This document shows positions 1 to 64,000 of a stretch of 64,000 bases of DNA, piece after piece. Source of the DNA: Chitinophaga pinensis DSM 2588. Its GTDB lineage: Bacteria > Bacteroidota > Bacteroidia > Chitinophagales > Chitinophagaceae. Both the position numbers and the translations under genes were made by a program. Numbering within the stretch: the first letter of the stretch is position 1; each line of letters begins with the position of its first letter. The DNA lies in NCBI RefSeq assembly GCF_000024005.1, contig NC_013132.1, positions 372,001-436,000 of the forward strand. The letters run 5' to 3'. A model generated the notes under the pieces. The model saw only the letters and a list, made by a program, of their open reading frames with translations. It did not search any database and was not told where the DNA came from.

Positions 1-1884
1 ATGGCTGGTGCCATTGCAAAAGAAGCACGCGTACAGGGAGCCCATATCGGTTATGGCCCCGTGCTGGACCTGGTACGTGAACCACGCTGGTCCAGACTGG
101 AAGAAACTTACGGGGAAGATCCATACCTGATCAGTCAGATGGGTATCTCTATGGTAAAAGGTTTCCAGGGTAATAGTATCGGCAGTGGCAGCAATGTCAT
201 TTCTACGCTGAAGCATTTTACCGCTTATGGTTCTCCGGAGGGTGGTCACAATGGCGGTATTGCGCTGACAGGTCTGCGTGACCTGTACTCTTCCTACCTA
301 CCTCCATTCCAGGCGGCAGTGAAGGCTGGTGCACTGTCTATTATGGCTTCTTATAACTCTATTGATGGTATACCGTGCAGCTCAAATAGCTTCCTGTTGA
401 AAGATGTACTGGTAAAACAATGGGGCTTCAGCGGCTTCTCTGTATCTGATCTCGGTGGTATTCCAGGCGTACGTTCTACACACCATATAGCCGCAACGAT
501 GGAAGAAGCAGCTACGCTGGCAATTAACGCCGGACTGGATGCAGACCTGGGTGGTGAAGCATATGGCGATGCATTGATCAAAGCTGTGAACAATAAGAAA
601 GTGACAATGACAACCCTGGATACAGCGGTAGCACATGTACTCAGACTGAAATTCACTATGGGACTTTTCGAAAATCCATATGTAGATGTGGATGTAGCAG
701 AGAAAACCGTAGGTACAGCAGCCAACAGGGCGTTATCCAAACGTGTAGCAGCTGAATCTATCGTGCTGATGAAAAACGAGAACGGCCTGTTGCCATTGCA
801 AAAAACGATCAAAAACCTGGCTGTAATAGGGCCTAACGCAGATAATATCTATAACCAGTTAGGTGATTATACCGCTCCGCAGCCACAGGAAAAAATAGTA
901 ACGGTACTGGAAGGTATCAAAGCAAAAGTATCTGCTGATACTAAAGTAACATATGTCAAAGGTTGTGCGATCCGTGACACCGCACACGCAAATATCAGTG
1001 CTGCTGTAGCTGCTGCGCAACAGGCAGACGCAGTAGTGATCGTACTTGGCGGTTCCAGCGCACGTGACTTCGAAACAACCTTCCAGAGCACCGGCGCCGC
1101 TGAAGTAAAAGCTGCAGAAGTAGCCGTAAGTGATATGGAAAGTGGCGAGGGTTACGACAGAGTAAGTCTCGACCTGATGGGTTTACAGTCAAGGTTACTG
1201 GAAAGCATCGTCGCAACCGGCAAACCAGTTGTATTGGTACTGATCGAAGGTCGCCCACTCAATATTAACTGGGCCGCTAAAAACGTACCTGCCATCGTAA
1301 ATGCGTGGTATCCTGGTCAGGAAGGTGGTAACGCTGTCGCGGATGTACTCTTCGGCGATTACAATCCTGCCGGCCGTTTACCTGTATCCATCCCTAAATC
1401 TGTGGGTCAGCTGCCTGTCTACTACAACTACAAGAGTGCGGCAAGACATGACTATGTTGAAATGGACGCTAAACCACTCTACAGCTTCGGCCACGGTCTC
1501 AGTTACGCCAGCTTCGAATACAAAGACCTGCATTCTGATGTACAGGCCACTGGTAATAACCTGAAAGTAACAGTGAGTTTCAAACTGAAAAACACAAGTA
1601 CTGTAGCAGGCGATGAAGTAGCACAGCTCTACATCCGTGACGATGCCAGTTCTGTAGTGACTGCTGTAAAACAACTGAAGAAATTCCAGCGTGTACACCT
1701 GGCGCCAGGCGAACAGAAAGAAATTAAATTCGAACTGTCTCCTGATGACCTCAGACTACTCAATGTTGATATGAAATGGGTGGTTGAACCAGGTACTTTT
1801 ACAATGATGATAGGAGCTTCTTCTGAAGATATCCGCCTGAATGGAAAATTTGAAGTAAAACAACAGGTGGCGTGTAAATACTGA
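1..1884 (+). CDS. Glycoside hydrolase family 3 beta-glucosidase/xylosidase, 5'-truncated by window edge
   Basis: Hydrolyses terminal beta-linked sugars from oligosaccharides, probably in the periplasm. The 627 visible residues cover most of a GH3 enzyme: the end of the (beta/alpha)8 domain with GPVLDLVREPRW and ETYGEDPYL near residues 19-42, KHF at 71-73, and the nucleophile Asp150 in FSVSD. The alpha/beta sandwich domain follows (about 240-480) and a C-terminal fibronectin-III-like domain (about 530-620). GH3 enzymes of this type are usually 720-800 residues, so roughly 100-150 N-terminal residues, including any signal peptide, lie left of the window. The ATG at position 1 is probably an internal Met and not the start. 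A strong bidirectional terminator follows. The exact sugar specificity cannot be read from the sequence. Confidence 0.93.
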   Translation: MAGAIAKEARVQGAHIGYGPVLDLVREPRWSRLEETYGEDPYLISQMGISMVKGFQGNSIGSGSNVISTLKHFTAYGSPEGGHNGGIALTGLRDLYSSYLPPFQAAVKAGALSIMASYNSIDGIPCSSNSFLLKDVLVKQWGFSGFSVSDLGGIPGVRSTHHIAATMEEAATLAINAGLDADLGGEAYGDALIKAVNNKKVTMTTLDTAVAHVLRLKFTMGLFENPYVDVDVAEKTVGTAANRALSKRVAAESIVLMKNENGLLPLQKTIKNLAVIGPNADNIYNQLGDYTAPQPQEKIVTVLEGIKAKVSADTKVTYVKGCAIRDTAHANISAAVAAAQQADAVVIVLGGSSARDFETTFQSTGAAEVKAAEVAVSDMESGEGYDRVSLDLMGLQSRLLESIVATGKPVVLVLIEGRPLNINWAAKNVPAIVNAWYPGQEGGNAVADVLFGDYNPAGRLPVSIPKSVGQLPVYYNYKSAARHDYVEMDAKPLYSFGHGLSYASFEYKDLHSDVQATGNNLKVTVSFKLKNTSTVAGDEVAQLYIRDDASSVVTAVKQLKKFQRVHLAPGEQKEIKFELSPDDLRLLNVDMKWVVEPGTFTMMIGASSEDIRLNGKFEVKQQVACKY

Positions 1885-1905
1885 TCTGGGTTGTTATAAA
1901 ACATG

Positions 1906-1936
1906 AAAGGCCGCCAACTTATCGCTGGCGGCCTTT
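1906..1936. terminator. Bidirectional rho-independent terminator
   Basis: An 11-bp perfect stem, AAAGGCCGCCA (1906-1916) with TGGCGGCCTTT (1926-1936), has a 9-nt loop. It lies between the convergent GH3 gene and the 424-residue kinase. The A-rich and T-rich stem ends would supply a U tract in both directions. Confidence 0.85.
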
Positions 1937-1953
1937 CCTGTTTTATAAAGACT

Positions 1954-3228
1954 TTAATCCATCAACGTCATATTCACCGGCAACATCTGCTTCTCCGGTA
2001 TTCCGATAATAAACGTCGCTCCATTATCAATCTCACTCGTCGCTGTAATAAAACCATTGTGCTGCTCCATGATCTTTTTACAGATCGAAAGACCGATACC
2101 CGTCCCTTCGATCTCATGATAGCTATGCAAGCGTTTAAACACAACGAATATATCTTCGACATACTGACTCTCAAAGCCAATACCATTGTCAACAACAAAG
2201 ATCTTATAATAATTACCATCCGGTCTTTCACGCAGATGCGGATCAGGCGATGCCACCAGTTCTGCATAGATACGCACCTCCGGTGACACTTCCTTCTTGC
2301 GGAACTTCAGCGCATTGCTGATCAGGTTGTAAAATACCTGTCGCATCAAGGTAGGTATTACCTGTATAGAAGGTAGTTTCTCGATCTTTATACTGGCACT
2401 GGATTGCTGCACTTTGATCTCCAGTTCTGTCAGCGCATCGCGTACCAGGTCATTCAGGTCGCATACTGTAAAGTCGCCCCCCTGAATAGAATGCCGGGAA
2501 AAACGTAACAGATCGCTCACCAGTTGCTGCATACGAATCGTCGCATTGGTGATCTTCTGCACATATTTATCCACGTCGCCGGCGCTACTCTTCTTCTGAA
2601 GGATCATATCACTGAACACCCTGATCTTACGCAAAGGCTCCTGGAGGTCATGTGAAGCGATATAGGCAAACCTATCCAGTTCTTCATTGACAGCTTTCAG
2701 GTGAATGTTATTCTGCAACAATTGCCTGTTCAGTTCGCGCACCTTTAACTCAGAGGCTTCTTTCTCCTCAATTTCCCGTTGCAGGGAAGCATTCGTATTC
2801 AGCAGCTTCTGTTCCTGCGCAATAAGAGACTGTGTTTTTCGGTACAGTTCAACAAACAGTCCCACCTTTACCCTTAGCAGTTCAGGATTGATCGGTTTGT
2901 AAATAAAGTCTACGGCCCCTACCTTGTAGCCTTTAAAGATGGCTTCTTCCTCATGACTATGCGCCGTGATAAAGATGATCGGAATTTCCTTTAGCTTATC
3001 CCGCTGATAGATCAGGGCTGCAGTTTCAAAGCCGTTCATATCCGGCATCTGCACATCCATTAGTATCAATGAAAAATCATATTCCTTCAACAGGATCTTC
3101 AGTGCAGCCCTGCCCGAGTTGGCTTTTACAATCGTATAGCTCTCCCTTTCCAGGATGGATTCAATCGATAATAAATTATCCGCCCGGTCGTCAACAACTA
3201 ATATTTTTATTAAGTCCTGTTCGTGCAA
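1954..3228 (-). CDS. Response regulator-histidine kinase hybrid (REC-HisKA-HATPase)
   Basis: Cytoplasmic two-component protein with an N-terminal receiver and a C-terminal kinase, so phosphorylation of the receiver probably controls the kinase. REC spans about residues 6-125 with acidic VDD, phospho-acceptor Asp58 in LILMD and Lys111 in YKP. A coiled coil covers about 128-185. HisKA carries His193 in ASHDLQEPLRKI, and HATPase_c has NLISNALKF, DNGIGF and GTGIGLSICKK. There is no membrane segment. The start must be TTG at 3226-3228: a stop lies three codons upstream, and the next ATG would remove the start of the receiver. It begins 33 nt after the stop of the 2037-residue kinase, so the two are probably co-transcribed. 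Output partner unknown. Confidence 0.88.
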   Translation of the reverse strand: MHEQDLIKILVVDDRADNLLSIESILERESYTIVKANSGRAALKILLKEYDFSLILMDVQMPDMNGFETAALIYQRDKLKEIPIIFITAHSHEEEAIFKGYKVGAVDFIYKPINPELLRVKVGLFVELYRKTQSLIAQEQKLLNTNASLQREIEEKEASELKVRELNRQLLQNNIHLKAVNEELDRFAYIASHDLQEPLRKIRVFSDMILQKKSSAGDVDKYVQKITNATIRMQQLVSDLLRFSRHSIQGGDFTVCDLNDLVRDALTELEIKVQQSSASIKIEKLPSIQVIPTLMRQVFYNLISNALKFRKKEVSPEVRIYAELVASPDPHLRERPDGNYYKIFVVDNGIGFESQYVEDIFVVFKRLHSYHEIEGTGIGLSICKKIMEQHNGFITATSEIDNGATFIIGIPEKQMLPVNMTLMD

Positions 3229-3261
3229 AACTGTTTAATTTTTCAAATGAATACGCTATTA

Positions 3262-6200
3262 CTATCTATACAACCATACCCGCATCAACGATAATAACTG
3301 ATCTATTTTTAACGGTTTTGTAATATAATCAGAAGCTCCGGCTTCAAGACACTTCTCCCTGTCACCCTTCATCGCTTTAGCCGTAACTGCAATAATAGGC
3401 AATGCACTGTTCTTATGCTCCCTTCTGATCTTCTGCATCGTCTCATAACCATCCATCTCAGGCATCATAATATCCATCAGTACAATATCAATATCACTAT
3501 TCTCACTCAGGATATTCATGGCTTCCTTACCACTTTCCGCTGTAATGGTATTGATATGGAAACGCTCGAAAGCGGTGGTCAGTGCAAACAGGTTACGTAC
3601 GTCATCATCGACTACCAGCACATTTTTATGGATCAATACATCTTTCTGTGAACGCAGATCTTCGATCAGCTTCTTCTTCTCCGGCGCCAGGAACTGATGA
3701 TTGATATGCAGCTGCATGATCGTCTCTTCCAGCAACAGATCCAATGAGTTAACGCCTTTCAGCAGTATTTTATTGGCATACTGCTTTAGTTTCGACCGCT
3801 CATTGTTGGTAAAGTCCTTCGCCGAGTATACGATCACCGGTGTAGCGTTATGCCTGTTGACCGTATTCATGTTCGCTACAAACTCAGCACCATCGATATC
3901 CGGCAACATATAGTCTGCAATGATACAATCATATGCTGTACTATTCACCTTATCAATAGCCGCTTTACCATTTTCAACAAAATCCATCTCAATCAGCTCT
4001 CCATTATCCAGGATACGCGCGATCTGTGATGCATCAGGTTCATTGTCTTCCACCACAAGCACTTTCTTCGTCTTGCGACTATCATGCTCCATGATACTGG
4101 TGAACAATATATTCAGCGCTTCTGCTTTCAGTGGCTTCAGATTGAAACTTCTTGCACCACGATGCATCGCCAGCAAACGGTTCTCTTCTCCGGATATCAG
4201 GTGGATGGGGATATGTCTTAAATTAATATCGTTTTTGAACAGATCAAGTACTCTCCAGCCACTCGCATCCGGCAACTTTACATCCAGTGTAACGGCAATC
4301 GGATTATACTTGTTGGTCAGATCGAACACATCTCCGAAACTGGTCGCTACCACTACTTTCAGTCCCATCTCATGCGCCTTCTCCAGCATGATCTTAGCAA
4401 AACGTACGTCATCTTCGACGATCAGTACGACCTTGTCTGATTCAATAATATGGGTTCTGTCGTCGCCTATTTCGTTGATGATCTCATTCAGGCCTTCCAG
4501 CGTCTCAGGAAGTTTCGTCTGTGTAATAGCCATAGGTTGTACCAGGGCAGGCTCATAGCTTTCAGGCAACTGGTATTGTCCTACGGTCAGACTACTCTGT
4601 TTTTCGCGTTTGATAGCAGCCGGATTGTACTGCAATGGCAGGAACAAAGTGAAGATACTACCTCTTCCAACCTCGCTTTCCAATTCGATAGAACCACCCA
4701 GGAGGTCTGCCAGACCACGGCTGATAGACAGTCCCAGACCAGTACCGCCATACTTACGGCTGGTGGAACCTTCTGCCTGCTGGAAGGCTTCGAAAATGAT
4801 ATTCTGCTTGTCTTTGGAAATACCAATGCCTGTATCCCTGATTTCAAATGCAACCACTCTGTCCGCACTGTCGAGACTACCATTCATCAGTCGCCAGTTA
4901 CGTTTCGCTTCATAGATCCGGAGTTTTACTTCTCCTTTTTCTGTGAATTTGAACGCATTTGACAACAGGTTTTTCAGAATCTGGTTGAGACGCTGTACGT
5001 CCGTTTCCAGCGACTGTGGCAGCTGTTCATCCATTTCAATACGGAAGCGCAGACTCTTACTTTCAGAGATATGTTTGAAGGTCGTTTCCACAAAAGATAC
5101 CACCTCGTTGAAACGTACCTTGATAAAGTCTGTAGAAATATAACCAGATTCGATCTTCGACAGGTCGAGGATGTCGTTGATCAGTTGGATAAGGTCATCA
5201 CCACAGCTATGGATGGTTTTCGCATAACGTACCTGTTTCTCATTCAGGTTACCATCATGGTTTTCATAGAGCTGTTGCGCCAATATCAGTAATGAGTTCA
5301 GCGGTGTACGCAACTCGTGCGACATGTTCGCCAGGAACTCTGATTTATACTTAGATGTCAGCTGTAACTGTTCTGCTTTTTCTTCCAGTGATCTTCTTGC
5401 TTCTTCCACCTCCTTGTTCTTCTCTTCCACCTCATCCTTCTGTTTCACCAGCAGGTGCGCTTTATCCTGGAGTTCTTCGTTCGTTCTTCTCAGCTCATCC
5501 GCCAATGACTGGGACTGCTCCAGCAGGTCCTCTGTTCTGGAGTTCGCCTCGATCGTGTTCAGTACGATACCGATACTTTCTGTCAACTGACTCAGGAAGT
5601 CTAAGTGCGTTTGGCTAAAGGTATCGAAGGATGCCAGTTCTATCACCGCTTTGATCTCCTGCTCAAACAATACCGGCAATACGATCAGGTTAACCGGTGT
5701 GGCTTCACCCAGTCCGGAGCTGATCTTAATATAATTTGACGGTACGTTGGTCAGCAGGATACGTTCTTTTTCTACGGCACACTGACCTACAAGTCCCTGT
5801 CCGAGTGCAAACTCGCGGGATACGCTCACCTCGTTGCCATATGCATATGCTGCAAATAATTTGAGTTTTGGATTCAGCAGGTTCTCTTCCTGTTCCAGAA
5901 TATAGAACATCCCTTTCTGTGCATTTACCACCTGGGCCAGCTCTGAGAGGATACGGCGGGTTACCGTATTCAGGTCTTTCTGCCCTTGCAGCATCTGCGT
6001 GAATTTCGCCAGGTTGGATTTTAGCCAGTCCTGTTCCTGGTTACGCAGGGTCGTCTGTTTCAGGTTGGCGATCATCTGGTTGATGGTATCTTTCAGCTCT
6101 TCTACCTCACCCTTCGCTTCCACACGGATCATCTGAGTCAGGTCACCTTTCGTTACCGCCGATGCCACCGCCGAAATCGCACGTACCTGTGTGGTAAGGT

Positions 6201-9200
6201 TTTCCGCTAGCTGGTTTACGTTTTCCGTCAGGTTTTTCCAGATACCGGATGCACCTGGCACACTCGCCTGACCACCCAATCTACCTTCAACTCCCACCTC
6301 ACGGGCCACCGTTGTTACCTGGTCGGCAAACAATGCCAGTGTATCGATCATTTCGTTGATCGTCTCAGTCAGCTGTGCTACCTCACCGCGCGATACGATG
6401 GAGAGTTTCTGTTTCAGATTACCCGTCGCCACCGCCGTTACCACTTTCGCGATTCCACGCACCTGGTTCGTCAGGTTGGAGGCCATCATGTTCACAGAGT
6501 CTGTCAGGTCTTTCCAGGTACCACCCACACCCTGTACTTCCGCCTGACCACCCAGCTTACCTTCCGTACCTACCTCACGGGCCACACGGGTCACCTCAAA
6601 AGCGAAGGAGTTCAGCTGGTCCACCATCGTATTGATGGTGTTTTTCAGATCAAGGATTTCTCCTTTTACGTCGATCGTTACTTTTTTGGAAAGGTCACCC
6701 GATGCCACCGCTTTCGTTACCTCGGCGATGTTACGTACCTGTGATGTCAGGTTACCCGTCATCTGGTTTACGGAGTCCGTCAGATCCTTCCAGGTACCAG
6801 CGACACCCGGTACGAATGCCTGACCACCCAGTTTACCATCCGTACCCACCTCACGGGCCACACGCGTTACCTCAGAAGCGAATGCACGCAGCTGATCCAC
6901 CATCGTATTCAGCGTTTCTTTCAGCTGCAGGATCTCGCCACGTACGTCCACCGTAATCTTACGGGACATGTCACCGTTCGCCACCGCAATCGCCACATCC
7001 GCAATGTTTCGCACCTGTGCCGTCAGGTTACCCGCCATCTGGTTCACCGAATCCGTCAGGTCTTTCCAGGTACCACCGACGCCCGGTACGAACGCCTGAC
7101 CACCCAGTTTACCATCCGTACCTACCTCACGGGCCACACGCGTTACCTCAGAAGCGAATGCGCGCAGCTGTTCCACCATCGTATTGATGGTATTTTTCAG
7201 TTCAAGGATCTCTCCCTTAACGTCTACTTCAATTTTACGCGACAGGTCACCGTTTGCCACCGCCGTTGTTACCTCTGCGATGTTACGTACCTGCGACGTC
7301 AGGTTGGACGCCATGATATTCACGGAGTCCGTCAGGTCTTTCCAGAGACCTTCCACACCCGGTACATCGGCCTGTCCGCCCAGTTTACCCTCAGAACCTA
7401 CCTCACGCGCCACACGGAACACCTCCGAACCGAAGGAGTTCAGCTGGTCCACCATTGTATTGATGGTATTTTTTAACTCAAGGATCTCTCCCTTTACGTC
7501 CACCGTGATCTTACGCGACAGGTCACCTTTCGCCACCGCCGTTGTTACTTCCGCGATATTACGCACCTGCGCGGTCAGGTTGGATCCCATCTGGTTCACC
7601 GACTCGGTCAGATCCTTCCAGGTACCACCCACACCCTGCACTTTCGCCTGGCCACCCAGCTTACCTTCCGTACCCACCTCAAGGGCCACACGGGTCACCT
7701 CAGAGGCGAAGGAGTTCAGCTGATCCACCATCGTATTGATCGTCTTTTTCAGTTCAAGGATCTCACCCTCTACGTTTACCGTAATCTTCTTTGACAGGTC
7801 ACCATTCGCCACCGCGGTCGTTACTTCCGCAATGTTTCGCACCTGTGCCGTCAGGTTGGATCCCATCTGGTTTACCGAATCGGTCAGATCCTTCCAGGTA
7901 CCACCCACACCCTGCACTTTCGCCTGACCACCCAGCTTACCTTCCGTACCCACCTCAAGAGCCACACGGGTCACCTCGGAAGCAAAGGAGTTCAGCTGGT
8001 CCACCATTGTATTAATGGTATTTTTCAACTCCAGGATTTCTCCCTTTACATCCACCGTGATCTTACGCGACAGGTCACCTTTTGCCACCGCCGTCGTTAC
8101 GTCTGCGATGTTACGTACCTGCGCCGTCAGGTTACCCGCCATCTGGTTTACGGAATCTGTCAGGTCTTTCCACACACCACCGACACCTTTTACCGTTGCC
8201 TGACCACCCAGTTTACCCTCAGAACCTACCTCACGCGCCACACGCGTTACCTCTACAGAGAAGGAGTTCAGCTGGTCCACCATTGTATTCATGGTGTTTT
8301 TCAGCTCCAGGATCTCCCCGCGTACGTCCACGGTAATTTTACGGGACAGGTCACCTCTCGCCACCGCCGTTGTTACCTCTGCGATGTTTCGCACCTGACC
8401 TGTCAGGTTGGACGCCATCTGATTCACAGAATCCGTCAGATCCTTCCAGGTACCTGCCACACCTTTTACCTCTGCCTGGCCACCCAGCTTACCATCCGTA
8501 CCTACCTCACGGGCCACACGCGTCACCTCGGAGGAGAAGGAGTTCAGCTGATCCACCATCGTATTGATTGTATCTTTCAGCTCAAGGATCTCTCCTTGTA
8601 CATCCACTGTAATTTTCTTGGACAGGTCACCTTTTGCCACCGCCGTCGTTACATCCGCGATGTTACGCACCTGCGCCGTCAGGTTACCCGCCATCTGGTT
8701 TACGGAGTCCGTCAGGTCTTTCCATACACCAGCCACATCTTTTACTTTCGCTTGTCCGCCCAACTTACCTTCGGATCCCACCTCACGCGCCACACGCGTC
8801 ACCTCACGTGAGAAGAGGTTCAGCTGTTTCACCATCCCGTTCACCTCCGTCGCAATACGGGCAAATTCCCCCTGCAACACGTGATCTTCGATCTGCAAAG
8901 GCATTTCCTGCGAAAGATTCCCCTTCGCCACAGAACTGATTACGTGTGCTATTTCGATGGTAGGATGAACAAGATCAGAGATCAGTGTATTGATAGAAGC
9001 AACCGCATTATCCCAGGAGCCCTTTGCAGTACGGGGCATGACCACACGGTGATTCAGACGTCCCATCTTTCCGATGGTATTCCTCGCCAGCGTCAGTTCC
9101 TCCACCAGGGTTTCGTTCAGGGAAATAATCTCATTAAGCGTGTCACAGATTTTGCCACTTAACCCGATATTATCCGCCGACATCCTTGTGGAGAAATTGC

Positions 9201-9375
9201 CACTTCTAACGTCCAGCAGGACCTGCAACAATTGCCGCAAATCCAGTTCATCTGCTACGGGTGCGTATACTTGCTTGGTTTCTTTGCTGCGCTTTGTTGT
9301 GGAAGTCTGTGGAGTCTTTTCCACATCTTTCTTGGACAGGGCAGTACTATCGGGATTTTTTCTCCGCGTGTTCAT
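3262..9375 (-). CDS. Giant cytoplasmic hybrid histidine kinase with ten tandem HAMP units (Nik1/group III-like)
   Basis: 2037-residue soluble sensor kinase. Visible order: a HAMP-like N-terminal region (60-190); ten 92-residue units (191-1110), each with an [28 protein letters not shown], AVAxGDLS and GEILELK pattern; a GAF domain (about 1135-1275); a coiled coil (1280-1345); HisKA with His1353 in [11 protein letters not shown]; HATPase_c with [15 protein letters not shown] and GGTGLGLSI; then three receivers with Asp1698, Asp1821 and Asp1968. No signal peptide or transmembrane segment is visible. Poly-HAMP kinases of this design are known from fungal osmosensors and from some bacteria; the stimulus here is unknown. 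The ATG at 9375 faces the REC/SNF2 pair across a 158-bp divergent intergenic region. The following 424-residue kinase lies 33 nt downstream. Confidence 0.93.
6046..8805 (-). repeat. Ten tandem 276-bp in-frame repeats encoding HAMP units
   Basis: The LGGQA core recurs every 92 residues from residue 205 of the encoded kinase, giving ten contiguous units of exactly 276 bp. Units 4 and 5 are nearly identical at the protein level. Unit 10 is the most divergent ([18 protein letters not shown]). Such close repeats invite unit gain or loss by recombination and can cause assembly collapse. Confidence 0.93.
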
Positions 9376-9395
9376 AGTGAAGGTGTTAGCGAAAC

Positions 9396-9411
9396 ACTTA
9401 TATGTATAAGT
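9396..9411. promoter_or_regulatory. 16-bp palindrome upstream of the giant kinase
   Basis: ACTTATA-TG-TATAAGT, two perfect 7-nt arms, lies about 20 nt upstream of the kinase ATG in the divergent intergenic region. It could be an operator or a leader hairpin. No trans-acting partner can be named. Confidence 0.35.
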
Positions 9412-9500
9412 TAAAAATTTCTTTAAGTTGTGTTTATCAATCTCTACGGCTCTTTTTGCTATCGCATATAGATGTTATGTATTATATGGCTTGAAGTGAT

Positions 9501-9508
9501 TACATTTG
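9501..9508 (+). promoter_or_regulatory. Bacteroidota -7 element for the REC/SNF2 pair
   Basis: TACATTTG matches the Bacteroidota -7 consensus TAnnTTTG and lies 25 nt upstream of the response-regulator ATG. I see no good TTG -33 element at the usual spacing, so the promoter may be weak or need an activator. Confidence 0.45.
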
Positions 9509-9533
9509 TTCTTATTAAAAAACAACTTTACAG

Positions 9534-9947
9534 ATGCAACTTTCAGGCCATTCGAAGAGGCTGATCCTGTTGGCGGAAGATGATATTGATGACCAGGAGC
9601 TGTTGGAAAATGCAATAGAGGAGATAGATCCCACCTGGCAACTGGTGTGCATCCCTAATGGTAGAAAATTCGTGAAATATCTGGATACCATGGGTGAAAG
9701 CAATATGCCTGCACTCATGATACTTGATTATAATATTCCTGAACTAACCGGCGTAGAAGTGGTAAAAGAACTGAATGATCAGGGACGCTTCATGGATATT
9801 CCGAAAATTATCTGGAGCACCTCAACATCTCCCGTTTTCAAAGCGAAAAGCATTGAACTGGGCGTTAAGGACTATATCACAAAACCTAATGACCTCGCTT
9901 CTTTCCTGACCACTGCGAGGTACATGCTTTCTTTTGTCAAAGAATGA
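9534..9947 (+). CDS. Single-domain response regulator (REC only)
   Basis: 137-residue receiver with no output domain, probably a phospho-relay intermediate or a protein-protein switch. Acidic residues are in LLAEDDIDD (15-20), phospho-acceptor Asp65 is in LMILDYNIPE, a Ser/Thr switch lies in WSTSTSP (94-100), and Lys117 is in YITKP. It resembles the short receivers that often accompany soluble or phytochrome-like hybrid kinases. It is divergent from the giant poly-HAMP kinase, a plausible phosphodonor. Only 18 nt separate its stop from the ATG of the SNF2 ATPase, so the two are probably one transcript. Confidence 0.9.
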   Translation: MQLSGHSKRLILLAEDDIDDQELLENAIEEIDPTWQLVCIPNGRKFVKYLDTMGESNMPALMILDYNIPELTGVEVVKELNDQGRFMDIPKIIWSTSTSPVFKAKSIELGVKDYITKPNDLASFLTTARYMLSFVKE

Positions 9948-9965
9948 TCGGAACTTGCACCAGCC

Positions 9966-12900
9966 ATGGTGAATCATTCCTTTTACACTGAACAGTATCA
10001 ATCACTCGACGCCGATGCCCGCATCGTCGCAGACGTGCTGTCCGTATACCTATATCCCCTGGAACGATATACGTTTCTCGATGCGGTGAATCGCGTCAGG
10101 GAAATACCACAGGACAGGATACTTGATATCCTTGAACTACTAAAGGAAAAAGGACTGGGAACCTACAACCTGGCGGGCAATTATTCCCTGATACCAGAAT
10201 TGGGTTTCCTCCTGTTTCCGGAAAATATCAGAAAGCCGGAATACCTGCGCCTGCTGGATCATGCAAAACCATACTCATTTTACAGCACCAGCGCCCGCTT
10301 GCAGGAACTGCAACAATTGCTGACCGCCTTCTTTACCGGCGATCGCTCCCTGTTACTGCAACCTGTCAGAAAGATCAGTTTTGAACTCGCAGAATACTTT
10401 CCCTATCTCTGCTATTTGCTGTACTATCCCGAATACGTAGGATTATTACGATTGTTCGATACCGGCAGCATTACCAGTATCTATCACGCAGCCGTCCGGC
10501 AACACCTGCTGGCCATGAGTACGCCTGATGCTTTGCAACAGCTCAAAGTACAGGTCGCCATATTGATCAGAACAGAACCGGGTGCATTAGCACATGCAGA
10601 AGTCATCTTACAGGCCGGAGAAACAGGAGAGGAGATCACCGGTACGGACGCTATTTATGCACAGGCTGCCGTACATCTCTACGAAGGGCAATCCGACAAA
10701 GCCCTCACTGCATTTGAACAGGGTATCAAACAACAACGGCAACAGGATAAAAAACATACCATTCCGGTATCGCCACTCTTCGCCTTCCTGTACGCCTACA
10801 CCCTGACGATACTACCAGAAGAAAAAACATATACTACTATTAACAAAGTAGTAGCTGCATACGATAAAAAACTCTTCCAGGATATTACACCCGCCATTGC
10901 GCTGTTACACTTTCATAGCGGACGCAAAGAAAAAGCGGATCACATCCTGCAGATCCTGCTGGAAACAACTTCTAAACAGCCGGAAAAATACCTGCTCAGT
11001 TACCTGGCCTTGATATGTCTGCAGGCATATTACCCGAAAAGTAAACTGCTCAAACAATATAGCCCTTTCCTGAAAGTCGTTTTATATCACGGTATACAAC
11101 GCAAATACCGTCTGCTCACATACGAACTCTTATACCTGTTCCGTGAGCAGGCATATCTGAATAATGAAAAGACTTTCCGCGAACTGGCCGCCTTCATTGG
11201 TAAAGAGCCGATCTTTTCGCGGATGCAGCCGGTCGCGGACTGGGAACGCCTGCTCAACGTACTCATCCTACCTGAAGCCGGCAAAACACAAAAAGAAAAG
11301 GCGCCAGCCGCTACAAGACTGGCTTACCTGATTGACATCCGTAAATCAGAAATCCAGCCTGTCATACAAACACAAGGAGATACCGGATGGAGTAGAGGCC
11401 GGCTAGTAGAACTGAAAAAACTGAAGGATGGTCTGATAGAAGCGATGACGGATCACGATACCCGTATTGCCGGCGCGATCATCAAAGAAAACTATCATAC
11501 CTATGGTACCGAAGCCTATGCCTTTGGCGAAAGAGTATGGCATGAAATAACAGGTCATCCTTATCTGTTCATGCTGGATGCACCGGAAACCCCTGTGGAG
11601 ATTATCAAGGGACAACCGGAACTGGTGGTTAATAAAACAGGTAACGGCTACGAATTCAGCACCAATATCAACGATTATATCAGCGATACCGTACTGATAA
11701 AAGAATCAGATACACGCCTGAAAGTGATCAGGCTTACACAACAACAACGTACCGTATTACAGACGCTCCGGCAAATTGAAACAGTGCCTGCCACAGGAAA
11801 AGATAAACTGATGCAGGCGCTGCGCAATATAGGCGCTCATATGACGGTGCATTCCAACCTGGATGACACCGCAGCATTAAATATTAAGCAACGGGCAGGC
11901 GACGCCCGTATACGCGTACAGCTGCAACCCACCGGCGATGCATTGAGAGCCTCCTTCTTTGTAAAACCGTTTGTCAATGATCCACCTTATTGCAAACCAG
12001 GAGAAGGCGCCAAACACCTGATCGGCGTTACCAATGGAGAACGTTGTCAGGCTACCCGCGATCTCGATGCAGAAAAGAGCAATCTGGAAAAACTCGTTAC
12101 CCTTATCCAGGAATCTGTCAAACAGGAAATAGAAGATGACGTCATCATCTTCGAAGATCCTCTGGAATGCCTGCAACTGCTGGAAGTCATACAACGTCAC
12201 CCTGAACTGGCCACTGCGGAATGGCCGGAAGGACAGAAATTACGGGTACGTATGGTCGAACCACAGGCGCAACTCCGCCTGACCATCCGCAGGGTAGATG
12301 GTAAATGGTTTGCTGCTAACGGCGATCTCAAAGTGGACGAAGACACGGTCTTATCCCTGAAAGATCTGCTGGACGCTGTGAAAGCCAGCAATAGCCGCTT
12401 TGTGACAGTAGGAAAAGGGGAATTCCTTTCGCTGACCGGTAAACTCTACCGTCAGCTGAATGAACTCGCCAGTGTAGCAATAGCAGAACACGAAGAACTC
12501 CGTATACGTCCACTTGCTGCACACATGCTGGACGAACTACTGGAAGGCGCCAGCCAGGTGGAAACAGATGAACACTGGAAAGCACTGCGCGCCGGACAGG
12601 CAGCGGCAGCAACCGTACAGGCAGAAATCCCTGCTACCTTACAAACACAATTACGTCCTTACCAGGAAGAAGGCTTCCGATGGATGGCCAGACTGGCCGC
12701 ATGGGGCGCAGGCGCCTGTCTCGCTGATGACATGGGTCTGGGCAAAACGATCCAGGCAATCGCCATGTTGTTATATAGGGCACATGAAGGTCCGGCGCTG
12801 GTGGTATGTCCGGCATCCGTATTGCCGAACTGGGTAAACGAACTGTATAAGTTCGCACCTTCTTTACAAGTCAGACAGATCGCCGGCAGTAAACGACATG

Positions 12901-14030
12901 CCATACTGAAAGCAGCCGGTCCATTTGATGTAGTACTGATCACCTACGGTATCCTGCAATCCGAAGATGAACTGCTATCCGTGATTCCATGGAACACCGT
13001 CGTACTGGATGAAGCGCATACCATTAAAAACTACCAGACCAAAACCTCCAAAGCTGCCATGGCTTTACAGGCTGGCTTCAGACTGATACTGACTGGTACC
13101 CCGGTACAGAACCACCTGACTGAGATCTGGAACCTTTTCAACTTTATCAATCCCGGACTACTGGGTAGCCTGCCATATTTTAATAAACAGTTTACTACGC
13201 CGGTTATATATAACGCAGAAAGTACTGTTACTAAACACCTGCGTAAGATCGTCGCGCCATTCATGCTACGTCGTACCAAAACCGCCGTATTGGATGAACT
13301 GCCGGAGAAAACAGAGATTGTGAAAATGATCTCCCTGTCGCCGGAAGAAGCGGCTTTCTATGAAGCACTTCGCCTGAAAGCAGTGGAAAATATCAAACGT
13401 TATAGTAAAGACAAGACCAGCAAGCATAATTTAAATACACTGACAGAGATCGGGAAACTGCGCATGGCAGCCTGTAATACACAGATGATAGATCCGGAGA
13501 TCCGGATACCTTCTTCCAAACTCGCTGTATTCATTGAAATCGTAAAAGAGCTGATCGACAATAATCACCGCGCACTGGTGTTTAGTCAGTACGTAAAACA
13601 CCTCGACCTGGTCAGGTTAGCCCTCGATGAACTGAATGTTTCCTATTGCTACCTGGATGGCAGCACTCCTATCCCCGTCAGGGAAAGAGTCGTAAAAGAA
13701 TTCCAGGCAGGCGCCGGTTCACTATTCCTGATCAGTCTTAAAGCTGGCGGAACTGGTCTGAACCTGACTGCCGCTGACTATGTCATTCACTTGGATCCCT
13801 GGTGGAATCCTGCTATTGAAGAACAGGCATCAGATAGAGCATATCGTATCGGTCAGACAAGACCAGTAACAATATACAGGCTGGTAACAAGACACACCAT
13901 TGAAGAAAAGATCATCGCACTCCATAATAGTAAAAGAGACCTGGCCGACAGACTTCTGGAAGGAAGCGACATCAGTGGTAAGTTATCCACGGATGAATTA
14001 TTATCCCTGATTGCAAAAGCAGATAAATAA
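9966..14030 (+). CDS. SNF2/RapA-family DEAH ATPase with a long N-terminal extension
   Basis: 1354-residue superfamily 2 ATPase. The C-terminal part is clear: Walker A in ADDMGLGKT (920-928), Walker B DEAH at 1015-1018, motif III LTGTPVQN, and the helicase C domain with VFSQYVKH, AGGTGLNLTAAD and QASDRAYRIGQ. Proteins of this family are ATP-driven DNA translocases that remodel protein-DNA or RNA polymerase complexes. The first 870 or so residues carry no domain I recognise; residues about 220-420 look helical and TPR-like. The gene directly follows a REC-only regulator, so signalling control of the ATPase is possible but only inferred from position. Start: ATG at 9966. Confidence 0.9.
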   Translation: MVNHSFYTEQYQSLDADARIVADVLSVYLYPLERYTFLDAVNRVREIPQDRILDILELLKEKGLGTYNLAGNYSLIPELGFLLFPENIRKPEYLRLLDHAKPYSFYSTSARLQELQQLLTAFFTGDRSLLLQPVRKISFELAEYFPYLCYLLYYPEYVGLLRLFDTGSITSIYHAAVRQHLLAMSTPDALQQLKVQVAILIRTEPGALAHAEVILQAGETGEEITGTDAIYAQAAVHLYEGQSDKALTAFEQGIKQQRQQDKKHTIPVSPLFAFLYAYTLTILPEEKTYTTINKVVAAYDKKLFQDITPAIALLHFHSGRKEKADHILQILLETTSKQPEKYLLSYLALICLQAYYPKSKLLKQYSPFLKVVLYHGIQRKYRLLTYELLYLFREQAYLNNEKTFRELAAFIGKEPIFSRMQPVADWERLLNVLILPEAGKTQKEKAPAATRLAYLIDIRKSEIQPVIQTQGDTGWSRGRLVELKKLKDGLIEAMTDHDTRIAGAIIKENYHTYGTEAYAFGERVWHEITGHPYLFMLDAPETPVEIIKGQPELVVNKTGNGYEFSTNINDYISDTVLIKESDTRLKVIRLTQQQRTVLQTLRQIETVPATGKDKLMQALRNIGAHMTVHSNLDDTAALNIKQRAGDARIRVQLQPTGDALRASFFVKPFVNDPPYCKPGEGAKHLIGVTNGERCQATRDLDAEKSNLEKLVTLIQESVKQEIEDDVIIFEDPLECLQLLEVIQRHPELATAEWPEGQKLRVRMVEPQAQLRLTIRRVDGKWFAANGDLKVDEDTVLSLKDLLDAVKASNSRFVTVGKGEFLSLTGKLYRQLNELASVAIAEHEELRIRPLAAHMLDELLEGASQVETDEHWKALRAGQAAAATVQAEIPATLQTQLRPYQEEGFRWMARLAAWGAGACLADDMGLGKTIQAIAMLLYRAHEGPALVVCPASVLPNWVNELYKFAPSLQVRQIAGSKRHAILKAAGPFDVVLITYGILQSEDELLSVIPWNTVVLDEAHTIKNYQTKTSKAAMALQAGFRLILTGTPVQNHLTEIWNLFNFINPGLLGSLPYFNKQFTTPVIYNAESTVTKHLRKIVAPFMLRRTKTAVLDELPEKTEIVKMISLSPEEAAFYEALRLKAVENIKRYSKDKTSKHNLNTLTEIGKLRMAACNTQMIDPEIRIPSSKLAVFIEIVKELIDNNHRALVFSQYVKHLDLVRLALDELNVSYCYLDGSTPIPVRERVVKEFQAGAGSLFLISLKAGGTGLNLTAADYVIHLDPWWNPAIEEQASDRAYRIGQTRPVTIYRLVTRHTIEEKIIALHNSKRDLADRLLEGSDISGKLSTDELLSLIAKADK

Positions 14031-14551
14031 TAGAAAGTGATTGTTCATAAAGGCAACAATGGAAACACTGTTAGTATATAGCTCAATGACAGCAGAAGAA
14101 TAAACGGATAGTATTCCTATTGATATTGAATGATCTGACCTTTAAATTTTGACAAATAATCGCGCAGAAATCCTTCATTTTTTATCGCGCAACGCATTTT
14201 TCTTCATTTTAATATTAATTATTTCAAAAAGAGAAGAAATAATTTCCTGATATCAAAATTTGATTATCTTTAGCGTGTACTTATCCTATGAATCACCTTT
14301 TTACATCGGCTCGAATCCCGCTATGGCGTGGCATTTGAGCCGATGCAATGAAAATCATCCGTAATAATTTTTTACTATCCTATGAAACACCTGCCTTCGA
14401 TAAAAGGCACCTGAAAATCGTCTAAAATCTCCCCCTTGTATCCCCAATTTTTGTTACTTTCAGGATTACTGATATCCTGATGTGATTTTTCATTCCCTCC
14501 TGCGAATAATAAGGTAAATATTTATTCAAATGACCTTAATGATTACATCAT
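14031..14551. other. 521-bp intergenic stretch with direct repeats, no gene seen
   Basis: AT-rich gap between the SNF2 gene and the ECF sigma gene. It holds a direct repeat of ATCGCGCA near 14160-14200 and the tandem box/hairpin element described separately (14282-14419). No ORF of convincing length or codon use is present. The promoter of the downstream sigma gene should lie here, but no perfect TAnnTTTG was found. Confidence 0.7.
14282..14419 (+). repeat. Two tandem copies of a box-hairpin-box element
   Basis: TATCCTATGAATCACCT (14282-14298) recurs with one change as TATCCTATGAAACACCT (14376-14392), 94 bp later. Each copy is followed by a different hairpin: CATCGGCTC/GAGCCGATG (14304-14312 with 14337-14345), and TGCCTT/AAGGCA (14392-14397 with 14404-14409). 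Each hairpin is followed within 2-3 nt by TGAAAATC (14349-14356 and 14412-14419). The shared boxes with unlike hairpins suggest a structured RNA or a repeated binding element rather than chance. Confidence 0.55.
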
Positions 14552-15049
14552 ATGGCCCCTCCAAAAGAAGATAAGCTCTTTCTGTCGGTCATCGAACAGC
14601 ATAAGGGAATTATCTATAAAATAGCCAATTCCTACTGCCACCATACAGAAGACAGAAAAGATCTCATACAGGAGATCATCTTCCAGCTATGGCGATCATT
14701 TGACCGGTATAATGATCAGTATAAGTATTCTACCTGGCTATACAGAATAGCCCTGAACGTGGCGATCTCCTTCTATCGTAAAGACAGTAAGCGCAACAGC
14801 GCACACGAACTCACCGCCGATATTATCGTCCTTACAGAAGAAACAGCAGATATGGAACAGCTGCAATTATTGCAACGCTTCATTCATGAACTGCCGGAAC
14901 TGGACAGAGCTATCATGTTGTTGTACCTGGAAGAGAAAAGCTATAAGGAAATAGCCGATATACTGGGATTAACAGAAACCAACATCGCAACAAAGATCAA
15001 CCGCATCAAAAGCAAACTGAAAAACAAATTTTCCACCATTCATACCTGA
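14552..15049 (+). CDS. ECF RNA polymerase sigma factor (sigma-70 regions 2 and 4)
   Basis: 165-residue alternative sigma factor directing RNA polymerase to a small regulon. Region 2 (about 10-75) includes KDLIQEIIFQLWRSF and STWLYRIALNVAISFYRK. Region 4 (about 105-160) includes LPELDRAIMLLYLEEKSYKEIADILGLTE style HTH residues ending in KIKSK-like basic residues. Length is typical of the family. The next gene starts 5 nt after its stop and encodes a membrane protein with no recognisable FecR domain; by position that protein is the candidate anti-sigma factor. Start: ATG at 14552. Confidence 0.9.
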   Translation: MAPPKEDKLFLSVIEQHKGIIYKIANSYCHHTEDRKDLIQEIIFQLWRSFDRYNDQYKYSTWLYRIALNVAISFYRKDSKRNSAHELTADIIVLTEETADMEQLQLLQRFIHELPELDRAIMLLYLEEKSYKEIADILGLTETNIATKINRIKSKLKNKFSTIHT

Positions 15050-15054
15050 TAACA

Positions 15055-15711
15055 ATGGAAGACATCTTATTAAAACAAATGTGGGCCGCTTACGATAAAA
15101 AGCTGGAAAAGTCACTGACACTGAATCAACGCCTGATCACCGAAATACAGACCCAGAAAGCAAGAACTGCACTCCGGCCATTAAAAGCAATCAAGATCGT
15201 AGCCGTAATCCTGGGTATCATCTGGTCGCTGTTCCTGTCTGCACTGGTCGTTCTGGCCATCATGTACATGACGCCTTATAGTCTCTTCTTCATTATATCT
15301 GCAATGGCCGTTATCATCATTACCGTCACAGCCATCGTTGTATATATCCGACAGGTAGCGCTGATACAACAGATCGACAATGACAACAATGTACTGGACA
15401 CACAGAAAAAACTGGTTCGCCTGCAACTTTCAACTATCAGTATCGTACGCATACTTATGTTGTCAGCCCCCTTTTATACCACCTTCTACTTCAATAAAGG
15501 CATGTTTGAAAATGGTACCATCGGACTATGGGTATTCCAGCTGACCATCACTTTTCTGTTTTCAGCGCTCGTCATCTGGTTCTACCAAAACGCGAAGATC
15601 GAAAATGCAGATAAACGCTGGTTTAAGATTATCTTTGGTAGCAGTGAATGGATCGCTCTTACAAAGGCCCAACACTTCCTCCACGAGATTGAAGCCTACG
15701 AAAAAGAATAA
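15055..15711 (+). CDS. Four-helix membrane protein downstream of ECF sigma, possible anti-sigma factor
   Basis: 218 residues, family not recognised. A charged N-terminal segment (1-42) is followed by hydrophobic stretches at about 45-68, 75-97, 122-143 and 155-177, and a soluble C-terminal tail. The layout, a cytoplasmic N-terminus before the membrane helices and a gene start 5 nt after an ECF sigma gene, fits a membrane anti-sigma factor. I see no zinc-binding HxxxCxxC motif and no FecR motif, so the role is inferred from position only. The DUF1905 gene follows after 3 nt. Confidence 0.75.
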   Translation: MEDILLKQMWAAYDKKLEKSLTLNQRLITEIQTQKARTALRPLKAIKIVAVILGIIWSLFLSALVVLAIMYMTPYSLFFIISAMAVIIITVTAIVVYIRQVALIQQIDNDNNVLDTQKKLVRLQLSTISIVRILMLSAPFYTTFYFNKGMFENGTIGLWVFQLTITFLFSALVIWFYQNAKIENADKRWFKIIFGSSEWIALTKAQHFLHEIEAYEKE

Positions 15712-15714
15712 CAC

Positions 15715-16194
15715 ATGTCCAGGAAAGTAACTTTTGATGCCGTGATACGACAACATGGTGGTATGAATGCCGGCTATGTCGTGTTTCCTTATAACGTACA
15801 GGAATTGTTTGGCGTAAAAGGCCAGGTAAAGGTGAAAGCACTGATTGATGGTAAAGTGACCTATCGGGGCAGCCTGACAAAGATGAACATGCCGGAGCAC
15901 TGGCTGGGCATTACCCAGACAATCCGGCAACAACTAGGTAAAGAACTCGGCGATACCATCCACGTCGAACTGGAACAGGACCTGGAAGTCAGGGAAGTAC
16001 CACTCACAGCCGAAGTAGTCGCTTTATTTGCCAAACACCCTAAAGCGGAAGCCTTTTATACTAAACTGTCTTACACCGACAGGAAGGAATATATGGTGTG
16101 GATCACCTCTGCTAAAAGAGAGGAGACCAAACAAAACCGTCTTAAAAGCATGATCGAAAAGCTGGAAGCAGGAAAGAAGGTGACCGAGAAATAA
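15715..16194 (+). CDS. DUF1905 / YdeI (OmpD-associated)-like protein
   Basis: 159-residue soluble protein. The N-terminal part (about 5-90, with FPYNVQELFGVKGQVKVKALIDG and YRGSL) matches the beta-barrel DUF1905 pattern. The C-terminal part (about 100-155, with LFAKHPKAEAFYTKLSYTDRKEY) matches the YdeI/OmpD-associated helical domain, in which a KEY-I-W-I-A-KR type segment is typical. The biochemical function is unknown. It starts 3 nt after the membrane protein and is probably co-transcribed with the sigma gene. Confidence 0.8.
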   Translation: MSRKVTFDAVIRQHGGMNAGYVVFPYNVQELFGVKGQVKVKALIDGKVTYRGSLTKMNMPEHWLGITQTIRQQLGKELGDTIHVELEQDLEVREVPLTAEVVALFAKHPKAEAFYTKLSYTDRKEYMVWITSAKREETKQNRLKSMIEKLEAGKKVTEK

Positions 16195-16246
16195 TAATTC
16201 GGTTCCTTTGATTTAACTTGTACCTTCAATGGACTGCCAGTGAAAC

Positions 16247-19036
16247 ATGAGTGAACTTATAACACCCAAACCGTCTATCCCCCGGGACCAGGAACTTCAG
16301 ATACGTTTTGCATTACATGCTGCCGGGATCGGTACATGGGATGTAGATATGGTCAACCGGCAGATCGTACTGGATGAACGTTGCAGGGCTTTATTCAGAC
16401 TGGCAGACGACGAAACGCCTACTTACGAGACCGTCATACGGCATATTCACTACGCAGATCAGGACTCCGTACGGCAGACGGTCAGACAGGCATTACAGCC
16501 GCAATCTGATCATCAGTTCAGCGTCCGGTTCAGAAGCATTGCAAGTGACAACAACAATACTTTATGGCTGAATGTAAAAGGACAGGCTTACTTTGATAAC
16601 GAAGGAAAAGCCATCCGCCTCTCCGGCATCAGCCAGGATATTACCGCAGAAATAGCCGCCCATGAGAAGGCAGAAGCAGCAGAAAGACTGGCCAGTCTCG
16701 CTGTAGAAGGTTCTGACGCCGGTATCTTTACCGTCGATCTGAGCACCGATGATATTGACTTCTCTGCCAATCTTCAATACATTATGACGGGCATACGGGA
16801 ACCTGTCGTTAAGAAACGGAACATACTGATCAGCCATATTCACCCGGATGATGTGCCAATAAGAGAACGTGCATATGCAATGGCCGCCCAAACCGGTACC
16901 CTGCACTATGAAGCACGTTTCGTATGGGAAGACGGTACTATTCACTGGGGTAAAGTACGTGGCAAGTATTACTATGATATAAACGGTACCCCCGTATCAC
17001 TGTCCGGTATCTGCCTGGATATCACCCTGCAGAAAGAACAGGACCGCCTGCTCAAAGAAGTTGAACAACGCTTTGCACTCTCCTTTAACAATGCCACCAT
17101 CGGCATGGCCTTCATCGATAGCCAGGCAAAGTTCAATATGATCAACAAAGCCTTTGCAGGTCTATTGGGTTGCACCGCAGAAGAACTGACCGGCAAAGAA
17201 TACATCGAGATCGTACATACCGAACATCAGCAGGAAAATGTACAGCTCTTCGCAGAACTGATGCAGGGTAAACGTGATGTATTCAATCAGATCAAACGTT
17301 ATAGGCTAAGGGATGGCGCCGAACGATGGGTACAGGTTAATACAGCCCGTATCACCAGTCAGAACGATCAGAAAGAAAACATACTGGTGATCGCTTTTGA
17401 TATCAGCAACGAAGTAGCCGCCCGCCAGGAACAGCAAAAGCTGCTGACACTGGTAGAAAACAGCAGCGACTTTATTGCCGTAGCTAATCTCGATGGTACC
17501 ATTACCTATGTGAATGATGCCGGTATGAAATTACTGGGCATGGGCCGAAAGAGCTCCACCATCACGCGTAATATAAGGGATATCTTTACCCTCGAACACC
17601 TGGTACATCTCGAAAAACATATCCTTCCTGCTGTCTTTATAGAAGGTAAATGGACAGGAAGACAATACTATACACAACAGGAAACCGGCGAACAGATTCC
17701 TTTTCATACCAATGCTTTCCGGCTCGACAGTCCTATGAGCGGAGAACCCATTGCTGTTGCCTGCGTAGCCAGAGACCTGAGAGCAGAACAGGAAGTGCAA
17801 CAGGCACTCCTGGAAAGTGAATACCGGTTCCGCTCTCTCGTAGAAGAAGCGCCTGTAGCCACCGCACTCTTTGTAGGTCCTGAACTGGTCATAGAAGTCG
17901 CTAATGAACCGATGATCAATGTATGGGGCAAAGGAAGATCCGTTCTCGGCAAAAAACTGTCTGATGCAGTACCTGAACTGAAAGAACAGCCTTTCCTGAA
18001 AATACTGGATGAGGTATATAGAACCGGTATCGCCTATCATGAAAAAGAAGCCAGGGCAATCCTTGTCATCAATGGCAAACCGCAAACATTCTATTTCAAC
18101 TATACTTACAAACCATTGCTGAATGCAATGGGAGAAGTCTTCGCGATTGTAGACATGGCCATCGATGTAACCGAACAGGTACTGGCCCGTAACAAACTAC
18201 TGGAACATCAGGGTAACCTGGAACTGGAAGTGGCTGAAAGGACAGAAGAACTTGCCGCCTCCAATGAGGAACTGGCAGCCATGAACGAAGAATTACAGGA
18301 TGCCAACGCCAATCTCGTCAGATCTAATCAGGAGCTGGAACAATACGCATACGTGGCCAGTCATGACCTGCAGGAGCCTTTGCGCAAGATCCGCATTTAT
18401 GCCGACCTGCTGAACCGTTATGAAGACCTCGTTCCGGATCATAAGAAGCTGGTGGAAAAGATCAATCAGTCGTCAGAAAGAATGTCGATGCTGATCAAAG
18501 ACCTGTTGGAGTTTTCCAGACTGCTGGAGAAAGGAAATATGACGCGGCCAATAGACCTCACCTTCATCCTACAAAGCGTCATCAGCGATTTCGAACTGAT
18601 CATAGAAGAGAAAAATGCAGAGATCCTGATCGGACCACTCCCTACTATACAGGGTATTCCGCTACAGATCAACCAGCTGTTCTATAACCTTATGAGTAAT
18701 GCCTTGAAGTTTACACAGCCAGGCATCCGCCCCGTAATAGAAATCGGCGCAAAAATCATAACATCCGATATGGCAGGCAGCTACCTCGGCAAATCCGAGC
18801 GATACAGACAATACTTTGATATCACCTTCAGGGATAATGGCATCGGCTTCGAACAGAAATATGCCGAACAGATCTTCGAAGTATTCAAACGCCTGCATAA
18901 CCGCGCCATGTTTCCCGGTTCCGGTATCGGATTGTCTTTATGCAGACGCATTGTGGCCAATCACGCAGGCCACCTGTTTGTAGAGTCTGCGCCTGGGAAG
19001 GGGACCCTCTTTCATATTATCATTCCCGGATTATAA
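16247..19036 (+). CDS. Multi-PAS sensor histidine kinase
   Basis: 929-residue cytoplasmic kinase with no membrane segment. Five PAS/PAC modules are visible at about 18-135, 145-265, 270-390, 400-515 and 525-645; several end in the PAC pattern GxxxxxxGIxxDIT. A coiled coil rich in EELAA/EELQD (about 645-695) leads to HisKA with His706 in ASHDLQEPLRKI, and HATPase_c with NLMSNALKF, DNGIGF and GSGIGLSLCRR. There is no receiver, so the phospho-acceptor is elsewhere. The H-box is almost the same as in the 424-residue hybrid at 1954-3228. The gene lies 52 nt after the DUF1905 gene. It ends 2 nt before the convergent MBL gene with no terminator between. Confidence 0.92.
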   Translation: MSELITPKPSIPRDQELQIRFALHAAGIGTWDVDMVNRQIVLDERCRALFRLADDETPTYETVIRHIHYADQDSVRQTVRQALQPQSDHQFSVRFRSIASDNNNTLWLNVKGQAYFDNEGKAIRLSGISQDITAEIAAHEKAEAAERLASLAVEGSDAGIFTVDLSTDDIDFSANLQYIMTGIREPVVKKRNILISHIHPDDVPIRERAYAMAAQTGTLHYEARFVWEDGTIHWGKVRGKYYYDINGTPVSLSGICLDITLQKEQDRLLKEVEQRFALSFNNATIGMAFIDSQAKFNMINKAFAGLLGCTAEELTGKEYIEIVHTEHQQENVQLFAELMQGKRDVFNQIKRYRLRDGAERWVQVNTARITSQNDQKENILVIAFDISNEVAARQEQQKLLTLVENSSDFIAVANLDGTITYVNDAGMKLLGMGRKSSTITRNIRDIFTLEHLVHLEKHILPAVFIEGKWTGRQYYTQQETGEQIPFHTNAFRLDSPMSGEPIAVACVARDLRAEQEVQQALLESEYRFRSLVEEAPVATALFVGPELVIEVANEPMINVWGKGRSVLGKKLSDAVPELKEQPFLKILDEVYRTGIAYHEKEARAILVINGKPQTFYFNYTYKPLLNAMGEVFAIVDMAIDVTEQVLARNKLLEHQGNLELEVAERTEELAASNEELAAMNEELQDANANLVRSNQELEQYAYVASHDLQEPLRKIRIYADLLNRYEDLVPDHKKLVEKINQSSERMSMLIKDLLEFSRLLEKGNMTRPIDLTFILQSVISDFELIIEEKNAEILIGPLPTIQGIPLQINQLFYNLMSNALKFTQPGIRPVIEIGAKIITSDMAGSYLGKSERYRQYFDITFRDNGIGFEQKYAEQIFEVFKRLHNRAMFPGSGIGLSLCRRIVANHAGHLFVESAPGKGTLFHIIIPGL

Positions 19037-19038
19037 TA

Positions 19039-20040
19039 TCAGAAGTTCCACCATGACGTAATCACCGGCTGTTTTCCTACAGTAACCGGCTGACCGATCA
19101 TTGGCGTAGCAATAGGCATATGTTGTGCAACAGCAGCCTTGGTGACTCTTTCAATAGGCTCATTCCAGGGATGTAATGCCAGCTTGAATTTAGCCCAATG
19201 TACAGGTAACAGCATTTTTGCCTTCAGGTCGAATGCTGCCTGTACCGTCTCTTCCGGCATCATATGAATATGTTTCCAGGCTTCATTATACTGACCGCAT
19301 TCCAATATAGCAATATCTACTGGCCCCTGCTTTTCACCGATCTCCTTAAAATGGGCACCATAACCGGAATCTCCACCGATGAAAATAGTATAACCATATA
19401 TTCTCAGCACAAATGACGACCACAACGAACCACCTCTTTTAAGCCCCCTGCCGGAAAAATGCCGCGCAGGTGTAGCGGTAAGAGAGATCTCCGGACTTAA
19501 CTGCTCCGTTTCCCACCAATCCATTTCTGTGATATCCTGGTCATTCACACTACAACCTGCGATATCCTTTCCCACGCCCAATGACGTATAGTACGCCTTT
19601 GTCTGCGGACGCAGCTTCTTGATCGTCTTCTTGTCCAGGTGATCGTAGTGGTTATGTGTAATGATCATGTAGTCAATAGCAGGCATATCTTCTGTCTGAT
19701 AAACATTAGCACCAGGAAAAGCTTTCACCATCGTACGTAGTGGAGACGCATGTCCGCTTAATACAGGATCTACCAGTATATTGATGCCCTTGCAATGAAT
19801 CAGATAAGAGGAATGCCCGAACCAGACGATCACCGGTTTATCTGAACGTAACGCTTTCAGATCCGTTCTGACAGAGGGTATCTCGCTGGCGGGAACAGCT
19901 GTTGCCGGCGGACGAAAATACTCTACCAGCATTTTGCTCATAGAGGTACCCTCCGTCATCATAGGGGTGTACTCAAGATTCAGGAATTTGCCTTCCTTAT
20001 AATTCCGGGACTCAGTCAGTATCCGCCATTGCTTTTTCAT
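19039..20040 (-). CDS. MBL-fold metallo-hydrolase (UlaG/NAPE-PLD-like)
   Basis: 333-residue metal-dependent hydrolase. The zinc motif HxHxDH is present as His129-Asn-His131-Tyr-Asp133-His134, with further candidate ligands in ARHFSGRG and GGDSGYG, and a late His in LPVHWAKF. The GHSSYLI and GINILVDPVLS segments are typical of the UlaG/NAPE-PLD branch, whose members cleave phosphodiester or lactone bonds. The substrate cannot be told. No clear signal peptide is seen, so it is probably cytoplasmic. The 3' end sits 2 nt from the convergent PAS kinase. GACCTTTG (20100-20107, minus strand) is a possible weak -7 element 60 nt upstream. Confidence 0.88.
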   Translation of the reverse strand: MKKQWRILTESRNYKEGKFLNLEYTPMMTEGTSMSKMLVEYFRPPATAVPASEIPSVRTDLKALRSDKPVIVWFGHSSYLIHCKGINILVDPVLSGHASPLRTMVKAFPGANVYQTEDMPAIDYMIITHNHYDHLDKKTIKKLRPQTKAYYTSLGVGKDIAGCSVNDQDITEMDWWETEQLSPEISLTATPARHFSGRGLKRGGSLWSSFVLRIYGYTIFIGGDSGYGAHFKEIGEKQGPVDIAILECGQYNEAWKHIHMMPEETVQAAFDLKAKMLLPVHWAKFKLALHPWNEPIERVTKAAVAQHMPIATPMIGQPVTVGKQPVITSWWNF

Positions 20041-20176
20041 ACAATAAATTTAATCAGGATGTTGGTTCAGACAGCCATTACCGTCTGCGCAAAGGTCAGG
20101 AAAAAGCAGCTATCACATATAAGAAAAATCAAAGGATTGATATCAGATTTCAAAGAGGAGCTGTATGCATAAAAAA

Positions 20177-20207
20177 GCCTCCGGAACAGCTGAGATACTC
20201 CGGAGGC
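20177..20207 (-). terminator. Rho-independent terminator of the PL14-like gene
   Basis: Stem GCCTCCGGA (20199-20207 and 20177-20185 as inverted arms) with a 13-nt loop. On the minus strand it is followed by TTTTTTAT, 22 nt after the PL14-like stop codon. Confidence 0.85.
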
Positions 20208-20228
20208 CACAAAAACATATCTGGTTTA

Positions 20229-21107
20229 TCAGTTGGTACTGATTCTATGCACTTTCAGATTATCGTAGTAGATATAACCGTCTGTAGATGATTGCCAGTA
20301 AGTCTGGCTGCCACCACGGAAAGTATGGAAGGTCAGGCCTCTGATGAGACGTTTACTGTCGTTGGTCGTCCAGCGGATATCCTGATCCAGCACTACTGTA
20401 CCATCAATCACATACTGTACGTGACCATTGGTATTACTACCCGTGTTGCTCTTTACATACAGGTGTACATGGTAGGTCTGCCCTTTGTTCAGACTACCGC
20501 TGGATGGATAAGACTTACCAAAAGTTTCACCGTACTGACCAGACTGGTCTTTGAAGTAAACATAAGGCTGGAAGAATACCCTGCCGGCATCTGTCTGGTA
20601 CCACATCAGACGGGCAGTACCGCCATTACCATCCCATCCCGGATCACCACCGGTATTACCATCGCCGATAGAGAAACCAAAGCCCAGTTTTCCACCCCTG
20701 CTCCAGTCAAACTGGCTGTGGAACCTCACATCGTAGTCTACTTCATAGGCAGTACCATCAGAAATGTCGATGTTGGCGACAACCCCACCTGCACCGGATA
20801 AGGCATTCTTTAAGAGGGTAATACGCAGATTACCATTGGAGATCATCCCCCGGCTATCTACCCAGCCGGTAACGTTACCAAAGTCGGTAGCGCCGTTATT
20901 GGCGGTATAAGTCACCCCATGTGTATAATTATCCCAGTTCACACTCCAGGAATTCAGGATAATATTGCCCACTGCCTGAGCGGCTAAACTGCTGCCAGCG
21001 GCAAGACGTTCTTCCTGCTGAACGCTTTCTTTTGTACATGCTGACAGTAATACGGTCATGGAGAGGGCTGCGGCCCTGGCGACATTGACAATTTGTTGTC
21101 TGTTCAT
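20229..21107 (-). CDS. PL14-like (beta-jelly-roll) polysaccharide lyase family lipoprotein
   Basis: 292-residue lipoprotein with the signal MTVLLSAC and acylated Cys24. The body (about 50-290) resembles the polysaccharide lyase 14 type jelly roll: a GGKLGFGFSIGDG segment corresponding to the family's GGKLPGL region, then RLMWYQTDAGRVFFQPYVYFKDQ, a QTYHVHLYVKSNT segment, and closing GGSQTYWQSSTDGYIYYDNLKV. PL14 enzymes cleave alginate or glucuronan by beta-elimination; whether catalytic residues are kept was not verified. It stands alone with its own terminator. A related non-enzymatic lectin role is possible. Confidence 0.65.
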   Translation of the reverse strand: MNRQQIVNVARAAALSMTVLLSACTKESVQQEERLAAGSSLAAQAVGNIILNSWSVNWDNYTHGVTYTANNGATDFGNVTGWVDSRGMISNGNLRITLLKNALSGAGGVVANIDISDGTAYEVDYDVRFHSQFDWSRGGKLGFGFSIGDGNTGGDPGWDGNGGTARLMWYQTDAGRVFFQPYVYFKDQSGQYGETFGKSYPSSGSLNKGQTYHVHLYVKSNTGSNTNGHVQYVIDGTVVLDQDIRWTTNDSKRLIRGLTFHTFRGGSQTYWQSSTDGYIYYDNLKVHRISTN

Positions 21108-21436
21108 CTTTGAATTGGTTTTTTAAGGGAAAATGAAAAAAGATAATTCGCTATAGGATAATCTATTAGGTCTTCAATTCATTAATACAATCGATTGCAT
21201 CTATACGCAAGCAGTCAAACGTGGATCCGAGCTGTAGGTTTCCTTAGATGTCGCGTGAGGGGAAAAAGGGTACTACTCGTTTCAATAAAAAAGTGAAGAA
21301 TTGTCCCGACACAAAACCGGAAGTGGAGAATTGGATCAGGGAAGGCCAGTATCCGGCAGGTTCCCAAAAAACGAAATGGGTTGCCTGCCATACGGCGGAC
21401 AACCCATTTTCCTTTCGACGGACCTTATAGGGATAA
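21108..21436. other. 329-bp intergenic stretch, regulatory only
   Basis: Lies between two minus-strand genes and contains the terminator of the metallopeptidase gene (21374-21409) and, presumably, the promoter of the PL14-like gene. A 60-codon plus-strand ORF (21248-21430) runs through the terminator and is not credible. No perfect TAnnTTTG was found. Confidence 0.6.
21374..21409 (-). terminator. Rho-independent terminator of the secreted metallopeptidase gene
   Basis: Perfect 10-bp arms AAATGGGTTG and CAACCCATTT (21374-21383 and 21400-21409), 27 nt downstream of the stop codon. On the minus strand the stem is followed by CGTTTTTT. Confidence 0.85.
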
Positions 21437-24022
21437 TTAGCGGTTCGTATTACTTACCACGATCTTCTGACGGTGAATGATCTTTTTATCATCAGTAACA
21501 GTCACAATATATACACCATCCGGCAGGGATGAAATGCTCAGACTATTGTAATTGCCTTTGATACGCTGAGACACTCTTTTCACACCAGCGATATTGTAGA
21601 TATCCACATTGTACACCTTCACTGCATCTGGCAGGGAAAGATTCAGTACGTTGCTCGCAGGGTTAGGCCAGATGTTCAACACAGCAGCTTTCTTTTCCGG
21701 TACAGCCGCTACAGCCGGTGCTAACAATGGCTGTGGATAGGTAAACGGAAAATCGATCTGTGCCTGTTTGAACTGCATCTCCAGTTGTTTGGTCCAACCA
21801 AATGCAGTATCAGCCTGCAGTTCCAGACTGAACTGAGCCGCGCCACTCCAGAAATGCACAAACTCACCCAGGTTCAGGTCACGGGTGTATTCGCCATTAT
21901 GTTGCGGGAAATACTGTGATAACAGCTCGAAATACCTGTTCAACGCAGCACTGGAATCCGCTCTGTCGTAGATCGGATAGAACCAGTCACGGAACCAGTA
22001 AGTATCCGGACTAGGGAAGCTCTCTGCTTTCACCACAAAGTCATTGTATGCCTGCTGTGCATCAGCTGACCATCCCAGACGTTTCATTACATCATAGATG
22101 AAGATTTCAGCCCATTTGCTATCTCCCCAGATCGGAAAAGAAGGTGAATTATGTACGCCTTTGCTGCCACCTTCTACGATATGGCCTACTTCATGAATAG
22201 ACGCGTGCAGGTTCCAGCCCTCACGGGTAGCCCAGCTACCACCAAGATCGCCCACATTCGCATAGTCATGAGAAGCATCGAATACATTCGCAGGGTGACC
22301 ACCGGAATAACCTGCTTTACTATGGAACACCATGTTCAGCTTAGGATCGCTGAAAGAACCGTAGTTCTGTTTTACATACTCCCATACATTCGTGAAATCC
22401 TGGTTCATCCAGGTAATAGACGGACTTACCGCCGCATCAAAATAGATGTTCACACTACTGTTAGAATAGTTCAGGGTCAATGGTTCTACATGCGCAAACC
22501 AATGTTCCTGCCATACTGATTTCGGTGTAGCCGTCAATGTGGTATTGTTGCCAGTTACCCATGCAGATGCACCATTCGCATTTTCTGCCCTGAGACGGTA
22601 ATAATATTTCGTCAGCGGAGACAGGTCGAGAGAATAGAAATGCGTCGTATTTACTGGTAATACAAATGCTGTGTTCCAGTTCAGCGTATCTGTCGTTCTT
22701 TCAAGACGGTAATTAGTTTCTGTACTTGCAGCATCCGCCCAATCCAGGATGATCTGGTTGCTCGATACCGACTGCGTCGTAAAGCCTGTCGGAGCAGCAG
22801 GAACACCTGTATTCACCGTACCTGTGCCGGTACCGATGATTTCGAATTCTGACAACTGAGTAATAGACGCGCCATTATTCGCAGTAATATTCAAACGGTA
22901 ATACTTATAAGAAGTTGTGTTAGGGAATACATAAGTACGTTTCTTATAACGGGCAGTAAACTGCTGGTCTGTTACTACCTGCAGGTTTGTCCAGTTAGTA
23001 CTGTCATTGGAACCCTGGAAGGTCCAGTTGCGTGGATCGCGATCTGATGCATCATTCGCAGAAGTAATGCTGTATTGTGTAGCTACGGCGCCACCTGGCA
23101 GGGAATAACCAATAGCAGTTGTAGCCGCCCACGCCAGGTATTTGGTATAAGGGCTGTTATCAAAAGCTTTATCCAATCCTTCAGCACCAGTTGTATTATA
23201 CGGATCGTTGAACTTTGCGTTCGTGTAATTGGTGATATCAAATCCGGAAGGAGCCACGCTTGTTTTCACAACATCGGAAGTATCTGCGGAAGATACACCT
23301 GTCGCATTTACCGCTCTTACGCGGTAGATAAAGCTGGTACCTGCACTCAGTGCGCTATCTGTGTAAGTAGTTGCATTTGCAGCAACAGTAGCACGTGTCA
23401 GGAAATTAACCGCATCCAGTGAGCTTTCGATACGGTAACCGGTTTCGTTGGTGGCATTGTCCGACCAGGTCAGGTTTATTTTATAACCTGATTGAACGGT
23501 GGCAGTCACATTCGTAGGTCCGGAAGCAGGTCCTGTCAATGTTCCCTGCAATTGCCACTCTGCTATCTGAATAGCGCCTGCGCCATTATTCGCAATAACA
23601 TTCAGGCGGTAAATAGTGTAAGCAGTTGTGTTGGTAAAGGAATAGGTTTTTGTCAGAAAACGACTGGCAAATGCCTGGTTGGTCTGCGTGTTCAACGTAG
23701 TCCATGTTTTACCATCATTCGATGCCTGCAGATTCCAGTTCTTTGGATCGCGGTCAGCATAATCGTTTGCAGAGGTAATTGAGTACTGGGTAACAACGGC
23801 GGATCTTGCCGCTTCGAATTGAACCCAAAGGGACGTTTTGTCAATGTAATACTTCGTACTGGTGTTGTTGTCTATCAACTTCGGATAGTTTTCCACGGCG
23901 TTGGAATTTCCATACTGCGCGGTCAGCGAACCTGCTGTAGACGTAATGTTCGTCTGAGCTAGTGCCGGCACGGTAGCGCATAGGAGGGCCACATACAAAG
24001 ATGCCTTTGTAAAATTAAGCAT
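21437..24022 (-). CDS. T9SS-secreted metallopeptidase of the plant basic-secretory-protein type with F5/8C and Fn3 modules
   Basis: 861-residue exoprotein. Order: signal peptide (1-22, cleaved near ALAQ); F5/8 type C-like domain (about 25-160); Fn3 (about 168-258); second F5/8C-like domain (about 265-400); Fn3 (about 410-500); BSP-type catalytic domain (about 505-765); and a T9SS sorting domain (about 785-861, with IWPNPASN and GVYIVTVTDDKK). The catalytic motif is His610-Glu-Val-Gly-His614, followed by VEGGSKG, a fit to a zinc HExxH site. It should be exported to the surface or medium through the type IX system, with the discoidin-like domains binding glycans. A lipoprotein paralogue of the catalytic domain lies at 36305-37237. 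Confidence 0.88.
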   Translation of the reverse strand: MLNFTKASLYVALLCATVPALAQTNITSTAGSLTAQYGNSNAVENYPKLIDNNTSTKYYIDKTSLWVQFEAARSAVVTQYSITSANDYADRDPKNWNLQASNDGKTWTTLNTQTNQAFASRFLTKTYSFTNTTAYTIYRLNVIANNGAGAIQIAEWQLQGTLTGPASGPTNVTATVQSGYKINLTWSDNATNETGYRIESSLDAVNFLTRATVAANATTYTDSALSAGTSFIYRVRAVNATGVSSADTSDVVKTSVAPSGFDITNYTNAKFNDPYNTTGAEGLDKAFDNSPYTKYLAWAATTAIGYSLPGGAVATQYSITSANDASDRDPRNWTFQGSNDSTNWTNLQVVTDQQFTARYKKRTYVFPNTTSYKYYRLNITANNGASITQLSEFEIIGTGTGTVNTGVPAAPTGFTTQSVSSNQIILDWADAASTETNYRLERTTDTLNWNTAFVLPVNTTHFYSLDLSPLTKYYYRLRAENANGASAWVTGNNTTLTATPKSVWQEHWFAHVEPLTLNYSNSSVNIYFDAAVSPSITWMNQDFTNVWEYVKQNYGSFSDPKLNMVFHSKAGYSGGHPANVFDASHDYANVGDLGGSWATREGWNLHASIHEVGHIVEGGSKGVHNSPSFPIWGDSKWAEIFIYDVMKRLGWSADAQQAYNDFVVKAESFPSPDTYWFRDWFYPIYDRADSSAALNRYFELLSQYFPQHNGEYTRDLNLGEFVHFWSGAAQFSLELQADTAFGWTKQLEMQFKQAQIDFPFTYPQPLLAPAVAAVPEKKAAVLNIWPNPASNVLNLSLPDAVKVYNVDIYNIAGVKRVSQRIKGNYNSLSISSLPDGVYIVTVTDDKKIIHRQKIVVSNTNR

Positions 24023-24237
24023 AGTGATTGCTCTTTTAGGTTTATGTAATTAAAAAATGCCTGTTTTTTTGCGAATCATAGGGTGATGAAATGTTTCTCA
24101 AAGTGGGTGTGCTTTTTGGTTGATATAAGTGCTCACGAAACGGCTAACACAAAGGCGATATACGATTTACTAATATCGTAAGTAAACAGCTGCAAAGCTG
24201 TCAACGAATTTCAAACAGATTGTTAATGGAAATTAAA

Positions 24238-25668
24238 CTACAGGCGGACGCCAAAAACATCTTTTAATGCCTTCTTCGCCGCATGATAACCACACATACC
24301 ATGAATACCTCCACCGGGAGGTGTTGAAGAGGAACAAACGTAAATGCCCTTAGCAGGCGTCGTATAGGGTGACCATCTCAAAGCTGGGCGGGTGTAGAGT
24401 TGTGTAATATCCAGGAGACCACCATTAATATCTCCCCCGATATAATTAGGGTTATATGCTTCTACATCGGCGGTATTCATCACATGCCTGCCGATAATCA
24501 GATCCTTAAAACCGGGTGCAAAACGCTCCACCTGGTTTTCAATCGCGGCAGTCATGTCTCTGGTAGAACCATTCGGTACATGACAATAGCCCCAGGCCGT
24601 ATGCTTGCCTTCCGGAGCCCGGGTTTTATCAAAAATACTATGTTGTACAAACAAGGTATAAGGTAATTCAGGATGCTGACCATCCACGGTACGTTGCTCA
24701 TTGGTGGCTATCTCCTCAATGGTATTACCCAGGTGAATCGTACCTGCTTCTCTGCAAGCTGCCGCTGTAAAAGGAACGGGGCCATCCAGCGCCCAGTCTA
24801 CCTTAAATACGCCCATCCCGTATTTATAGCGTTTCAGCTGCCATTTATAAAATGAAGTAAATCTTTCGCCCGCAATCTGTAATAACTGCTTCGGCGTAAC
24901 GTCCAGTAACACTGCCTTCGAAGGCGGCAACTCCTTTAATGCCTTGACAAAGTTTCCTGTCACGATCTCTCCACCTAATGAAGTAAAATAAGCGCCCAAT
25001 GCATTGGCCAGCGACTGTGCGCCTCCTTTCGGCGCAGGCCATCCACTTACATGACTATTCGCCATTAACACCAGTCCTATCGCGGAAGTCGCAATATTTG
25101 TCAAAGGTTGTATCGCATGTGCAGCCACTCCTCCAAACAATCCACGTGCTTCCCTTGTCTTAAAACGCTTCGCCAGATGCATAGCAGAAGGTAATGCCTT
25201 CAATCCGAATTTAGCCATCGTTAACGGATGTTTCGGCAGCTGCAAAGGGCCCAGTATATCTTCAGAGAGATCTTTAAAATCTTGTAGTAAGGGACGAAAC
25301 AGCCGCTCATAAGTCTGACGGTCACTACCCAGTAACTCAGCCGTTTTCTCCAGGGAAGAATACAACACGGCCGCCGTTCCATCATCAAAAGGATGCGCAG
25401 CATCCGCTACAGGATGGAGAAAAGATAAGCCAAACTGCGCCAACGGCAACTGGCTAAAGAAAGGCGACGTCTGCGCCATAGGATGAATAGCAGAACAGAT
25501 ATCATGCGTAAATCCCGGCAATGTCAATTCCTTGGATCGTAAACCTCCACCGATCTCGTCACGGCCTTCTATCACAAGCACGGATAAACCCTGCTGTTGC
25601 AGGAGTATCGCTGCCGCGAGTCCGTTAGGTCCTGAGCCGATGACAATAGCGTCGTATGAATTCTTCAT
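24238..25668 (-). CDS. FAD-dependent oxidoreductase, phytoene-desaturase/PYROXD2-like
   Basis: 476-residue flavoprotein. The N-terminal dinucleotide-binding motif is GSGPNG (11-16) after a beta strand YDAIVI, followed by the second strand ending VIEGRDEIGGGLRS. The C-terminal FAD segment is GIYVCSSSTPPGGGIHGMCGYHAAKKAL. This is the amine-oxidase/carotenoid desaturase-like branch. The substrate is unknown; no carotenoid genes are nearby. It lies downstream of the two DoxX-like genes in the same direction, but 143 bp away across a heptamer inverted repeat, so co-transcription with the SoxCD-SusCD run is possible but not certain. No signal peptide is seen. Confidence 0.85.
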   Translation of the reverse strand: MKNSYDAIVIGSGPNGLAAAILLQQQGLSVLVIEGRDEIGGGLRSKELTLPGFTHDICSAIHPMAQTSPFFSQLPLAQFGLSFLHPVADAAHPFDDGTAAVLYSSLEKTAELLGSDRQTYERLFRPLLQDFKDLSEDILGPLQLPKHPLTMAKFGLKALPSAMHLAKRFKTREARGLFGGVAAHAIQPLTNIATSAIGLVLMANSHVSGWPAPKGGAQSLANALGAYFTSLGGEIVTGNFVKALKELPPSKAVLLDVTPKQLLQIAGERFTSFYKWQLKRYKYGMGVFKVDWALDGPVPFTAAACREAGTIHLGNTIEEIATNEQRTVDGQHPELPYTLFVQHSIFDKTRAPEGKHTAWGYCHVPNGSTRDMTAAIENQVERFAPGFKDLIIGRHVMNTADVEAYNPNYIGGDINGGLLDITQLYTRPALRWSPYTTPAKGIYVCSSSTPPGGGIHGMCGYHAAKKALKDVFGVRL

Positions 25669-25671
25669 AAA

Positions 25672-25808
25672 AATTAGGAATTAAGAATTAGGAATTAAGA
25701 ATTAGGCTTTTGCAAATAGCCTGATGACCATTTTATCAGCTGCAGGCATTTCAAAAGAAAGAAGGTCATTACACCTTATTCCTAATTCTTAATTCCTAAT
25801 TCCTAATT
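25672..25808. repeat. Inverted arrays of 7-bp repeats forming a long AT-rich hairpin
   Basis: Left arm: five heptamers alternating AATTAGG and AATTAAG (25672-25706). Right arm: four heptamers CCTAATT/CTTAATT (25781-25808). The inner 21 bp of each arm (25686-25706 with 25781-25801) pair perfectly and the next heptamer pairs 6 of 7, around a 74-nt centre. It fills nearly the whole gap between the DoxX-like and FAD genes. The same heptamer family fills the SusC-SusD gap at 30035-30104. It is either a leader or terminator structure or a small repeat element. Confidence 0.8.
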
Positions 25809-25811
25809 GTT

Positions 25812-27290
25812 TTAATACTGTCCTGCTTCTAATTTACTGGGTGACAGCAAATACTGCTTATCAACCCTGTCTAAAATTACGTAAATAGAATCTTTATTTT
25901 CATTTAAGCCGTAAAGAATGATCCGTGTATCACTCGGTCTTTCATAATGCAATACATACGGAGGATCTTTCTTCTTACTGGTATTCGGACGATCAGTCGC
26001 ATTCCGCCGCTGGCGTTCTCTGCCCTGATTCGCCTGACTCCTGTTCTTATCCCGCAATGCCAGCTCCTGTCTGGCTGTATCGGCTTCATAGTAGAAGAAC
26101 CTGCGTCTGCCAGCTACACCTGCCAGCTCAAAATTACGGTCCACATCGTTCTTAGGGGAACCGCCGCCATTACTCAGGTCAAGCCACACCGGTTTATTTA
26201 CCTGGTAAGTAATCGTAGACCATTTTTCAAATGTCACATTCTGCCAACGTACAGTATCCTGTGGTGAATAAGGGATTACCTGGTTATTCAAACGAAACTC
26301 TGTTACATTGTAATAACCTTTTGTACCAGCGATTCCTTTACTCACTGGTTGCTTATACGGATCATACAGGTAGTTCCACATCTGCAGATAAAATAGGATC
26401 ACGACAAATAACAGTACAGCGCCTCCTTTCAGGATATAACGGGAATACTGTTGCCATTTCTCTTTAAAGGAAGGATAATAATGTACAGGTATAGTATATC
26501 TTTCTAACACCAGCAGATTATAGATCTTCGGCACATCATATGCCAGTACAAACAATGCCAGTATTACAAAGTAAGCACTATACACATGCACTCCACCATC
26601 ATAAGCAAAGTTTACAAAGGTGATATTCGCCAATGCACCAGCCAGTAACACAGCGCCGATCGCAGCTGTACCTCTGAAGAATAAAAGCACACCAGCCAAT
26701 ACTTCTACGATACCCGCAAACACCTGGTACCAGGGTACGATACCAATAGACAACCAGTATATTTTCTGCGCCGTGAAATCACCAAAATTGGTATGCAGAT
26801 TAGAGATCGACGGATAAGGCATCTGTACAGGAAACAGCTTGGTATACCCAAAACCAATGATTCCGATACCCGCACGGTAACGTACAATCACCCGCAGCCA
26901 ATAGTACAGGATATTATATTCCTTTCTGCGGTCAAAAATGCTCCAGATTCCGGCGCCTGCTATCGCAATGATTAGTGCCGCCAGCCAGCTGGCATAACTG
27001 GCAATTCCCCAACGGCCACTTTCGGATTCTACATTCCATAAATTCGGCTGAAAACGCGCGATATCATACACATCCCTGTACTTCAGATGTATCCAGTCCA
27101 TCGTAAAAAGATGCTGATACCAGTTCCAGCTGGTCGGGATACTCATCAGCACAAAAAAGATAAAGGCAATACGAAACGCTACTCGCTGCCAGGTTTTCCA
27201 GGGCTTTGCAGCTGATGTAGTTGCTTCGGTATGCACTTCCGCTACGGGTGTTGCAGGTGCGGCAACAGTTAAATGAATTATATCAGACAT
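25812..27290 (-). CDS. DoxX-like membrane protein with C-terminal soluble domain (copy 2)
   Basis: 492 residues. An N-terminal soluble leader (1-32) is followed by helices at about 37-55, 95-115, 135-150, 175-200, 203-225 and 230-250; the segments GIIGFGYTKLFP and VEVLAGVLLFFRGTAAIGAVLL are of DoxX type. A further helix (about 288-310) precedes about 180 extracytoplasmic residues ending in LHYERPSDTRIILYGLNENKDSIYVILDRVDKQY. A DoxX-type membrane part plus a one-helix soluble part recalls the DoxD/DoxA subunits of archaeal thiosulfate:quinone oxidoreductase; that link is inference. It is a paralogue of the gene 10 nt upstream, from which it differs by a basic/Asn-rich insertion near residues 420-445. 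Confidence 0.75.
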   Translation of the reverse strand: MSDIIHLTVAAPATPVAEVHTEATTSAAKPWKTWQRVAFRIAFIFFVLMSIPTSWNWYQHLFTMDWIHLKYRDVYDIARFQPNLWNVESESGRWGIASYASWLAALIIAIAGAGIWSIFDRRKEYNILYYWLRVIVRYRAGIGIIGFGYTKLFPVQMPYPSISNLHTNFGDFTAQKIYWLSIGIVPWYQVFAGIVEVLAGVLLFFRGTAAIGAVLLAGALANITFVNFAYDGGVHVYSAYFVILALFVLAYDVPKIYNLLVLERYTIPVHYYPSFKEKWQQYSRYILKGGAVLLFVVILFYLQMWNYLYDPYKQPVSKGIAGTKGYYNVTEFRLNNQVIPYSPQDTVRWQNVTFEKWSTITYQVNKPVWLDLSNGGGSPKNDVDRNFELAGVAGRRRFFYYEADTARQELALRDKNRSQANQGRERQRRNATDRPNTSKKKDPPYVLHYERPSDTRIILYGLNENKDSIYVILDRVDKQYLLSPSKLEAGQY

Positions 27291-27300
27291 AACGTTGATT

Positions 27301-28647
27301 TTAGAGTTTAAGCGGTTTACGGCGACCTTCGATCAGTGGATATTGCTTATCGATCTTATCCAGTATAACATACACTGAATCCTTCTTCTCGTTGATACCA
27401 CTGAGGATAATACGGCTGCTGTCAGGTCTTGTATAATGCAGCTCCAGCTGTTCCTCATGATGATACCTGTTTTTATTCTGCAGCAACAAGACCTGCTTTG
27501 CTTCATCGATATGATAGCTGTAATAGTGCCTGCTGATCGATCCTGCCAGTTCGTAGTTACGGTCAGAATCATTCACAAATATTTCTTCCGTATTCGCCAG
27601 ATCCGGATGTACATAGCGATTAGAGCGTACGCTCAATGTCGCCCACGGCTCAAATACCACGTCTTTCCAACGCACGGTATCTGTCAGTGAATAGGGGATT
27701 TCCTGGTTATTGATGCGAAACTCCGTTACATTGTAAATACCGGCTGCTGCTGTCAGACCCGGCATATGCGGATACTGATAGCCCAGCTGTTTGTAACTCG
27801 CATAGGTCTTATAACCGTATAGTCCGACAAAGAAGAATATAAACAAGGTCTTCAACGCCAGTTTCAATCCCCGCTGCCACGGTTGCGGCAGATAGGGACG
27901 CACCGTATTCGGCGCTGTAGGCTGTTCAAGTGTCAGCAGATTGATAATACGTATAGTGTCATACTGTAACAGGAATAAAGCCAGTACTACCAGGTAAAAA
28001 CTGTATACATACTCCCCGCCTTCATATGCCAGGTTAGACATGAATACGTTACCGGTAAAGGTGATAATAATACCCGCGCCAATCGTAGAAGTTCTCCTAT
28101 GTAGTAATAACAGCCCCGCTACCGTCTCTACCAGACCCAGAAATGTTTCCATAGAAGGCACCACACCAGTGCTCATGGCGAAGATCTTCCAGGCTGACAG
28201 GTCACCGTATTGAGTATTGAGCTGACTGATAGAAGGGAAAGGTAATTGCTGCGGAAACAGCTTCAGTAAGCCATAAGCGATCACACCGATTGCCAGCCGA
28301 TACCGGACAATCACCCTCAACCAGTAATACAGCTGGTTGTATTCCTGTCGCCGTCTGTCCAGATAAGACCAGATCAGCGCACCTGCGATCGCGATAACAG
28401 CAGCTACGCCCCAGTCAGCAAAACTGCCGAAAGGACTATCCGTCGTTACAAAACGTGGCGTATAACGGGTCAGGTAAAAGATATCACGGAAACTCAATTC
28501 TCCCCAGTGAATCTGAAATAAGCCCGCATAATAGCGGATATCCAATGGTACACATTGGATAATGAAGTAAATGAAGAAAAAACGGAACAGCACCTTCCAG
28601 GATGCTTTCCACGTTTGTGGTGGTAATAAATTTGCCGGATGTGTCAT
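27301..28647 (-). CDS. DoxX-like membrane protein with C-terminal soluble domain (copy 1)
   Basis: 448-residue paralogue of the next gene. The same order is seen: helices over about 20-250 with GVIAYGLLKLFPQQLPFPSIS and VETVAGLLLLHRRTSTIGAGI, one more helix (about 270-290), then a soluble domain with GIYNVTEFRINNQEIPYSLTDTVRW and a closing SRIILSGINEKKDSVYVILDKIDKQYP. The conserved soluble-domain motifs in both copies argue that both are functional and may form a heterodimer. Located 38 nt after SusD in the SoxCD-SusCD run. Electron transfer to quinone is the suggested role, by analogy to DoxDA and the neighbouring SoxCD; no redox cofactor site is visible. Confidence 0.75.
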   Translation of the reverse strand: MTHPANLLPPQTWKASWKVLFRFFFIYFIIQCVPLDIRYYAGLFQIHWGELSFRDIFYLTRYTPRFVTTDSPFGSFADWGVAAVIAIAGALIWSYLDRRRQEYNQLYYWLRVIVRYRLAIGVIAYGLLKLFPQQLPFPSISQLNTQYGDLSAWKIFAMSTGVVPSMETFLGLVETVAGLLLLHRRTSTIGAGIIITFTGNVFMSNLAYEGGEYVYSFYLVVLALFLLQYDTIRIINLLTLEQPTAPNTVRPYLPQPWQRGLKLALKTLFIFFFVGLYGYKTYASYKQLGYQYPHMPGLTAAAGIYNVTEFRINNQEIPYSLTDTVRWKDVVFEPWATLSVRSNRYVHPDLANTEEIFVNDSDRNYELAGSISRHYYSYHIDEAKQVLLLQNKNRYHHEEQLELHYTRPDSSRIILSGINEKKDSVYVILDKIDKQYPLIEGRRKPLKL

Positions 28648-28685
28648 ACCTGCAGGGTTTATATAGTCAAGAAATCAATCTGTGT

Positions 28686-30029
28686 TTAGTAACCCGGATT
28701 AGGTTCCAGTGCATCGTCTGCACTCAGTTCGATAGCGGGTATCGGCATTACATATCGGCGTTCGTCCGTAACACCCAATACAGTACCTGCACGTCCTGTT
28801 CTTACCAGGTCGTACCAGCGGTGAGGTTCAAATGCGAACTCCAGTCTGCGCTCATTTTCGATCGCCAGGAGTATTTCACCCTGTGATACTGCCGTACTCC
28901 CGCTCAGTCCTGCTCTGTCTCTTACCGCATCCAGGTCAGCCAGCGCCCCAGACAGATTACCTTGTTGTGCACGTGCCTCCGCCCTGATCAGGTATTGTTC
29001 TGCGATACGCAGGACATAGGCCGGATCTGTCGCCGGACTGCGATAATAGAAATTGCCATACCAGAGCCCCTGGTTCGTAATAGCCACAGCCGCGTTTCTG
29101 TTACCGCCCACAGCCGGATTATTGATCAATGCGATAAAAGCGTCATTAGGCGCCCACTGACGGGTTCCATTATTGGCAGGGGGCTGCCAGTAGCCACGAT
29201 GTGCATTCGTATTAGTGGCGCTGTAGGAGATTTCGAAGATGGATTCGTCGGTCGCCACCACGTTGTTGGCAAAGAACGCGCTATAGGGCTTTAGAAGCCT
29301 GTATTTCGCGTCTTGTATCAATCTGGAGGAATATACCTCTGCCTGTTCCCAATTGCGCTGATAGAGGTGAAAACGGGCTAACAATGCCCATACAGTTTTA
29401 CGGGTGGCACGATAGCGGTTAGTAGTCTCAGGTAAAAGCGGTTCCGCCATCTGCAGATCTTTCAGTACCTGGGCATAAGTCTGCTCCAGCGTACTGCGTT
29501 TCAGCCCTTTTGTATCATTGATATCGGAAGTCGCTTTCACGACCAGCTGTACACCTCCCCAGGTACGGGCCAGGTCAAAATAGGCCAGCGCACGTACAAA
29601 GTAAGCCTCTCCCAGCAGGGCGTTTCTTTCATCTGCTGTCAGGGTAGCATCGTTTACACCCGGCAGTTTATCAATTACCTGGTTAGCCCGGTTGATAGTG
29701 GAATAGATGGCCGACCATGCCGTCGCTATATTCGTATTATCCGCCTTTACCGCATGCGATATAAACTGCTGGATAATCGACTGTGAACCTGTCCACTGAA
29801 TATTATCTCCGGAGAGATACCCGATCGTCTGAAACAGTGCGCCATAATAATCATCGTCGCCCAACTGCCGGTATATACCACGTACAGCTGTCTGCGCAGA
29901 GGTTTTATCAACGATCGTCGTTTCATCTGAAACGGAGTCTTTCGGTTGCACATCCAGAAAGTCACTGCAGGAAACCAGCAAAAAGACAATCGGTAATATG
30001 CGGATCAATAATTTTATATTCTGCTGCAT
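28686..30029 (-). CDS. SusD/RagB family outer-membrane lipoprotein
   Basis: 447-residue surface lipoprotein, signal with Cys21 (FLLVSC) followed by SDFLDVQP, the usual SusD start. TPR-rich SusD body: TAWSAIYSTINRANQVID, LLGEAYFVRALAYFDLARTWGG, and C-terminal IAEQYLIRAEARAQQGNLSGALADLDAVRDRAG with ENERRLEFAFEPHRWYDLVRTG. Such proteins form a lid over the SusC barrel and bind the cargo. The cargo is usually a glycan, but here the partners are SoxCD and DoxX-like genes and not hydrolases. It follows its SusC by 74 nt, a gap made almost wholly of 7-bp repeats. Confidence 0.95.
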   Translation of the reverse strand: MQQNIKLLIRILPIVFLLVSCSDFLDVQPKDSVSDETTIVDKTSAQTAVRGIYRQLGDDDYYGALFQTIGYLSGDNIQWTGSQSIIQQFISHAVKADNTNIATAWSAIYSTINRANQVIDKLPGVNDATLTADERNALLGEAYFVRALAYFDLARTWGGVQLVVKATSDINDTKGLKRSTLEQTYAQVLKDLQMAEPLLPETTNRYRATRKTVWALLARFHLYQRNWEQAEVYSSRLIQDAKYRLLKPYSAFFANNVVATDESIFEISYSATNTNAHRGYWQPPANNGTRQWAPNDAFIALINNPAVGGNRNAAVAITNQGLWYGNFYYRSPATDPAYVLRIAEQYLIRAEARAQQGNLSGALADLDAVRDRAGLSGSTAVSQGEILLAIENERRLEFAFEPHRWYDLVRTGRAGTVLGVTDERRYVMPIPAIELSADDALEPNPGY

Positions 30030-30034
30030 AACGC

Positions 30035-30104
30035 AATTCTTAATTCTTAATTCTTAATTCTTAATTCTTAATTCTTAATTCTTAATTGTTAATTCCTAAT
30101 TCCT
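30035..30104. repeat. Ten tandem 7-bp repeats filling the SusC-SusD gap
   Basis: AATTCTT is repeated seven times (30035-30083), then AATTGTT and two AATTCCT (to 30104), touching the SusC stop codon at 30104-30106. The SusD ATG is only 6 nt away on the other side. Repeat number may set the spacing, or the translation, of SusD relative to SusC. Confidence 0.9.
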
Positions 30105-33100
30105 TACAATGTCACATTTACCCCAAACTGTAAAGTCCTCGACTGTGGGGGTGTACCCAGGTCAATCCCCTGTACCGTCTGCGAAGCCGATACGTTTGCT
30201 TCCGGATCAGGACCGGTATACTTCGTCAGCAACCAGAGATTATTACCGGCAAAGTAGACGCGCAGCGCATCAATATGCCAGCGGCTCGTCAATGCCTTCG
30301 GCAGGGTATAACCCAATGTCAGCGCCTGTAAACGCAGGAAGGAACCATTTTCGATAAAGCGGCTGTTCTGCTCCAGTGTGTAGTTATTACCTACTTTCGT
30401 CAGTCTTGGTACATCTGTCACATCGCCCTCTTTCTGCCAGCGTTTCAGCTGACTGGCAAACAATACCCTGTTCGCGTCACGGGTACCGCCACCTTCTCCA
30501 AAGAAGCGGTTCAGGTTTAACACCTTATTACCGTACTGGTAGTTGAACTGTACAGACGCATCAAATGACTTCCAGGAAAAACTGTTATTGATACCGCCAA
30601 AGAACTTAGGCAATGCATTCCCTACAATCTGCCTGTCTGCCACTGTAATGCTGCCATCTCCATTTACATCTTCAAACACCGCATTACCTGTCTTAGGATC
30701 TACATACAGTTGTTTGTACATCCAGAATGAATACATGGAATACCCCTGCTGCATCCGGATCCAGTCACGGTTATACTGGGTAATAGGCACCGGCAGTTTC
30801 TCTACCTTGTTTTTGTTGCCGGAAATAGTGAAGGAAGTATTCCAGGTGAAATCGCCTCTTTTGATATTTTCTGAACGGATAGCCACCTCATATCCCTTGT
30901 TGCTGATCTCTCCTGCATTGGAGTAGTAAGTGGAATAACCGGTATTGGATGGTACAGGTAGCTGTAACAGTACGTCAGAGGTTTTCTTCGAATAAACATT
31001 CAGCTCCACAGAAAGACGTCCATCCAGGAAGGCAGCATCCAGTCCGATATTGGCCTGTTTGGTCTTCTCCCAACGCAGATCAGGATTCGATAACTGTAAG
31101 GGTGCTGTAGCTGGTTTATCGCCACCTGTCTCGGCATCCGGATAACCACTGGCGCCTGTCCACAAACCACGGGCAGCAAAATCATTGATACCGCTCTGGT
31201 TACCGGTTACGCCATAGCTGGCTCTTAATTTCAGGTCACTGAGAAACTGCGCATCTTTCAGGAACTGCTCTTCCTTCAGACGCCATGCGGCGCCTACTGC
31301 AGGGAAGTAACCCCAGCGGTGATTACTGCCAAAACGGGAAGAACCATCAGCACGGAAACTGAATTCGAGATAGTATTTACTGTCGTAGTTATAGTCGAGT
31401 CGGGAAAAGAAAGATGCCAGCGTACCCTGTGTCCAGGTCTGACCGGAAGTACGGGTAGAGGCAGATGAAATGTCCGTATAGGAATTATTCGGAAATCCTG
31501 TACCCTGTGCAAAAGTGCGTTTCAGGGTATTCTGTTGTACCGTATTACCGACTACCGCACCGAAGGTATGTCCGCGGCCGAGTTTCTTACGATAAGATAA
31601 GGTCTGCTCATTGATCCAGGTACTGTTCTGTGTGATGGAAGATGTTGCCAGACCATAAGTCGGTGCAGCACCCAGCTGTGTTTTATCATTCCAGTATTCA
31701 GACTCGTCGTAGTTGTTATAATCAACGCTCCAGCTGGTACGGAACTTCAGATCCGGCAGGATTTCGGCTTCTGCATACAGGTTGCCGATATAACGAAGGC
31801 TCACCGTATTTACATCGTAGTTATCCAGCAGCACCTGCAGGTTGTCAAAACCGGCCCAGCGGGCAGGCGTACCGTCGGCATTCGTTTCCGGCAAGTAAGT
31901 AGGCGTGTGCAGTGCGGATTGCAGCAAACCTCCCTGCGGACCATCACCTGCGCGTGCCTGGTTCCTGTAGGAACGTGTGATACCATTGCTCACACCTACC
32001 TGTACACGATCACTGATCTTATGATCGATATTGAGTTTCAGACTGGCTCTTTCGAAGAACACTGGCCGGATATTCGCTTCCTGTTTGGTATAACCTGCAC
32101 CAATGTAGAATTTGGTTTTATCGCCGCCACCATTCAGGGACAGATCGTAGTTAGCCAGTTGTCCGGTACGGAATAATTCACCCAATCTGTCATAGGTTTT
32201 TTGTTCTTCCGGTAATCCGCGGCCACCTTCTGCTACAGGACGAAAAGGTCTGTTGGCAAAAGTCTGATTAGACGCAGGATTATCTATCCCTGTATTGATC
32301 CAGTATTCATTGATTAATGCCGCATGTTCCGGACCAGTGGTCAGATCCCACAATTCCGGCGCCTTGGCAAAGCCATGTGATACATTCACGTTGACTTTGG
32401 TTTTTTGTCCGTAGTTACCACGTTTGGTCGTCACGATCACGACACCATTGGCGCCACGTGAACCATATATTGCCGTTGCACTGGCATCTTTCAGTACCTC
32501 TATACTGGCGATATCGCCCGGGTTGATATCTGCAATAGGAGAGGTGGCACGGCCGCCGGTGCTGACAGTCTGCAGACTGGTATTATTCACAAACACACCA
32601 TCTACTACATACAGCGGATCATTACCGGCATTGATAGAAGTCGTACCGCGTACACGTACAAATACACCATCCCCTGGTACGCCGGTATTAGAATTGATTT
32701 GCAGACCAGCGGCTTTACCCTGTAGCTGAGCATCAAAACCTGCTACGGGAATATTCTTTGTTTCAGAAGTATTGATTGTAGACACAGAGCTGGTAAGGTT
32801 CCGGCGCTCCTGGGTACCATACCCGACAATCACGACCTCACTTAGCTTTTTATCGTCATTTTCCAGTTGAACATGAAAAGAGGCATTGCTACCCACTTTT
32901 ATTTCCTGTGGCTTATACCCGATATAAGTAAAAACGAGTACGGCATCTGCGGGCGCATTCAGTTCGAAAGACCCGTCTATACGGGTAAGAGCGCCGCGTT
33001 TGGAGCCTTTCACAATAACGCTTACACCAGGGAGTTGCTGTCCGTTAGTATCAGTGACTTTTCCTTTTACCGGGATATCTGCAGGTAGGCGGTCAGATAG

Positions 33101-33235
33101 TGTACTGCTGACTGCATCCGGAAAAACAGCGCCCCTCATGGCAGTGCTGCCCAGTACAGCGGGAATCAGCAGAAAGCCGGCATTCCGGACGAATCTGCGC
33201 ATCACAGGGTGTCTGTAATAGAAGGTGGTTGACAT
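30104..33235 (-). CDS. SusC/RagA family TonB-dependent transporter
   Basis: 1043-residue outer-membrane barrel. Signal region 1-36; CarboxypepD_reg-like domain about 55-130 (VKGKVTDTNGQQLPGVSV and VLVFTYIGYKPQ); TonB box region LSEVVIVGYG near 133-142; plug about 145-270 with NDPLYVVDGVFV and IEVLKDASATAIYGSRGANGVVIVTTKRG; then a barrel with the C-terminal aromatic end. There is no STN domain, so no direct sigma/FecR signalling is expected. With SusD downstream it forms an energised importer. It sits 32 nt after the SoxC-like gene, which is the unusual feature of this locus. Confidence 0.95.
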   Translation of the reverse strand: MSTTFYYRHPVMRRFVRNAGFLLIPAVLGSTAMRGAVFPDAVSSTLSDRLPADIPVKGKVTDTNGQQLPGVSVIVKGSKRGALTRIDGSFELNAPADAVLVFTYIGYKPQEIKVGSNASFHVQLENDDKKLSEVVIVGYGTQERRNLTSSVSTINTSETKNIPVAGFDAQLQGKAAGLQINSNTGVPGDGVFVRVRGTTSINAGNDPLYVVDGVFVNNTSLQTVSTGGRATSPIADINPGDIASIEVLKDASATAIYGSRGANGVVIVTTKRGNYGQKTKVNVNVSHGFAKAPELWDLTTGPEHAALINEYWINTGIDNPASNQTFANRPFRPVAEGGRGLPEEQKTYDRLGELFRTGQLANYDLSLNGGGDKTKFYIGAGYTKQEANIRPVFFERASLKLNIDHKISDRVQVGVSNGITRSYRNQARAGDGPQGGLLQSALHTPTYLPETNADGTPARWAGFDNLQVLLDNYDVNTVSLRYIGNLYAEAEILPDLKFRTSWSVDYNNYDESEYWNDKTQLGAAPTYGLATSSITQNSTWINEQTLSYRKKLGRGHTFGAVVGNTVQQNTLKRTFAQGTGFPNNSYTDISSASTRTSGQTWTQGTLASFFSRLDYNYDSKYYLEFSFRADGSSRFGSNHRWGYFPAVGAAWRLKEEQFLKDAQFLSDLKLRASYGVTGNQSGINDFAARGLWTGASGYPDAETGGDKPATAPLQLSNPDLRWEKTKQANIGLDAAFLDGRLSVELNVYSKKTSDVLLQLPVPSNTGYSTYYSNAGEISNKGYEVAIRSENIKRGDFTWNTSFTISGNKNKVEKLPVPITQYNRDWIRMQQGYSMYSFWMYKQLYVDPKTGNAVFEDVNGDGSITVADRQIVGNALPKFFGGINNSFSWKSFDASVQFNYQYGNKVLNLNRFFGEGGGTRDANRVLFASQLKRWQKEGDVTDVPRLTKVGNNYTLEQNSRFIENGSFLRLQALTLGYTLPKALTSRWHIDALRVYFAGNNLWLLTKYTGPDPEANVSASQTVQGIDLGTPPQSRTLQFGVNVTL

Positions 33236-33267
33236 ATTACTGATTGGTTTTTTTTATGCTGATAGTG

Positions 33268-34485
33268 TTATTTCCATTTTTCCGGTCTGTATACGACTTC
33301 TCCGCCCCGTTTTACCAGCCATGCTGTTACGGGATTCAGGTGATATCCTGTGCCTATACCTCTTGCTGCGATCAGCTCTTTGAGTGAAGGTTGTGTATAG
33401 CCTGTTTCATCTGTTGCGCGACTCATGATCTCTGTTGTATCGCCATCCCATTGCCATAGATACCTGAAGTAGGTATGCGCTTTATCCATGACGGGTTCCT
33501 GCAGCCGGGCGGCCTGCCAGGTTTTCCCTGCGTTGGTACTGACTTCCACACCCGTTATTCTTCCACGTCCGCTCCAAGCAATACCCCTGATTTCTACCCA
33601 GCCTTTCTGCAGTTGTACAGGATACGCAGGATAGGTAATGATAGAGCGGGCATCCATCGTAAAACTGAACTGACGGATCTTCCCATCTTTTACAGGCTCC
33701 GTATATTTCGATGTTTCTTCACGGGTCATAAAAGGACCGTCTGACAATTCAATACGGCGCAGCCATTTGATACTGGTGTTGCCTTCCCACCCCGGTAACA
33801 GCAGCCGGGCCGGGTATCCCTGCTGGGGGCGAATGGCCTCCCCATTTTGTGCATAAACAATCATAGCATCGTCCCATCCTTTGCTGACGGGAATGCTACG
33901 CGTCATGACGGCGGCGTCTGATCCTTCGGCAAGGAACCAGGTAGCCTTTGGATCCACGCCTACTTCCCTGAAAATAGTAGATAGCATCACCCCGGTCCAT
34001 TCGCTCTGACTGGTGAGCCCGCAGATATCCTGCGGCGTAATCGTTTCTTTATCCGGCTTACGGAAGTTGCCGGAGCATTCGATAAAACAGATTCTGGATA
34101 CGGAAGGAAATCGTTTAAGATCAGCCAGGGTGAAGACGGTAGGACGGTCTACCATACCGTGTATGGTGAGTTCATAGGTATTGGGATCTATGGCGGGTAC
34201 ACCGGCATGATGACGTTCGAAATGCAGATCAGACGGTGTAATGATTCCGTAAAGGTCCTGCAACGGCGTCTGCGATGAAGTGAGTGATGCTTTTCGCTGC
34301 GGATGTTCAAACGGCGATCTCGTACCCAAAATGCCAGGTAGTGGCCCCACCTGTTTGGTCGGGTCTATAGCAGCTTCGGGAATACCTGTCTGCACCATTT
34401 TGCCAAAGGATGACTTAACCATAGCTACAGCAGCTGTGGCGGCACCTCCGAGCAAAAGGCGACGACGCGTCATCTTCTGGCTCAT
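33268..34485 (-). CDS. soxC: SoxC-like molybdopterin sulfite/sulfane dehydrogenase subunit
   Basis: 405-residue Mo-cofactor enzyme of the sulfite oxidase family. A twin-arginine-type signal (MTRRRLLLGGAATAAVA, 5-21) suggests folded export to the periplasm. The Mo domain contains HFERHHAGVPAIDPNTYELTIHG-type residues (88-110), FPSVSRICFIECSGN with putative Mo ligand Cys137, and WEGNTSIKWLRRIE. A C-terminal dimerisation domain spans about 275-390. The HHAGVPAIDP and FPSVSR signatures resemble SoxC, the Mo subunit of SoxCD sulfane dehydrogenase, more than MsrP or eukaryotic sulfite oxidase. It lies 42 nt after a SoxD-like cytochrome. No soxXA, soxYZ or soxB is present in the window, so the true substrate could be sulfite or another sulfur compound. 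Confidence 0.85.
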   Translation of the reverse strand: MSQKMTRRRLLLGGAATAAVAMVKSSFGKMVQTGIPEAAIDPTKQVGPLPGILGTRSPFEHPQRKASLTSSQTPLQDLYGIITPSDLHFERHHAGVPAIDPNTYELTIHGMVDRPTVFTLADLKRFPSVSRICFIECSGNFRKPDKETITPQDICGLTSQSEWTGVMLSTIFREVGVDPKATWFLAEGSDAAVMTRSIPVSKGWDDAMIVYAQNGEAIRPQQGYPARLLLPGWEGNTSIKWLRRIELSDGPFMTREETSKYTEPVKDGKIRQFSFTMDARSIITYPAYPVQLQKGWVEIRGIAWSGRGRITGVEVSTNAGKTWQAARLQEPVMDKAHTYFRYLWQWDGDTTEIMSRATDETGYTQPSLKELIAARGIGTGYHLNPVTAWLVKRGGEVVYRPEKWK

Positions 34486-34527
34486 ATTATGTTCTGTTAA
34501 GAATTACAGTTTTATGCGACACATATG

Positions 34528-35103
34528 TTATTCATATGGTCCATCCCCTCCCTTCCGGTTGTCTGTGACATAGTATTTTCGGGCCGGCATAACAATGCCG
34601 GGCAAGGTTTTCGCATTCATGACAGCAGCACTATCTATCAGTCTGTTAGCATACAGCAGATATGCCGTGACACTATATACTTCATTATCTGATAAGGAGC
34701 CGGGTGCATTAAAAGGCATGGCACGTCGTACGTAATCGAATACGGTCGTAGCATACGGCCAGTAATTCCCGATGGCCTTCACCCGTTGCGGAGCACGGTC
34801 AAAAGGAACTGCATCTGCCGTATCTGGCGCTACCAGTATGTTGAATGGTCCTTCTACACCAGTCACACCATGACAGGAAGCGCACTTTGTCGCATAGACA
34901 ACGAGCCCTTGCTGTACAGAGCCACTACCTGCTGGCAATCCTTTTCCATCGGGACGAATAGCTATTGCTTTTGCTGCGATCTCCTGCTGTGTAGCAGGAC
35001 GACCATAGCCGAAATGCGTTGGCGCAGTATTGGCACGGCGTTCACATGAAATCATAGCAATACCTGCAACGCAGGCCCAATAAGGCATTCGTAGCTTAAA
35101 CAT
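34528..35103 (-). CDS. SoxD-like c-type cytochrome lipoprotein
   Basis: 191-residue monohaem cytochrome c, the presumed electron acceptor of the adjacent Mo enzyme. Haem motif Cys74-Ala-Ser-Cys77-His78, with candidate axial Met129 in YVRRAMPF. The segment RRAMPF....SLSDNEVYSVTAYLL is a pattern I associate with SoxD. The N-terminus ends MISC (Cys20), a plausible lipobox, so it is probably membrane-anchored in the periplasm. First gene of the run; a -7 element and the 27-bp dyad lie upstream. The gene symbol is withheld because only one haem domain is present, while classical SoxD has two. Confidence 0.85.
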   Translation of the reverse strand: MFKLRMPYWACVAGIAMISCERRANTAPTHFGYGRPATQQEIAAKAIAIRPDGKGLPAGSGSVQQGLVVYATKCASCHGVTGVEGPFNILVAPDTADAVPFDRAPQRVKAIGNYWPYATTVFDYVRRAMPFNAPGSLSDNEVYSVTAYLLYANRLIDSAAVMNAKTLPGIVMPARKYYVTDNRKGGDGPYE

Positions 35104-35207
35104 CAGATAATGAGACTTGGATTCTTATGGTTGATTACAATGCGCAGAGTGTAGCCATATCGGCTACTGCATTTGTCTCTTGGTGGGAGCACAATAATAA
35201 TCTGATG

Positions 35208-35215
35208 CAAATATA
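35208..35215 (-). promoter_or_regulatory. -7 element of the SoxCD-SusCD operon
   Basis: On the minus strand this reads TATATTTG, a match to TAnnTTTG, about 105 nt upstream of the cytochrome ATG. No TTG occurs at the -33 position. The 27-bp dyad covers that place instead, which suggests an activator-dependent promoter. Confidence 0.55.
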
Positions 35216-35229
35216 TACAGTAGAAATTT

Positions 35230-35256
35230 AAAAGTCTACTATTTGTGTAGACTTTT
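35230..35256. promoter_or_regulatory. 27-bp operator-like dyad, site A
   Basis: Perfect 10-bp arms AAAAGTCTAC and GTAGACTTTT with a 7-nt centre. The core is AGTCTA-N9-TAGACT. Its centre lies 28 bp upstream of the -7 element. It aligns base for base with site B at 47518-47544. Confidence 0.75.
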
Positions 35257-35308
35257 ATTTGAACGGTATTTTTTTGCTCTTTTAAGTAGTAAAAGAGGGG
35301 GGATAGTA

Positions 35309-35560
35309 TTAATGTTCCATCATGTCCAGGATATCTGTCCAGATGATGCGGGCGATCTGTTCACTTTCAATGGTTCTTACACGCTCTTCCGGGGTGATCA
35401 TACGGTCATCCTGCCAGTCGATCGCTTCAGGCATAAAGTCCCGCAGGATATCGCCGCTGGTGATGACTTCGTAAGTGGTTTCCTGTGCTATATTATCCAC
35501 CGTTATTGCAAGCTGATAAGATCGTCCATCGATATATACTGTAATCGTACGCCTTTCCAT
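35309..35560 (-). CDS. Small hypothetical protein (83 residues)
   Basis: A small acidic soluble protein that I do not recognise. From ATG at 35560 it reads MERRTITVYIDGRSYQLAITVD and ends IIWTDILDMMEH. An alternating polar/hydrophobic start suggests a beta sheet, and a charged middle (EERVRTIESEQIARI) suggests a helix. The longer reading with TTG at 35569 adds only three residues. No signal peptide. It is 205 nt upstream of the SoxCD run in the same direction, and 76 nt downstream of a 39-codon ORF that may be its partner. Confidence 0.6.
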   Translation of the reverse strand: MERRTITVYIDGRSYQLAITVDNIAQETTYEVITSGDILRDFMPEAIDWQDDRMITPEERVRTIESEQIARIIWTDILDMMEH

Positions 35561-35636
35561 AACAAACAATTAAGAGGGTTGCTACTGCGGGATATTCCAC
35601 AGCAGATAAAGTCGGAGAGAATCTGTTGATATATGA

Positions 35637-35756
35637 CTACTGGCTGCTGACTGCCTGGGGAGAGTGTCGATTATCACTGTTCGATAAACTACCTGCTTTT
35701 GCTTCCTTCGCTCCTCTTGTCACCGTCTCTTTGCCACTGATTGAATACGTCTTCAT
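35637..35756 (-). CDS. Candidate 39-residue peptide gene
   Basis: ATG at 35754-35756 to TAG at 35637-35639. The peptide starts MKTYSISGKETVTRG, continues with an Ala/Lys-rich part and ends in a Ser/Gln-rich tail. It is basic, polar and has no hydrophobic signal. The start is preceded by GTGAG a few bases upstream. It could be a small regulatory or precursor peptide, or chance. No modification enzyme is adjacent. Confidence 0.3.
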   Translation of the reverse strand: MKTYSISGKETVTRGAKEAKAGSLSNSDNRHSPQAVSSQ

Positions 35757-36036
35757 AATCTCACGGTTTTAATGGGTTAGTTAAAAGCTGACATACTAAA
35801 TAGAACAAAATATCTGCCAGTATGTTCTTCACGGCCAGGTGTGGAATAATACTCCCAGCCTCCTAACCCGGACCGGGATGTCTCCTGAAAATTGAGGTAT
35901 ATGTCCGACAGTTACATTAAAATACAATTGAATATCAACTAATTAAAAAAACATGTCACATGGCTTTATGGCAGTGACCGACAGTACCGGTTGTCTTTAT
36001 AGGACCTAAGCCATCTTAAAAACGAAGGTGTCGGCA

Positions 36037-36145
36037 ACATAAGCCATAGGTAACATATAGATATCCCATAGATAACCCGTATCCATAAGAATGGATCATA
36101 TACGGGTTATCTACGGGTTATGTACGGCTTATCTAGCAATTATCT
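36037..36145. repeat. Inverted array of eight 11-bp repeats
   Basis: Four contiguous 11-mers on the right (36102-36145: ACGGGTTATCT, ACGGGTTATGT, ACGGCTTATCT, AGCAATTATCT) face four on the left in inverse orientation (36037-36080: ACATAAGCCAT, AGGTAACATAT, AGATATCCCAT, AGATAACCCGT). The innermost pair is a perfect inverted repeat. The 21-bp centre holds its own dyad ATCCAT-AAGA-ATGGAT. The 11-bp period is about one DNA turn, as expected for a cooperative binding array; the RNA could also fold into a long hairpin. Confidence 0.8.
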
Positions 36146-36211
36146 CCCCGATACCTTGCTTTTTAAAACAGATTAAACGGGTTCTCCTGCCTTGTAGTAG
36201 TCCAAAAGAAA

Positions 36212-36236
36212 ATGCACCGGAACAAAGCCGGTGCAT
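36212..36236 (-). terminator. Rho-independent terminator of the metallopeptidase lipoprotein gene
   Basis: Perfect 9-bp stem ATGCACCGG/CCGGTGCAT with a 7-nt loop (36212-36220 and 36228-36236). On the minus strand it is followed by TTTCTTTT. It lies 68 nt after the stop codon. Confidence 0.85.
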
Positions 36237-36304
36237 CTCTTCAAGGCTACAGTTTAATAACCTCATCATAGGGGATCAAACCATGACCTGTATGTTTCTC
36301 TGCG

Positions 36305-37237
36305 TTAATACGTGATATTCGGGAAGGTCTGCCTTGCCTGCTGGAACTGTGTTTCCCAGCTGGCGGGCCATCCGAAGGCGATAGTCGCCTGTGCTTTCAG
36401 ATTGACGCCTGCAGCGCCGCTCCAGAAATGCACAAACTCTCCCCAGTTCATATTACGGGCATAGTTGCTGCCATTTTTAGGAAAGTACTGTGCTAACAAA
36501 GCGAAGAATTTATTCAGTGTGGCGGTACCGCCATGCTGACTGTAAATAGGAAAGAACCAGTTCCTGAACCAGCGGGTATTCGCTACCGGGAAGTTATCGA
36601 CCTTATTCCACATGTCATTATACCAGGCATTCGCGATAGTCGTCCAACCCAGTGATTTGTAAACATCATACTGATAAATTTCCATCCACTTACTGTCACC
36701 CCACAGCGGGAATGCAGGCGAATTGTGAAATCCTTTGGAGGCGCCTTCCACGATATGCCCTACTTCATGAGCGGTAATATGGAGCGGTTGCCCGGTGCTG
36801 TCAGCCCATGAGCCGTTTAGTCCTACGTCAATGACATTGCGGAAATCATGGCTGGCGTCAAAATAAGTTGAAGGATGTCCGCCACTATACTTATTTTCAT
36901 GCAGGATTACGAACAGGCGTTTATCCGGACCGAATTCACCGTATGTTCTTTTGGTATAGCGCCAGATGCTATCCAGACGGCGATAAGGCCACGTAACATT
37001 TGTAGGCATATCATTGTCATAATACACCGCAATGTGATCATTGTAATAAACACGCTTTAGGAGCTGTACGTGTTCAAACCAGTGTTCCTGCCAGGTCGCG
37101 GGCGGTATTTCTGCCGCTGCTTCTTCGGTCACCGGCTTTTTTGATTGAAGGGAGTCATTGTCTTTTTTACAACTTCCCAGTAAAAACGTGGATGCCATAA
37201 GGCCTAAAAGAACGATTAATTGAGGGCTCTTTTTCAT
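36305..37237 (-). CDS. Lipoprotein metallopeptidase of the basic-secretory-protein type
   Basis: 310-residue lipoprotein with signal ending LLGSC (Cys23). The body is one BSP-type catalytic domain (about 45-305) with zinc motif His157-Glu-Val-Gly-His161 followed by VEGASKG. It shares WQEHWF, KYSGGHPSTYFDASHDF-like, FPLWGDSKW, WFRNWFFPIY and GEFVHFWSGAA segments with the 861-residue protein at 21437-24022, but has no F5/8C, Fn3 or T9SS modules, so it stays membrane-anchored. The family is presumed proteolytic in plants and bacteria. A 13-bp imperfect hairpin (37283-37312) sits in its leader. Confidence 0.87.
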   Translation of the reverse strand: MKKSPQLIVLLGLMASTFLLGSCKKDNDSLQSKKPVTEEAAAEIPPATWQEHWFEHVQLLKRVYYNDHIAVYYDNDMPTNVTWPYRRLDSIWRYTKRTYGEFGPDKRLFVILHENKYSGGHPSTYFDASHDFRNVIDVGLNGSWADSTGQPLHITAHEVGHIVEGASKGFHNSPAFPLWGDSKWMEIYQYDVYKSLGWTTIANAWYNDMWNKVDNFPVANTRWFRNWFFPIYSQHGGTATLNKFFALLAQYFPKNGSNYARNMNWGEFVHFWSGAAGVNLKAQATIAFGWPASWETQFQQARQTFPNITY

Positions 37238-37547
37238 GGAATCTTCGATTAGGGTTTAAGATGTGATTAACTAACAAACAAGCTACAAGCCGTACAGGAG
37301 TACAGCCTGTAGTTGTTACTTTTTTCTCTAAAACAGCTGAGTACGTGATCGTGGTAATTAGCACAAAGGTCTGAGACGCTTTGCTGTGACAGTTAAACAG
37401 TATTGGTTGATAATAGTATGCTCAAAATGGATGAACGACAACCGAAATTAAAAAAGCAGCAGCAGAAAAGTTGTAAATGGAAAGCAAACAAAGTGTAAAC
37501 AATCTTAAACGAATTGTGAATGAAATTTAAATTTCCGATATTTAAAT
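37238..37547. other. 310-bp divergent intergenic region with a leader hairpin
   Basis: Between the minus-strand metallopeptidase and the plus-strand kinase. A hairpin CTACAAGCCGTAC-AGGA-GTACAGCCTGTAG (37283-37312, 11 of 13 pairs) lies 46-75 nt upstream of the metallopeptidase ATG. GACCTTTG (37364-37371, minus strand), a variant -7 element, lies 127 nt upstream of it. No gene seen. Confidence 0.55.
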
Positions 37548-39044
37548 ATGACTAGAAAATTATGGAGTTTGCGCAAACTGCCATCTGAAAGAATATATTT
37601 GTTCTTCAGGAATTTTTTCATGCGGCATCCTTTCAAAATCTATATCACCACATCTGTCATTTGCTTCCTGGTACTGGCACTCGTGCAGTTCATGCTGGTA
37701 TACAATACCTACGATCTGCTCAATCGTCGTTTCTATTACGAGAAGAAAAATAAGATCAACGAAGAATATTCGAAAGCTATTACGAATGATAAATTATTTC
37801 CCGGCGGACAAGGAATTGTAGATTCCATATTGATGCCGCAATTAAGAAATTTAGAACAGATTTATCAGACTGATACTACAAAGTTTCAGACGACTTCACA
37901 GGAATTATTAAACGAAGTATTTCACAGACTCGTCAGACAATCTACTACAGACAGCCTGATGCGCGTCATCCGTCAGCGGAACAATATCACAGACTCACTG
38001 CGTTACGCATTGACCATTCTTAAAATAGACATCATGACCGGTGACAGAAGATATATCAATATCTACAACAGCCGGCAAAAATATAAACTGATAGATGATT
38101 CCCTGCAATGGTCAGATGGGATCCGCATCTTTGGTGATCTTAAAGATCCCGATGAACGCAGCCAGGTGCTGGGACTCAATGTCAGCACCCCCGTACCTTA
38201 TACCTATGCCATGCAATTCAGTCTTCACGCAGAGCCTTATAACAGGCGTGAGATGGTATTCCGGCAGATGCGGCTGGTACTGACGATGTCTCTTTTATCG
38301 ATGTTTGCGATAATTGTATTATTTTTCATCACGATGCGCAACTGGATAAAGCAGAAACATCTTTCAGATGTTAAAACTGATTTTATCAACAACATTACGC
38401 ACGAATTTCATACACCATTATCAGCCATTATGGTGGCCAATAAAAATATCCAGAACGAAAAGATACTGGATAACAAAGTGGCCATCCGCTCTTTGTCAGA
38501 AATTATCGACCGGCAGTCGCACCGCCTGAAATTACTTTTCGGACAGGTACTCGATCTTGCGACGGTAGATAAATTATTTGTACAAAAAACGCCACATCAT
38601 CTTAACATGAGAGTGAGCGAGATACTGACAGACTTCAGCATCAAGTTCTCAGCATCCAATGTGCAGATAGATTTTAAACCGGCAGACACAGACATTGTAG
38701 TAGAACTGGACAGCTTCCACTTCACTACCCTGATGCTGAACATCCTGGATAATGCCGTGAAATACAACACACACCCGGTAAAAGAACTGGTGGTGATGAT
38801 TACTGAAGATAATGAGCATATCTATATCACGATAACAGATGATGGTATCGGCATGTCGAAGGAGACGCTTAAACACATCTTTGAGAAATTCTACAGATAT
38901 CAGAAAGATCTGACACAGAACACAAAGGGGTTGGGACTCGGGTTACACTATGTCAAACAATGCATAGATGCCCACAAATGGAAACTAAAGGTAGACAGCG
39001 AAGTAGGAAATGGAACTACATTTGTAATTGTAATTCCTCAATAA
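37548..39044 (+). CDS. Membrane sensor histidine kinase
   Basis: 498-residue kinase paired with the OmpR-type regulator downstream. TM1 about 32-52; extracytoplasmic sensor domain about 53-240 with no recognised fold; TM2 about 246-265; no clear HAMP; HisKA with His285 in NNITHEFHTPLS; HATPase_c with NILDNAVKY, DDGIGMS and GLGLGLHYVKQ. The close coupling of TM2 to HisKA and the long sensor domain are common in Bacteroidota kinases. Signal unknown. Start: ATG at 37548. Confidence 0.93.
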   Translation: MTRKLWSLRKLPSERIYLFFRNFFMRHPFKIYITTSVICFLVLALVQFMLVYNTYDLLNRRFYYEKKNKINEEYSKAITNDKLFPGGQGIVDSILMPQLRNLEQIYQTDTTKFQTTSQELLNEVFHRLVRQSTTDSLMRVIRQRNNITDSLRYALTILKIDIMTGDRRYINIYNSRQKYKLIDDSLQWSDGIRIFGDLKDPDERSQVLGLNVSTPVPYTYAMQFSLHAEPYNRREMVFRQMRLVLTMSLLSMFAIIVLFFITMRNWIKQKHLSDVKTDFINNITHEFHTPLSAIMVANKNIQNEKILDNKVAIRSLSEIIDRQSHRLKLLFGQVLDLATVDKLFVQKTPHHLNMRVSEILTDFSIKFSASNVQIDFKPADTDIVVELDSFHFTTLMLNILDNAVKYNTHPVKELVVMITEDNEHIYITITDDGIGMSKETLKHIFEKFYRYQKDLTQNTKGLGLGLHYVKQCIDAHKWKLKVDSEVGNGTTFVIVIPQ

Positions 39045-39102
39045 CAAGCGTGAACATTCTAACGTAGACAATGTCGCCTGCTTCAAATTAAAAATTGCAG
39101 CT

Positions 39103-39807
39103 ATGAGACACCGAATTTTATTGGTCGAAGATGAAGCTGATCTGGGTAATGTAGTCAAGCAATACCTGGAGTTAATGGACTTCGAAGTAAACTGGCAGCC
39201 AAACGGCAGCGATGCACTGGAAGAATTCAAGAGAGCACCTGAACTATACCACATTCTCCTGATTGACGTCAACCTTCCCGGCATGGATGGCTTTGAGCTG
39301 GCCGAACACATTGTGAAAATCAACAACCAGGTACCATTCCTGTTCCTCACCGCACGCGGTGAAAAAACCGATCGTCTCAACGGTTTGAAAATAGGAGCGG
39401 ATGATTATGTTGTAAAGCCTTTTGATATCGACGAACTCGTACTGCGTATCCGTAATATCATCAAACGCAAACAGCCTTCTGCAGCGCCTGAAGTGGTGAA
39501 AGCTAAAAACGTCATTATCATCGGCAATACACAATTGTACGTCGATTCACTGAAACTTGTTACAGAGCAGGGTGATGAAATTGTGCTCACACCAAGAGAA
39601 TGCGACCTGCTGGTATTATTCTTCCACAACGTCAACCGTGTCATCAAACGGGAAGAGATCCTGACGAAGGTCTGGGGATCGAATGATTACTTCGTAGGGC
39701 GTAGTCTGGATGTGTTTATCTCCAGGTTCAGAAAGTATTTCCAGCAGAATCCGGGTATCAGTATCAAAAACGTATACGGGATCGGCTTTGTATTCAACGT
39801 AAAATAA
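39103..39807 (+). CDS. OmpR/PhoB-family response regulator
   Basis: 234-residue transcription factor, cognate partner of the kinase that ends 58 nt upstream. Receiver 1-120: acidic VEDE, Asp55 in LLIDVNLPG, Thr in LFLTAR, Lys105 in VVKPF. Trans_reg_C winged helix about 140-232, with VLTPRECDLLVLFFHNVNRVI-type residues and a recognition region in GRSLDVFISRFRKYF. All catalytic receiver residues are present. It converges on the JmjC gene; no clear terminator was found between them. Confidence 0.95.
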   Translation: MRHRILLVEDEADLGNVVKQYLELMDFEVNWQPNGSDALEEFKRAPELYHILLIDVNLPGMDGFELAEHIVKINNQVPFLFLTARGEKTDRLNGLKIGADDYVVKPFDIDELVLRIRNIIKRKQPSAAPEVVKAKNVIIIGNTQLYVDSLKLVTEQGDEIVLTPRECDLLVLFFHNVNRVIKREEILTKVWGSNDYFVGRSLDVFISRFRKYFQQNPGISIKNVYGIGFVFNVK

Positions 39808-39954
39808 TTCATCATTCAGCTGATATTATAACTTCATTATTTACCGGCAATGGAACCCTACTGGCAATACATGCCCTTACCGATTTTCCACCACTTAATC
39901 GGTCAGACAGTGTTCGCTGTCAGCAGAGTTCCACCGGCAATATCGGGATAGTGC

Positions 39955-40824
39955 TTACCTGGAATTTCCTCTTTCCACTGCACGTGCCGCTCTCCTGTAA
40001 GCAGTCTTCATTTTATAATCAAACCATTTCTTACCAAGTATCCTGCGCATCGCGTCGTCAAAACGACGGGTAATAAAGATATTTCTGACCCCCACTGCCC
40101 GTTTCAACATTGAGACCGGCAATGCCCTGTATGCCACAGAATATCCGGCTGTTTCATACTGTATGTAGTGCCAGTACCCGGAAGGGATATACAGCGTTTC
40201 TCCAAAATGCAGAGTACATTCCCATCCACTTAGCTGCCGTAAGGCAGGAAAGGCTTCATAATCCGGATTCCGCAGATCGGCAATACCGTGAAAATTCCAT
40301 GGTAAACGATATAAGAGATCAGATTGCTCATTAGGAAATAACCACACCTTTTTCACGCCCTGAAACTGTGACAGGAATACGTGCGACATATCAATATCAT
40401 AGTGATACCGTACTGAAGAACCTTCTCCCCCGAAGAATAAAAAAGGTAACCAGGTCAGCAGGTTATCTGCCATCTTCCGGACCTTCAGTTCCTTTTTGAT
40501 ATCCGGTCGCTCACGCAACAGGTTGAAAAGGAATAATCTTCTTACAGTCGGTCGTGATTCTATCAGGTCAAGGTAATCGCCGAATTTCATCTTTTCGCCT
40601 GGCTGACTTGTCGCCTTGTCCAGGTGCGCATTTTCTTCACTATGTATGCCTACCATTACTTCTCCCGCTTCCTGCCGGAAGTAATCATAGTTCCATTTCT
40701 GCAGGGCTACACTGTCCGGTTCAATAAAATCTCTGATCAATACCGGAATGCCGGGTGTAAGATATGCTGTCGTGAACTGTTCCCGGGTGTACCCACTGAT
40801 GGCTGTTACAGGTTTCAGATGCAT
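39955..40824 (-). CDS. JmjC/cupin-8 type Fe(II)/2-oxoglutarate oxygenase
   Basis: 289-residue cupin-like protein. The metal site is visible as His141-x-Asp143 (RYHYDID) and distal His219 (SGYWHYIQYE); LYIPSGYWHY is the usual cupin-8 signature. Family members hydroxylate protein side chains or small molecules. I chose ATG at 40824: the longer reading uses TTG at 40848, overlaps the upstream gene and adds a poly-Lys stretch made from an A run. Last gene of the TlpA-to-JmjC run, starting 13 nt after the DUF4397 stop. Its target could be the DUF4397 lipoprotein or a receptor substrate; this is a guess from position. Confidence 0.85.
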   Translation of the reverse strand: MHLKPVTAISGYTREQFTTAYLTPGIPVLIRDFIEPDSVALQKWNYDYFRQEAGEVMVGIHSEENAHLDKATSQPGEKMKFGDYLDLIESRPTVRRLFLFNLLRERPDIKKELKVRKMADNLLTWLPFLFFGGEGSSVRYHYDIDMSHVFLSQFQGVKKVWLFPNEQSDLLYRLPWNFHGIADLRNPDYEAFPALRQLSGWECTLHFGETLYIPSGYWHYIQYETAGYSVAYRALPVSMLKRAVGVRNIFITRRFDDAMRRILGKKWFDYKMKTAYRRAARAVERGNSR

Positions 40825-40837
40825 GATTTTTTTTTTG

Positions 40838-41650
40838 TTAGTTCGCAAAATGAGTGACGATAGCGCCTCCTGTCGCTGCTTTGCCTGGTACGCTATTCAG
40901 AAAGACCGTATAGCTTTTACCCGCTTCCAATAGCAGATTGGAAAAGGCTTCCTTATCAATCGCCAGTGGCTGACGATCCGCCACGGTACTGACCACCACT
41001 GCGGAAGCACCCGCCGGTACTTCTACAAAAGGGCCTAATGACCAGGCATTCAGATTGTCTCCTGATAATACGGATCCTCCCGCACGGCCGTAATCCACCG
41101 TGTCAAACAGCAGGCTTTCATGTCCTTGCTGCTGTAATGACACCTGTACGGTGGGAATGGACGGCGCCAGGTGCACAAAGCGTAACTTGGCCTTACCGGC
41201 AGCAGGCGGCTGCGGGTTATCATAGAATAGTATGAGGGTATCTTTTGTAATATCTGTTTTCGCCCTGGCAGCAAACACCGTATGATAGTAGCCGGCTATT
41301 GGACCATTAGGTCCTCCATTCGCAGAGAAAGTAGCCTGGTTACCAAACTGACGGGATAACTTATAACTGGTGCCTGTACCTTCTGTGAAATTGATCTGTA
41401 CGTTACCGAATAAAGCAGGTAAATAAGGCGATGCCTGATTGATACCTACCGCAGTTGTCGTCACCTGGGTAGTAAATATCCAGAACTGCAAAGGCACATC
41501 TGCCGGACGTGCATTGACAAAACTGATCTGTGCACTGAGTGGCGGTCTTTCTCCCGCATTCACATCAAGATAGTCTGCCTTGTTGCAGGCTGTCAGCAAG
41601 ACAAACAGCAACAACGCAATCGTATGGTGGAGATAAGGTTTCTTTTTCAT
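40838..41650 (-). CDS. DUF4397 lipoprotein
   Basis: 270-residue lipoprotein, signal ending LLTAC (Cys22). Two Ig-like DUF4397 repeats are suggested by AQISFVNARPADVPLQFWI (about 40-60) and AKLRFVHLAPSIPTVQVSL (about 150-170), the FVNA/FVHLAP strands typical of the domain; it ends with a KSYTVFLNSVPG strand. Likely displayed at the outer membrane. Starts 31 nt after the TonB receptor stop, so it may be the receptor's surface partner in the place where a SusD would be in other loci. Confidence 0.82.
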   Translation of the reverse strand: MKKKPYLHHTIALLLFVLLTACNKADYLDVNAGERPPLSAQISFVNARPADVPLQFWIFTTQVTTTAVGINQASPYLPALFGNVQINFTEGTGTSYKLSRQFGNQATFSANGGPNGPIAGYYHTVFAARAKTDITKDTLILFYDNPQPPAAGKAKLRFVHLAPSIPTVQVSLQQQGHESLLFDTVDYGRAGGSVLSGDNLNAWSLGPFVEVPAGASAVVVSTVADRQPLAIDKEAFSNLLLEAGKSYTVFLNSVPGKAATGGAIVTHFAN

Positions 41651-41681
41651 GTCGTATCTTTTAATACACCATCAGGTGCGT

Positions 41682-44234
41682 TTAAAATTTAGCCAGGAGT
41701 CTGGCGAAAGGCTGCACGCCGGCACTGCCATTCTGGATACCGACTACAGTAGGATTACGCAACCCTGAAACTGCCGGCGCGGTGTAATCACCCAATACAT
41801 CAAATGCATTGTTGACACCAATGGTGGCCAGCAACTGCGGCGTAATATGATAGCCGACTGAAAGATCGGTTACCCATATCGCAGGCAGTTTCTGGAAGAA
41901 ATAATCCGGGCGGGGAAAGGTAGCATTCAACGCTGTAGCCGTAGTAACAGTGCCGAAATAAACAGTACGCAATAACAGGTTCCATTTGCGTGAATTATAA
42001 ATACCCTGCAGGGTAACCTTCTGCTGCGGAATATTAGTCGTTACCCTGGCTCTTTCTGCTTCGCTGAAGATGACATAACGATACGTCTCCAGGCCCTTTG
42101 GCGTATTCACGCCGCTTACTTCATTCTTAGAGAAATTCGCACCTGCGAGGAATGATAAGGAACCTTTATTCAACAGTATTTTATAACTACCCGTGAACTC
42201 AATCCCTTTCGTACGGGTACTGAAAGCATTGTAGAAGAATTTAGCCTGTGTAGTGCCTGTCTGTAATAAGAGGCTTCTTACATCCTCCGGCAGATTTGTA
42301 TCCAGTGCAGAGAAATTGCCTGTATTGCCTACGCGGTTGTCTATCTCCACATGATAAGCGTCTATGCTGAGTTCCGCTCTTGGTGCAGGTTCTGATGTGA
42401 TACCGGCACTGAATCCTCTTGAACGCTCCGGCGTCAGCGATGGAATACCCAATGCCCGCGCTGCGGCGCTTTTGTTAGAAGCGGTGACCAGGTCAACAGC
42501 ACGGCCCTGCTGGAAAGTCGTAGACGTTTCTGTGTAATAGAATTGCGCCAGATCGGGAGCGCGGAAGCCCATGTTATAGGCTCCCCGGAAAGCTAGCCAT
42601 TTAGCAAGGCTATAACGACTGGCTACTTTCCAGGTAGTTACGTTACCGAAGTCAGAGAAATGCTCTGCTCTTACGGCGGCAGACAATAACCACCGACGGG
42701 TGATGTTTGCCTCAATATCTACATAACCGGCCGTTACAGCACGGTTGACATTTACTTCATTCGCAGGACGAAAACCTGCATGGATCTGAGAACCAGGGGA
42801 GAGGCCGTTCAATGCGATCAGACCTGCGGCAGACTGGTAAGGCACGCCTGCCGCCGTTGTATCTATATTATAGATGGTACGCAGATCGGCCTTTGCATAG
42901 GAGGCTTCTTCTCCTGCGATGATCTGATAGGTTTCTACCCGGTACTGTCCGCCAAAGGCCACATTGATACCTTGCAACGCATGTTCAAAATACCGGGAGA
43001 TGTCAAGGCCAGCGGTATTCTGGGATGCGTTATACCGGCCGGCATCAAAAGTGGTGGGACTCTTCAGTCCATAGCTTGCATTCAATGAGTTGTCAATGAC
43101 ATTTCCGAAATCATTCTTTCCGTATACGTTTGAAAGATCGGTTGTCCACTGTCCTATCTTTCCTTTTACGCCAATAGCAATTGATTTATCTGTGATGGTA
43201 TTGTCCATTTCGGGCAAAAAGCCATCAGGGTAGAGGAAGGCGTTATTTCTTTCTGTCCATCCCGGCAAGCGGTATACCGCTGTAAATTCTGAATTACGAT
43301 GACTGATACCACCGAATGTGTATAGCTCTACACCTTCTTTCAGGGGAATAGCTGCGTTGAATGACAGCAGGGCATCTTTCGCCCTGTTAGCACCACCGCC
43401 ACGCTGATCAAAGTAATGCCGGTCGATACCACGGCTGACTAATATGGCATCATCTGTTTCCTTTGTATAGATCGCATCATAGCCACGGGTATTAGCGCCG
43501 CCGCCATAGATAGGACCATTGTACAGACCTGCATCTGTTTTACCGGCAGGCAGTGCAACTGCCTGTGTGGCAAATTCTGCAGTCAGGCGCAGGTATCCGC
43601 CATTATCGCCCAGTTTAAAACCATATCCGGTGCTGGTACGCGTCGTTAATCCATCTCCCCGCCGGCGTACACTGGCGGTAGAACTGATTGTAATATCATC
43701 GGTTGATTTTTTAAGCACGACATTGATCACACCCGCAATGGCATCTGAACCGTATTGCGCGGCAGCGCCATCCCGGAGTATTTCTATGCGCTCAATGGCG
43801 CCGGCAGGAATCGCATTCAGATCGTAGCCGGTAGCACCGTTACCCAGTCCACCCCAGTTCACATTAGAGCTTTTATGTCTTCTTTTACCATTCACAAGCA
43901 CCAGCAGCTGATCCACACCCAATCCTTTTAATTGTGCGAGATTGAGTGCAGACCCGGCATCGCCGGCGTTGCTGCCATTCACAGAGTGAAAGGAAGGGGA
44001 GATATATTGCAGCAACTGCGTCAGGCTGATTTGTGGGGCGTTTTCCTGTAAAGATCTGAGGTCAATAATATCTACCGGTACAGGCGCATTTAAACGTGTG
44101 CGCGTCACGCTGCGGGAACCTACTATCTGTACTTCACCCAGCCGTCGCAGGGTAAGGGAATCCCTTTCCTGCGACTGTGCCGGCGCGTAGTAGCCTGTCA
44201 ACAGCAGTAGAATAATGATAGTAAAGATTCTCAT
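41682..44234 (-). CDS. TonB-dependent receptor (not SusC type)
   Basis: 850-residue outer-membrane receptor. Signal 1-20; no CarboxypepD_reg or STN domain. TonB-box-like EVQIVGSRS near 34-42; plug about 45-180 with VDQLLVLVNGKRRH, IERIEILRDGAAAQYGSDAIAGVINVVLK; barrel to the end with FSDFGNVTTWKVASRYS and AFRGAYNMGFRAPDLAQFYYTET. It resembles receptors of the BtuB/CirA kind rather than SusC. The ligand is unknown. It sits between the cytochrome c peroxidase (42 nt upstream) and the DUF4397 gene, so uptake of a redox-active or metal compound is a reasonable guess. Confidence 0.92.
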   Translation of the reverse strand: MRIFTIIILLLLTGYYAPAQSQERDSLTLRRLGEVQIVGSRSVTRTRLNAPVPVDIIDLRSLQENAPQISLTQLLQYISPSFHSVNGSNAGDAGSALNLAQLKGLGVDQLLVLVNGKRRHKSSNVNWGGLGNGATGYDLNAIPAGAIERIEILRDGAAAQYGSDAIAGVINVVLKKSTDDITISSTASVRRRGDGLTTRTSTGYGFKLGDNGGYLRLTAEFATQAVALPAGKTDAGLYNGPIYGGGANTRGYDAIYTKETDDAILVSRGIDRHYFDQRGGGANRAKDALLSFNAAIPLKEGVELYTFGGISHRNSEFTAVYRLPGWTERNNAFLYPDGFLPEMDNTITDKSIAIGVKGKIGQWTTDLSNVYGKNDFGNVIDNSLNASYGLKSPTTFDAGRYNASQNTAGLDISRYFEHALQGINVAFGGQYRVETYQIIAGEEASYAKADLRTIYNIDTTAAGVPYQSAAGLIALNGLSPGSQIHAGFRPANEVNVNRAVTAGYVDIEANITRRWLLSAAVRAEHFSDFGNVTTWKVASRYSLAKWLAFRGAYNMGFRAPDLAQFYYTETSTTFQQGRAVDLVTASNKSAAARALGIPSLTPERSRGFSAGITSEPAPRAELSIDAYHVEIDNRVGNTGNFSALDTNLPEDVRSLLLQTGTTQAKFFYNAFSTRTKGIEFTGSYKILLNKGSLSFLAGANFSKNEVSGVNTPKGLETYRYVIFSEAERARVTTNIPQQKVTLQGIYNSRKWNLLLRTVYFGTVTTATALNATFPRPDYFFQKLPAIWVTDLSVGYHITPQLLATIGVNNAFDVLGDYTAPAVSGLRNPTVVGIQNGSAGVQPFARLLAKF

Positions 44235-44276
44235 GTTATAGTGTTGAAGAGACTGTCCGCCTGTGGCGGGATTTGA

Positions 44277-45212
44277 TTATTGGTTGATAAAACGGTCGTC
44301 TGTAAGTGTCTTAAGAAAAGCTTCCAGTTCGTCTATTTCTGTGTCTGTTAAGTTCAATGGCGTATTTAATGATAAATCCCTTTTTATACCGTCATGTATT
44401 AATGCATCCGGTGTGTTGTAGTATACAATGACTTCACGCAATGTCCGGAACATTCCGTTGTGCATGTAAGGCGCTGTAACAGCCACATTACGTAAGCTTG
44501 GCACCTTGAAGAATCCCAGTTGGGCACTATCGTGAGTGATATCAAAACGCCCCGCATCTTTCAGTGTAGTACCGTTGTATAGTCCTATATTTTTGAAGCG
44601 GTCAGCAGTGAAGTCTTCACCCGAATGACAATTGTTACAGTTGGCCTTTCCGATGAATAACAAACGTCCCCGAGCAGCCGTAGCTGAGATGGCATTGTCA
44701 TCGCCGTTGATGTATCTGTCATAAGGACTGTTCGCTGTTTCCAGCGTACGTTCAAAAGCTGCCAGTGCCTGCAGGAGATTTTTTTCAGTAGGTGCACTGT
44801 TAAAGATCTTTCTGAATGCCTGTACATATGTACTGTCCGCGTTCAACCGCTTTACCGCTTCATCAATGGGCAGTCCCATTTCATCAGGAGAGATGATTGG
44901 TTGCTTTGCCTGCTCCTCCAATGTGGCGGCCCGTCCATCCCAGAAAAAGCTGGGCCGGCCACTTTGGTTCGTGAGCGCAGGGGTATTTCGCTTGGTGAGC
45001 TTGTCATGAATGCCTTTGCTGAAGGTTGACGTATCGGCAAAGGCAAACTGTGGCCTATGGCAGGAAGCACAGCTGACAGTCCTGTCCATCGATAATACCG
45101 GATCAAAAAACAATTTTTCTCCGAGGGTCACCCGCGTCAGCGGTTCTTCTGAATGAAAAGCCAGCAGGGTAGATGCGGTCACTAACAAACCTGTGATGAG
45201 CCACTTTTTCAT
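44277..45212 (-). CDS. Di-haem cytochrome c peroxidase (MauG/CcpA family)
   Basis: 311-residue periplasmic protein with two c-type haem sites: Cys48-Ala-Ser-Cys51-His52 and Cys192-Asn-Asn-Cys195-His196. Other family marks are GEKLFFDPVLS, TKRNTPALTN, FFWDGRAATLEEQA and KVPSLRNVAVTAPYMHNG. Family members reduce H2O2 or, like MauG, carry out long-range oxidation of a partner protein. Signal peptide 1-19. Its ATG overlaps the YceI stop by one base (TAATG), indicating translational coupling. Confidence 0.93.
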   Translation of the reverse strand: MKKWLITGLLVTASTLLAFHSEEPLTRVTLGEKLFFDPVLSMDRTVSCASCHRPQFAFADTSTFSKGIHDKLTKRNTPALTNQSGRPSFFWDGRAATLEEQAKQPIISPDEMGLPIDEAVKRLNADSTYVQAFRKIFNSAPTEKNLLQALAAFERTLETANSPYDRYINGDDNAISATAARGRLLFIGKANCNNCHSGEDFTADRFKNIGLYNGTTLKDAGRFDITHDSAQLGFFKVPSLRNVAVTAPYMHNGMFRTLREVIVYYNTPDALIHDGIKRDLSLNTPLNLTDTEIDELEAFLKTLTDDRFINQ

Positions 45213-45871
45213 TACTGAGCATTAGCGAGCAGTGTTATATCCAGATCGAAGTCATCGTAGATAGCCTTATCGCCCAGGTTTTCAAAGTAGTTTTTAGAAC
45301 GGAATTTGATATCGTACTTCGTTCTGTCCACTTTTATCTTTGCATTGGCGGTCAGCTTACCTTTATCGATCACCACGGTGGCAGGGAAGCTGATGTCGTT
45401 GGTAATACCTTTAATAGTCAGTTTGCCGGTGACGTCGTACAGGTTGTTGCCATGCGGCTTAATACCTGTGATAGCAAAATCAGCCGCCGGGAATTTCTCC
45501 ACAGCAAAGAAATCGTCGCTCTTCAGATGGCCGGTCAGCTTTGCGTTACCATCCGCATCTTTAATATCAGTTACGGCAATGCTGCGGGTATCGAGTTTAA
45601 AACTGCCGCTTTGCAGCGCATTGTTTTCAACATTCAGCGTACCATTGCTGATATTGATAGTACCGGTATGCTCTCCGGTTACCTTACGGGCTGTCCATAA
45701 GAGTTTACTGCTTTTATTATCTACCTGGAAAGCCGTGACTTTACTGGTAGCAGCAACAGTTGTTACAGTTGCAGGTATAGGAGCTGTAGTTTGAACCTGC
45801 ACGGTGAAAGCGGTGATCACAGCGATCACGCCTATCGAAGCGAAAGATGCAGCGTGTTGAAAAAGTTTCAT
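45212..45871 (-). CDS. YceI-family periplasmic protein
   Basis: 219-residue exported protein with N-terminal signal (about 1-27) and a YceI lipocalin-like domain (about 45-217): FQVDNKSSKLLWTARKVTGEHTG start, LTGHLKSDDFFAVEKFPAADFAITG centre, and VDRTKYDIKFRSKNYFENLGDKAIYDDFDLDI end. YceI proteins bind isoprenoid-like lipids in the periplasm. The exact ligand here is unknown. Linked to the peroxidase gene by a TAATG overlap; 89 nt after the TlpA-like gene. Confidence 0.93.
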   Translation of the reverse strand: MKLFQHAASFASIGVIAVITAFTVQVQTTAPIPATVTTVAATSKVTAFQVDNKSSKLLWTARKVTGEHTGTINISNGTLNVENNALQSGSFKLDTRSIAVTDIKDADGNAKLTGHLKSDDFFAVEKFPAADFAITGIKPHGNNLYDVTGKLTIKGITNDISFPATVVIDKGKLTANAKIKVDRTKYDIKFRSKNYFENLGDKAIYDDFDLDITLLANAQ

Positions 45872-45960
45872 GGGAATTTTGTTTTAGCAACCTGCAGGGC
45901 CGATCCACGCGACCCCGCAGGATTTTACAACAGAGAACAACATGTATAGACGAGAAGACA

Positions 45961-47244
45961 TTATTTGATGGCCACGTCCTGACGGACAGGTTCTGCAATC
46001 AGCGCATCCAGATCGTCGTTCCACTTCTTTACATAATCGTTAAAATAATTACCGGTAATCTCACCGGTGTAACCCGTATGTATCTGACGCACGTCACCGT
46101 TACGATCTATAATAATAGTTGTAGGGAATGCCATCATACGGTTGAGTGCCGGAAGTTTTTCCGAAGCCACTTTCTTATCAGCAATGCCACCAAAAAGAAT
46201 ATCATATTCAATACCGTATTTATCTTTTAATTTACCTAATGTGTACCGGGCATATTCCAAGTCATCTTTCTGCTCAAAACCGATGGCGATAGCCTCAACA
46301 CCACGGTCTTTGTTCTTTTTGAACCAGGGAGCAAGAAACGCCGTCTGATCAGTACAGTTAGGACACCAGGTGCCGATGATCTCAACGATCACCACTTTGT
46401 CTTTATACTTTGCATCGCTCAGCGATACCTGTTTACCATTCAGGTCAGGTAGAGTGAAATCAAGCTTCTTATAGCCCTCTTTCAGGTAGGTCAGCTTGTA
46501 AGGATCCGGCAGTTCAGCATTGGCATTCTTATTACCATCGAACTTTACATTGTTATAGATCCCCAGACTCAGTTCTCCTGTAAAAGACTGGTCGTCATTG
46601 ATATGACCTTTGATATATATCGGGCTTGGGCCGGTAAAACCTGACAGTTCAAATTCATTGCCCTGTACAGTGCCTTCCAGCTCACGGCTGTCGCCTACAA
46701 CAGACATGATTACGCCTGTCAGACGGTTACCGTCCTGCTTCAATAGTCCGATCCGGTTAGGCGTAGGTTCTTTGCTGTAGATCTGTAATTCCCATTTCCC
46801 GGACAGATTCACCGCAGGTTTGACGTCTTTCCCCGGTTCTACAAAACGGTATTTCTTACCGGCCTCCGCTACAAAAGGCAATGCGTTACCTCTGAAGTTA
46901 GGCACGAGGCTTCTGTATTCACCGGTGATACGGCCGTCTGATTCGATCTTTGCAAACAGCGCAGCATCATAGGTATTCATTTTTATAAACAGCGAATCAT
47001 CTCCGACACGCTTTACTTTAAACTCATCACGGCGGGTACCATTGATCAATGAGAACACGCTGTGCTCGGGGTCTTTTCCTTTGAATTCGAAGTTGAAAGG
47101 CACGTTGGCTTCATTAACAGTAAAAACACCACGCCATACGCCTTCTTTTAAAAACAGGGGCTTTTTCTCAGTTGCAAATACAGTACTGCCGAATAGTACA
47201 GTGGCCAGCAGGCCTTTTACTCCGATACGGGCAATTGTGTTCAT
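45961..47244 (-). CDS. TlpA/ResA-like thiol-disulfide oxidoreductase with N-terminal extension
   Basis: 427-residue exported thioredoxin-like protein. Signal peptide about 1-24. Residues about 30-235 form a beta-rich extension with several GxxL/TGxI repeats, which is common in Bacteroidota TlpA proteins. The thioredoxin fold (about 245-405) has TLPDLNGKQVSLSDAKYKDK then the active site Trp-Cys294-Pro-Asn-Cys297, and the cis-Pro region AFPTTIIIDRNG. It should act as a periplasmic reductant, for example for the c-type cytochromes encoded downstream. First gene of the run, with a leader of about 230 nt. Confidence 0.9.
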   Translation of the reverse strand: MNTIARIGVKGLLATVLFGSTVFATEKKPLFLKEGVWRGVFTVNEANVPFNFEFKGKDPEHSVFSLINGTRRDEFKVKRVGDDSLFIKMNTYDAALFAKIESDGRITGEYRSLVPNFRGNALPFVAEAGKKYRFVEPGKDVKPAVNLSGKWELQIYSKEPTPNRIGLLKQDGNRLTGVIMSVVGDSRELEGTVQGNEFELSGFTGPSPIYIKGHINDDQSFTGELSLGIYNNVKFDGNKNANAELPDPYKLTYLKEGYKKLDFTLPDLNGKQVSLSDAKYKDKVVIVEIIGTWCPNCTDQTAFLAPWFKKNKDRGVEAIAIGFEQKDDLEYARYTLGKLKDKYGIEYDILFGGIADKKVASEKLPALNRMMAFPTTIIIDRNGDVRQIHTGYTGEITGNYFNDYVKKWNDDLDALIAEPVRQDVAIK

Positions 47245-47484
47245 GAGAGTAGATTTGATTTGAGTAGTTGATAGTTCAGGGTATAGCTATCTCCTTCCGC
47301 TTATCGGTCATTTGTAATCAGTATATGACGATGGAAAAAGAAAGCGCCTTTGGACAAAAGGCAGATTAGCGACAACAGTAAGGCATACAGCCGGAAGAAC
47401 GAAGGAAATTGTTCATGTTCAAAAGTGTTAGTTAATTTTTAGAAAATCAACTAATTAATGGTGGCTTAATTAGGGTGGTGATAA

Positions 47485-47515
47485 CAAAGATAGAATGGCT
47501 GATTTTATTTTCCAA
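47485..47515 (-). promoter_or_regulatory. Bacteroidota promoter of the TlpA-to-JmjC run
   Basis: On the minus strand: TTG (47513-47515), a 20-nt spacer, and TATCTTTG (47485-47492), a perfect -33/-7 pair. The 27-bp dyad ends 2 nt upstream of the TTG. A second TATCTTTG (47550-47557) lies just beyond the dyad without a -33 element. Confidence 0.7.
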
Positions 47516-47517
47516 AT

Positions 47518-47544
47518 AATAGTCTATAAATTTTATAGACTATT
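47518..47544. promoter_or_regulatory. 27-bp operator-like dyad, site B
   Basis: Perfect 13-bp arms AATAGTCTATAAA and TTTATAGACTATT around one base. The core AGTCTA-N9-TAGACT is identical to site A (35230-35256). Its centre lies 39 bp upstream of the -7 element, 11 bp further than in site A, i.e. about one helical turn. Confidence 0.8.
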
Positions 47545-47987
47545 CAAAACAAAGATAGAAATCCCTGTACCTGAATAAGATAGCACGTGGCAAACTATCC
47601 TGACCATCTGGTACAAAGGCATCTGACAAAGTATGTTGGCGGGGTTACCTTATGCGTGGCGCTTAAAGTTGTTCATTGTTCTCCTTCCAGTTTACGCTAG
47701 TCTTGTGACCGTAGAATCTGTTCACTAACACAAACATAACTGTAATGCACGCAATGATAACGTAATGTAAAACGATTGACGGCATGATGATAAAGCTGAA
47801 TAAGTACTACACTAATTGTTATACTGTTGTTGTATCTAAATCTACATAAAACAGGTTGAAAATATACGGCAGTCTCAATAATTACCTGACATAAGTATAA
47901 TTTCGTTAACAAAAGTTAACACAGCTTGGCGACTCTGACAATACCACGATCGTTTAATTTCTCTGCAAATCCGCTACCATAAAGAAA

Positions 47988-48012
47988 AATCCCCCGTCAG
48001 GAACGGGGGATT
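47988..48012 (-). terminator. Terminator overlapping the GH43 stop codon
   Basis: Perfect 10-bp stem AATCCCCCGT/ACGGGGGATT with a 5-nt loop; on the minus strand it is followed by TTTCTTTAT. The GH43 stop (47997-47999) lies inside the stem. Confidence 0.85.
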
Positions 48013-49019
48013 TGTAGTAAAGTATCTGTTTTTAACGGTGTTCCGAACACCGGCCAGCCCATTTTGTTCCAGCTAAACCGCTGGATTCTGGGTGATCTCT
48101 TTCCTCCACAACCATCTCCCGGATGGTCATTGGCGTGGTACAAGATCCAGTATTCTTTGCCGTCAGGCGATGTAAAGAAAGAATTGTGACCAGGCGCATA
48201 GACCTTGTTTTCAGTAGATTGTCTGAAAACCGGCTGGTCGTGTTTTTTCCACGAAGCCGGATTCAACAGATCACTTTTTTCATCAGCCACTAACATCCCT
48301 AATGCGTAATCGTCTGTCCAGCAGGCGGATCCCGAATAAATGATGAAAAGTAACCCTTTATGTTGCAACATCTGCGGCCCCTCGTTAACGTCTATATGTT
48401 TTAGATTAGGATCTCCGAGATCTCCCTTGGTCTCCCATGGATACTGCGGTGTCGATATTTTTACCCTTTTCCCCTGGATGGTAAGCGGATCTTTCATGGC
48501 GGCGATATAGATATCCTGCCGGCCATTCTTATCTCCTTCCCATCCTGACCATATCATATACAATTTTCCGTGATGCTCAAACACACTGGCATCAATGGCC
48601 CACTTATCTTCCGGATCAGTTACCTTTCCTTTAAACTCCCAGGTACCCTGCGTTGGATCAGGTGAACTGTTTTCCAGCGCATAAATACGATGGAACTGAT
48701 TATCACCATTATCCGCAGCAAAATAGACATACCATTTCCCTTTCAGATAATGGATTTCAGGCGCCCAGATATTTTTGGCATAAGGACCGGAAGCCGGTGG
48801 CGTCCAGATGGTTTTATGTGGTGCATCCTTCAGTTGAGCGACGTTCTTTGTTTTCCACAGCTCCAGGCGGTTACCCATCGTATGCATATAATAATAATAT
48901 CCATCCTTATACACACACCAGGGATCAGGCCCGCCCGGCAGGACCGGATTTTTAAACGTCTGCTGTCCGTAGGCAACAGACGTCATTAGCAACAAAAAGC
49001 AAATAAGTGATCTTAGCAT
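47997..49019 (-). CDS. Glycoside hydrolase family 43 (alpha-L-arabinofuranosidase/beta-xylosidase-like)
   Basis: 340-residue exported five-bladed beta-propeller enzyme that releases arabinose or xylose from plant polysaccharides. Signal peptide 1-19. The GH43 catalytic triad is visible: base Asp32 (GGPDPW), pKa modulator Asp143 (WAIDAS) and acid Glu213 (VNEGPQM). It also has IWAPEIHYLKGKWYVYF and APGHNSFFTSPDGKEYWILYHA. There is no C-terminal beta-sandwich, so it is a minimal propeller. Last gene of the sigma/FecR/SusCD locus, 4 nt after the DUF3823 gene, and the only hydrolase in it. Confidence 0.92.
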   Translation of the reverse strand: MLRSLICFLLLMTSVAYGQQTFKNPVLPGGPDPWCVYKDGYYYYMHTMGNRLELWKTKNVAQLKDAPHKTIWTPPASGPYAKNIWAPEIHYLKGKWYVYFAADNGDNQFHRIYALENSSPDPTQGTWEFKGKVTDPEDKWAIDASVFEHHGKLYMIWSGWEGDKNGRQDIYIAAMKDPLTIQGKRVKISTPQYPWETKGDLGDPNLKHIDVNEGPQMLQHKGLLFIIYSGSACWTDDYALGMLVADEKSDLLNPASWKKHDQPVFRQSTENKVYAPGHNSFFTSPDGKEYWILYHANDHPGDGCGGKRSPRIQRFSWNKMGWPVFGTPLKTDTLLQIPRS

Positions 49020-49023
49020 ATTT

Positions 49024-49737
49024 TTATTTCAGATTAATCTGCTGAACTTCAGAAAACAACAGATCTTCCACACCACTGATTTTCACGCCGATACGGGCGA
49101 ATACGTAATCCTGATCGCCGCTTGCGCCATTGGCGGAATGATTATCTGGCACATTCACACTCAGACTGACATTAGCCAGGTCGGCGATATCACTACCATT
49201 CAACGCCGTACGCGCAAGGTAGTTAGTTCCGTCTACAAACTGGGTTTGGTTTACATACAGGAACACAGATTCCACGTTTCTGGCATTTGCGTCTGTGATG
49301 ATCTGTTCCAGCTTACAGTTCGCATTCACGGTAGTACCACTTACTGTCAGCTTCGCATCCCTGACCATATAATAAGGCATCACCTCAATATTCATATCAC
49401 GGCTACCACTTACGGTCAACAGCATCGTGTCAGTTTTAGTCTCTGCATTCGTGATGGATCTGAATGGTCCCTGTGAACGAGGGATAACCAGTTTATAATT
49501 ACCATCAAATAACAGCGCGGAATAAGAACCATCCTCTTTTACATTGACAGTAATAGCCCCGCTTTTACCCCATCCAGGTTCCCAGAGTTCGAAAGTTACG
49601 TCTTTTGAACTGACGTTGATCGGCATTCCCTGATAGGTAATATGACCCGAAAGGGTAGAGGAAGGTGGATCATAATTATCTTTCTTACAGGCAAAAGCAG
49701 TCAGTGCCAAAGCTATATATACGAATGTTTTTTTCAT
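49024..49737 (-). CDS. DUF3823 surface lipoprotein (SusE/F position)
   Basis: 237-residue lipoprotein, signal with Cys17 (ALTAFACKKDNYDPP). The sequence LSGHITYQGMPINV...VTFELWEPGWG and GSYSALLFDGNYKLVIPRSQGPF is the DUF3823 pattern, an N-terminal CarboxypepD_reg-like sandwich followed by a second beta domain. Such proteins take the place of SusE/SusF as surface glycan-binding proteins. It lies 23 nt after SusD and 4 nt before GH43. Confidence 0.88.
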   Translation of the reverse strand: MKKTFVYIALALTAFACKKDNYDPPSSTLSGHITYQGMPINVSSKDVTFELWEPGWGKSGAITVNVKEDGSYSALLFDGNYKLVIPRSQGPFRSITNAETKTDTMLLTVSGSRDMNIEVMPYYMVRDAKLTVSGTTVNANCKLEQIITDANARNVESVFLYVNQTQFVDGTNYLARTALNGSDIADLANVSLSVNVPDNHSANGASGDQDYVFARIGVKISGVEDLLFSEVQQINLK

Positions 49738-49760
49738 GTGGCATGTTTTACGGTCAGTAC

Positions 49761-51662
49761 TTAATGATTAGGATTCTTCACCAGCTTAGGGTTATTACTA
49801 AGGATATCTGAGCCTATCACAGAATAGTAGTTCCCCAGGTTAAAGCGGTGTGCGGCAGTTACATTGGACGGTTTTACAATTCTGTACACCCATTTACCGT
49901 CATTTGCATTACCCGGATTATAGATTTTATACCCCCACATCGCATAGATCATGGTGTTTACCCTGTCAGCTTTACCAAGATTGCTCGTCACATCAGCAGC
50001 AGAGATATTTTCCCCGTTCCATACTTTATGTGCGATCCTCCAACGTTTGTTATCAAACATCTCGTGTCCTTCAAAGGCCAGTTCCACACGTCTTTCGTGT
50101 ACGATCCTGTCAAAGGTCATCTGGGCGTCTGTGAGCTGGGTAGTAAAACCTGCGCGCTCACGCAGCTGGTTAATATAAGTGGATGAAAGACCGGGTTGAC
50201 CGAGTTCGAAAGCAGCTTCTGCTGCATTTAATAATACTTCTGCATAGCGGAAACGTACCCACCATACATCACTACGGGTACCTATCTGACCAGAACCCAC
50301 TGTAGGATCCATGAACTTACGAACAAAAAAACCGGTCTGTGCACTGTATTGCAGCCCGTCTACCGGACCATCTGTACCCACTACCTGAGAACTCCTTGGA
50401 GATCCCGCAACCGGAATACTGTCTCTGTCGCCAAAGTTATCACCAGTGATAATATTGTATTTACCATCCTTCCAGTACATCACGCCTGCCCAGATGTCTA
50501 GTGGAACACCTTTGAAACGGCTGCCAGGTAACATGATCGTGCCACCCAAACGGGCATCTCTGCCAGCGAAAATATCACCCGGATTATTGTAGTACACATA
50601 GTCACTGCCGTTATTCGTAGCGAATGGCGCGAACGTGTTATCCAGTTTCTCGTATTGCAGGGCCAGGTTCAGGGATGGATTTACTCTACCTCCCTGTTGT
50701 TCCTCGGCGGAAGACCATGGCTGGTTAGCCAGCGTCCAGTCCTGTGTTTTACCTGACTTCAATTTGAAATCCTGTACGAAGATAACTTCCGGGTTGTTTG
50801 ACTTATCATAGAAGAGTGAAGCGAAATTCTCCTGAAGGTCTTCTGCTTTCTTTTTGTATAAAGAATATTTACCTCCGGTAATCACCGCCTGGGATGCTTC
50901 CAGTGCTTTTGTAAAATAAGCAACTGCTTTGTCGGCAGATATGCCCACTTCACCACCCGGCAGACTTACCAGCGGCGTGGATCCGCCATACTTCGCAATG
51001 GAACCTGCATATAAAGCAGCTCTTGATTGCATCGCCAATGCGGCGGCTCTGGTTGCGCGGGATTTGATACCGCCATCATCAGGCAATACATTCTTCACGC
51101 TATCCAGTTCACTGATCACGAAATCATATATATCGGATTCCTTCGCACGTGCATGTTGCAGGTAAGTAGGATCACCACTGAAGTTATATTCCATTGGTTC
51201 CAGGATCAAAGGAACGCCACCCATACGTTTTACTTCTTCAAAGTAAATAGCAGCACGCAGGAAGCGGGCTTCTGCCAGGAAACGGGCGCGTGCATCAGCA
51301 GCCAGCTCATTAGCAGCCTGGCATTTCTGCACGAACAGGTTCAGGTCACGGATATAACCGTAATCCCACAAAGACCACCATCCGGTAGGATAATCTACCT
51401 GTTTGGTTCTCCAGTACTGACCAGCTTCTGAAGCAAATGCCTCATCAAAGTTGGTAAACTCAGCCCAGTTGGTAATGGTCTGCTGTTCAGGATAACGGTC
51501 GTATAAATCAGCCAGTACAGAAAGCACCAGATCGGAGCTTTTCCATACTGCATCGTCAGTAAGCAAATTGGTAGGATCAGTCGTCAGGAATTCATCATCC
51601 TTTAAGCATCCTGTTGTTATGATTGAGATGACAGCTGTCAGTATCAGCAAATATTTTTTCAT
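49761..51662 (-). CDS. SusD/RagB family outer-membrane lipoprotein
   Basis: 633-residue SusD with lipoprotein signal MKKYLLILTAVISIITTGC (Cys19). ATG at 51662 is chosen because it gives this signal; the longer reading from 51704 runs into the SusC gene and buries it. TPR body: FTNFDEAFASEAGQYW, LAEARFLRAAIYFEEVKRMGGVPL, and C-terminal VRFRYAEVLLNAAEAAFELGQ with ERRVELAFEGHEMFDNKRW. It binds the glycan with the SusC 19 nt upstream. It is long for the family, which often goes with plant cell-wall substrates. Confidence 0.95.
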   Translation of the reverse strand: MKKYLLILTAVISIITTGCLKDDEFLTTDPTNLLTDDAVWKSSDLVLSVLADLYDRYPEQQTITNWAEFTNFDEAFASEAGQYWRTKQVDYPTGWWSLWDYGYIRDLNLFVQKCQAANELAADARARFLAEARFLRAAIYFEEVKRMGGVPLILEPMEYNFSGDPTYLQHARAKESDIYDFVISELDSVKNVLPDDGGIKSRATRAAALAMQSRAALYAGSIAKYGGSTPLVSLPGGEVGISADKAVAYFTKALEASQAVITGGKYSLYKKKAEDLQENFASLFYDKSNNPEVIFVQDFKLKSGKTQDWTLANQPWSSAEEQQGGRVNPSLNLALQYEKLDNTFAPFATNNGSDYVYYNNPGDIFAGRDARLGGTIMLPGSRFKGVPLDIWAGVMYWKDGKYNIITGDNFGDRDSIPVAGSPRSSQVVGTDGPVDGLQYSAQTGFFVRKFMDPTVGSGQIGTRSDVWWVRFRYAEVLLNAAEAAFELGQPGLSSTYINQLRERAGFTTQLTDAQMTFDRIVHERRVELAFEGHEMFDNKRWRIAHKVWNGENISAADVTSNLGKADRVNTMIYAMWGYKIYNPGNANDGKWVYRIVKPSNVTAAHRFNLGNYYSVIGSDILSNNPKLVKNPNH

Positions 51663-51681
51663 GCTGCGTGTAATTAAATGA

Positions 51682-54600
51682 TCAGAGAGAAAGTTCAAAA
51701 CCAACGTTCACAAATCTACTTTGCGGATAGGTAAGACCGTTATCATCCACGATTTCCGCATCTATACCCACCTTCTTGAGGTTGTCAATAGAGAAGAGGT
51801 TATTCGCATTCACGTAGAAACGGGCTCTTTCTATTTTCACACGACTGAGCACATTTTTCGGAATAGTATATCCCAGCTCCATCGTTCTGGCACGCAGGTA
51901 TTTAACATTGGTCAGCCAGAAATCAGAATCCCTTCCGTAACTGCTATGACCACCATCATTGAAACGGAGTGCAGGGTATTTACCTGGAATCCAGCGACTG
52001 TTAGGGTCCAGTGGATTCTCTCTGTGCCAACGGTCGTTATACAGGTCGGCAAACAGGTTACCACCATTCTGGAATGGATTACGTGTTTCCCAGTTACGGT
52101 TGAAGGAATAACCGCCACCACCGGAGAAATCAATACGGCCGTCAAAACCTTTCCAGCTTGCAGAAAGACTAAAACCAAAGTTCAGGATTGGGTTTCTGCC
52201 GGTACCATAACCAATCGGACGTCTATCCTGATCATTGATGATACCATCGTTGTTGAGGTCTTTATAAATGATATCGCCTGGTAATAAAGTTTTGTTACCA
52301 AAACCATCCACGTTCACAGGATATTTGTTGATCTGCTCCTGTGACTGGAACTGTCCTGCTGATTCAAATCCCCAGAAAGCGTTTACAAAACGTTGTTCGC
52401 GTGAGTTGAAATAATGGTCGAGTGAGTTGTTGAATACCGGCTTATAAGTGTTCAGTGTTTTCGGACGCGCGATGGAAAAGTTACCACCGATACTAAAGCT
52501 CACGTCTTTCACTTTTCCGGAGTAGGCGATAGAACCTTCGAAACCAGCTACCTGATCACTGTTTACGTTTTCAGATGGCAGATTGTAACCAAGTTCACTA
52601 GGTACGAGGATATCGTATTTAGAACCCAGCAAACCGGTTCTCTTTCTGTTAAACACGTCGATCGCACCGGTAATTTTGTCATTGAATAATGCATAATCCA
52701 GACCTACGTCCAGTGTCTGACTTACAAACCAGGAGATATTGCTGATAGGTACACCTTTGTTACGGGAGCCGATCACTGCATTACCATCCAGGATAACAGT
52801 AGATGCGTTATAGTTATAACCTGCCAGATAATCATATGCACCGATTCCGATGTCATCATCCCCCATTCTACCAAAGGAAGCACGGAGCTTCAGTTCACTG
52901 ACAGCCTTTTTGCTCACACCGCTGAAGAATTTCTCTTCGCTTACTCTCCATCCACCGGATACGGAAGGGAATGTACCCCATCTTTTATTCGGTGCAAATT
53001 TCCAGGAGGCATCACGACGTGCAGAGAGTTCAATATAATACTTACCGCCATAGTTATAGTTTACACGACCGATATAACCGAGTCTTGCCTCTGTATTATC
53101 GAAGTCATTGTAAGTATCCATTGTCGAGAAGTAGATCAATGGTAACTGGTTGAGTGTTGGTACGGAGTGTACATAGGTGCTAAGATCTCTTCTTTTGATC
53201 CTTTCAGCTACCAGTGTAGCACCTATTACGTGTTTACCAAACGTTTTATTATAATTCAGCTGAGCCTGTAAAGTAGGCGACAGAATGGTTCTGTTACGCC
53301 TTTCGCGGTAAGGGTTGGAGCTACCGCCGGTTACGTTGTATGTATCGTCTGCCGGATTGTAGGTATACACTTTATAAGTATACTCATGTCCGTTCATAAT
53401 TTCATTTGCATAGTAATAAGAGAACAGACCCTTTGCAGTCAGTCCCTCCAGCGGGAACTGATATTCCGCGGTCAGGTTAGATTGTACTACACGCCAGTCA
53501 CTGCGCCAGTAGCCAGACAATTTTTTATTCTGGAGCGCCCAGTTCTCTGTGTTGTGACCGATGTCATTCGGATAGTCAGGATTATCATTGGCGTAAGGGC
53601 GTTCTGTTGGTCTGTTACGCAGGATCGCGAAACGTGCTGCCCAGTAGTCATCACCTCCTGGTACACCTGGCTGATCGCGCGTTTCCACACGGCCATTGAT
53701 CTGCGCGCCGATTCTGAAACGGTCAGATACGCGGGCGTCGATATTACTCTGTACATTGGATCTTGAAAAAGTAAATTCCCTGCCGAGTACAGAGTTCTGG
53801 CTCAGGTGAGTGGCAGATACATAATAATTGATACGCTCAGAGCCACCAGTGAAGTTCAGGTTTGCAGACGTCAGCGGAGAGTTTCCTTTTACAATGAACT
53901 TGTACCAGTCAAAGCTTTTATAGCCTGTCTCCGTACCAGCTTTCCACTTGTCCAGTTCTGCCTGTGTGATAGTAGTGTGGCCGGTCTGATTCACATCTGC
54001 ATCTGCTTTACCTACCATCCATTCATACGCATTGACTGTTTTCGGGAAACGGGTCCAGTTCTGCCATCCTCTGTAAACGTTTACGTTGATGGTGTTGCGA
54101 CTGCCCAGTTTACCGCGTTTAGTAGTTACTACGACAACGCCGTTTGCAGCTCTCATACCATAGATAGCCGCGGAAGCGTCTTTCAGTACGGTAATGCTTT
54201 CAATATCATTAGGAGCGATGTTATTGAACTGTCCTTCATCCTGCTGGATACCATCAATTACATACAGTGGATTACCCATGTTTCTGATCTGTATGGAAGC
54301 GCTGGCGCCGGGACGACCATCAGACATACGAAAAGACACACCGGCGATCTTTCCTGCCAGACCAGCACTCACAGTAGAACCGGCGTGTATGCCGTTGAGT
54401 TCTTTGCTGGTTACGGAAGAGATAGCGCCTGTTAATGATTCTTTGCGCTGTGAGCCATATCCCACGATCACAACGTCGCCCAGTGCGGTAGACGATGATT
54501 CCAGTGTCGTGTTCACAGTGTGCTTACCATTGATCTCTACCTCTTTAGGTGCATAACCTACATAGGTAAAGATGAGGATACCGCTGAGTGCAGGTACGTT

Positions 54601-55110
54601 AAAACCATAATTACCACTGGCATCGGTAGTGGCGCCTGTAGCGGTGCCTTTCAGCTTAACGCTTACACCAGGCAAGGGTACACCTTTCGGGTCAATTACC
54701 TGACCGGTGATACGCACAGGCTGTTGTTGTCCGGCATCAGCAGTGGAGCGTAATCGATTTAGCACAATCTGCCGACCAGATACATGATACTGGAGTTGCA
54801 AAGGAAGGAGTAATTCATCCAGGATAGCTGCCAGTGTTTCATGATCAGCAGCTACGTCTACTTTGCGGTCAGACTGGATAAGAGAGGAACTGTAGAGGAA
54901 TTTGACATCCACCATTTTTTCAATCTGGTTCAGTACTTTACCTACAGGTTGTTGTTTTACTTCCAGGGAGATCTTTTGCTGTAATACTTCCTGGGCTTTG
55001 CCGGACCTGGCAAATACGATGGTGGTAAACGACAGGGCCACCAGCAGCTGGTAAACACAAGTACGCATAACGTGGAAGATTAAATCACGGATTCGTAATC
55101 TTTTTTTCAT
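51682..55110 (-). CDS. SusC/RagA transporter with N-terminal STN signalling domain
   Basis: 1142-residue TonB-dependent transporter. Signal (about 1-40); STN domain about 43-118 (ISLEVKQQPVGKVLNQIEKM, LLPLQLQYHVSGRQIVL); CarboxypepD_reg-like domain about 130-210 (ITGQVIDPKGVPLPGVSVKL, ILIFTYVGYAPKEV); TonB-box region LGDVVIVGYGSQ; plug with NPLYVIDGIQ and ITVLKDASAAIYGMRAANGVVVVTTKRG; barrel to residue 1142. The STN domain is what contacts FecR anti-sigma proteins, and a FecR gene lies upstream, so glycan binding should be signalled to the ECF sigma factor. A 12-bp hairpin lies in the FecR-SusC gap. Confidence 0.95.
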   Translation of the reverse strand: MKKRLRIRDLIFHVMRTCVYQLLVALSFTTIVFARSGKAQEVLQQKISLEVKQQPVGKVLNQIEKMVDVKFLYSSSLIQSDRKVDVAADHETLAAILDELLLPLQLQYHVSGRQIVLNRLRSTADAGQQQPVRITGQVIDPKGVPLPGVSVKLKGTATGATTDASGNYGFNVPALSGILIFTYVGYAPKEVEINGKHTVNTTLESSSTALGDVVIVGYGSQRKESLTGAISSVTSKELNGIHAGSTVSAGLAGKIAGVSFRMSDGRPGASASIQIRNMGNPLYVIDGIQQDEGQFNNIAPNDIESITVLKDASAAIYGMRAANGVVVVTTKRGKLGSRNTINVNVYRGWQNWTRFPKTVNAYEWMVGKADADVNQTGHTTITQAELDKWKAGTETGYKSFDWYKFIVKGNSPLTSANLNFTGGSERINYYVSATHLSQNSVLGREFTFSRSNVQSNIDARVSDRFRIGAQINGRVETRDQPGVPGGDDYWAARFAILRNRPTERPYANDNPDYPNDIGHNTENWALQNKKLSGYWRSDWRVVQSNLTAEYQFPLEGLTAKGLFSYYYANEIMNGHEYTYKVYTYNPADDTYNVTGGSSNPYRERRNRTILSPTLQAQLNYNKTFGKHVIGATLVAERIKRRDLSTYVHSVPTLNQLPLIYFSTMDTYNDFDNTEARLGYIGRVNYNYGGKYYIELSARRDASWKFAPNKRWGTFPSVSGGWRVSEEKFFSGVSKKAVSELKLRASFGRMGDDDIGIGAYDYLAGYNYNASTVILDGNAVIGSRNKGVPISNISWFVSQTLDVGLDYALFNDKITGAIDVFNRKRTGLLGSKYDILVPSELGYNLPSENVNSDQVAGFEGSIAYSGKVKDVSFSIGGNFSIARPKTLNTYKPVFNNSLDHYFNSREQRFVNAFWGFESAGQFQSQEQINKYPVNVDGFGNKTLLPGDIIYKDLNNDGIINDQDRRPIGYGTGRNPILNFGFSLSASWKGFDGRIDFSGGGGYSFNRNWETRNPFQNGGNLFADLYNDRWHRENPLDPNSRWIPGKYPALRFNDGGHSSYGRDSDFWLTNVKYLRARTMELGYTIPKNVLSRVKIERARFYVNANNLFSIDNLKKVGIDAEIVDDNGLTYPQSRFVNVGFELSL

Positions 55111-55202
55111 AACTTGGATTGTGTTCCTGAATAAATATTGGGAAATAGAATGGCTGTCTCAAACCCAGTGGAGCGGGTTTAAGTCAGATGTGACTTTGGT
55201 GT

Positions 55203-55232
55203 TAGCCAGTGGTACGGCCATACCGCTGGCTA
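55203..55232. other. Hairpin in the FecR-SusC intercistronic gap
   Basis: TAGCCAGTGGTA (55203-55214) pairs with TACCGCTGGCTA (55221-55232) with one wobble and a 6-nt loop. On the minus (mRNA) strand no U tract follows, so it is probably not a terminator. It may set SusC expression above FecR by stabilising the processed mRNA. Confidence 0.5.
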
Positions 55233-55275
55233 TTTTTCATTAAGTACTGCGGTTCATACTACATTTAATCGTGGT

Positions 55276-56421
55276 TTAGTTTTCAATAACATTTGGGCGA
55301 CATCCTTTAGCTTTCAGCGTTATTTCATCTCCCTCGATGATACATCCCGCCTCCAGCGCCTTACAGATCAGGCGAATCTTCTCAATTAATGGTTCATCAG
55401 TCAGCGAGGCGGTCAGCCTGCAATCAGCCAGTAAACTTTTGTCATAGTTGATGCGTACCCCGTATGCATTCTCTATAGTTGTCATCACACTATCTACCGG
55501 CGTATCACTGAATTCAAATGAATAAACTGTTGTTTCGTCCATCTTCCGGGTATTGACCTGTGGAATGGTCTGCAATACCGCTACGGCCAGTGTACTTCTT
55601 GTTAATACGGCCTGCTGGTTGGCAGAAAGATTGGCGACAACTTTGTTTCCCAATGGTTTCACTGACACTGCTATTTTTCCTGTTCTAACGTGCACTTCTA
55701 CCAGGCTATCCTGTTCATATGCTTTTACATTGAAGCTGGTCCCCAGCACATTGATCACCATTTCATTCGCATACACGATGAAAGGTTGCATTGTGTTACG
55801 TGATACTTCAAAAAAAGCGGCTCCCGACAGATATACTTCTCTGTTGCACTTCTGATCCGGACAGGCAGGAAAACTGATCCTTGCGCCGGGTTGCAATACG
55901 ACAGAGCTTCCGTCAGGCAGACTTACTGTTCTCGGGTGTTTCTCTTCATTGATCTCTTCTATTCTTTCCTTCCCTTCCAGTTTTGCTTCCCGCAACAGGC
56001 GGCTATATACCGCTGGAGCAGGGGCCGGACGCATCCACCAGATGGCAGCGCCGGCGGCTATACATAAGAGGGCTGCTGCCCAGTACAAAAAATATCCCCG
56101 CGATGTTTTCACTACTGTCCTTTCTGTCAGGTCCATCTTTTCCCGGATATTCTCCCACATCAGTTGCTGTTCCTTCTCTTTCAGCCCAAAAGCAGGTAAC
56201 TGCGCCGCTGCCAGGATAATGGCCCTGGCCTGCAACATCGCTTCCCGCCGTGCGGGATATCGTGCGATTACCTCTTTCCAGTGCGCTTCCTCCCTTCCTT
56301 CCTTCACCCATGCCACAAAAGAATCGTCACAGACAAAATCTGCTGTATCGTATACTGAATAATCCATAGCATTATGTGCCTTCCGACAGTAGTTGTAATA
56401 ATAAAGGCAGGTGAGTTTCAT
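55276..56421 (-). CDS. FecR-family anti-sigma factor
   Basis: 381-residue single-pass membrane protein. A cytoplasmic N-terminal sigma-binding part (about 1-105), TM about 107-126 (YWAAALLCIAAGAAIWWM), periplasmic FecR domain about 160-265 (VSLPDGSSVVLQPGARISFP, REVYLSGAAFFEVSRNTMQPFIVYANEMVINVLGTSF pattern), and C-terminal DUF4974 about 305-375 (YSFEFSDTPVDSVMTTIENAYGVRINYD). It holds the ECF sigma 37 nt upstream inactive until the STN-SusC signals substrate binding. Confidence 0.93.
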   Translation of the reverse strand: MKLTCLYYYNYCRKAHNAMDYSVYDTADFVCDDSFVAWVKEGREEAHWKEVIARYPARREAMLQARAIILAAAQLPAFGLKEKEQQLMWENIREKMDLTERTVVKTSRGYFLYWAAALLCIAAGAAIWWMRPAPAPAVYSRLLREAKLEGKERIEEINEEKHPRTVSLPDGSSVVLQPGARISFPACPDQKCNREVYLSGAAFFEVSRNTMQPFIVYANEMVINVLGTSFNVKAYEQDSLVEVHVRTGKIAVSVKPLGNKVVANLSANQQAVLTRSTLAVAVLQTIPQVNTRKMDETTVYSFEFSDTPVDSVMTTIENAYGVRINYDKSLLADCRLTASLTDEPLIEKIRLICKALEAGCIIEGDEITLKAKGCRPNVIEN

Positions 56422-56458
56422 TTTAACTCACTTTTAAGAAAAAAATTTTTGAAGGGTG

Positions 56459-57007
56459 TTATTTCCAGTTTTCGCGCAGTTTAACGATCGCCCGCTGTAC
56501 CAGGTTCCGAACAGATTGTTCATTGATCTGAAGAATTCCGGCGATTTCCTCCCAGCTGAAATTGTCATAAAAGCGGAGGCGGATCACTTCCTGGTGCCTT
56601 TCAGGCAATTTCGACATAAGGTATTGTAACCGTTGCTGCTGCAACAGATCTTCTTCCGTACGGATCTTCAGTTCTTCAATAGATTCGGTCTGTAAAGGGC
56701 TGATAACAGGCACCGGTTTGATATCTGCCAGCCGGTACAACCGGCGTCTGAGAGAGCGGAAAAGATAATACTTGATAGAACTGGTATCAGAGAGATTATT
56801 GCGTGTACGCCAGAGATCCCCGAACAGATCCTGCATAGCGTCTTTTACAAGGGCGGCATCGGGTACAAGGTGATAGCCATAGTTATACAGCGTACCTGCA
56901 TGACGCCGGTACATTTCACTGAAAGCCTGTACATTCCCCTGTTTGAAAGCAGTCCATAGCTCGTGGTCCGCTATGGTTGTCTGGTTGATATTTTCGGACC
57001 CCGCCAA
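56459..57007 (-). CDS. ECF sigma factor (FecI-like, Bacteroidota PUL type)
   Basis: 182-residue sigma factor. Region 2 about 20-95 (ELWTAFKQGNVQAFSEMYRRHAG, VKDAMQDLFGDLWRTRNNL); region 4 about 125-180 (LPERHQEVIRLRFYDNFSWEEIAGILQINEQSVRNLVQRA). The start must be TTG at 57005-57007: no in-frame ATG exists before an upstream stop, AGG lies 6-8 nt before the TTG, and a later start would remove region 2. It heads the locus and should activate its own SusCD genes. Confidence 0.92.
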   Translation of the reverse strand: MAGSENINQTTIADHELWTAFKQGNVQAFSEMYRRHAGTLYNYGYHLVPDAALVKDAMQDLFGDLWRTRNNLSDTSSIKYYLFRSLRRRLYRLADIKPVPVISPLQTESIEELKIRTEEDLLQQQRLQYLMSKLPERHQEVIRLRFYDNFSWEEIAGILQINEQSVRNLVQRAIVKLRENWK

Positions 57008-57082
57008 TTTACCTCGTTTAAAGCTATTGCCTATAAACTACAAGCTATAAAAATAAAATGATACAGTAAACAAAATAAAAAG

Positions 57083-57104
57083 GGGCCTGATAAAAATCAG
57101 GCCC
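57083..57104 (-). terminator. Orphan terminator 1
   Basis: GGGCCTGA/TCAGGCCC stem with a 6-nt loop; on the minus strand it is followed by CTTTTTATTTTG. It lies 76 nt upstream of the ECF sigma start, so whatever it ends was transcribed from the 57105-57480 region. Confidence 0.7.
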
Positions 57105-57247
57105 TCCCCAAATTAACCATTAAAAAAACTCATTTGAATTTTGCTGTACCAAAAATAGGGGGATTCTATCCGCCATCTGTTAACCATAAGTTAATGATTT
57201 CAAATAATTTCTGATGAAAACGAGGTCATGGGGAAGGGCAAAAAAAG

Positions 57248-57271
57248 GCCCCCGCAAGAAATTGCAGGGGC
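57248..57271 (-). terminator. Orphan terminator 2
   Basis: GCCCCTGCAA/TTGCGGGGGC stem (one mismatch) with a 4-nt loop; on the minus strand it is followed by CTTTTTTTGCC. No gene lies upstream of it on that strand before the divergent WYL gene. Confidence 0.7.
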
Positions 57272-57480
57272 TTACCATTTAACCTATATTCTGTACTGTA
57301 GCATCAATTTTTCAAATATTTTTCAGGGTGCTTACATTTTAGATTAGTCTGTCATCACTACAATTATCAATCGCTAAAAGTGCTGCCCTCAAATATTTAC
57401 TTTATCTAAGACTGCTTATTATAACCGAAGTTTAATCGCTGCGGAAAATTTTTTCAATTTTATTCTAACTTGCTGCTGAT

Positions 57481-58437
57481 ATGAACAGGATAGACCGTCT
57501 TTCCGCCATTCTCATTCAGTTACAAGGCAAGAAAATTGTAAAGGCAGCAGAAATAGCCGAACGTTTTAACATCAGCCTCCGTACTGTATACCGGGACGTC
57601 AGGGCCTTGCAGGAAGCAGGCGTACCTGTCGGCGCGGAAGCGGGTACCGGTTATTACCTGGTGGAAGGGTATCACCTGCCTCCTGTTATGTTCAGCAGGG
57701 AAGAGGCTGCTGCACTGCTCACCGGAGAGAAACTCATGGCCAACCTGAGCGATCATTCTAATAGAAAGGAGTTCAGCAACGCTATGCAAAAGATCAAAGC
57801 CGTACTGAGAGGCAGCGAAAAAGACTTCCTGGAATCGCTGGAAGATAATATTGCAGTTGTCAGCCGTCGTCCTCCGGTAGGAGAGGAGTTTCCTAACCGC
57901 TTCCTGTCAGACATACAGCATTCCCTGGGTAAACAGCTCATTCTCCAGCTGGACTACTTCGCCCTGCACAATGAAACCCATACCAAGAGAGATGTGGAAC
58001 CGATCGGTATCATCTTTATGAACGGATATTGGCACCTGATCGCCTGGTGCCGGCTACGTCATGGATACCGCGACTTCCGGATGGACCGTATAAAAAATGT
58101 AGGAGTATCCGCTGACAACTATGACAAGCAGCGTCATATTACACTCAAGGAATATATGGACAGGTACGGGGAGTATGAAACGCAGGCGCACATGGTCAAA
58201 ATACGTTTCCCGAAGACACATGCCCGTCGTATCGGCGACCAGAAATACTACTATGGACTGGTCGAAGAACAGCTCATAAATGACGAATGTATAGAAATGA
58301 CCTTCCTGGCGCCCTGCCTGGACTGGTTTGGCCGCTGGCTATTGATATGGGGCTCCATTCCGGAGATCGTCACCCCGGTAGCCCTGACTGAAAAAATGCA
58401 GGAACTCGCCCTCGAAATAAAAGCACATTATCTGTAA
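57481..58437 (+). CDS. YafY-type transcriptional regulator (HTH-WYL)
   Basis: 318-residue regulator. N-terminal HTH about 5-60 (RIDRLSAILIQLQGKKIVKAAEIAERFNISLRTVYRDV, the usual WYL-protein start), a linker with EAGTGYYLVEGYHLPPVMFSREEAAAL, WYL domain about 150-225 (PIGIIFMNGYWHLIAWCRLRHGYRDFRMDRI) and a C-terminal WCX part. WYL domains sense small ligands or nucleic acid. It probably controls the GyrI-like gene downstream, an arrangement seen in many Bacteroidota and Firmicutes. Confidence 0.93.
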   Translation: MNRIDRLSAILIQLQGKKIVKAAEIAERFNISLRTVYRDVRALQEAGVPVGAEAGTGYYLVEGYHLPPVMFSREEAAALLTGEKLMANLSDHSNRKEFSNAMQKIKAVLRGSEKDFLESLEDNIAVVSRRPPVGEEFPNRFLSDIQHSLGKQLILQLDYFALHNETHTKRDVEPIGIIFMNGYWHLIAWCRLRHGYRDFRMDRIKNVGVSADNYDKQRHITLKEYMDRYGEYETQAHMVKIRFPKTHARRIGDQKYYYGLVEEQLINDECIEMTFLAPCLDWFGRWLLIWGSIPEIVTPVALTEKMQELALEIKAHYL

Positions 58438-58643
58438 TCCCTCCTGACATAAGGCTGTCACTCCCCCTTTTTTACTTTGTATCAGTAACGATAAATCATT
58501 ACTGAATGAAGCTACACTTATGGTGCCATTGGTTATTGCTGATTATTGGTATTGCGCACCAGTTTACAATGTCTGATCAATCATGCGTTATCACGCATAA
58601 GAATAAACGTGTTTCTGATCCATGCAAAACTAAAACAAGCGTT

Positions 58644-59243
58644 ATGTCTAAAACAGACCTTACCAAAGTACACCGTGAACTGTATACGGCAAAAGTTAAA
58701 CCCGCGTTGCTATTCGTACCCGCCGGTCATTATCTGGCCATTACCGGCAAAGGCGACCCCGACGGTCCTGTATTTGCGGACAGTACCCAGGCATTGTATA
58801 CTGCTGCCTATAGCGTAAAGAATGTCTATAAACAATCCACGCAGGACTTTACAGTCAGTAAACTGGAAGGCACCTGGTGGGTAGAGCAGGAGGGCTATCC
58901 CCTGGATGTACCCCGTTCTGAGTGGTGCTGGCAACTACTGATACGTATGCCTGACTACGTAGTCAATCCGGTAGTACAACAAGCTCTGAAAGCAGCCTTT
59001 GTCAAAAAGCAGCTGTCTTTGCTGCAACAGGTTTCGTTGATTACACTGGCAGAAGGTAAAAGCGTACAGGTACTACATACGGGTCCCTACTCGGAAGAAC
59101 CGGCCACGTTAGCGATAATGGAGGAGTTTATCAGAAAGGAAGGATTAGCCTATAATGGCAGGCATCATGAGATCTATCTGTCAGATCCGCGTAAAACAGC
59201 ACCCGCTAAAATGAAAACCATTTTGCGACAGCCGGTAAAATAA
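58644..59243 (+). CDS. GyrI-like small-molecule-binding domain protein
   Basis: 199-residue protein of the SOUL/GyrI-like family, which binds small hydrophobic molecules. ATG at 58644 (MSKTDLTKVHRELY) is chosen because homologues I know start this way. The frame stays open upstream to an ATG at 58506 that would add 46 residues with a hydrophobic stretch (LLLIIGIA), so a secreted longer form cannot be excluded. Family marks: VPAGHYLAITGKGDPDG, KLEGTWWVEQ, QVLHTGPYSEEPATLAIMEEFI and RHHEIYLSDPRKTAP. It follows the WYL regulator and is its likely target. Confidence 0.85.
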   Translation: MSKTDLTKVHRELYTAKVKPALLFVPAGHYLAITGKGDPDGPVFADSTQALYTAAYSVKNVYKQSTQDFTVSKLEGTWWVEQEGYPLDVPRSEWCWQLLIRMPDYVVNPVVQQALKAAFVKKQLSLLQQVSLITLAEGKSVQVLHTGPYSEEPATLAIMEEFIRKEGLAYNGRHHEIYLSDPRKTAPAKMKTILRQPVK

Positions 59244-59251
59244 ATAAGTGA

Positions 59252-60013
59252 TTATTTTTCGCCCAGGCCCAGTAGTTCTATGGCCTGTTGTGCAGCTATC
59301 TGGCTGGCGTCTTTCTTATTGAACGCCTTACCACTGCAAATCAGCTCACCATCTACGACAGCACCGACGGTGAAAATACGACGGCCATTATCCATCTGTT
59401 CTTCCAGCAGGTCGAACTCAAGGGTCTTGCCGTGTTTATTCGCCCAGCCGTACAGCTTGTTCTTATGGTTCATTTCCACATTTTCCAGTTGTTCAAGGTC
59501 AATGTAAGGAACGATCAGCCGCTGGTGTACAAACTGTTTGGTCCTGTTATAGCCTTTGTCAAGGTATACGGCGCCGACAAGGGCTTCAAGCGTATTACCG
59601 AAGATCTGGCTGATTTTCAGGAAGCTGTTGTATTTATCGTAGATGGTCAGTTTACGCAGGCCCATTTTGATAGCAATATCATTGAGCTGCTGACGGTTAA
59701 CGATTTTAGACCGCATTTCGGTCAGGTATCCTTCCGTTTTGTAGGGATACTTTTTAAAAAGGTAGTCTCCTATAATGGCGCCAAGGATTGCGTCGCCCAG
59801 ATATTCCAGGCGCTCGTTGCTTTCTAGGAACTTCTCTTTGCTGGAACGGTGGCTGAGTGCCACTTCATACAATGAGAAATTGCCCGGGGCAAATCCCAGC
59901 AAATTATAAAGGTCCTTGTAAAGGCTCCTTTTCTTAGGAACGAATCGGTATAAAAATCCTGGCAGTAATTTCACACAATCAAGCAACAAATTTTTTGAAA
60001 ATAACAGATGCAT
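59252..60013 (-). CDS. rnc: Ribonuclease III
   Basis: 253-residue double-stranded RNA endonuclease for rRNA and mRNA processing. Catalytic signature ESNERLEYLGDAIL (about 64-77), second acidic site in FGNTLEALVGAVYLDKG (about 135-155), and dsRNA-binding domain about 185-250 ending DASQIAAQQAIELLGL. I chose ATG at 60013 (MHLLFSK) over TTG at 60025. Even so the start lies inside the 3' end of fabF by 35 nt, which implies translational coupling. The long basic N-terminus (LYRFVPKKRSLYKDL) is usual in Bacteroidota. Confidence 0.95.
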   Translation of the reverse strand: MHLLFSKNLLLDCVKLLPGFLYRFVPKKRSLYKDLYNLLGFAPGNFSLYEVALSHRSSKEKFLESNERLEYLGDAILGAIIGDYLFKKYPYKTEGYLTEMRSKIVNRQQLNDIAIKMGLRKLTIYDKYNSFLKISQIFGNTLEALVGAVYLDKGYNRTKQFVHQRLIVPYIDLEQLENVEMNHKNKLYGWANKHGKTLEFDLLEEQMDNGRRIFTVGAVVDGELICSGKAFNKKDASQIAAQQAIELLGLGEK

Positions 60014-61232
60014 TATGCCCTCCAAAACCGAAGGTGTTACTTAATGCAGCGTTGATTTCTCTATGTTGTGCGACGTTAAAGGTAAAATTTAATTTGGGAT
60101 CCAGCTCCGGATCTTTCATGAAATGATTGATGGTAGGAGGTACAATACCATGTATTATAGACATAATAGCAGCGATGGCCTCAATTGCTCCGGCAGCGCC
60201 TAAGAGGTGCCCGGTCATAGATTTCGTGGAACTGATGTTCAGATTGTAAGCATGTTCCCCGAAAACCTGTTGGATAGCTTTTACTTCCGCAATGTCACCC
60301 AGAGGTGTAGACGTTCCGTGCACATTAATATAATCAATATCATGGGGTTGCATTCCCGCTTCTGCTAAGGCCAACCGCATTACATTCATTGCGCCAAGTC
60401 CTTCCGGATGTGGTGCTGTAAGGTGATAGGCATCGGCAGTTGCGCCGCCTCCGGCCAATTCAGCGTAAATTTTGGCTCCTCTTGCCGTCGCATGTTCATA
60501 GGATTCTAACACCAGTCCACCAGCGCCTTCCCCCATGACAAAGCCATCTCTGTCGAGATCAAAGGGGCGGGAAGCGGTTCTTGGGTCATCATTTCGTTCA
60601 GACAGGGCCTTCATCGCATTAAACCCACCTATACAGGCTTCGTTAATAACGTTTTCTGATCCTCCGGTGATCATCACATCCGCCTTACCAAACTGAATAT
60701 ACAGCATAGCCTCAATAATAGCATTGGTAGCAGAAGCGCAGGCAGAGACTACTGAGAAGTTAGGACCTCGGAAGCCGTGACGTATAGATATATGCCCAGC
60801 GGCAATATCAAGGATTAACCGGGGAATCAGGAAAGGACTGAAACGGGGAGTTCCATCACCCTGACCAAATTCTTTCATTTCCTGGCAGAAATTGATCATA
60901 CCACCAATGCCGGAAGCCCAGATCACCCCAACCCTGTCAATATTGACAGTATTGCGGTTAATCCCGGCGTCTTGTACTGCCTGGTCGGCAGCAATCACAG
61001 CGGTCTGCGTAAAAGGATCCATCTTGCGTGCATCCTTTTTGTCCAGAAAATTGGTAGCGTCAAAGTTCTTCAGTTCGCAAGCAAAACGGGTCTTGAACTT
61101 GGCAGCATCAAAATGTGTAATAGGGCCGGCACCGGATACACCGTCCGTCAATCCCTTCCAGAAGTCGGATATGGAATTGCCGAGCGGTGTAAGTGCGCCT
61201 AAACCTGTAACGACTACTCGTCTTGGTTGCAT
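59979..61232 (-). CDS. fabF: 3-oxoacyl-ACP synthase II
   Basis: 417-residue condensing enzyme of fatty acid elongation. Catalytic Cys165 in VSACASATNA, His305 in INVHGTSTPLGD, His342 in STKSMTGHLLGAAG: the complete Cys-His-His triad. N-terminal RRVVVTGLGALTPLGN and C-terminal SNTFGFGGHNASVIF are also typical. Length is normal. It uses the ACP encoded 24 nt upstream. The acpP-fabF-rnc order is conserved widely. Confidence 0.97.
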   Translation of the reverse strand: MQPRRVVVTGLGALTPLGNSISDFWKGLTDGVSGAGPITHFDAAKFKTRFACELKNFDATNFLDKKDARKMDPFTQTAVIAADQAVQDAGINRNTVNIDRVGVIWASGIGGMINFCQEMKEFGQGDGTPRFSPFLIPRLILDIAAGHISIRHGFRGPNFSVVSACASATNAIIEAMLYIQFGKADVMITGGSENVINEACIGGFNAMKALSERNDDPRTASRPFDLDRDGFVMGEGAGGLVLESYEHATARGAKIYAELAGGGATADAYHLTAPHPEGLGAMNVMRLALAEAGMQPHDIDYINVHGTSTPLGDIAEVKAIQQVFGEHAYNLNISSTKSMTGHLLGAAGAIEAIAAIMSIIHGIVPPTINHFMKDPELDPKLNFTFNVAQHREINAALSNTFGFGGHNASVIFKKFVA

Positions 61233-61256
61233 TAAAACAAATCTGATTAAGTAGGA

Positions 61257-61493
61257 TTATTTCACATGTTCTTCCAGGTAGGCAACTGCCTGGCCAACAG
61301 TAGTAATAGTTTCAGCTTGTTCGTCAGGAATGGAGATGTTGAATTCTTTTTCGAATTCCATGATCAGTTCTACCGTATCCAAAGAGTCAGCGCCCAGGTC
61401 GTTGGTAAAGCTGGCTTCAGGAGTTACCTCAGCTTCGTCAACGCCCAATTTGTCAATGATGATCTTTTTAACTCTTGATGCAATGTCTGACAT
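61257..61493 (-). CDS. acpP: Acyl carrier protein
   Basis: 78-residue carrier of acyl chains in fatty acid synthesis. The phosphopantetheine site is Ser37 in [13 protein letters not shown]; the start [18 protein letters not shown] is typical. ATG at 61493 is chosen; the 12 extra codons of the longer reading (from 61529) would begin inside the -7 region. First gene of acpP-fabF-rnc, with a strong promoter just upstream. Confidence 0.97.
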
Positions 61494-61526
61494 AATTTTA
61501 AGTGTTTTTGGTTTAAAACTTGAGTG

Positions 61527-61555
61527 CAAAAATATAATTTTTATTGAATTGACAA
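61527..61555 (-). promoter_or_regulatory. Promoter of acpP-fabF-rnc
   Basis: On the minus strand: TTG (61553-61555), 18-nt spacer, TATTTTTG (61527-61534), a full match to the Bacteroidota consensus TTG-N17..23-TAnnTTTG. It gives a leader of about 25 nt. Confidence 0.75.
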
Positions 61556-61827
61556 GAAAGCATACAAATTTTACACCCTAGACTTTAGTTGTAGACGCCC
61601 AAAACTCCCTACCACAAAGGATTCCAAGCCCTATTATTTAAACCGGCAAAAGTCCTTTTCCGTCCAAAAAGCCCCTCCTGTCGCACAGACACACACCTAT
61701 ATATATGCAGTTGACAGCACAATAAACACAAATTGCCACTCAACAGCCTAATCTGCCACCTATATACCGATAAAACACAATTAACTTTAATTAACACTGC
61801 GGCCATCGTCGCAGCAATCCCATTTAT

Positions 61828-61835
61828 TAAATTTG
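61828..61835 (+). promoter_or_regulatory. -7 element of the RND efflux operon
   Basis: TAAATTTG fits TAnnTTTG, 39 nt upstream of the adaptor ATG. It covers the TTG at 61833 and so argues against that codon as the start. No -33 TTG at normal spacing. Confidence 0.5.
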
Positions 61836-61874
61836 CCCGGATTTATCCCGTCTATATTAAACCAATACAAGCTC

Positions 61875-62963
61875 ATGGCTGGCAATAAGAAGATCCTGAC
61901 AACTGTTTTATTCCTGATAGTGGCTGCTGTCATTGTCGGTTTTATCATTAACAGAGTGAATGCTCCAGGGAAAAAAGGGGAAAATGCTCCTGAAAAATCA
62001 AATGCGAAAGGTGGCGGAGGCCCGAAAAACCTCCTCGTGGACTACTATGTTGTAAAGACCAGTTCTCTGAACGAGACGATAGAAGCGAGCGGAACCCTGC
62101 AAAGCAATGAAGAAGTGCAGGTACAGGCAGAAATTACCGGTCGTGTTACAGGACTCTTCTTTAAAGAAGGTACCCAGGTGGCCAAAGGCGCCCTGCTGGT
62201 GAAAATCTATGACGAAGACCTGAAAGCCCAGCTGCAGAAGCTGGAATTACAACGTGAACTGGCTAAAACCACACTCGAAAGACAGGAAAATCTCCTTAAA
62301 ATAAATGGTATCAGCCGCCAGGACGTCGACGTTACCCGTAACCAGGTAAGCGCTTATGGCGCTGATATCGAATATACCCGTACTCAGCTGCAGAAAACGG
62401 AACTCCGCGCACCATTCTCCGGTCGCCTCGGCCTCCGGAATGTCAGCCTCGGCGCTATCGTTACACCTGCTACAGTTATTACCACCCTCCAGCAGATAGA
62501 TCCCCTGAAAGTAGACTTCTCCGTACCGGAAAAGTACCGTACAGCTATCGCACAGGGTGATGTGGTAGATTTCAAAGTAGCCGGCGATAACCAGACGTAT
62601 AAGGGTAATATCTATGCCCTCGATCCGAAAATCGATCTGTCTACGCGTACCATCAGGATCAGGGCGATCGTTCCTAATGCCGGTAAATTGCTGCCAGGCG
62701 CCTTTGCACGTGTACTCATCGCACTGAAAAATATGCCCGACGCTATCATGATTCCTACCCAGGCCGTAATACCTGGTACGCGTGATAAAAAAGTAGCGAT
62801 CGCTGACAGCGGAAAAGCGAAATTTGTAGTAGTAGAGACAGGCATCCGCAATGCAGACAATGTACAGATCACCAGCGGACTCAACGTAGGTGACACCGTG
62901 ATCACCAGTGGTATTATGCAGATCAAACCAGGACTGGTGCTTAAATACAATGACGTTAAATAG
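61875..62963 (+). CDS. RND efflux periplasmic adaptor (membrane fusion protein)
   Basis: 362-residue HlyD/AcrA-like adaptor linking an inner-membrane RND pump to an outer-membrane channel. N-terminal anchor about 8-25 (TTVLFLIVAAVIVGFII); basic Gly-rich linker; lipoyl/barrel-sandwich halves around a short helical hairpin (EASGTLQSNEEVQVQAEITGRVTGLFFKEG; ELRAPFSGRLGLRNVSLGAIV); beta-barrel with LKVDFSVPEKYRTAI and DLSTRTIRIRAIVPN; membrane-proximal end. The ATG at 61875 is chosen over TTG 61833 because of the -7 element. The permease follows 27 nt downstream. Confidence 0.94.
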   Translation: MAGNKKILTTVLFLIVAAVIVGFIINRVNAPGKKGENAPEKSNAKGGGGPKNLLVDYYVVKTSSLNETIEASGTLQSNEEVQVQAEITGRVTGLFFKEGTQVAKGALLVKIYDEDLKAQLQKLELQRELAKTTLERQENLLKINGISRQDVDVTRNQVSAYGADIEYTRTQLQKTELRAPFSGRLGLRNVSLGAIVTPATVITTLQQIDPLKVDFSVPEKYRTAIAQGDVVDFKVAGDNQTYKGNIYALDPKIDLSTRTIRIRAIVPNAGKLLPGAFARVLIALKNMPDAIMIPTQAVIPGTRDKKVAIADSGKAKFVVVETGIRNADNVQITSGLNVGDTVITSGIMQIKPGLVLKYNDVK

Positions 62964-62990
62964 GCCTCCGGACAATTAAAGCTATAGATT

Positions 62991-64000
62991 ATGAGCCTTC
63001 CTTCACTCTCTCTTAAACGTCCCGTATTTGCTATCGTGATGAATATCATTATTGTGATATTCGGCCTGGTGGGATTCAATTTCCTGGGGGTAAGGGACTT
63101 CCCCGCTATTGACCCGCCTATCGTGAACGTGCGTACTTCCTACGCCGGCGCCAACTCCGATATTATCGAAACCCAGATCACCGAACCGCTGGAGAAATCC
63201 ATCAATGGCATCGCGGGTATCAAAAATATATCCTCCAGCAGCAGCCAGGGTTCCAGCAATATCACGGTTGAATTTGAACTAAGTATTGACCTTGAAGCTG
63301 CGGCTAACGACGTGCGCGACAAAGTATCTCAGGCACTTCGTAGTTTGCCGCCGGATATCGACGCGCCGCCTGTTGTTTCGAAAGAAGATGCTAACTCTGA
63401 TTATATCCTGTCCATGACAGTACAGAGTAACATCCGTAACCAGCTCGAAGTAACCGAATACGCCAACAACGTATTGCTCGAAAGATTACAAACCATTCCC
63501 GGTGTCAGCTCCATCCGTATCCTTGGTGAAAAGAAATTTGCCATGCGCCTCTGGATGGACCCTGCCCGTCTATCGGCCTACAGCCTCACGCCAGGTGATG
63601 TACAGGCTGCTCTCTCACGTGAGAACGTGGAACTGCCCTCCGGTAAGATCGCCGGTAATGCAACTGAACTGACCGTACGTACCTTTGGCCGTCTGAATAC
63701 AGAAGAAGATTTCGACAACCTTATCATCAAAAATGACAACGGTAAAGTAATCCACTTCCGTGATATCGGTCAGGCCATACTCGGACCGGAAAACGAAGAA
63801 ACCATCCTGAAAGAATCAGGCGTACCGATGATCGCATTGGCACTCACGCCACAACCAGGTTCAAACTATGTGGCCATCACAGACGAATTCTATAAACGTT
63901 ATGAACAGTTAAAGAAAGATTTGCCGGATGATATCACCACCGATATCGCGATCGATAACACGAAGTTTATCCGCAAATCCATCGAGGAGGTGGAAGAAAC
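62991..64000 (+). CDS. RND efflux permease (AcrB/MexB-like), 3'-truncated by window edge
   Basis: First 336 complete codons of an inner-membrane proton-driven pump, open to the window end. From ATG at 62991 the protein reads MSLPSLSLKRPVFAIVMNII; TM1 about 11-31. The porter domain follows with FPAIDPPIVNVRTSYAGA, EPLEKSINGIAGIKNISSSS, AANDVRDKVSQALRSLPPDI, QTIPGVSSIRILGEKKFAMRLWMDP and LTPGDVQAALSRENVELPSGKIAG, all RND (HAE1) marks. Complete pumps are about 1020-1060 residues, so about a third is visible. It pairs with the adaptor; the substrate is unknown. Confidence 0.95.
   Translation, partial: MSLPSLSLKRPVFAIVMNIIIVIFGLVGFNFLGVRDFPAIDPPIVNVRTSYAGANSDIIETQITEPLEKSINGIAGIKNISSSSSQGSSNITVEFELSIDLEAAANDVRDKVSQALRSLPPDIDAPPVVSKEDANSDYILSMTVQSNIRNQLEVTEYANNVLLERLQTIPGVSSIRILGEKKFAMRLWMDPARLSAYSLTPGDVQAALSRENVELPSGKIAGNATELTVRTFGRLNTEEDFDNLIIKNDNGKVIHFRDIGQAILGPENEETILKESGVPMIALALTPQPGSNYVAITDEFYKRYEQLKKDLPDDITTDIAIDNTKFIRKSIEEVEE

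Follow-up and report, generated by a model that had tools for sequence, protein, structure and literature searches.

The closest described systems are polysaccharide utilisation loci (PULs), with their SusC-SusD importers, and the Sox system, with its SoxCD enzyme. Glycans and peptides are the known cargoes of SusCD importers. According to an excerpt of one report, SoxCD is capable of sulfite oxidation (PMC5336275), and an excerpt of a 2019 study describes the role of soxCD without other sox genes as not clear (PMC6704655). In the present study, we analysed a window of 64,000 nucleotides from Chitinophaga pinensis DSM 2588, in which seven minus-strand genes combine both elements. Bacteria with this recurring gene set appear to import and oxidise a sulfur compound. 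A conserved SusCD set tied to sulfur oxidation would extend these importers to a further class of nutrient and give soil Bacteroidota a new source of energy or sulfur. For the question of what orphan soxCD does, the cassette offers a gene neighbourhood and strains that are named and in culture. No description of it was found in the portions of text covered by an open-licence literature search. The genes are as follows.

34528..35103, minus strand: SoxD-like c-type cytochrome with a single haem motif (CxxCH) and an apparent signal peptide
33268..34485, minus strand: SoxC-family molybdopterin enzyme; twin-arginine-like start, Cys137, Arg142
30104..33235, minus strand: SusC TonB-linked outer-membrane transporter; TIGR04056, 878 bits
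28686..30029, minus strand: SusD outer-membrane lipoprotein; PF14322, PF07980 and a sequence match to SusD structures
27301..28647, minus strand: Dox1 membrane protein, paralogue of Dox2; 46% identity to Dox2 (alignment A1)
25812..27290, minus strand: Dox2; membrane helices, possibly with a four-helix part like that of DoxX, and a lipocalin-like barrel at the C-terminus that is predicted to be periplasmic
24238..25668, minus strand: FAD-dependent oxidoreductase, CrtI/CrtO-like; PF13450, PF01593, no signal peptide seen

The sequence-only reading had reported seven ORFs at 24238-35103 with intergenic gaps of 42, 32, 74, 38, 10, and 143 bp; all of the ORFs are present and the gaps were reproduced. 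SusC and SusD, named there, are adjacent and passed their family cut-offs, and the families of the last gene confirmed it as an FAD oxidoreductase, whose matches to solved structures cover the N-terminal part only. A Pfam scan of the seven genes detected no carbohydrate-active enzyme and no glycoside hydrolase or lyase.

The region upstream of SoxD holds three further features.

35230..35256, minus strand: candidate operator, a palindrome AAAAGTCTAC-N7-GTAGACTTTT immediately 5' of the -7 box
35208..35215, minus strand: -7 box TATATTTG, 112 bp ahead of the SoxD start
35104..35207, minus strand: leader containing a small hairpin, conserved at 88% mean column identity across 10 sequences

The motif TAnnTTTG, which we take to be the Bacteroidetes -7 box, occurs once, before SoxD, and is absent from the 250 bp scanned upstream of each of the other six genes. 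This lone box agrees with a single transcript for the seven genes but does not prove one. The box is conserved in 10/10 aligned sequences. The palindrome occurs a single time in the window (0 expected) and is kept there and in nine related loci, with slight changes in two. In the leader hairpin, 2 of 21 predicted pairs show changes on both sides among the 10 sequences, and the leader folds no better than its shuffles (z -0.52). Of 76 sources searched with the leader model R1, five gave a match, each of them one of its own training sequences, and Chitinophaga sp. SYP-B3965 (L051) gave none. Rfam returned nothing at gathering score in the window; the leader, searched at E up to 5, came near the gathering score of no family. 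A second copy of the leader word at 39583, with one mismatch, was attributed to chance; it lies inside a coding frame, and 3/100 shuffles equalled its match count.

The recurrence of the cassette was examined in loci containing Dox1-Dox2. Each genome contributed its best place, in 65 of 67 genomes (all but G1001 and G1060), in 47 of 47, and in the 13 Chitinophagaceae genomes besides that of the window (E below 1e-100); eight second places were added. The Chitinophagaceae search gave any match in 70/147 genomes, mostly weak. Three of the resulting 133 loci (L295-L297) lacked the pair and were dropped, leaving 130, to which the window's own locus does not belong; in one set of 16 loci, L169-L171 were excluded from counts. 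Gene content was scored by tblastn, which recovers genes masked by overlapping ORFs (e.g., L203 and L216). Cassette-type SusC and cassette-type SusD were each present in 129 of the 130 loci, the FAD oxidoreductase in 87, and SoxC in 83. Conversely, 80 SoxC-centred loci contained SoxD in 80, Dox2 in 73, SusC in 66, and the FAD oxidoreductase in 61. The true core is SusC-SusD-Dox1-Dox2, and SoxD-SoxC is its commonest partner. By record names, the SusC-SusD-Dox1-Dox2-SoxD-SoxC set recurs in Chitinophaga, Mucilaginibacter, Pedobacter, Dyadobacter, Spirosoma, Larkinella, and others. The sequence-only reading was to be refuted if homologues elsewhere all lacked the SusCD neighbours, but these are kept in most loci. 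Exceptions among the 80 SoxDC loci are L055, L092, and L118, in whose examined flanks neither a cassette SusCD nor an intact Dox gene is present, L070 and L094, with a different SusCD and no Dox, and L100, with SusCD present and Dox absent.

The molybdenum protein scored 480.7 bits against NCBIfam TIGR04555 (cut-off 420) and matched P. pantotrophus SoxC (2xts_A) at 4e-87, while the cytochrome matched SoxD (2xts_B) at 2e-31; both homologies extend over most of the protein length. In the SoxC tree, 38 SoxC rows separated from seven sulfite-oxidase rows (support 100/100). The proposed tree placement left the enzyme within the SoxC family as claimed, yet outside the clade of its own (100/100) that is formed by the three Sox-operon rows, all from Rhodobacterales. 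Cys137 is the molybdenum ligand by family, and Arg142 aligns with a position of sulfite oxidases, five residues after the cysteine (Cys+5), which we presume to hold their substrate arginine. This arginine was found in 79/79 SoxC ORFs of the SoxC-centred loci and in 81/84 of a partly overlapping set from genome loci, the other three being without the motif pattern. The alignment also places it in chicken sulfite oxidase and in 6/6 distant sulfite oxidase-type proteins, but in 0/10 non-Bacteroidota SoxC rows, orphans included. SoxD homologue ORFs had one CxxCH in 78/78, against two in 2/2 Sox-operon SoxD checked. A lipoprotein signal of SoxD is visible by eye in the window; however, a lipobox-like sequence occurred in 22/78 homologues, and this assignment was dropped.

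Of the other sox genes, SoxY and SoxB were searched for in 60 chosen SoxC-bearing genomes. SoxY was found in 0/60, whereas the positive control succeeded in 3/3 records. No genome had SoxB over the cut-off; weaker matches occurred in 41/60, the best at 315 bits against 550. The absence of soxXA, soxYZ, and soxB claimed earlier holds in the part searched, SoxY and SoxB: the genome gave no SoxY match, with the control working, and no SoxB at E up to 0.001.

The genes that accompany the core vary. A YeiH-type exporter (PF03601) was present in 55 of the 130 Dox loci. Excerpts of two studies describe YeiH as needed for Salmonella sulfite resistance (PMC12880088) and term that of Hyphomicrobium a sulfite exporter (PMC12423496). 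A secreted persulfide dioxygenase/rhodanese (PDO) was present in nine loci, standing where SoxCD would be. No locus had both SoxC and PDO, 83 had SoxC only, nine PDO only, and 38 neither within reach. This exclusion is valid per locus only, since a published survey counts 263 species with both (PMC9959259). YeiH was found in 0/9 PDO loci and in 55/121 others, as expected if PDO already makes sulfite outside. However, it was no commoner with SoxC (33/83) than without (22/47; p 0.46, a descriptive value rather than a test because the loci are related). In few or single loci, with one or two members of each family scanned, we noted TauE, CDO_I (cysteine dioxygenase), rhodaneses, a sulfatase with FGE, and the sodium:sulfate symporter family. 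One SoxCD cassette carries an inserted molybdenum-cofactor and molybdate gene set.

We propose, with confidence evenly balanced, that the seven genes form a PUL-like operon that imports an organosulfur compound, the sulfur of which is oxidised via sulfite to sulfate. Based on its family, SusC-SusD would carry the compound across the outer membrane. The cargo is most likely an organic sulfur compound, with thiols, persulfides, and sulfonates as candidate classes. Dox1 and Dox2, the latter with its predicted periplasmic domain, may process it at the inner membrane, and its sulfur would finish as sulfite. Family, arginine, and partner genes suggest that the orphan SoxC-SoxD then turns sulfite into sulfate in the periplasm. 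Electrons would leave via the one-haem SoxD, a c-type cytochrome and the expected outlet, to the respiratory chain. An organosulfur compound or sulfite had been suggested as the substrate from the sequence, which fits the new evidence. We counted in favour of this reading the conservation of the set, the partners with sulfur roles, the lack of any locus with both SoxC and PDO, the lack of YeiH in PDO loci, the arginine, the reported sulfite oxidation by SoxCD, the SoxY and SoxB results in the 60 genomes, and the organosulfur genes adjoining two of the five orphan SoxCD regions examined in Proteobacteria. Counted against it were the other three regions, without a clear organosulfur gene, and the non-Bacteroidota orphan SoxC without the arginine. 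The same applies to the SoxDC loci without cassette SusCD or Dox, the 38 loci with neither SoxC nor PDO, the YeiH counts with SoxC, and the window's seven-gene run, in which Pfam detected no YeiH, TauE, or sulfite-producing gene.

Alternatively, SoxCD may be a sulfane dehydrogenase that acts, as in the Sox cycle, on protein- or thiol-bound sulfane sulfur from the imported compound, with another protein replacing SoxYZ. TIGR04555 membership points in this direction, and the SoxCD-PDO swap fits it at least as well as sulfite oxidation because PDO makes, and does not consume, sulfite. In Cupriavidus, an excerpt reports that a persulfide dioxygenase takes over sulfane sulfur once SoxCD is lost (PMC9959259). 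A candidate for the replacing protein is a secreted CGC protein, found in 5/9 PDO loci and in one SoxCD cassette (L099). Its CGC motif is present in 120/120 best homologues of 185, and those 120 carry no functional names. However, the CGC gene occurs in only 1/80 SoxC-centred loci, and its protein has no SoxY or SoxZ match in Pfam at E up to 1. The missing SoxY in 60/60 genomes and the sulfite-oxidase-type arginine in 79/79 also argue against a sulfane dehydrogenase, which we regard as possible but on the unlikely side.

We consider it unlikely that SusCD-Dox1-Dox2 serves a different nutrient and that SoxCD is a detoxifying rider acting on sulfite released nearby. Consistent with such a rider, 47/130 core loci lack SoxC, and some loci are joined by an S51 peptidase (35/130) or DUF1684 (15/130). 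On the other hand, the replacement of SoxCD is again a sulfur enzyme, and in the window's clade all seven genes stay together even in a permuted order.

Even less probable is the chain of the sequence-only reading, in which a DoxX-type thiosulfate:quinone oxidoreductase is coupled to SoxCD. One part of that reading, an importer with a genetic tie to periplasmic sulfur oxidation, is supported: the set recurs and several variable partners are sulfur genes. The DoxX-type quinone reductase at the end of the chain found no support. The DoxX-like label itself is weak: the two membrane proteins had no Pfam or NCBIfam match at E up to 0.1, and neither reached the DoxX cut-off (PF07681). When 80 homologues were searched against Pfam with matches up to E 1 admitted, DoxX was matched in 10 (best E 0.084) and MauE in 38 (best E 0.0074). 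DoxD (PF04173) and DoxA (PF07680) had no Pfam match in Dox1 or Dox2 and were not among the families matched by these homologues. The Dox profile gave 5.6% probability against one DoxD protein (G196), a comparison that is weak because it used one sequence; this protein was termed DoxD by its DoxD match, and its length makes a DoxA part in the second half likely. Structure prediction, which had been proposed for the C-terminal domains, modelled that of Dox2 as a lipocalin-like barrel, and Dox2 contains no cysteine. Foldseek found no match between the Dox2 models and the PDB at E up to 0.001; middling fold matches to vitamin K carboxylase and NACHO were set aside, and no function was drawn from either. 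Dox1 and Dox2 are at most distant DoxX relatives.

Returning to the PUL-like operon, we tentatively suggest, slightly short of an even balance, that SusC-SusD-Dox1-Dox2 forms the core of a class of sulfur utilisation locus not yet described in Bacteroidota. The dedicated importer would work with a lipocalin-tailed DoxX-like membrane pair, which would strip off reduced sulfur, or transfer it, at the inner membrane. Orphan SoxCD, a secreted PDO-rhodanese with the CGC carrier-like protein, or YeiH export would be exchangeable modules. The grouping of the seven genes is not chance: although SusCD pairs are very common in the group of this genome, a chance neighbourhood is already refuted. In 127/130 loci, SusC and SusD of >38% identity precede the Dox pair, the SusC adjoining Dox genes (n=125) being 43-65% identical to that of the window, against a median of 33% (range 25-58) for 23 other SusC in the same loci.

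The cassette resembles a PUL in that a SusC-SusD pair runs with catabolic genes, but it differs in that none of its seven genes is a glycoside hydrolase or lyase and in that several partners are sulfur genes. With the Sox system, represented by P. pantotrophus SoxCD (PDB 2xts), it shares SoxC/SoxD homology and paired genes; however, in the genomes screened SoxY was not found and SoxB did not exceed its cut-off, and the cassette has a one-haem SoxD instead of two haems, the Cys+5 arginine, a separate clade, and the order SoxD-SoxC. Orphan SoxCD of Proteobacteria (plasmids of P. pantotrophus DSM 2944, Methylobacterium nodulans, Caballeronia, and P. aeruginosa) is alike in its one-haem SoxD, its side of the tree (91/99), and the lack of other annotated sox genes in the stretches examined. 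It is unlike the cassette in having no SusCD or Dox annotated there and no Cys+5 arginine. The likeness to the thiosulfate:quinone oxidoreductase DoxDA is weak and lies in the possible four-helix DoxX-like part, whereas Dox1 and Dox2 are without a DoxD or DoxA match and the tail of Dox2 is lipocalin-like. Persulfide dioxygenase-rhodanese proteins (BpPRF 5ve3; 3tp9) are absent from the window's cassette. PDOs with MBL and rhodanese domains occupy the SoxCD place in nine loci; the THxHAD motif and the rhodanese Cys loop are present in 9/9, and these locus PDOs differ from the described proteins in their twin-arginine-like starts.

The cassette of seven minus-strand genes at 24238-35103 (SoxD, SoxC, SusC, SusD, Dox1, Dox2 and an FAD oxidoreductase) is real, conserved and linked to sulfur. 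The sequence-only reading had the SusCD importer feed a sulfur compound to a SoxCD chain ending in a DoxX-type thiosulfate:quinone reductase. The broad idea of an importer tied to sulfur oxidation held, but the thiosulfate:quinone step did not. The seven ORFs, their coordinates, strand and gaps were all borne out on re-reading the window, which lies in a genome of one contig (9,127,347 bases). SoxC cleared the TIGR04555 cut-off (480.7 vs 420), SoxD matched 2xts_B, and SusC and SusD were both above their family cut-offs. The paralogous membrane proteins Dox1 and Dox2 had no Pfam or NCBIfam match at E up to 0.1.

Species genomes were scanned for SoxC, and the best 80 of 379 loci were kept. Within their flanks, with some contigs ending early, SoxD was present in 80/80, Dox2 in 73, Dox1 in 69, SusD in 68, SusC in 66 and the FAD gene in 61. 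The closest named relatives of the window SoxC among these 80 were from Chitinophaga sp. YR627 (99% identity) and C. pinensis YS-16 (97%). The commonest order was SusC-SusD-Dox1-Dox2-SoxD-SoxC, with the FAD gene and a YeiH-type (exporter-type) gene behind Dox2 or SoxC. Exceptions were L055, L092 and L118, where SoxDC lacked the cassette SusCD and any intact Dox gene (L118 retains a Dox2-like fragment), L070 and L094, with a different SusCD and no Dox, and L100, also without Dox. SoxC above the cut-off was scarce in the phylum (3/395 sampled genomes; 6/147 Chitinophagaceae). L120 (Spirosoma oryzicola plasmid, 2173-13146) carries a different SusCD with an amidohydrolase, LLM flavin oxidoreductase, permease, cytochrome (SoxD) and SoxC; together with L070, it represents a second SusCD-linked set with SoxD-SoxC.

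Dox2 was matched below 1e-100 in 14/147 Chitinophagaceae (window genome counted) and up to 1e-60 in two further families (67/200 and 47/201 genomes), while 4/395 genomes of the class sample had a match up to 1e-50; G393, a SoxDC genome from another family, had no match at E up to 1e-50. The Dox pair was present in 130 of the 133 Dox loci read. SusC and SusD each exceeded 38% identity in 129 of these 130, both lying upstream in 127; the one exception to the 129, L234, is truncated where its contig stops. The other genes were SoxC (83), SoxD (84), FAD (87), YeiH (55), S51 peptidase (35), the secreted persulfide dioxygenase/rhodanese PDO (9) and a secreted CGC-motif protein (7). Since Dox-adjoining SusC proteins were 43-65% identical to the window SusC (n=125) vs a median of 33% (range 25-58, n=23) for other SusC of the same loci, the importer is of the same type each time and not any SusCD. 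Dox pairs without SoxC were common (47/130), and thus Dox1-Dox2 is more closely tied to SusCD than to SoxCD.

Ten loci have the permuted order with SoxD-SoxC in front and also conserve the upstream region described next: that of the window and nine relatives, of which eight are Chitinophaga and one, L043, comes from a MAG titled Flavihumibacter.

window:35104-35256, palindrome, -7 box and leader with a hairpin, its pairing kept among close relatives

The region was found solely in close relatives of the window. When 250 bp was searched per gene, the -7 box (TATATTTG) lay upstream of SoxD alone among the seven genes; the pattern occurs at 0.27 per kb on the cassette strand of the window. Two mutually related secreted proteins, which we take to be basic-secretory-protein-like, flank the cassette. 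That at 36305-37237 had no Pfam match, and that at 21437-24022 has fn3, F5/8 type C and sorting-tail domains. The latter type follows FAD in 9/9 permuted loci, and the former type is present in 3/9.

In nine loci from two families, PDO, an MBL-rhodanese protein, follows the Dox pair in the usual SoxCD position. One of these proteins matched 3tp9 (1e-61), ETHE1 and BpPRF, and all nine keep THxHAD and the rhodanese cysteine loop. SoxC and PDO never occurred together (SoxC alone 83, PDO alone 9, neither 38; n=130; Fisher p 6e-5, although the loci are related). YeiH was present in 0/9 PDO loci vs 55/121 other Dox-pair loci. PDO reportedly oxidises sulfane sulfur accumulating after SoxCD loss in Cupriavidus pinatubonensis, and the survey in that paper lists 263 species with both SoxC and PDO (PMC9959259); therefore, the exclusion seen here is per locus, not per genome. 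The CGC protein was found in 5/9 PDO loci, two loci with neither enzyme and one SoxCD cassette (L099).

L158:11369-12136, L159, L160, L162, L229, L234, L235 and L099:12643-13407, CGC protein, secreted, ~255 aa

The CGC motif is common to 120/120 homologues (best 120 of 185), and no Pfam family was above the cut-off. This protein is a candidate sulfur carrier or metal site.

Other partners, from ORF clusters, point the same way as the swap on a sulfur role: TauE, cysteine dioxygenase, a multi-rhodanese protein, a single rhodanese adjoining PDO, a sulfatase with its maturase, a sulfate symporter family protein and a Cys/Met-metabolism PLP enzyme, each in one to five loci. In the Dox2-SoxD-SoxC cassette of Olivibacter sitiensis (L099:1620-8815), Dox2 is separated from SoxD by genes for a molybdate ABC transporter and for molybdenum-cofactor synthesis (MoaA, ModABC, MoeA, MoaE, MoaCB and MoeB), which ties cofactor supply to the cassette run. 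Non-sulfur partners also recur (S51 peptidases, DUF1684 and TPR proteins). In a variant seen in L077, L078, L101, L104, L188 and L206 (L094 partly), a further SusCD and a DUF1684 protein, in most cases along with a TPR protein, separate Dox2 from SoxD.

In a SoxC tree of 45 rows, some long-branched, the 28 rows of Bacteroidota type formed one clade (100/99); one of these rows belongs to a MAG titled Williamsia. This clade sits among proteobacterial rows from orphan SoxCD (without other sox genes) and one Deinococcota row (91/99); three Sox-operon SoxC and the sulfite oxidases stand apart from it (100/100 each). The SoxC cysteine motif was CSGNFR, CAGNFR or CSGNYR in 79/79 ORFs. Its arginine, a putative substrate residue, aligned with that of chicken sulfite oxidase and was missing in 10/10 non-Bacteroidota SoxC rows. 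SoxD had one haem motif in 78/78 homologues vs two in 2/2 Sox-operon SoxD checked. SoxY was found in 0/60 genomes (the positive control worked), and SoxB above the cut-off in 0/60, with weaker matches in 41. Among orphans, L302 (Pseudomonas aeruginosa plasmid) has soxC and a cytochrome among TauD-type dioxygenases, a sulfurtransferase, MFS transporters and a sulfate permease.

Together with published reports, the tree, the arginine, the one-haem SoxD and the lack of SoxY and of above-cut-off SoxB in these genomes favour sulfite as the probable substrate of the cassette SoxCD; sulfane sulfur may be the substrate instead. According to these reports, sulfite oxidation is possible for SoxCD (PMC5336275), YeiH is required for sulfite resistance in Salmonella (PMC12880088), and the Hyphomicrobium YeiH, with its gene up 526-fold with thiosulfate, is named a sulfite exporter (PMC12423496).
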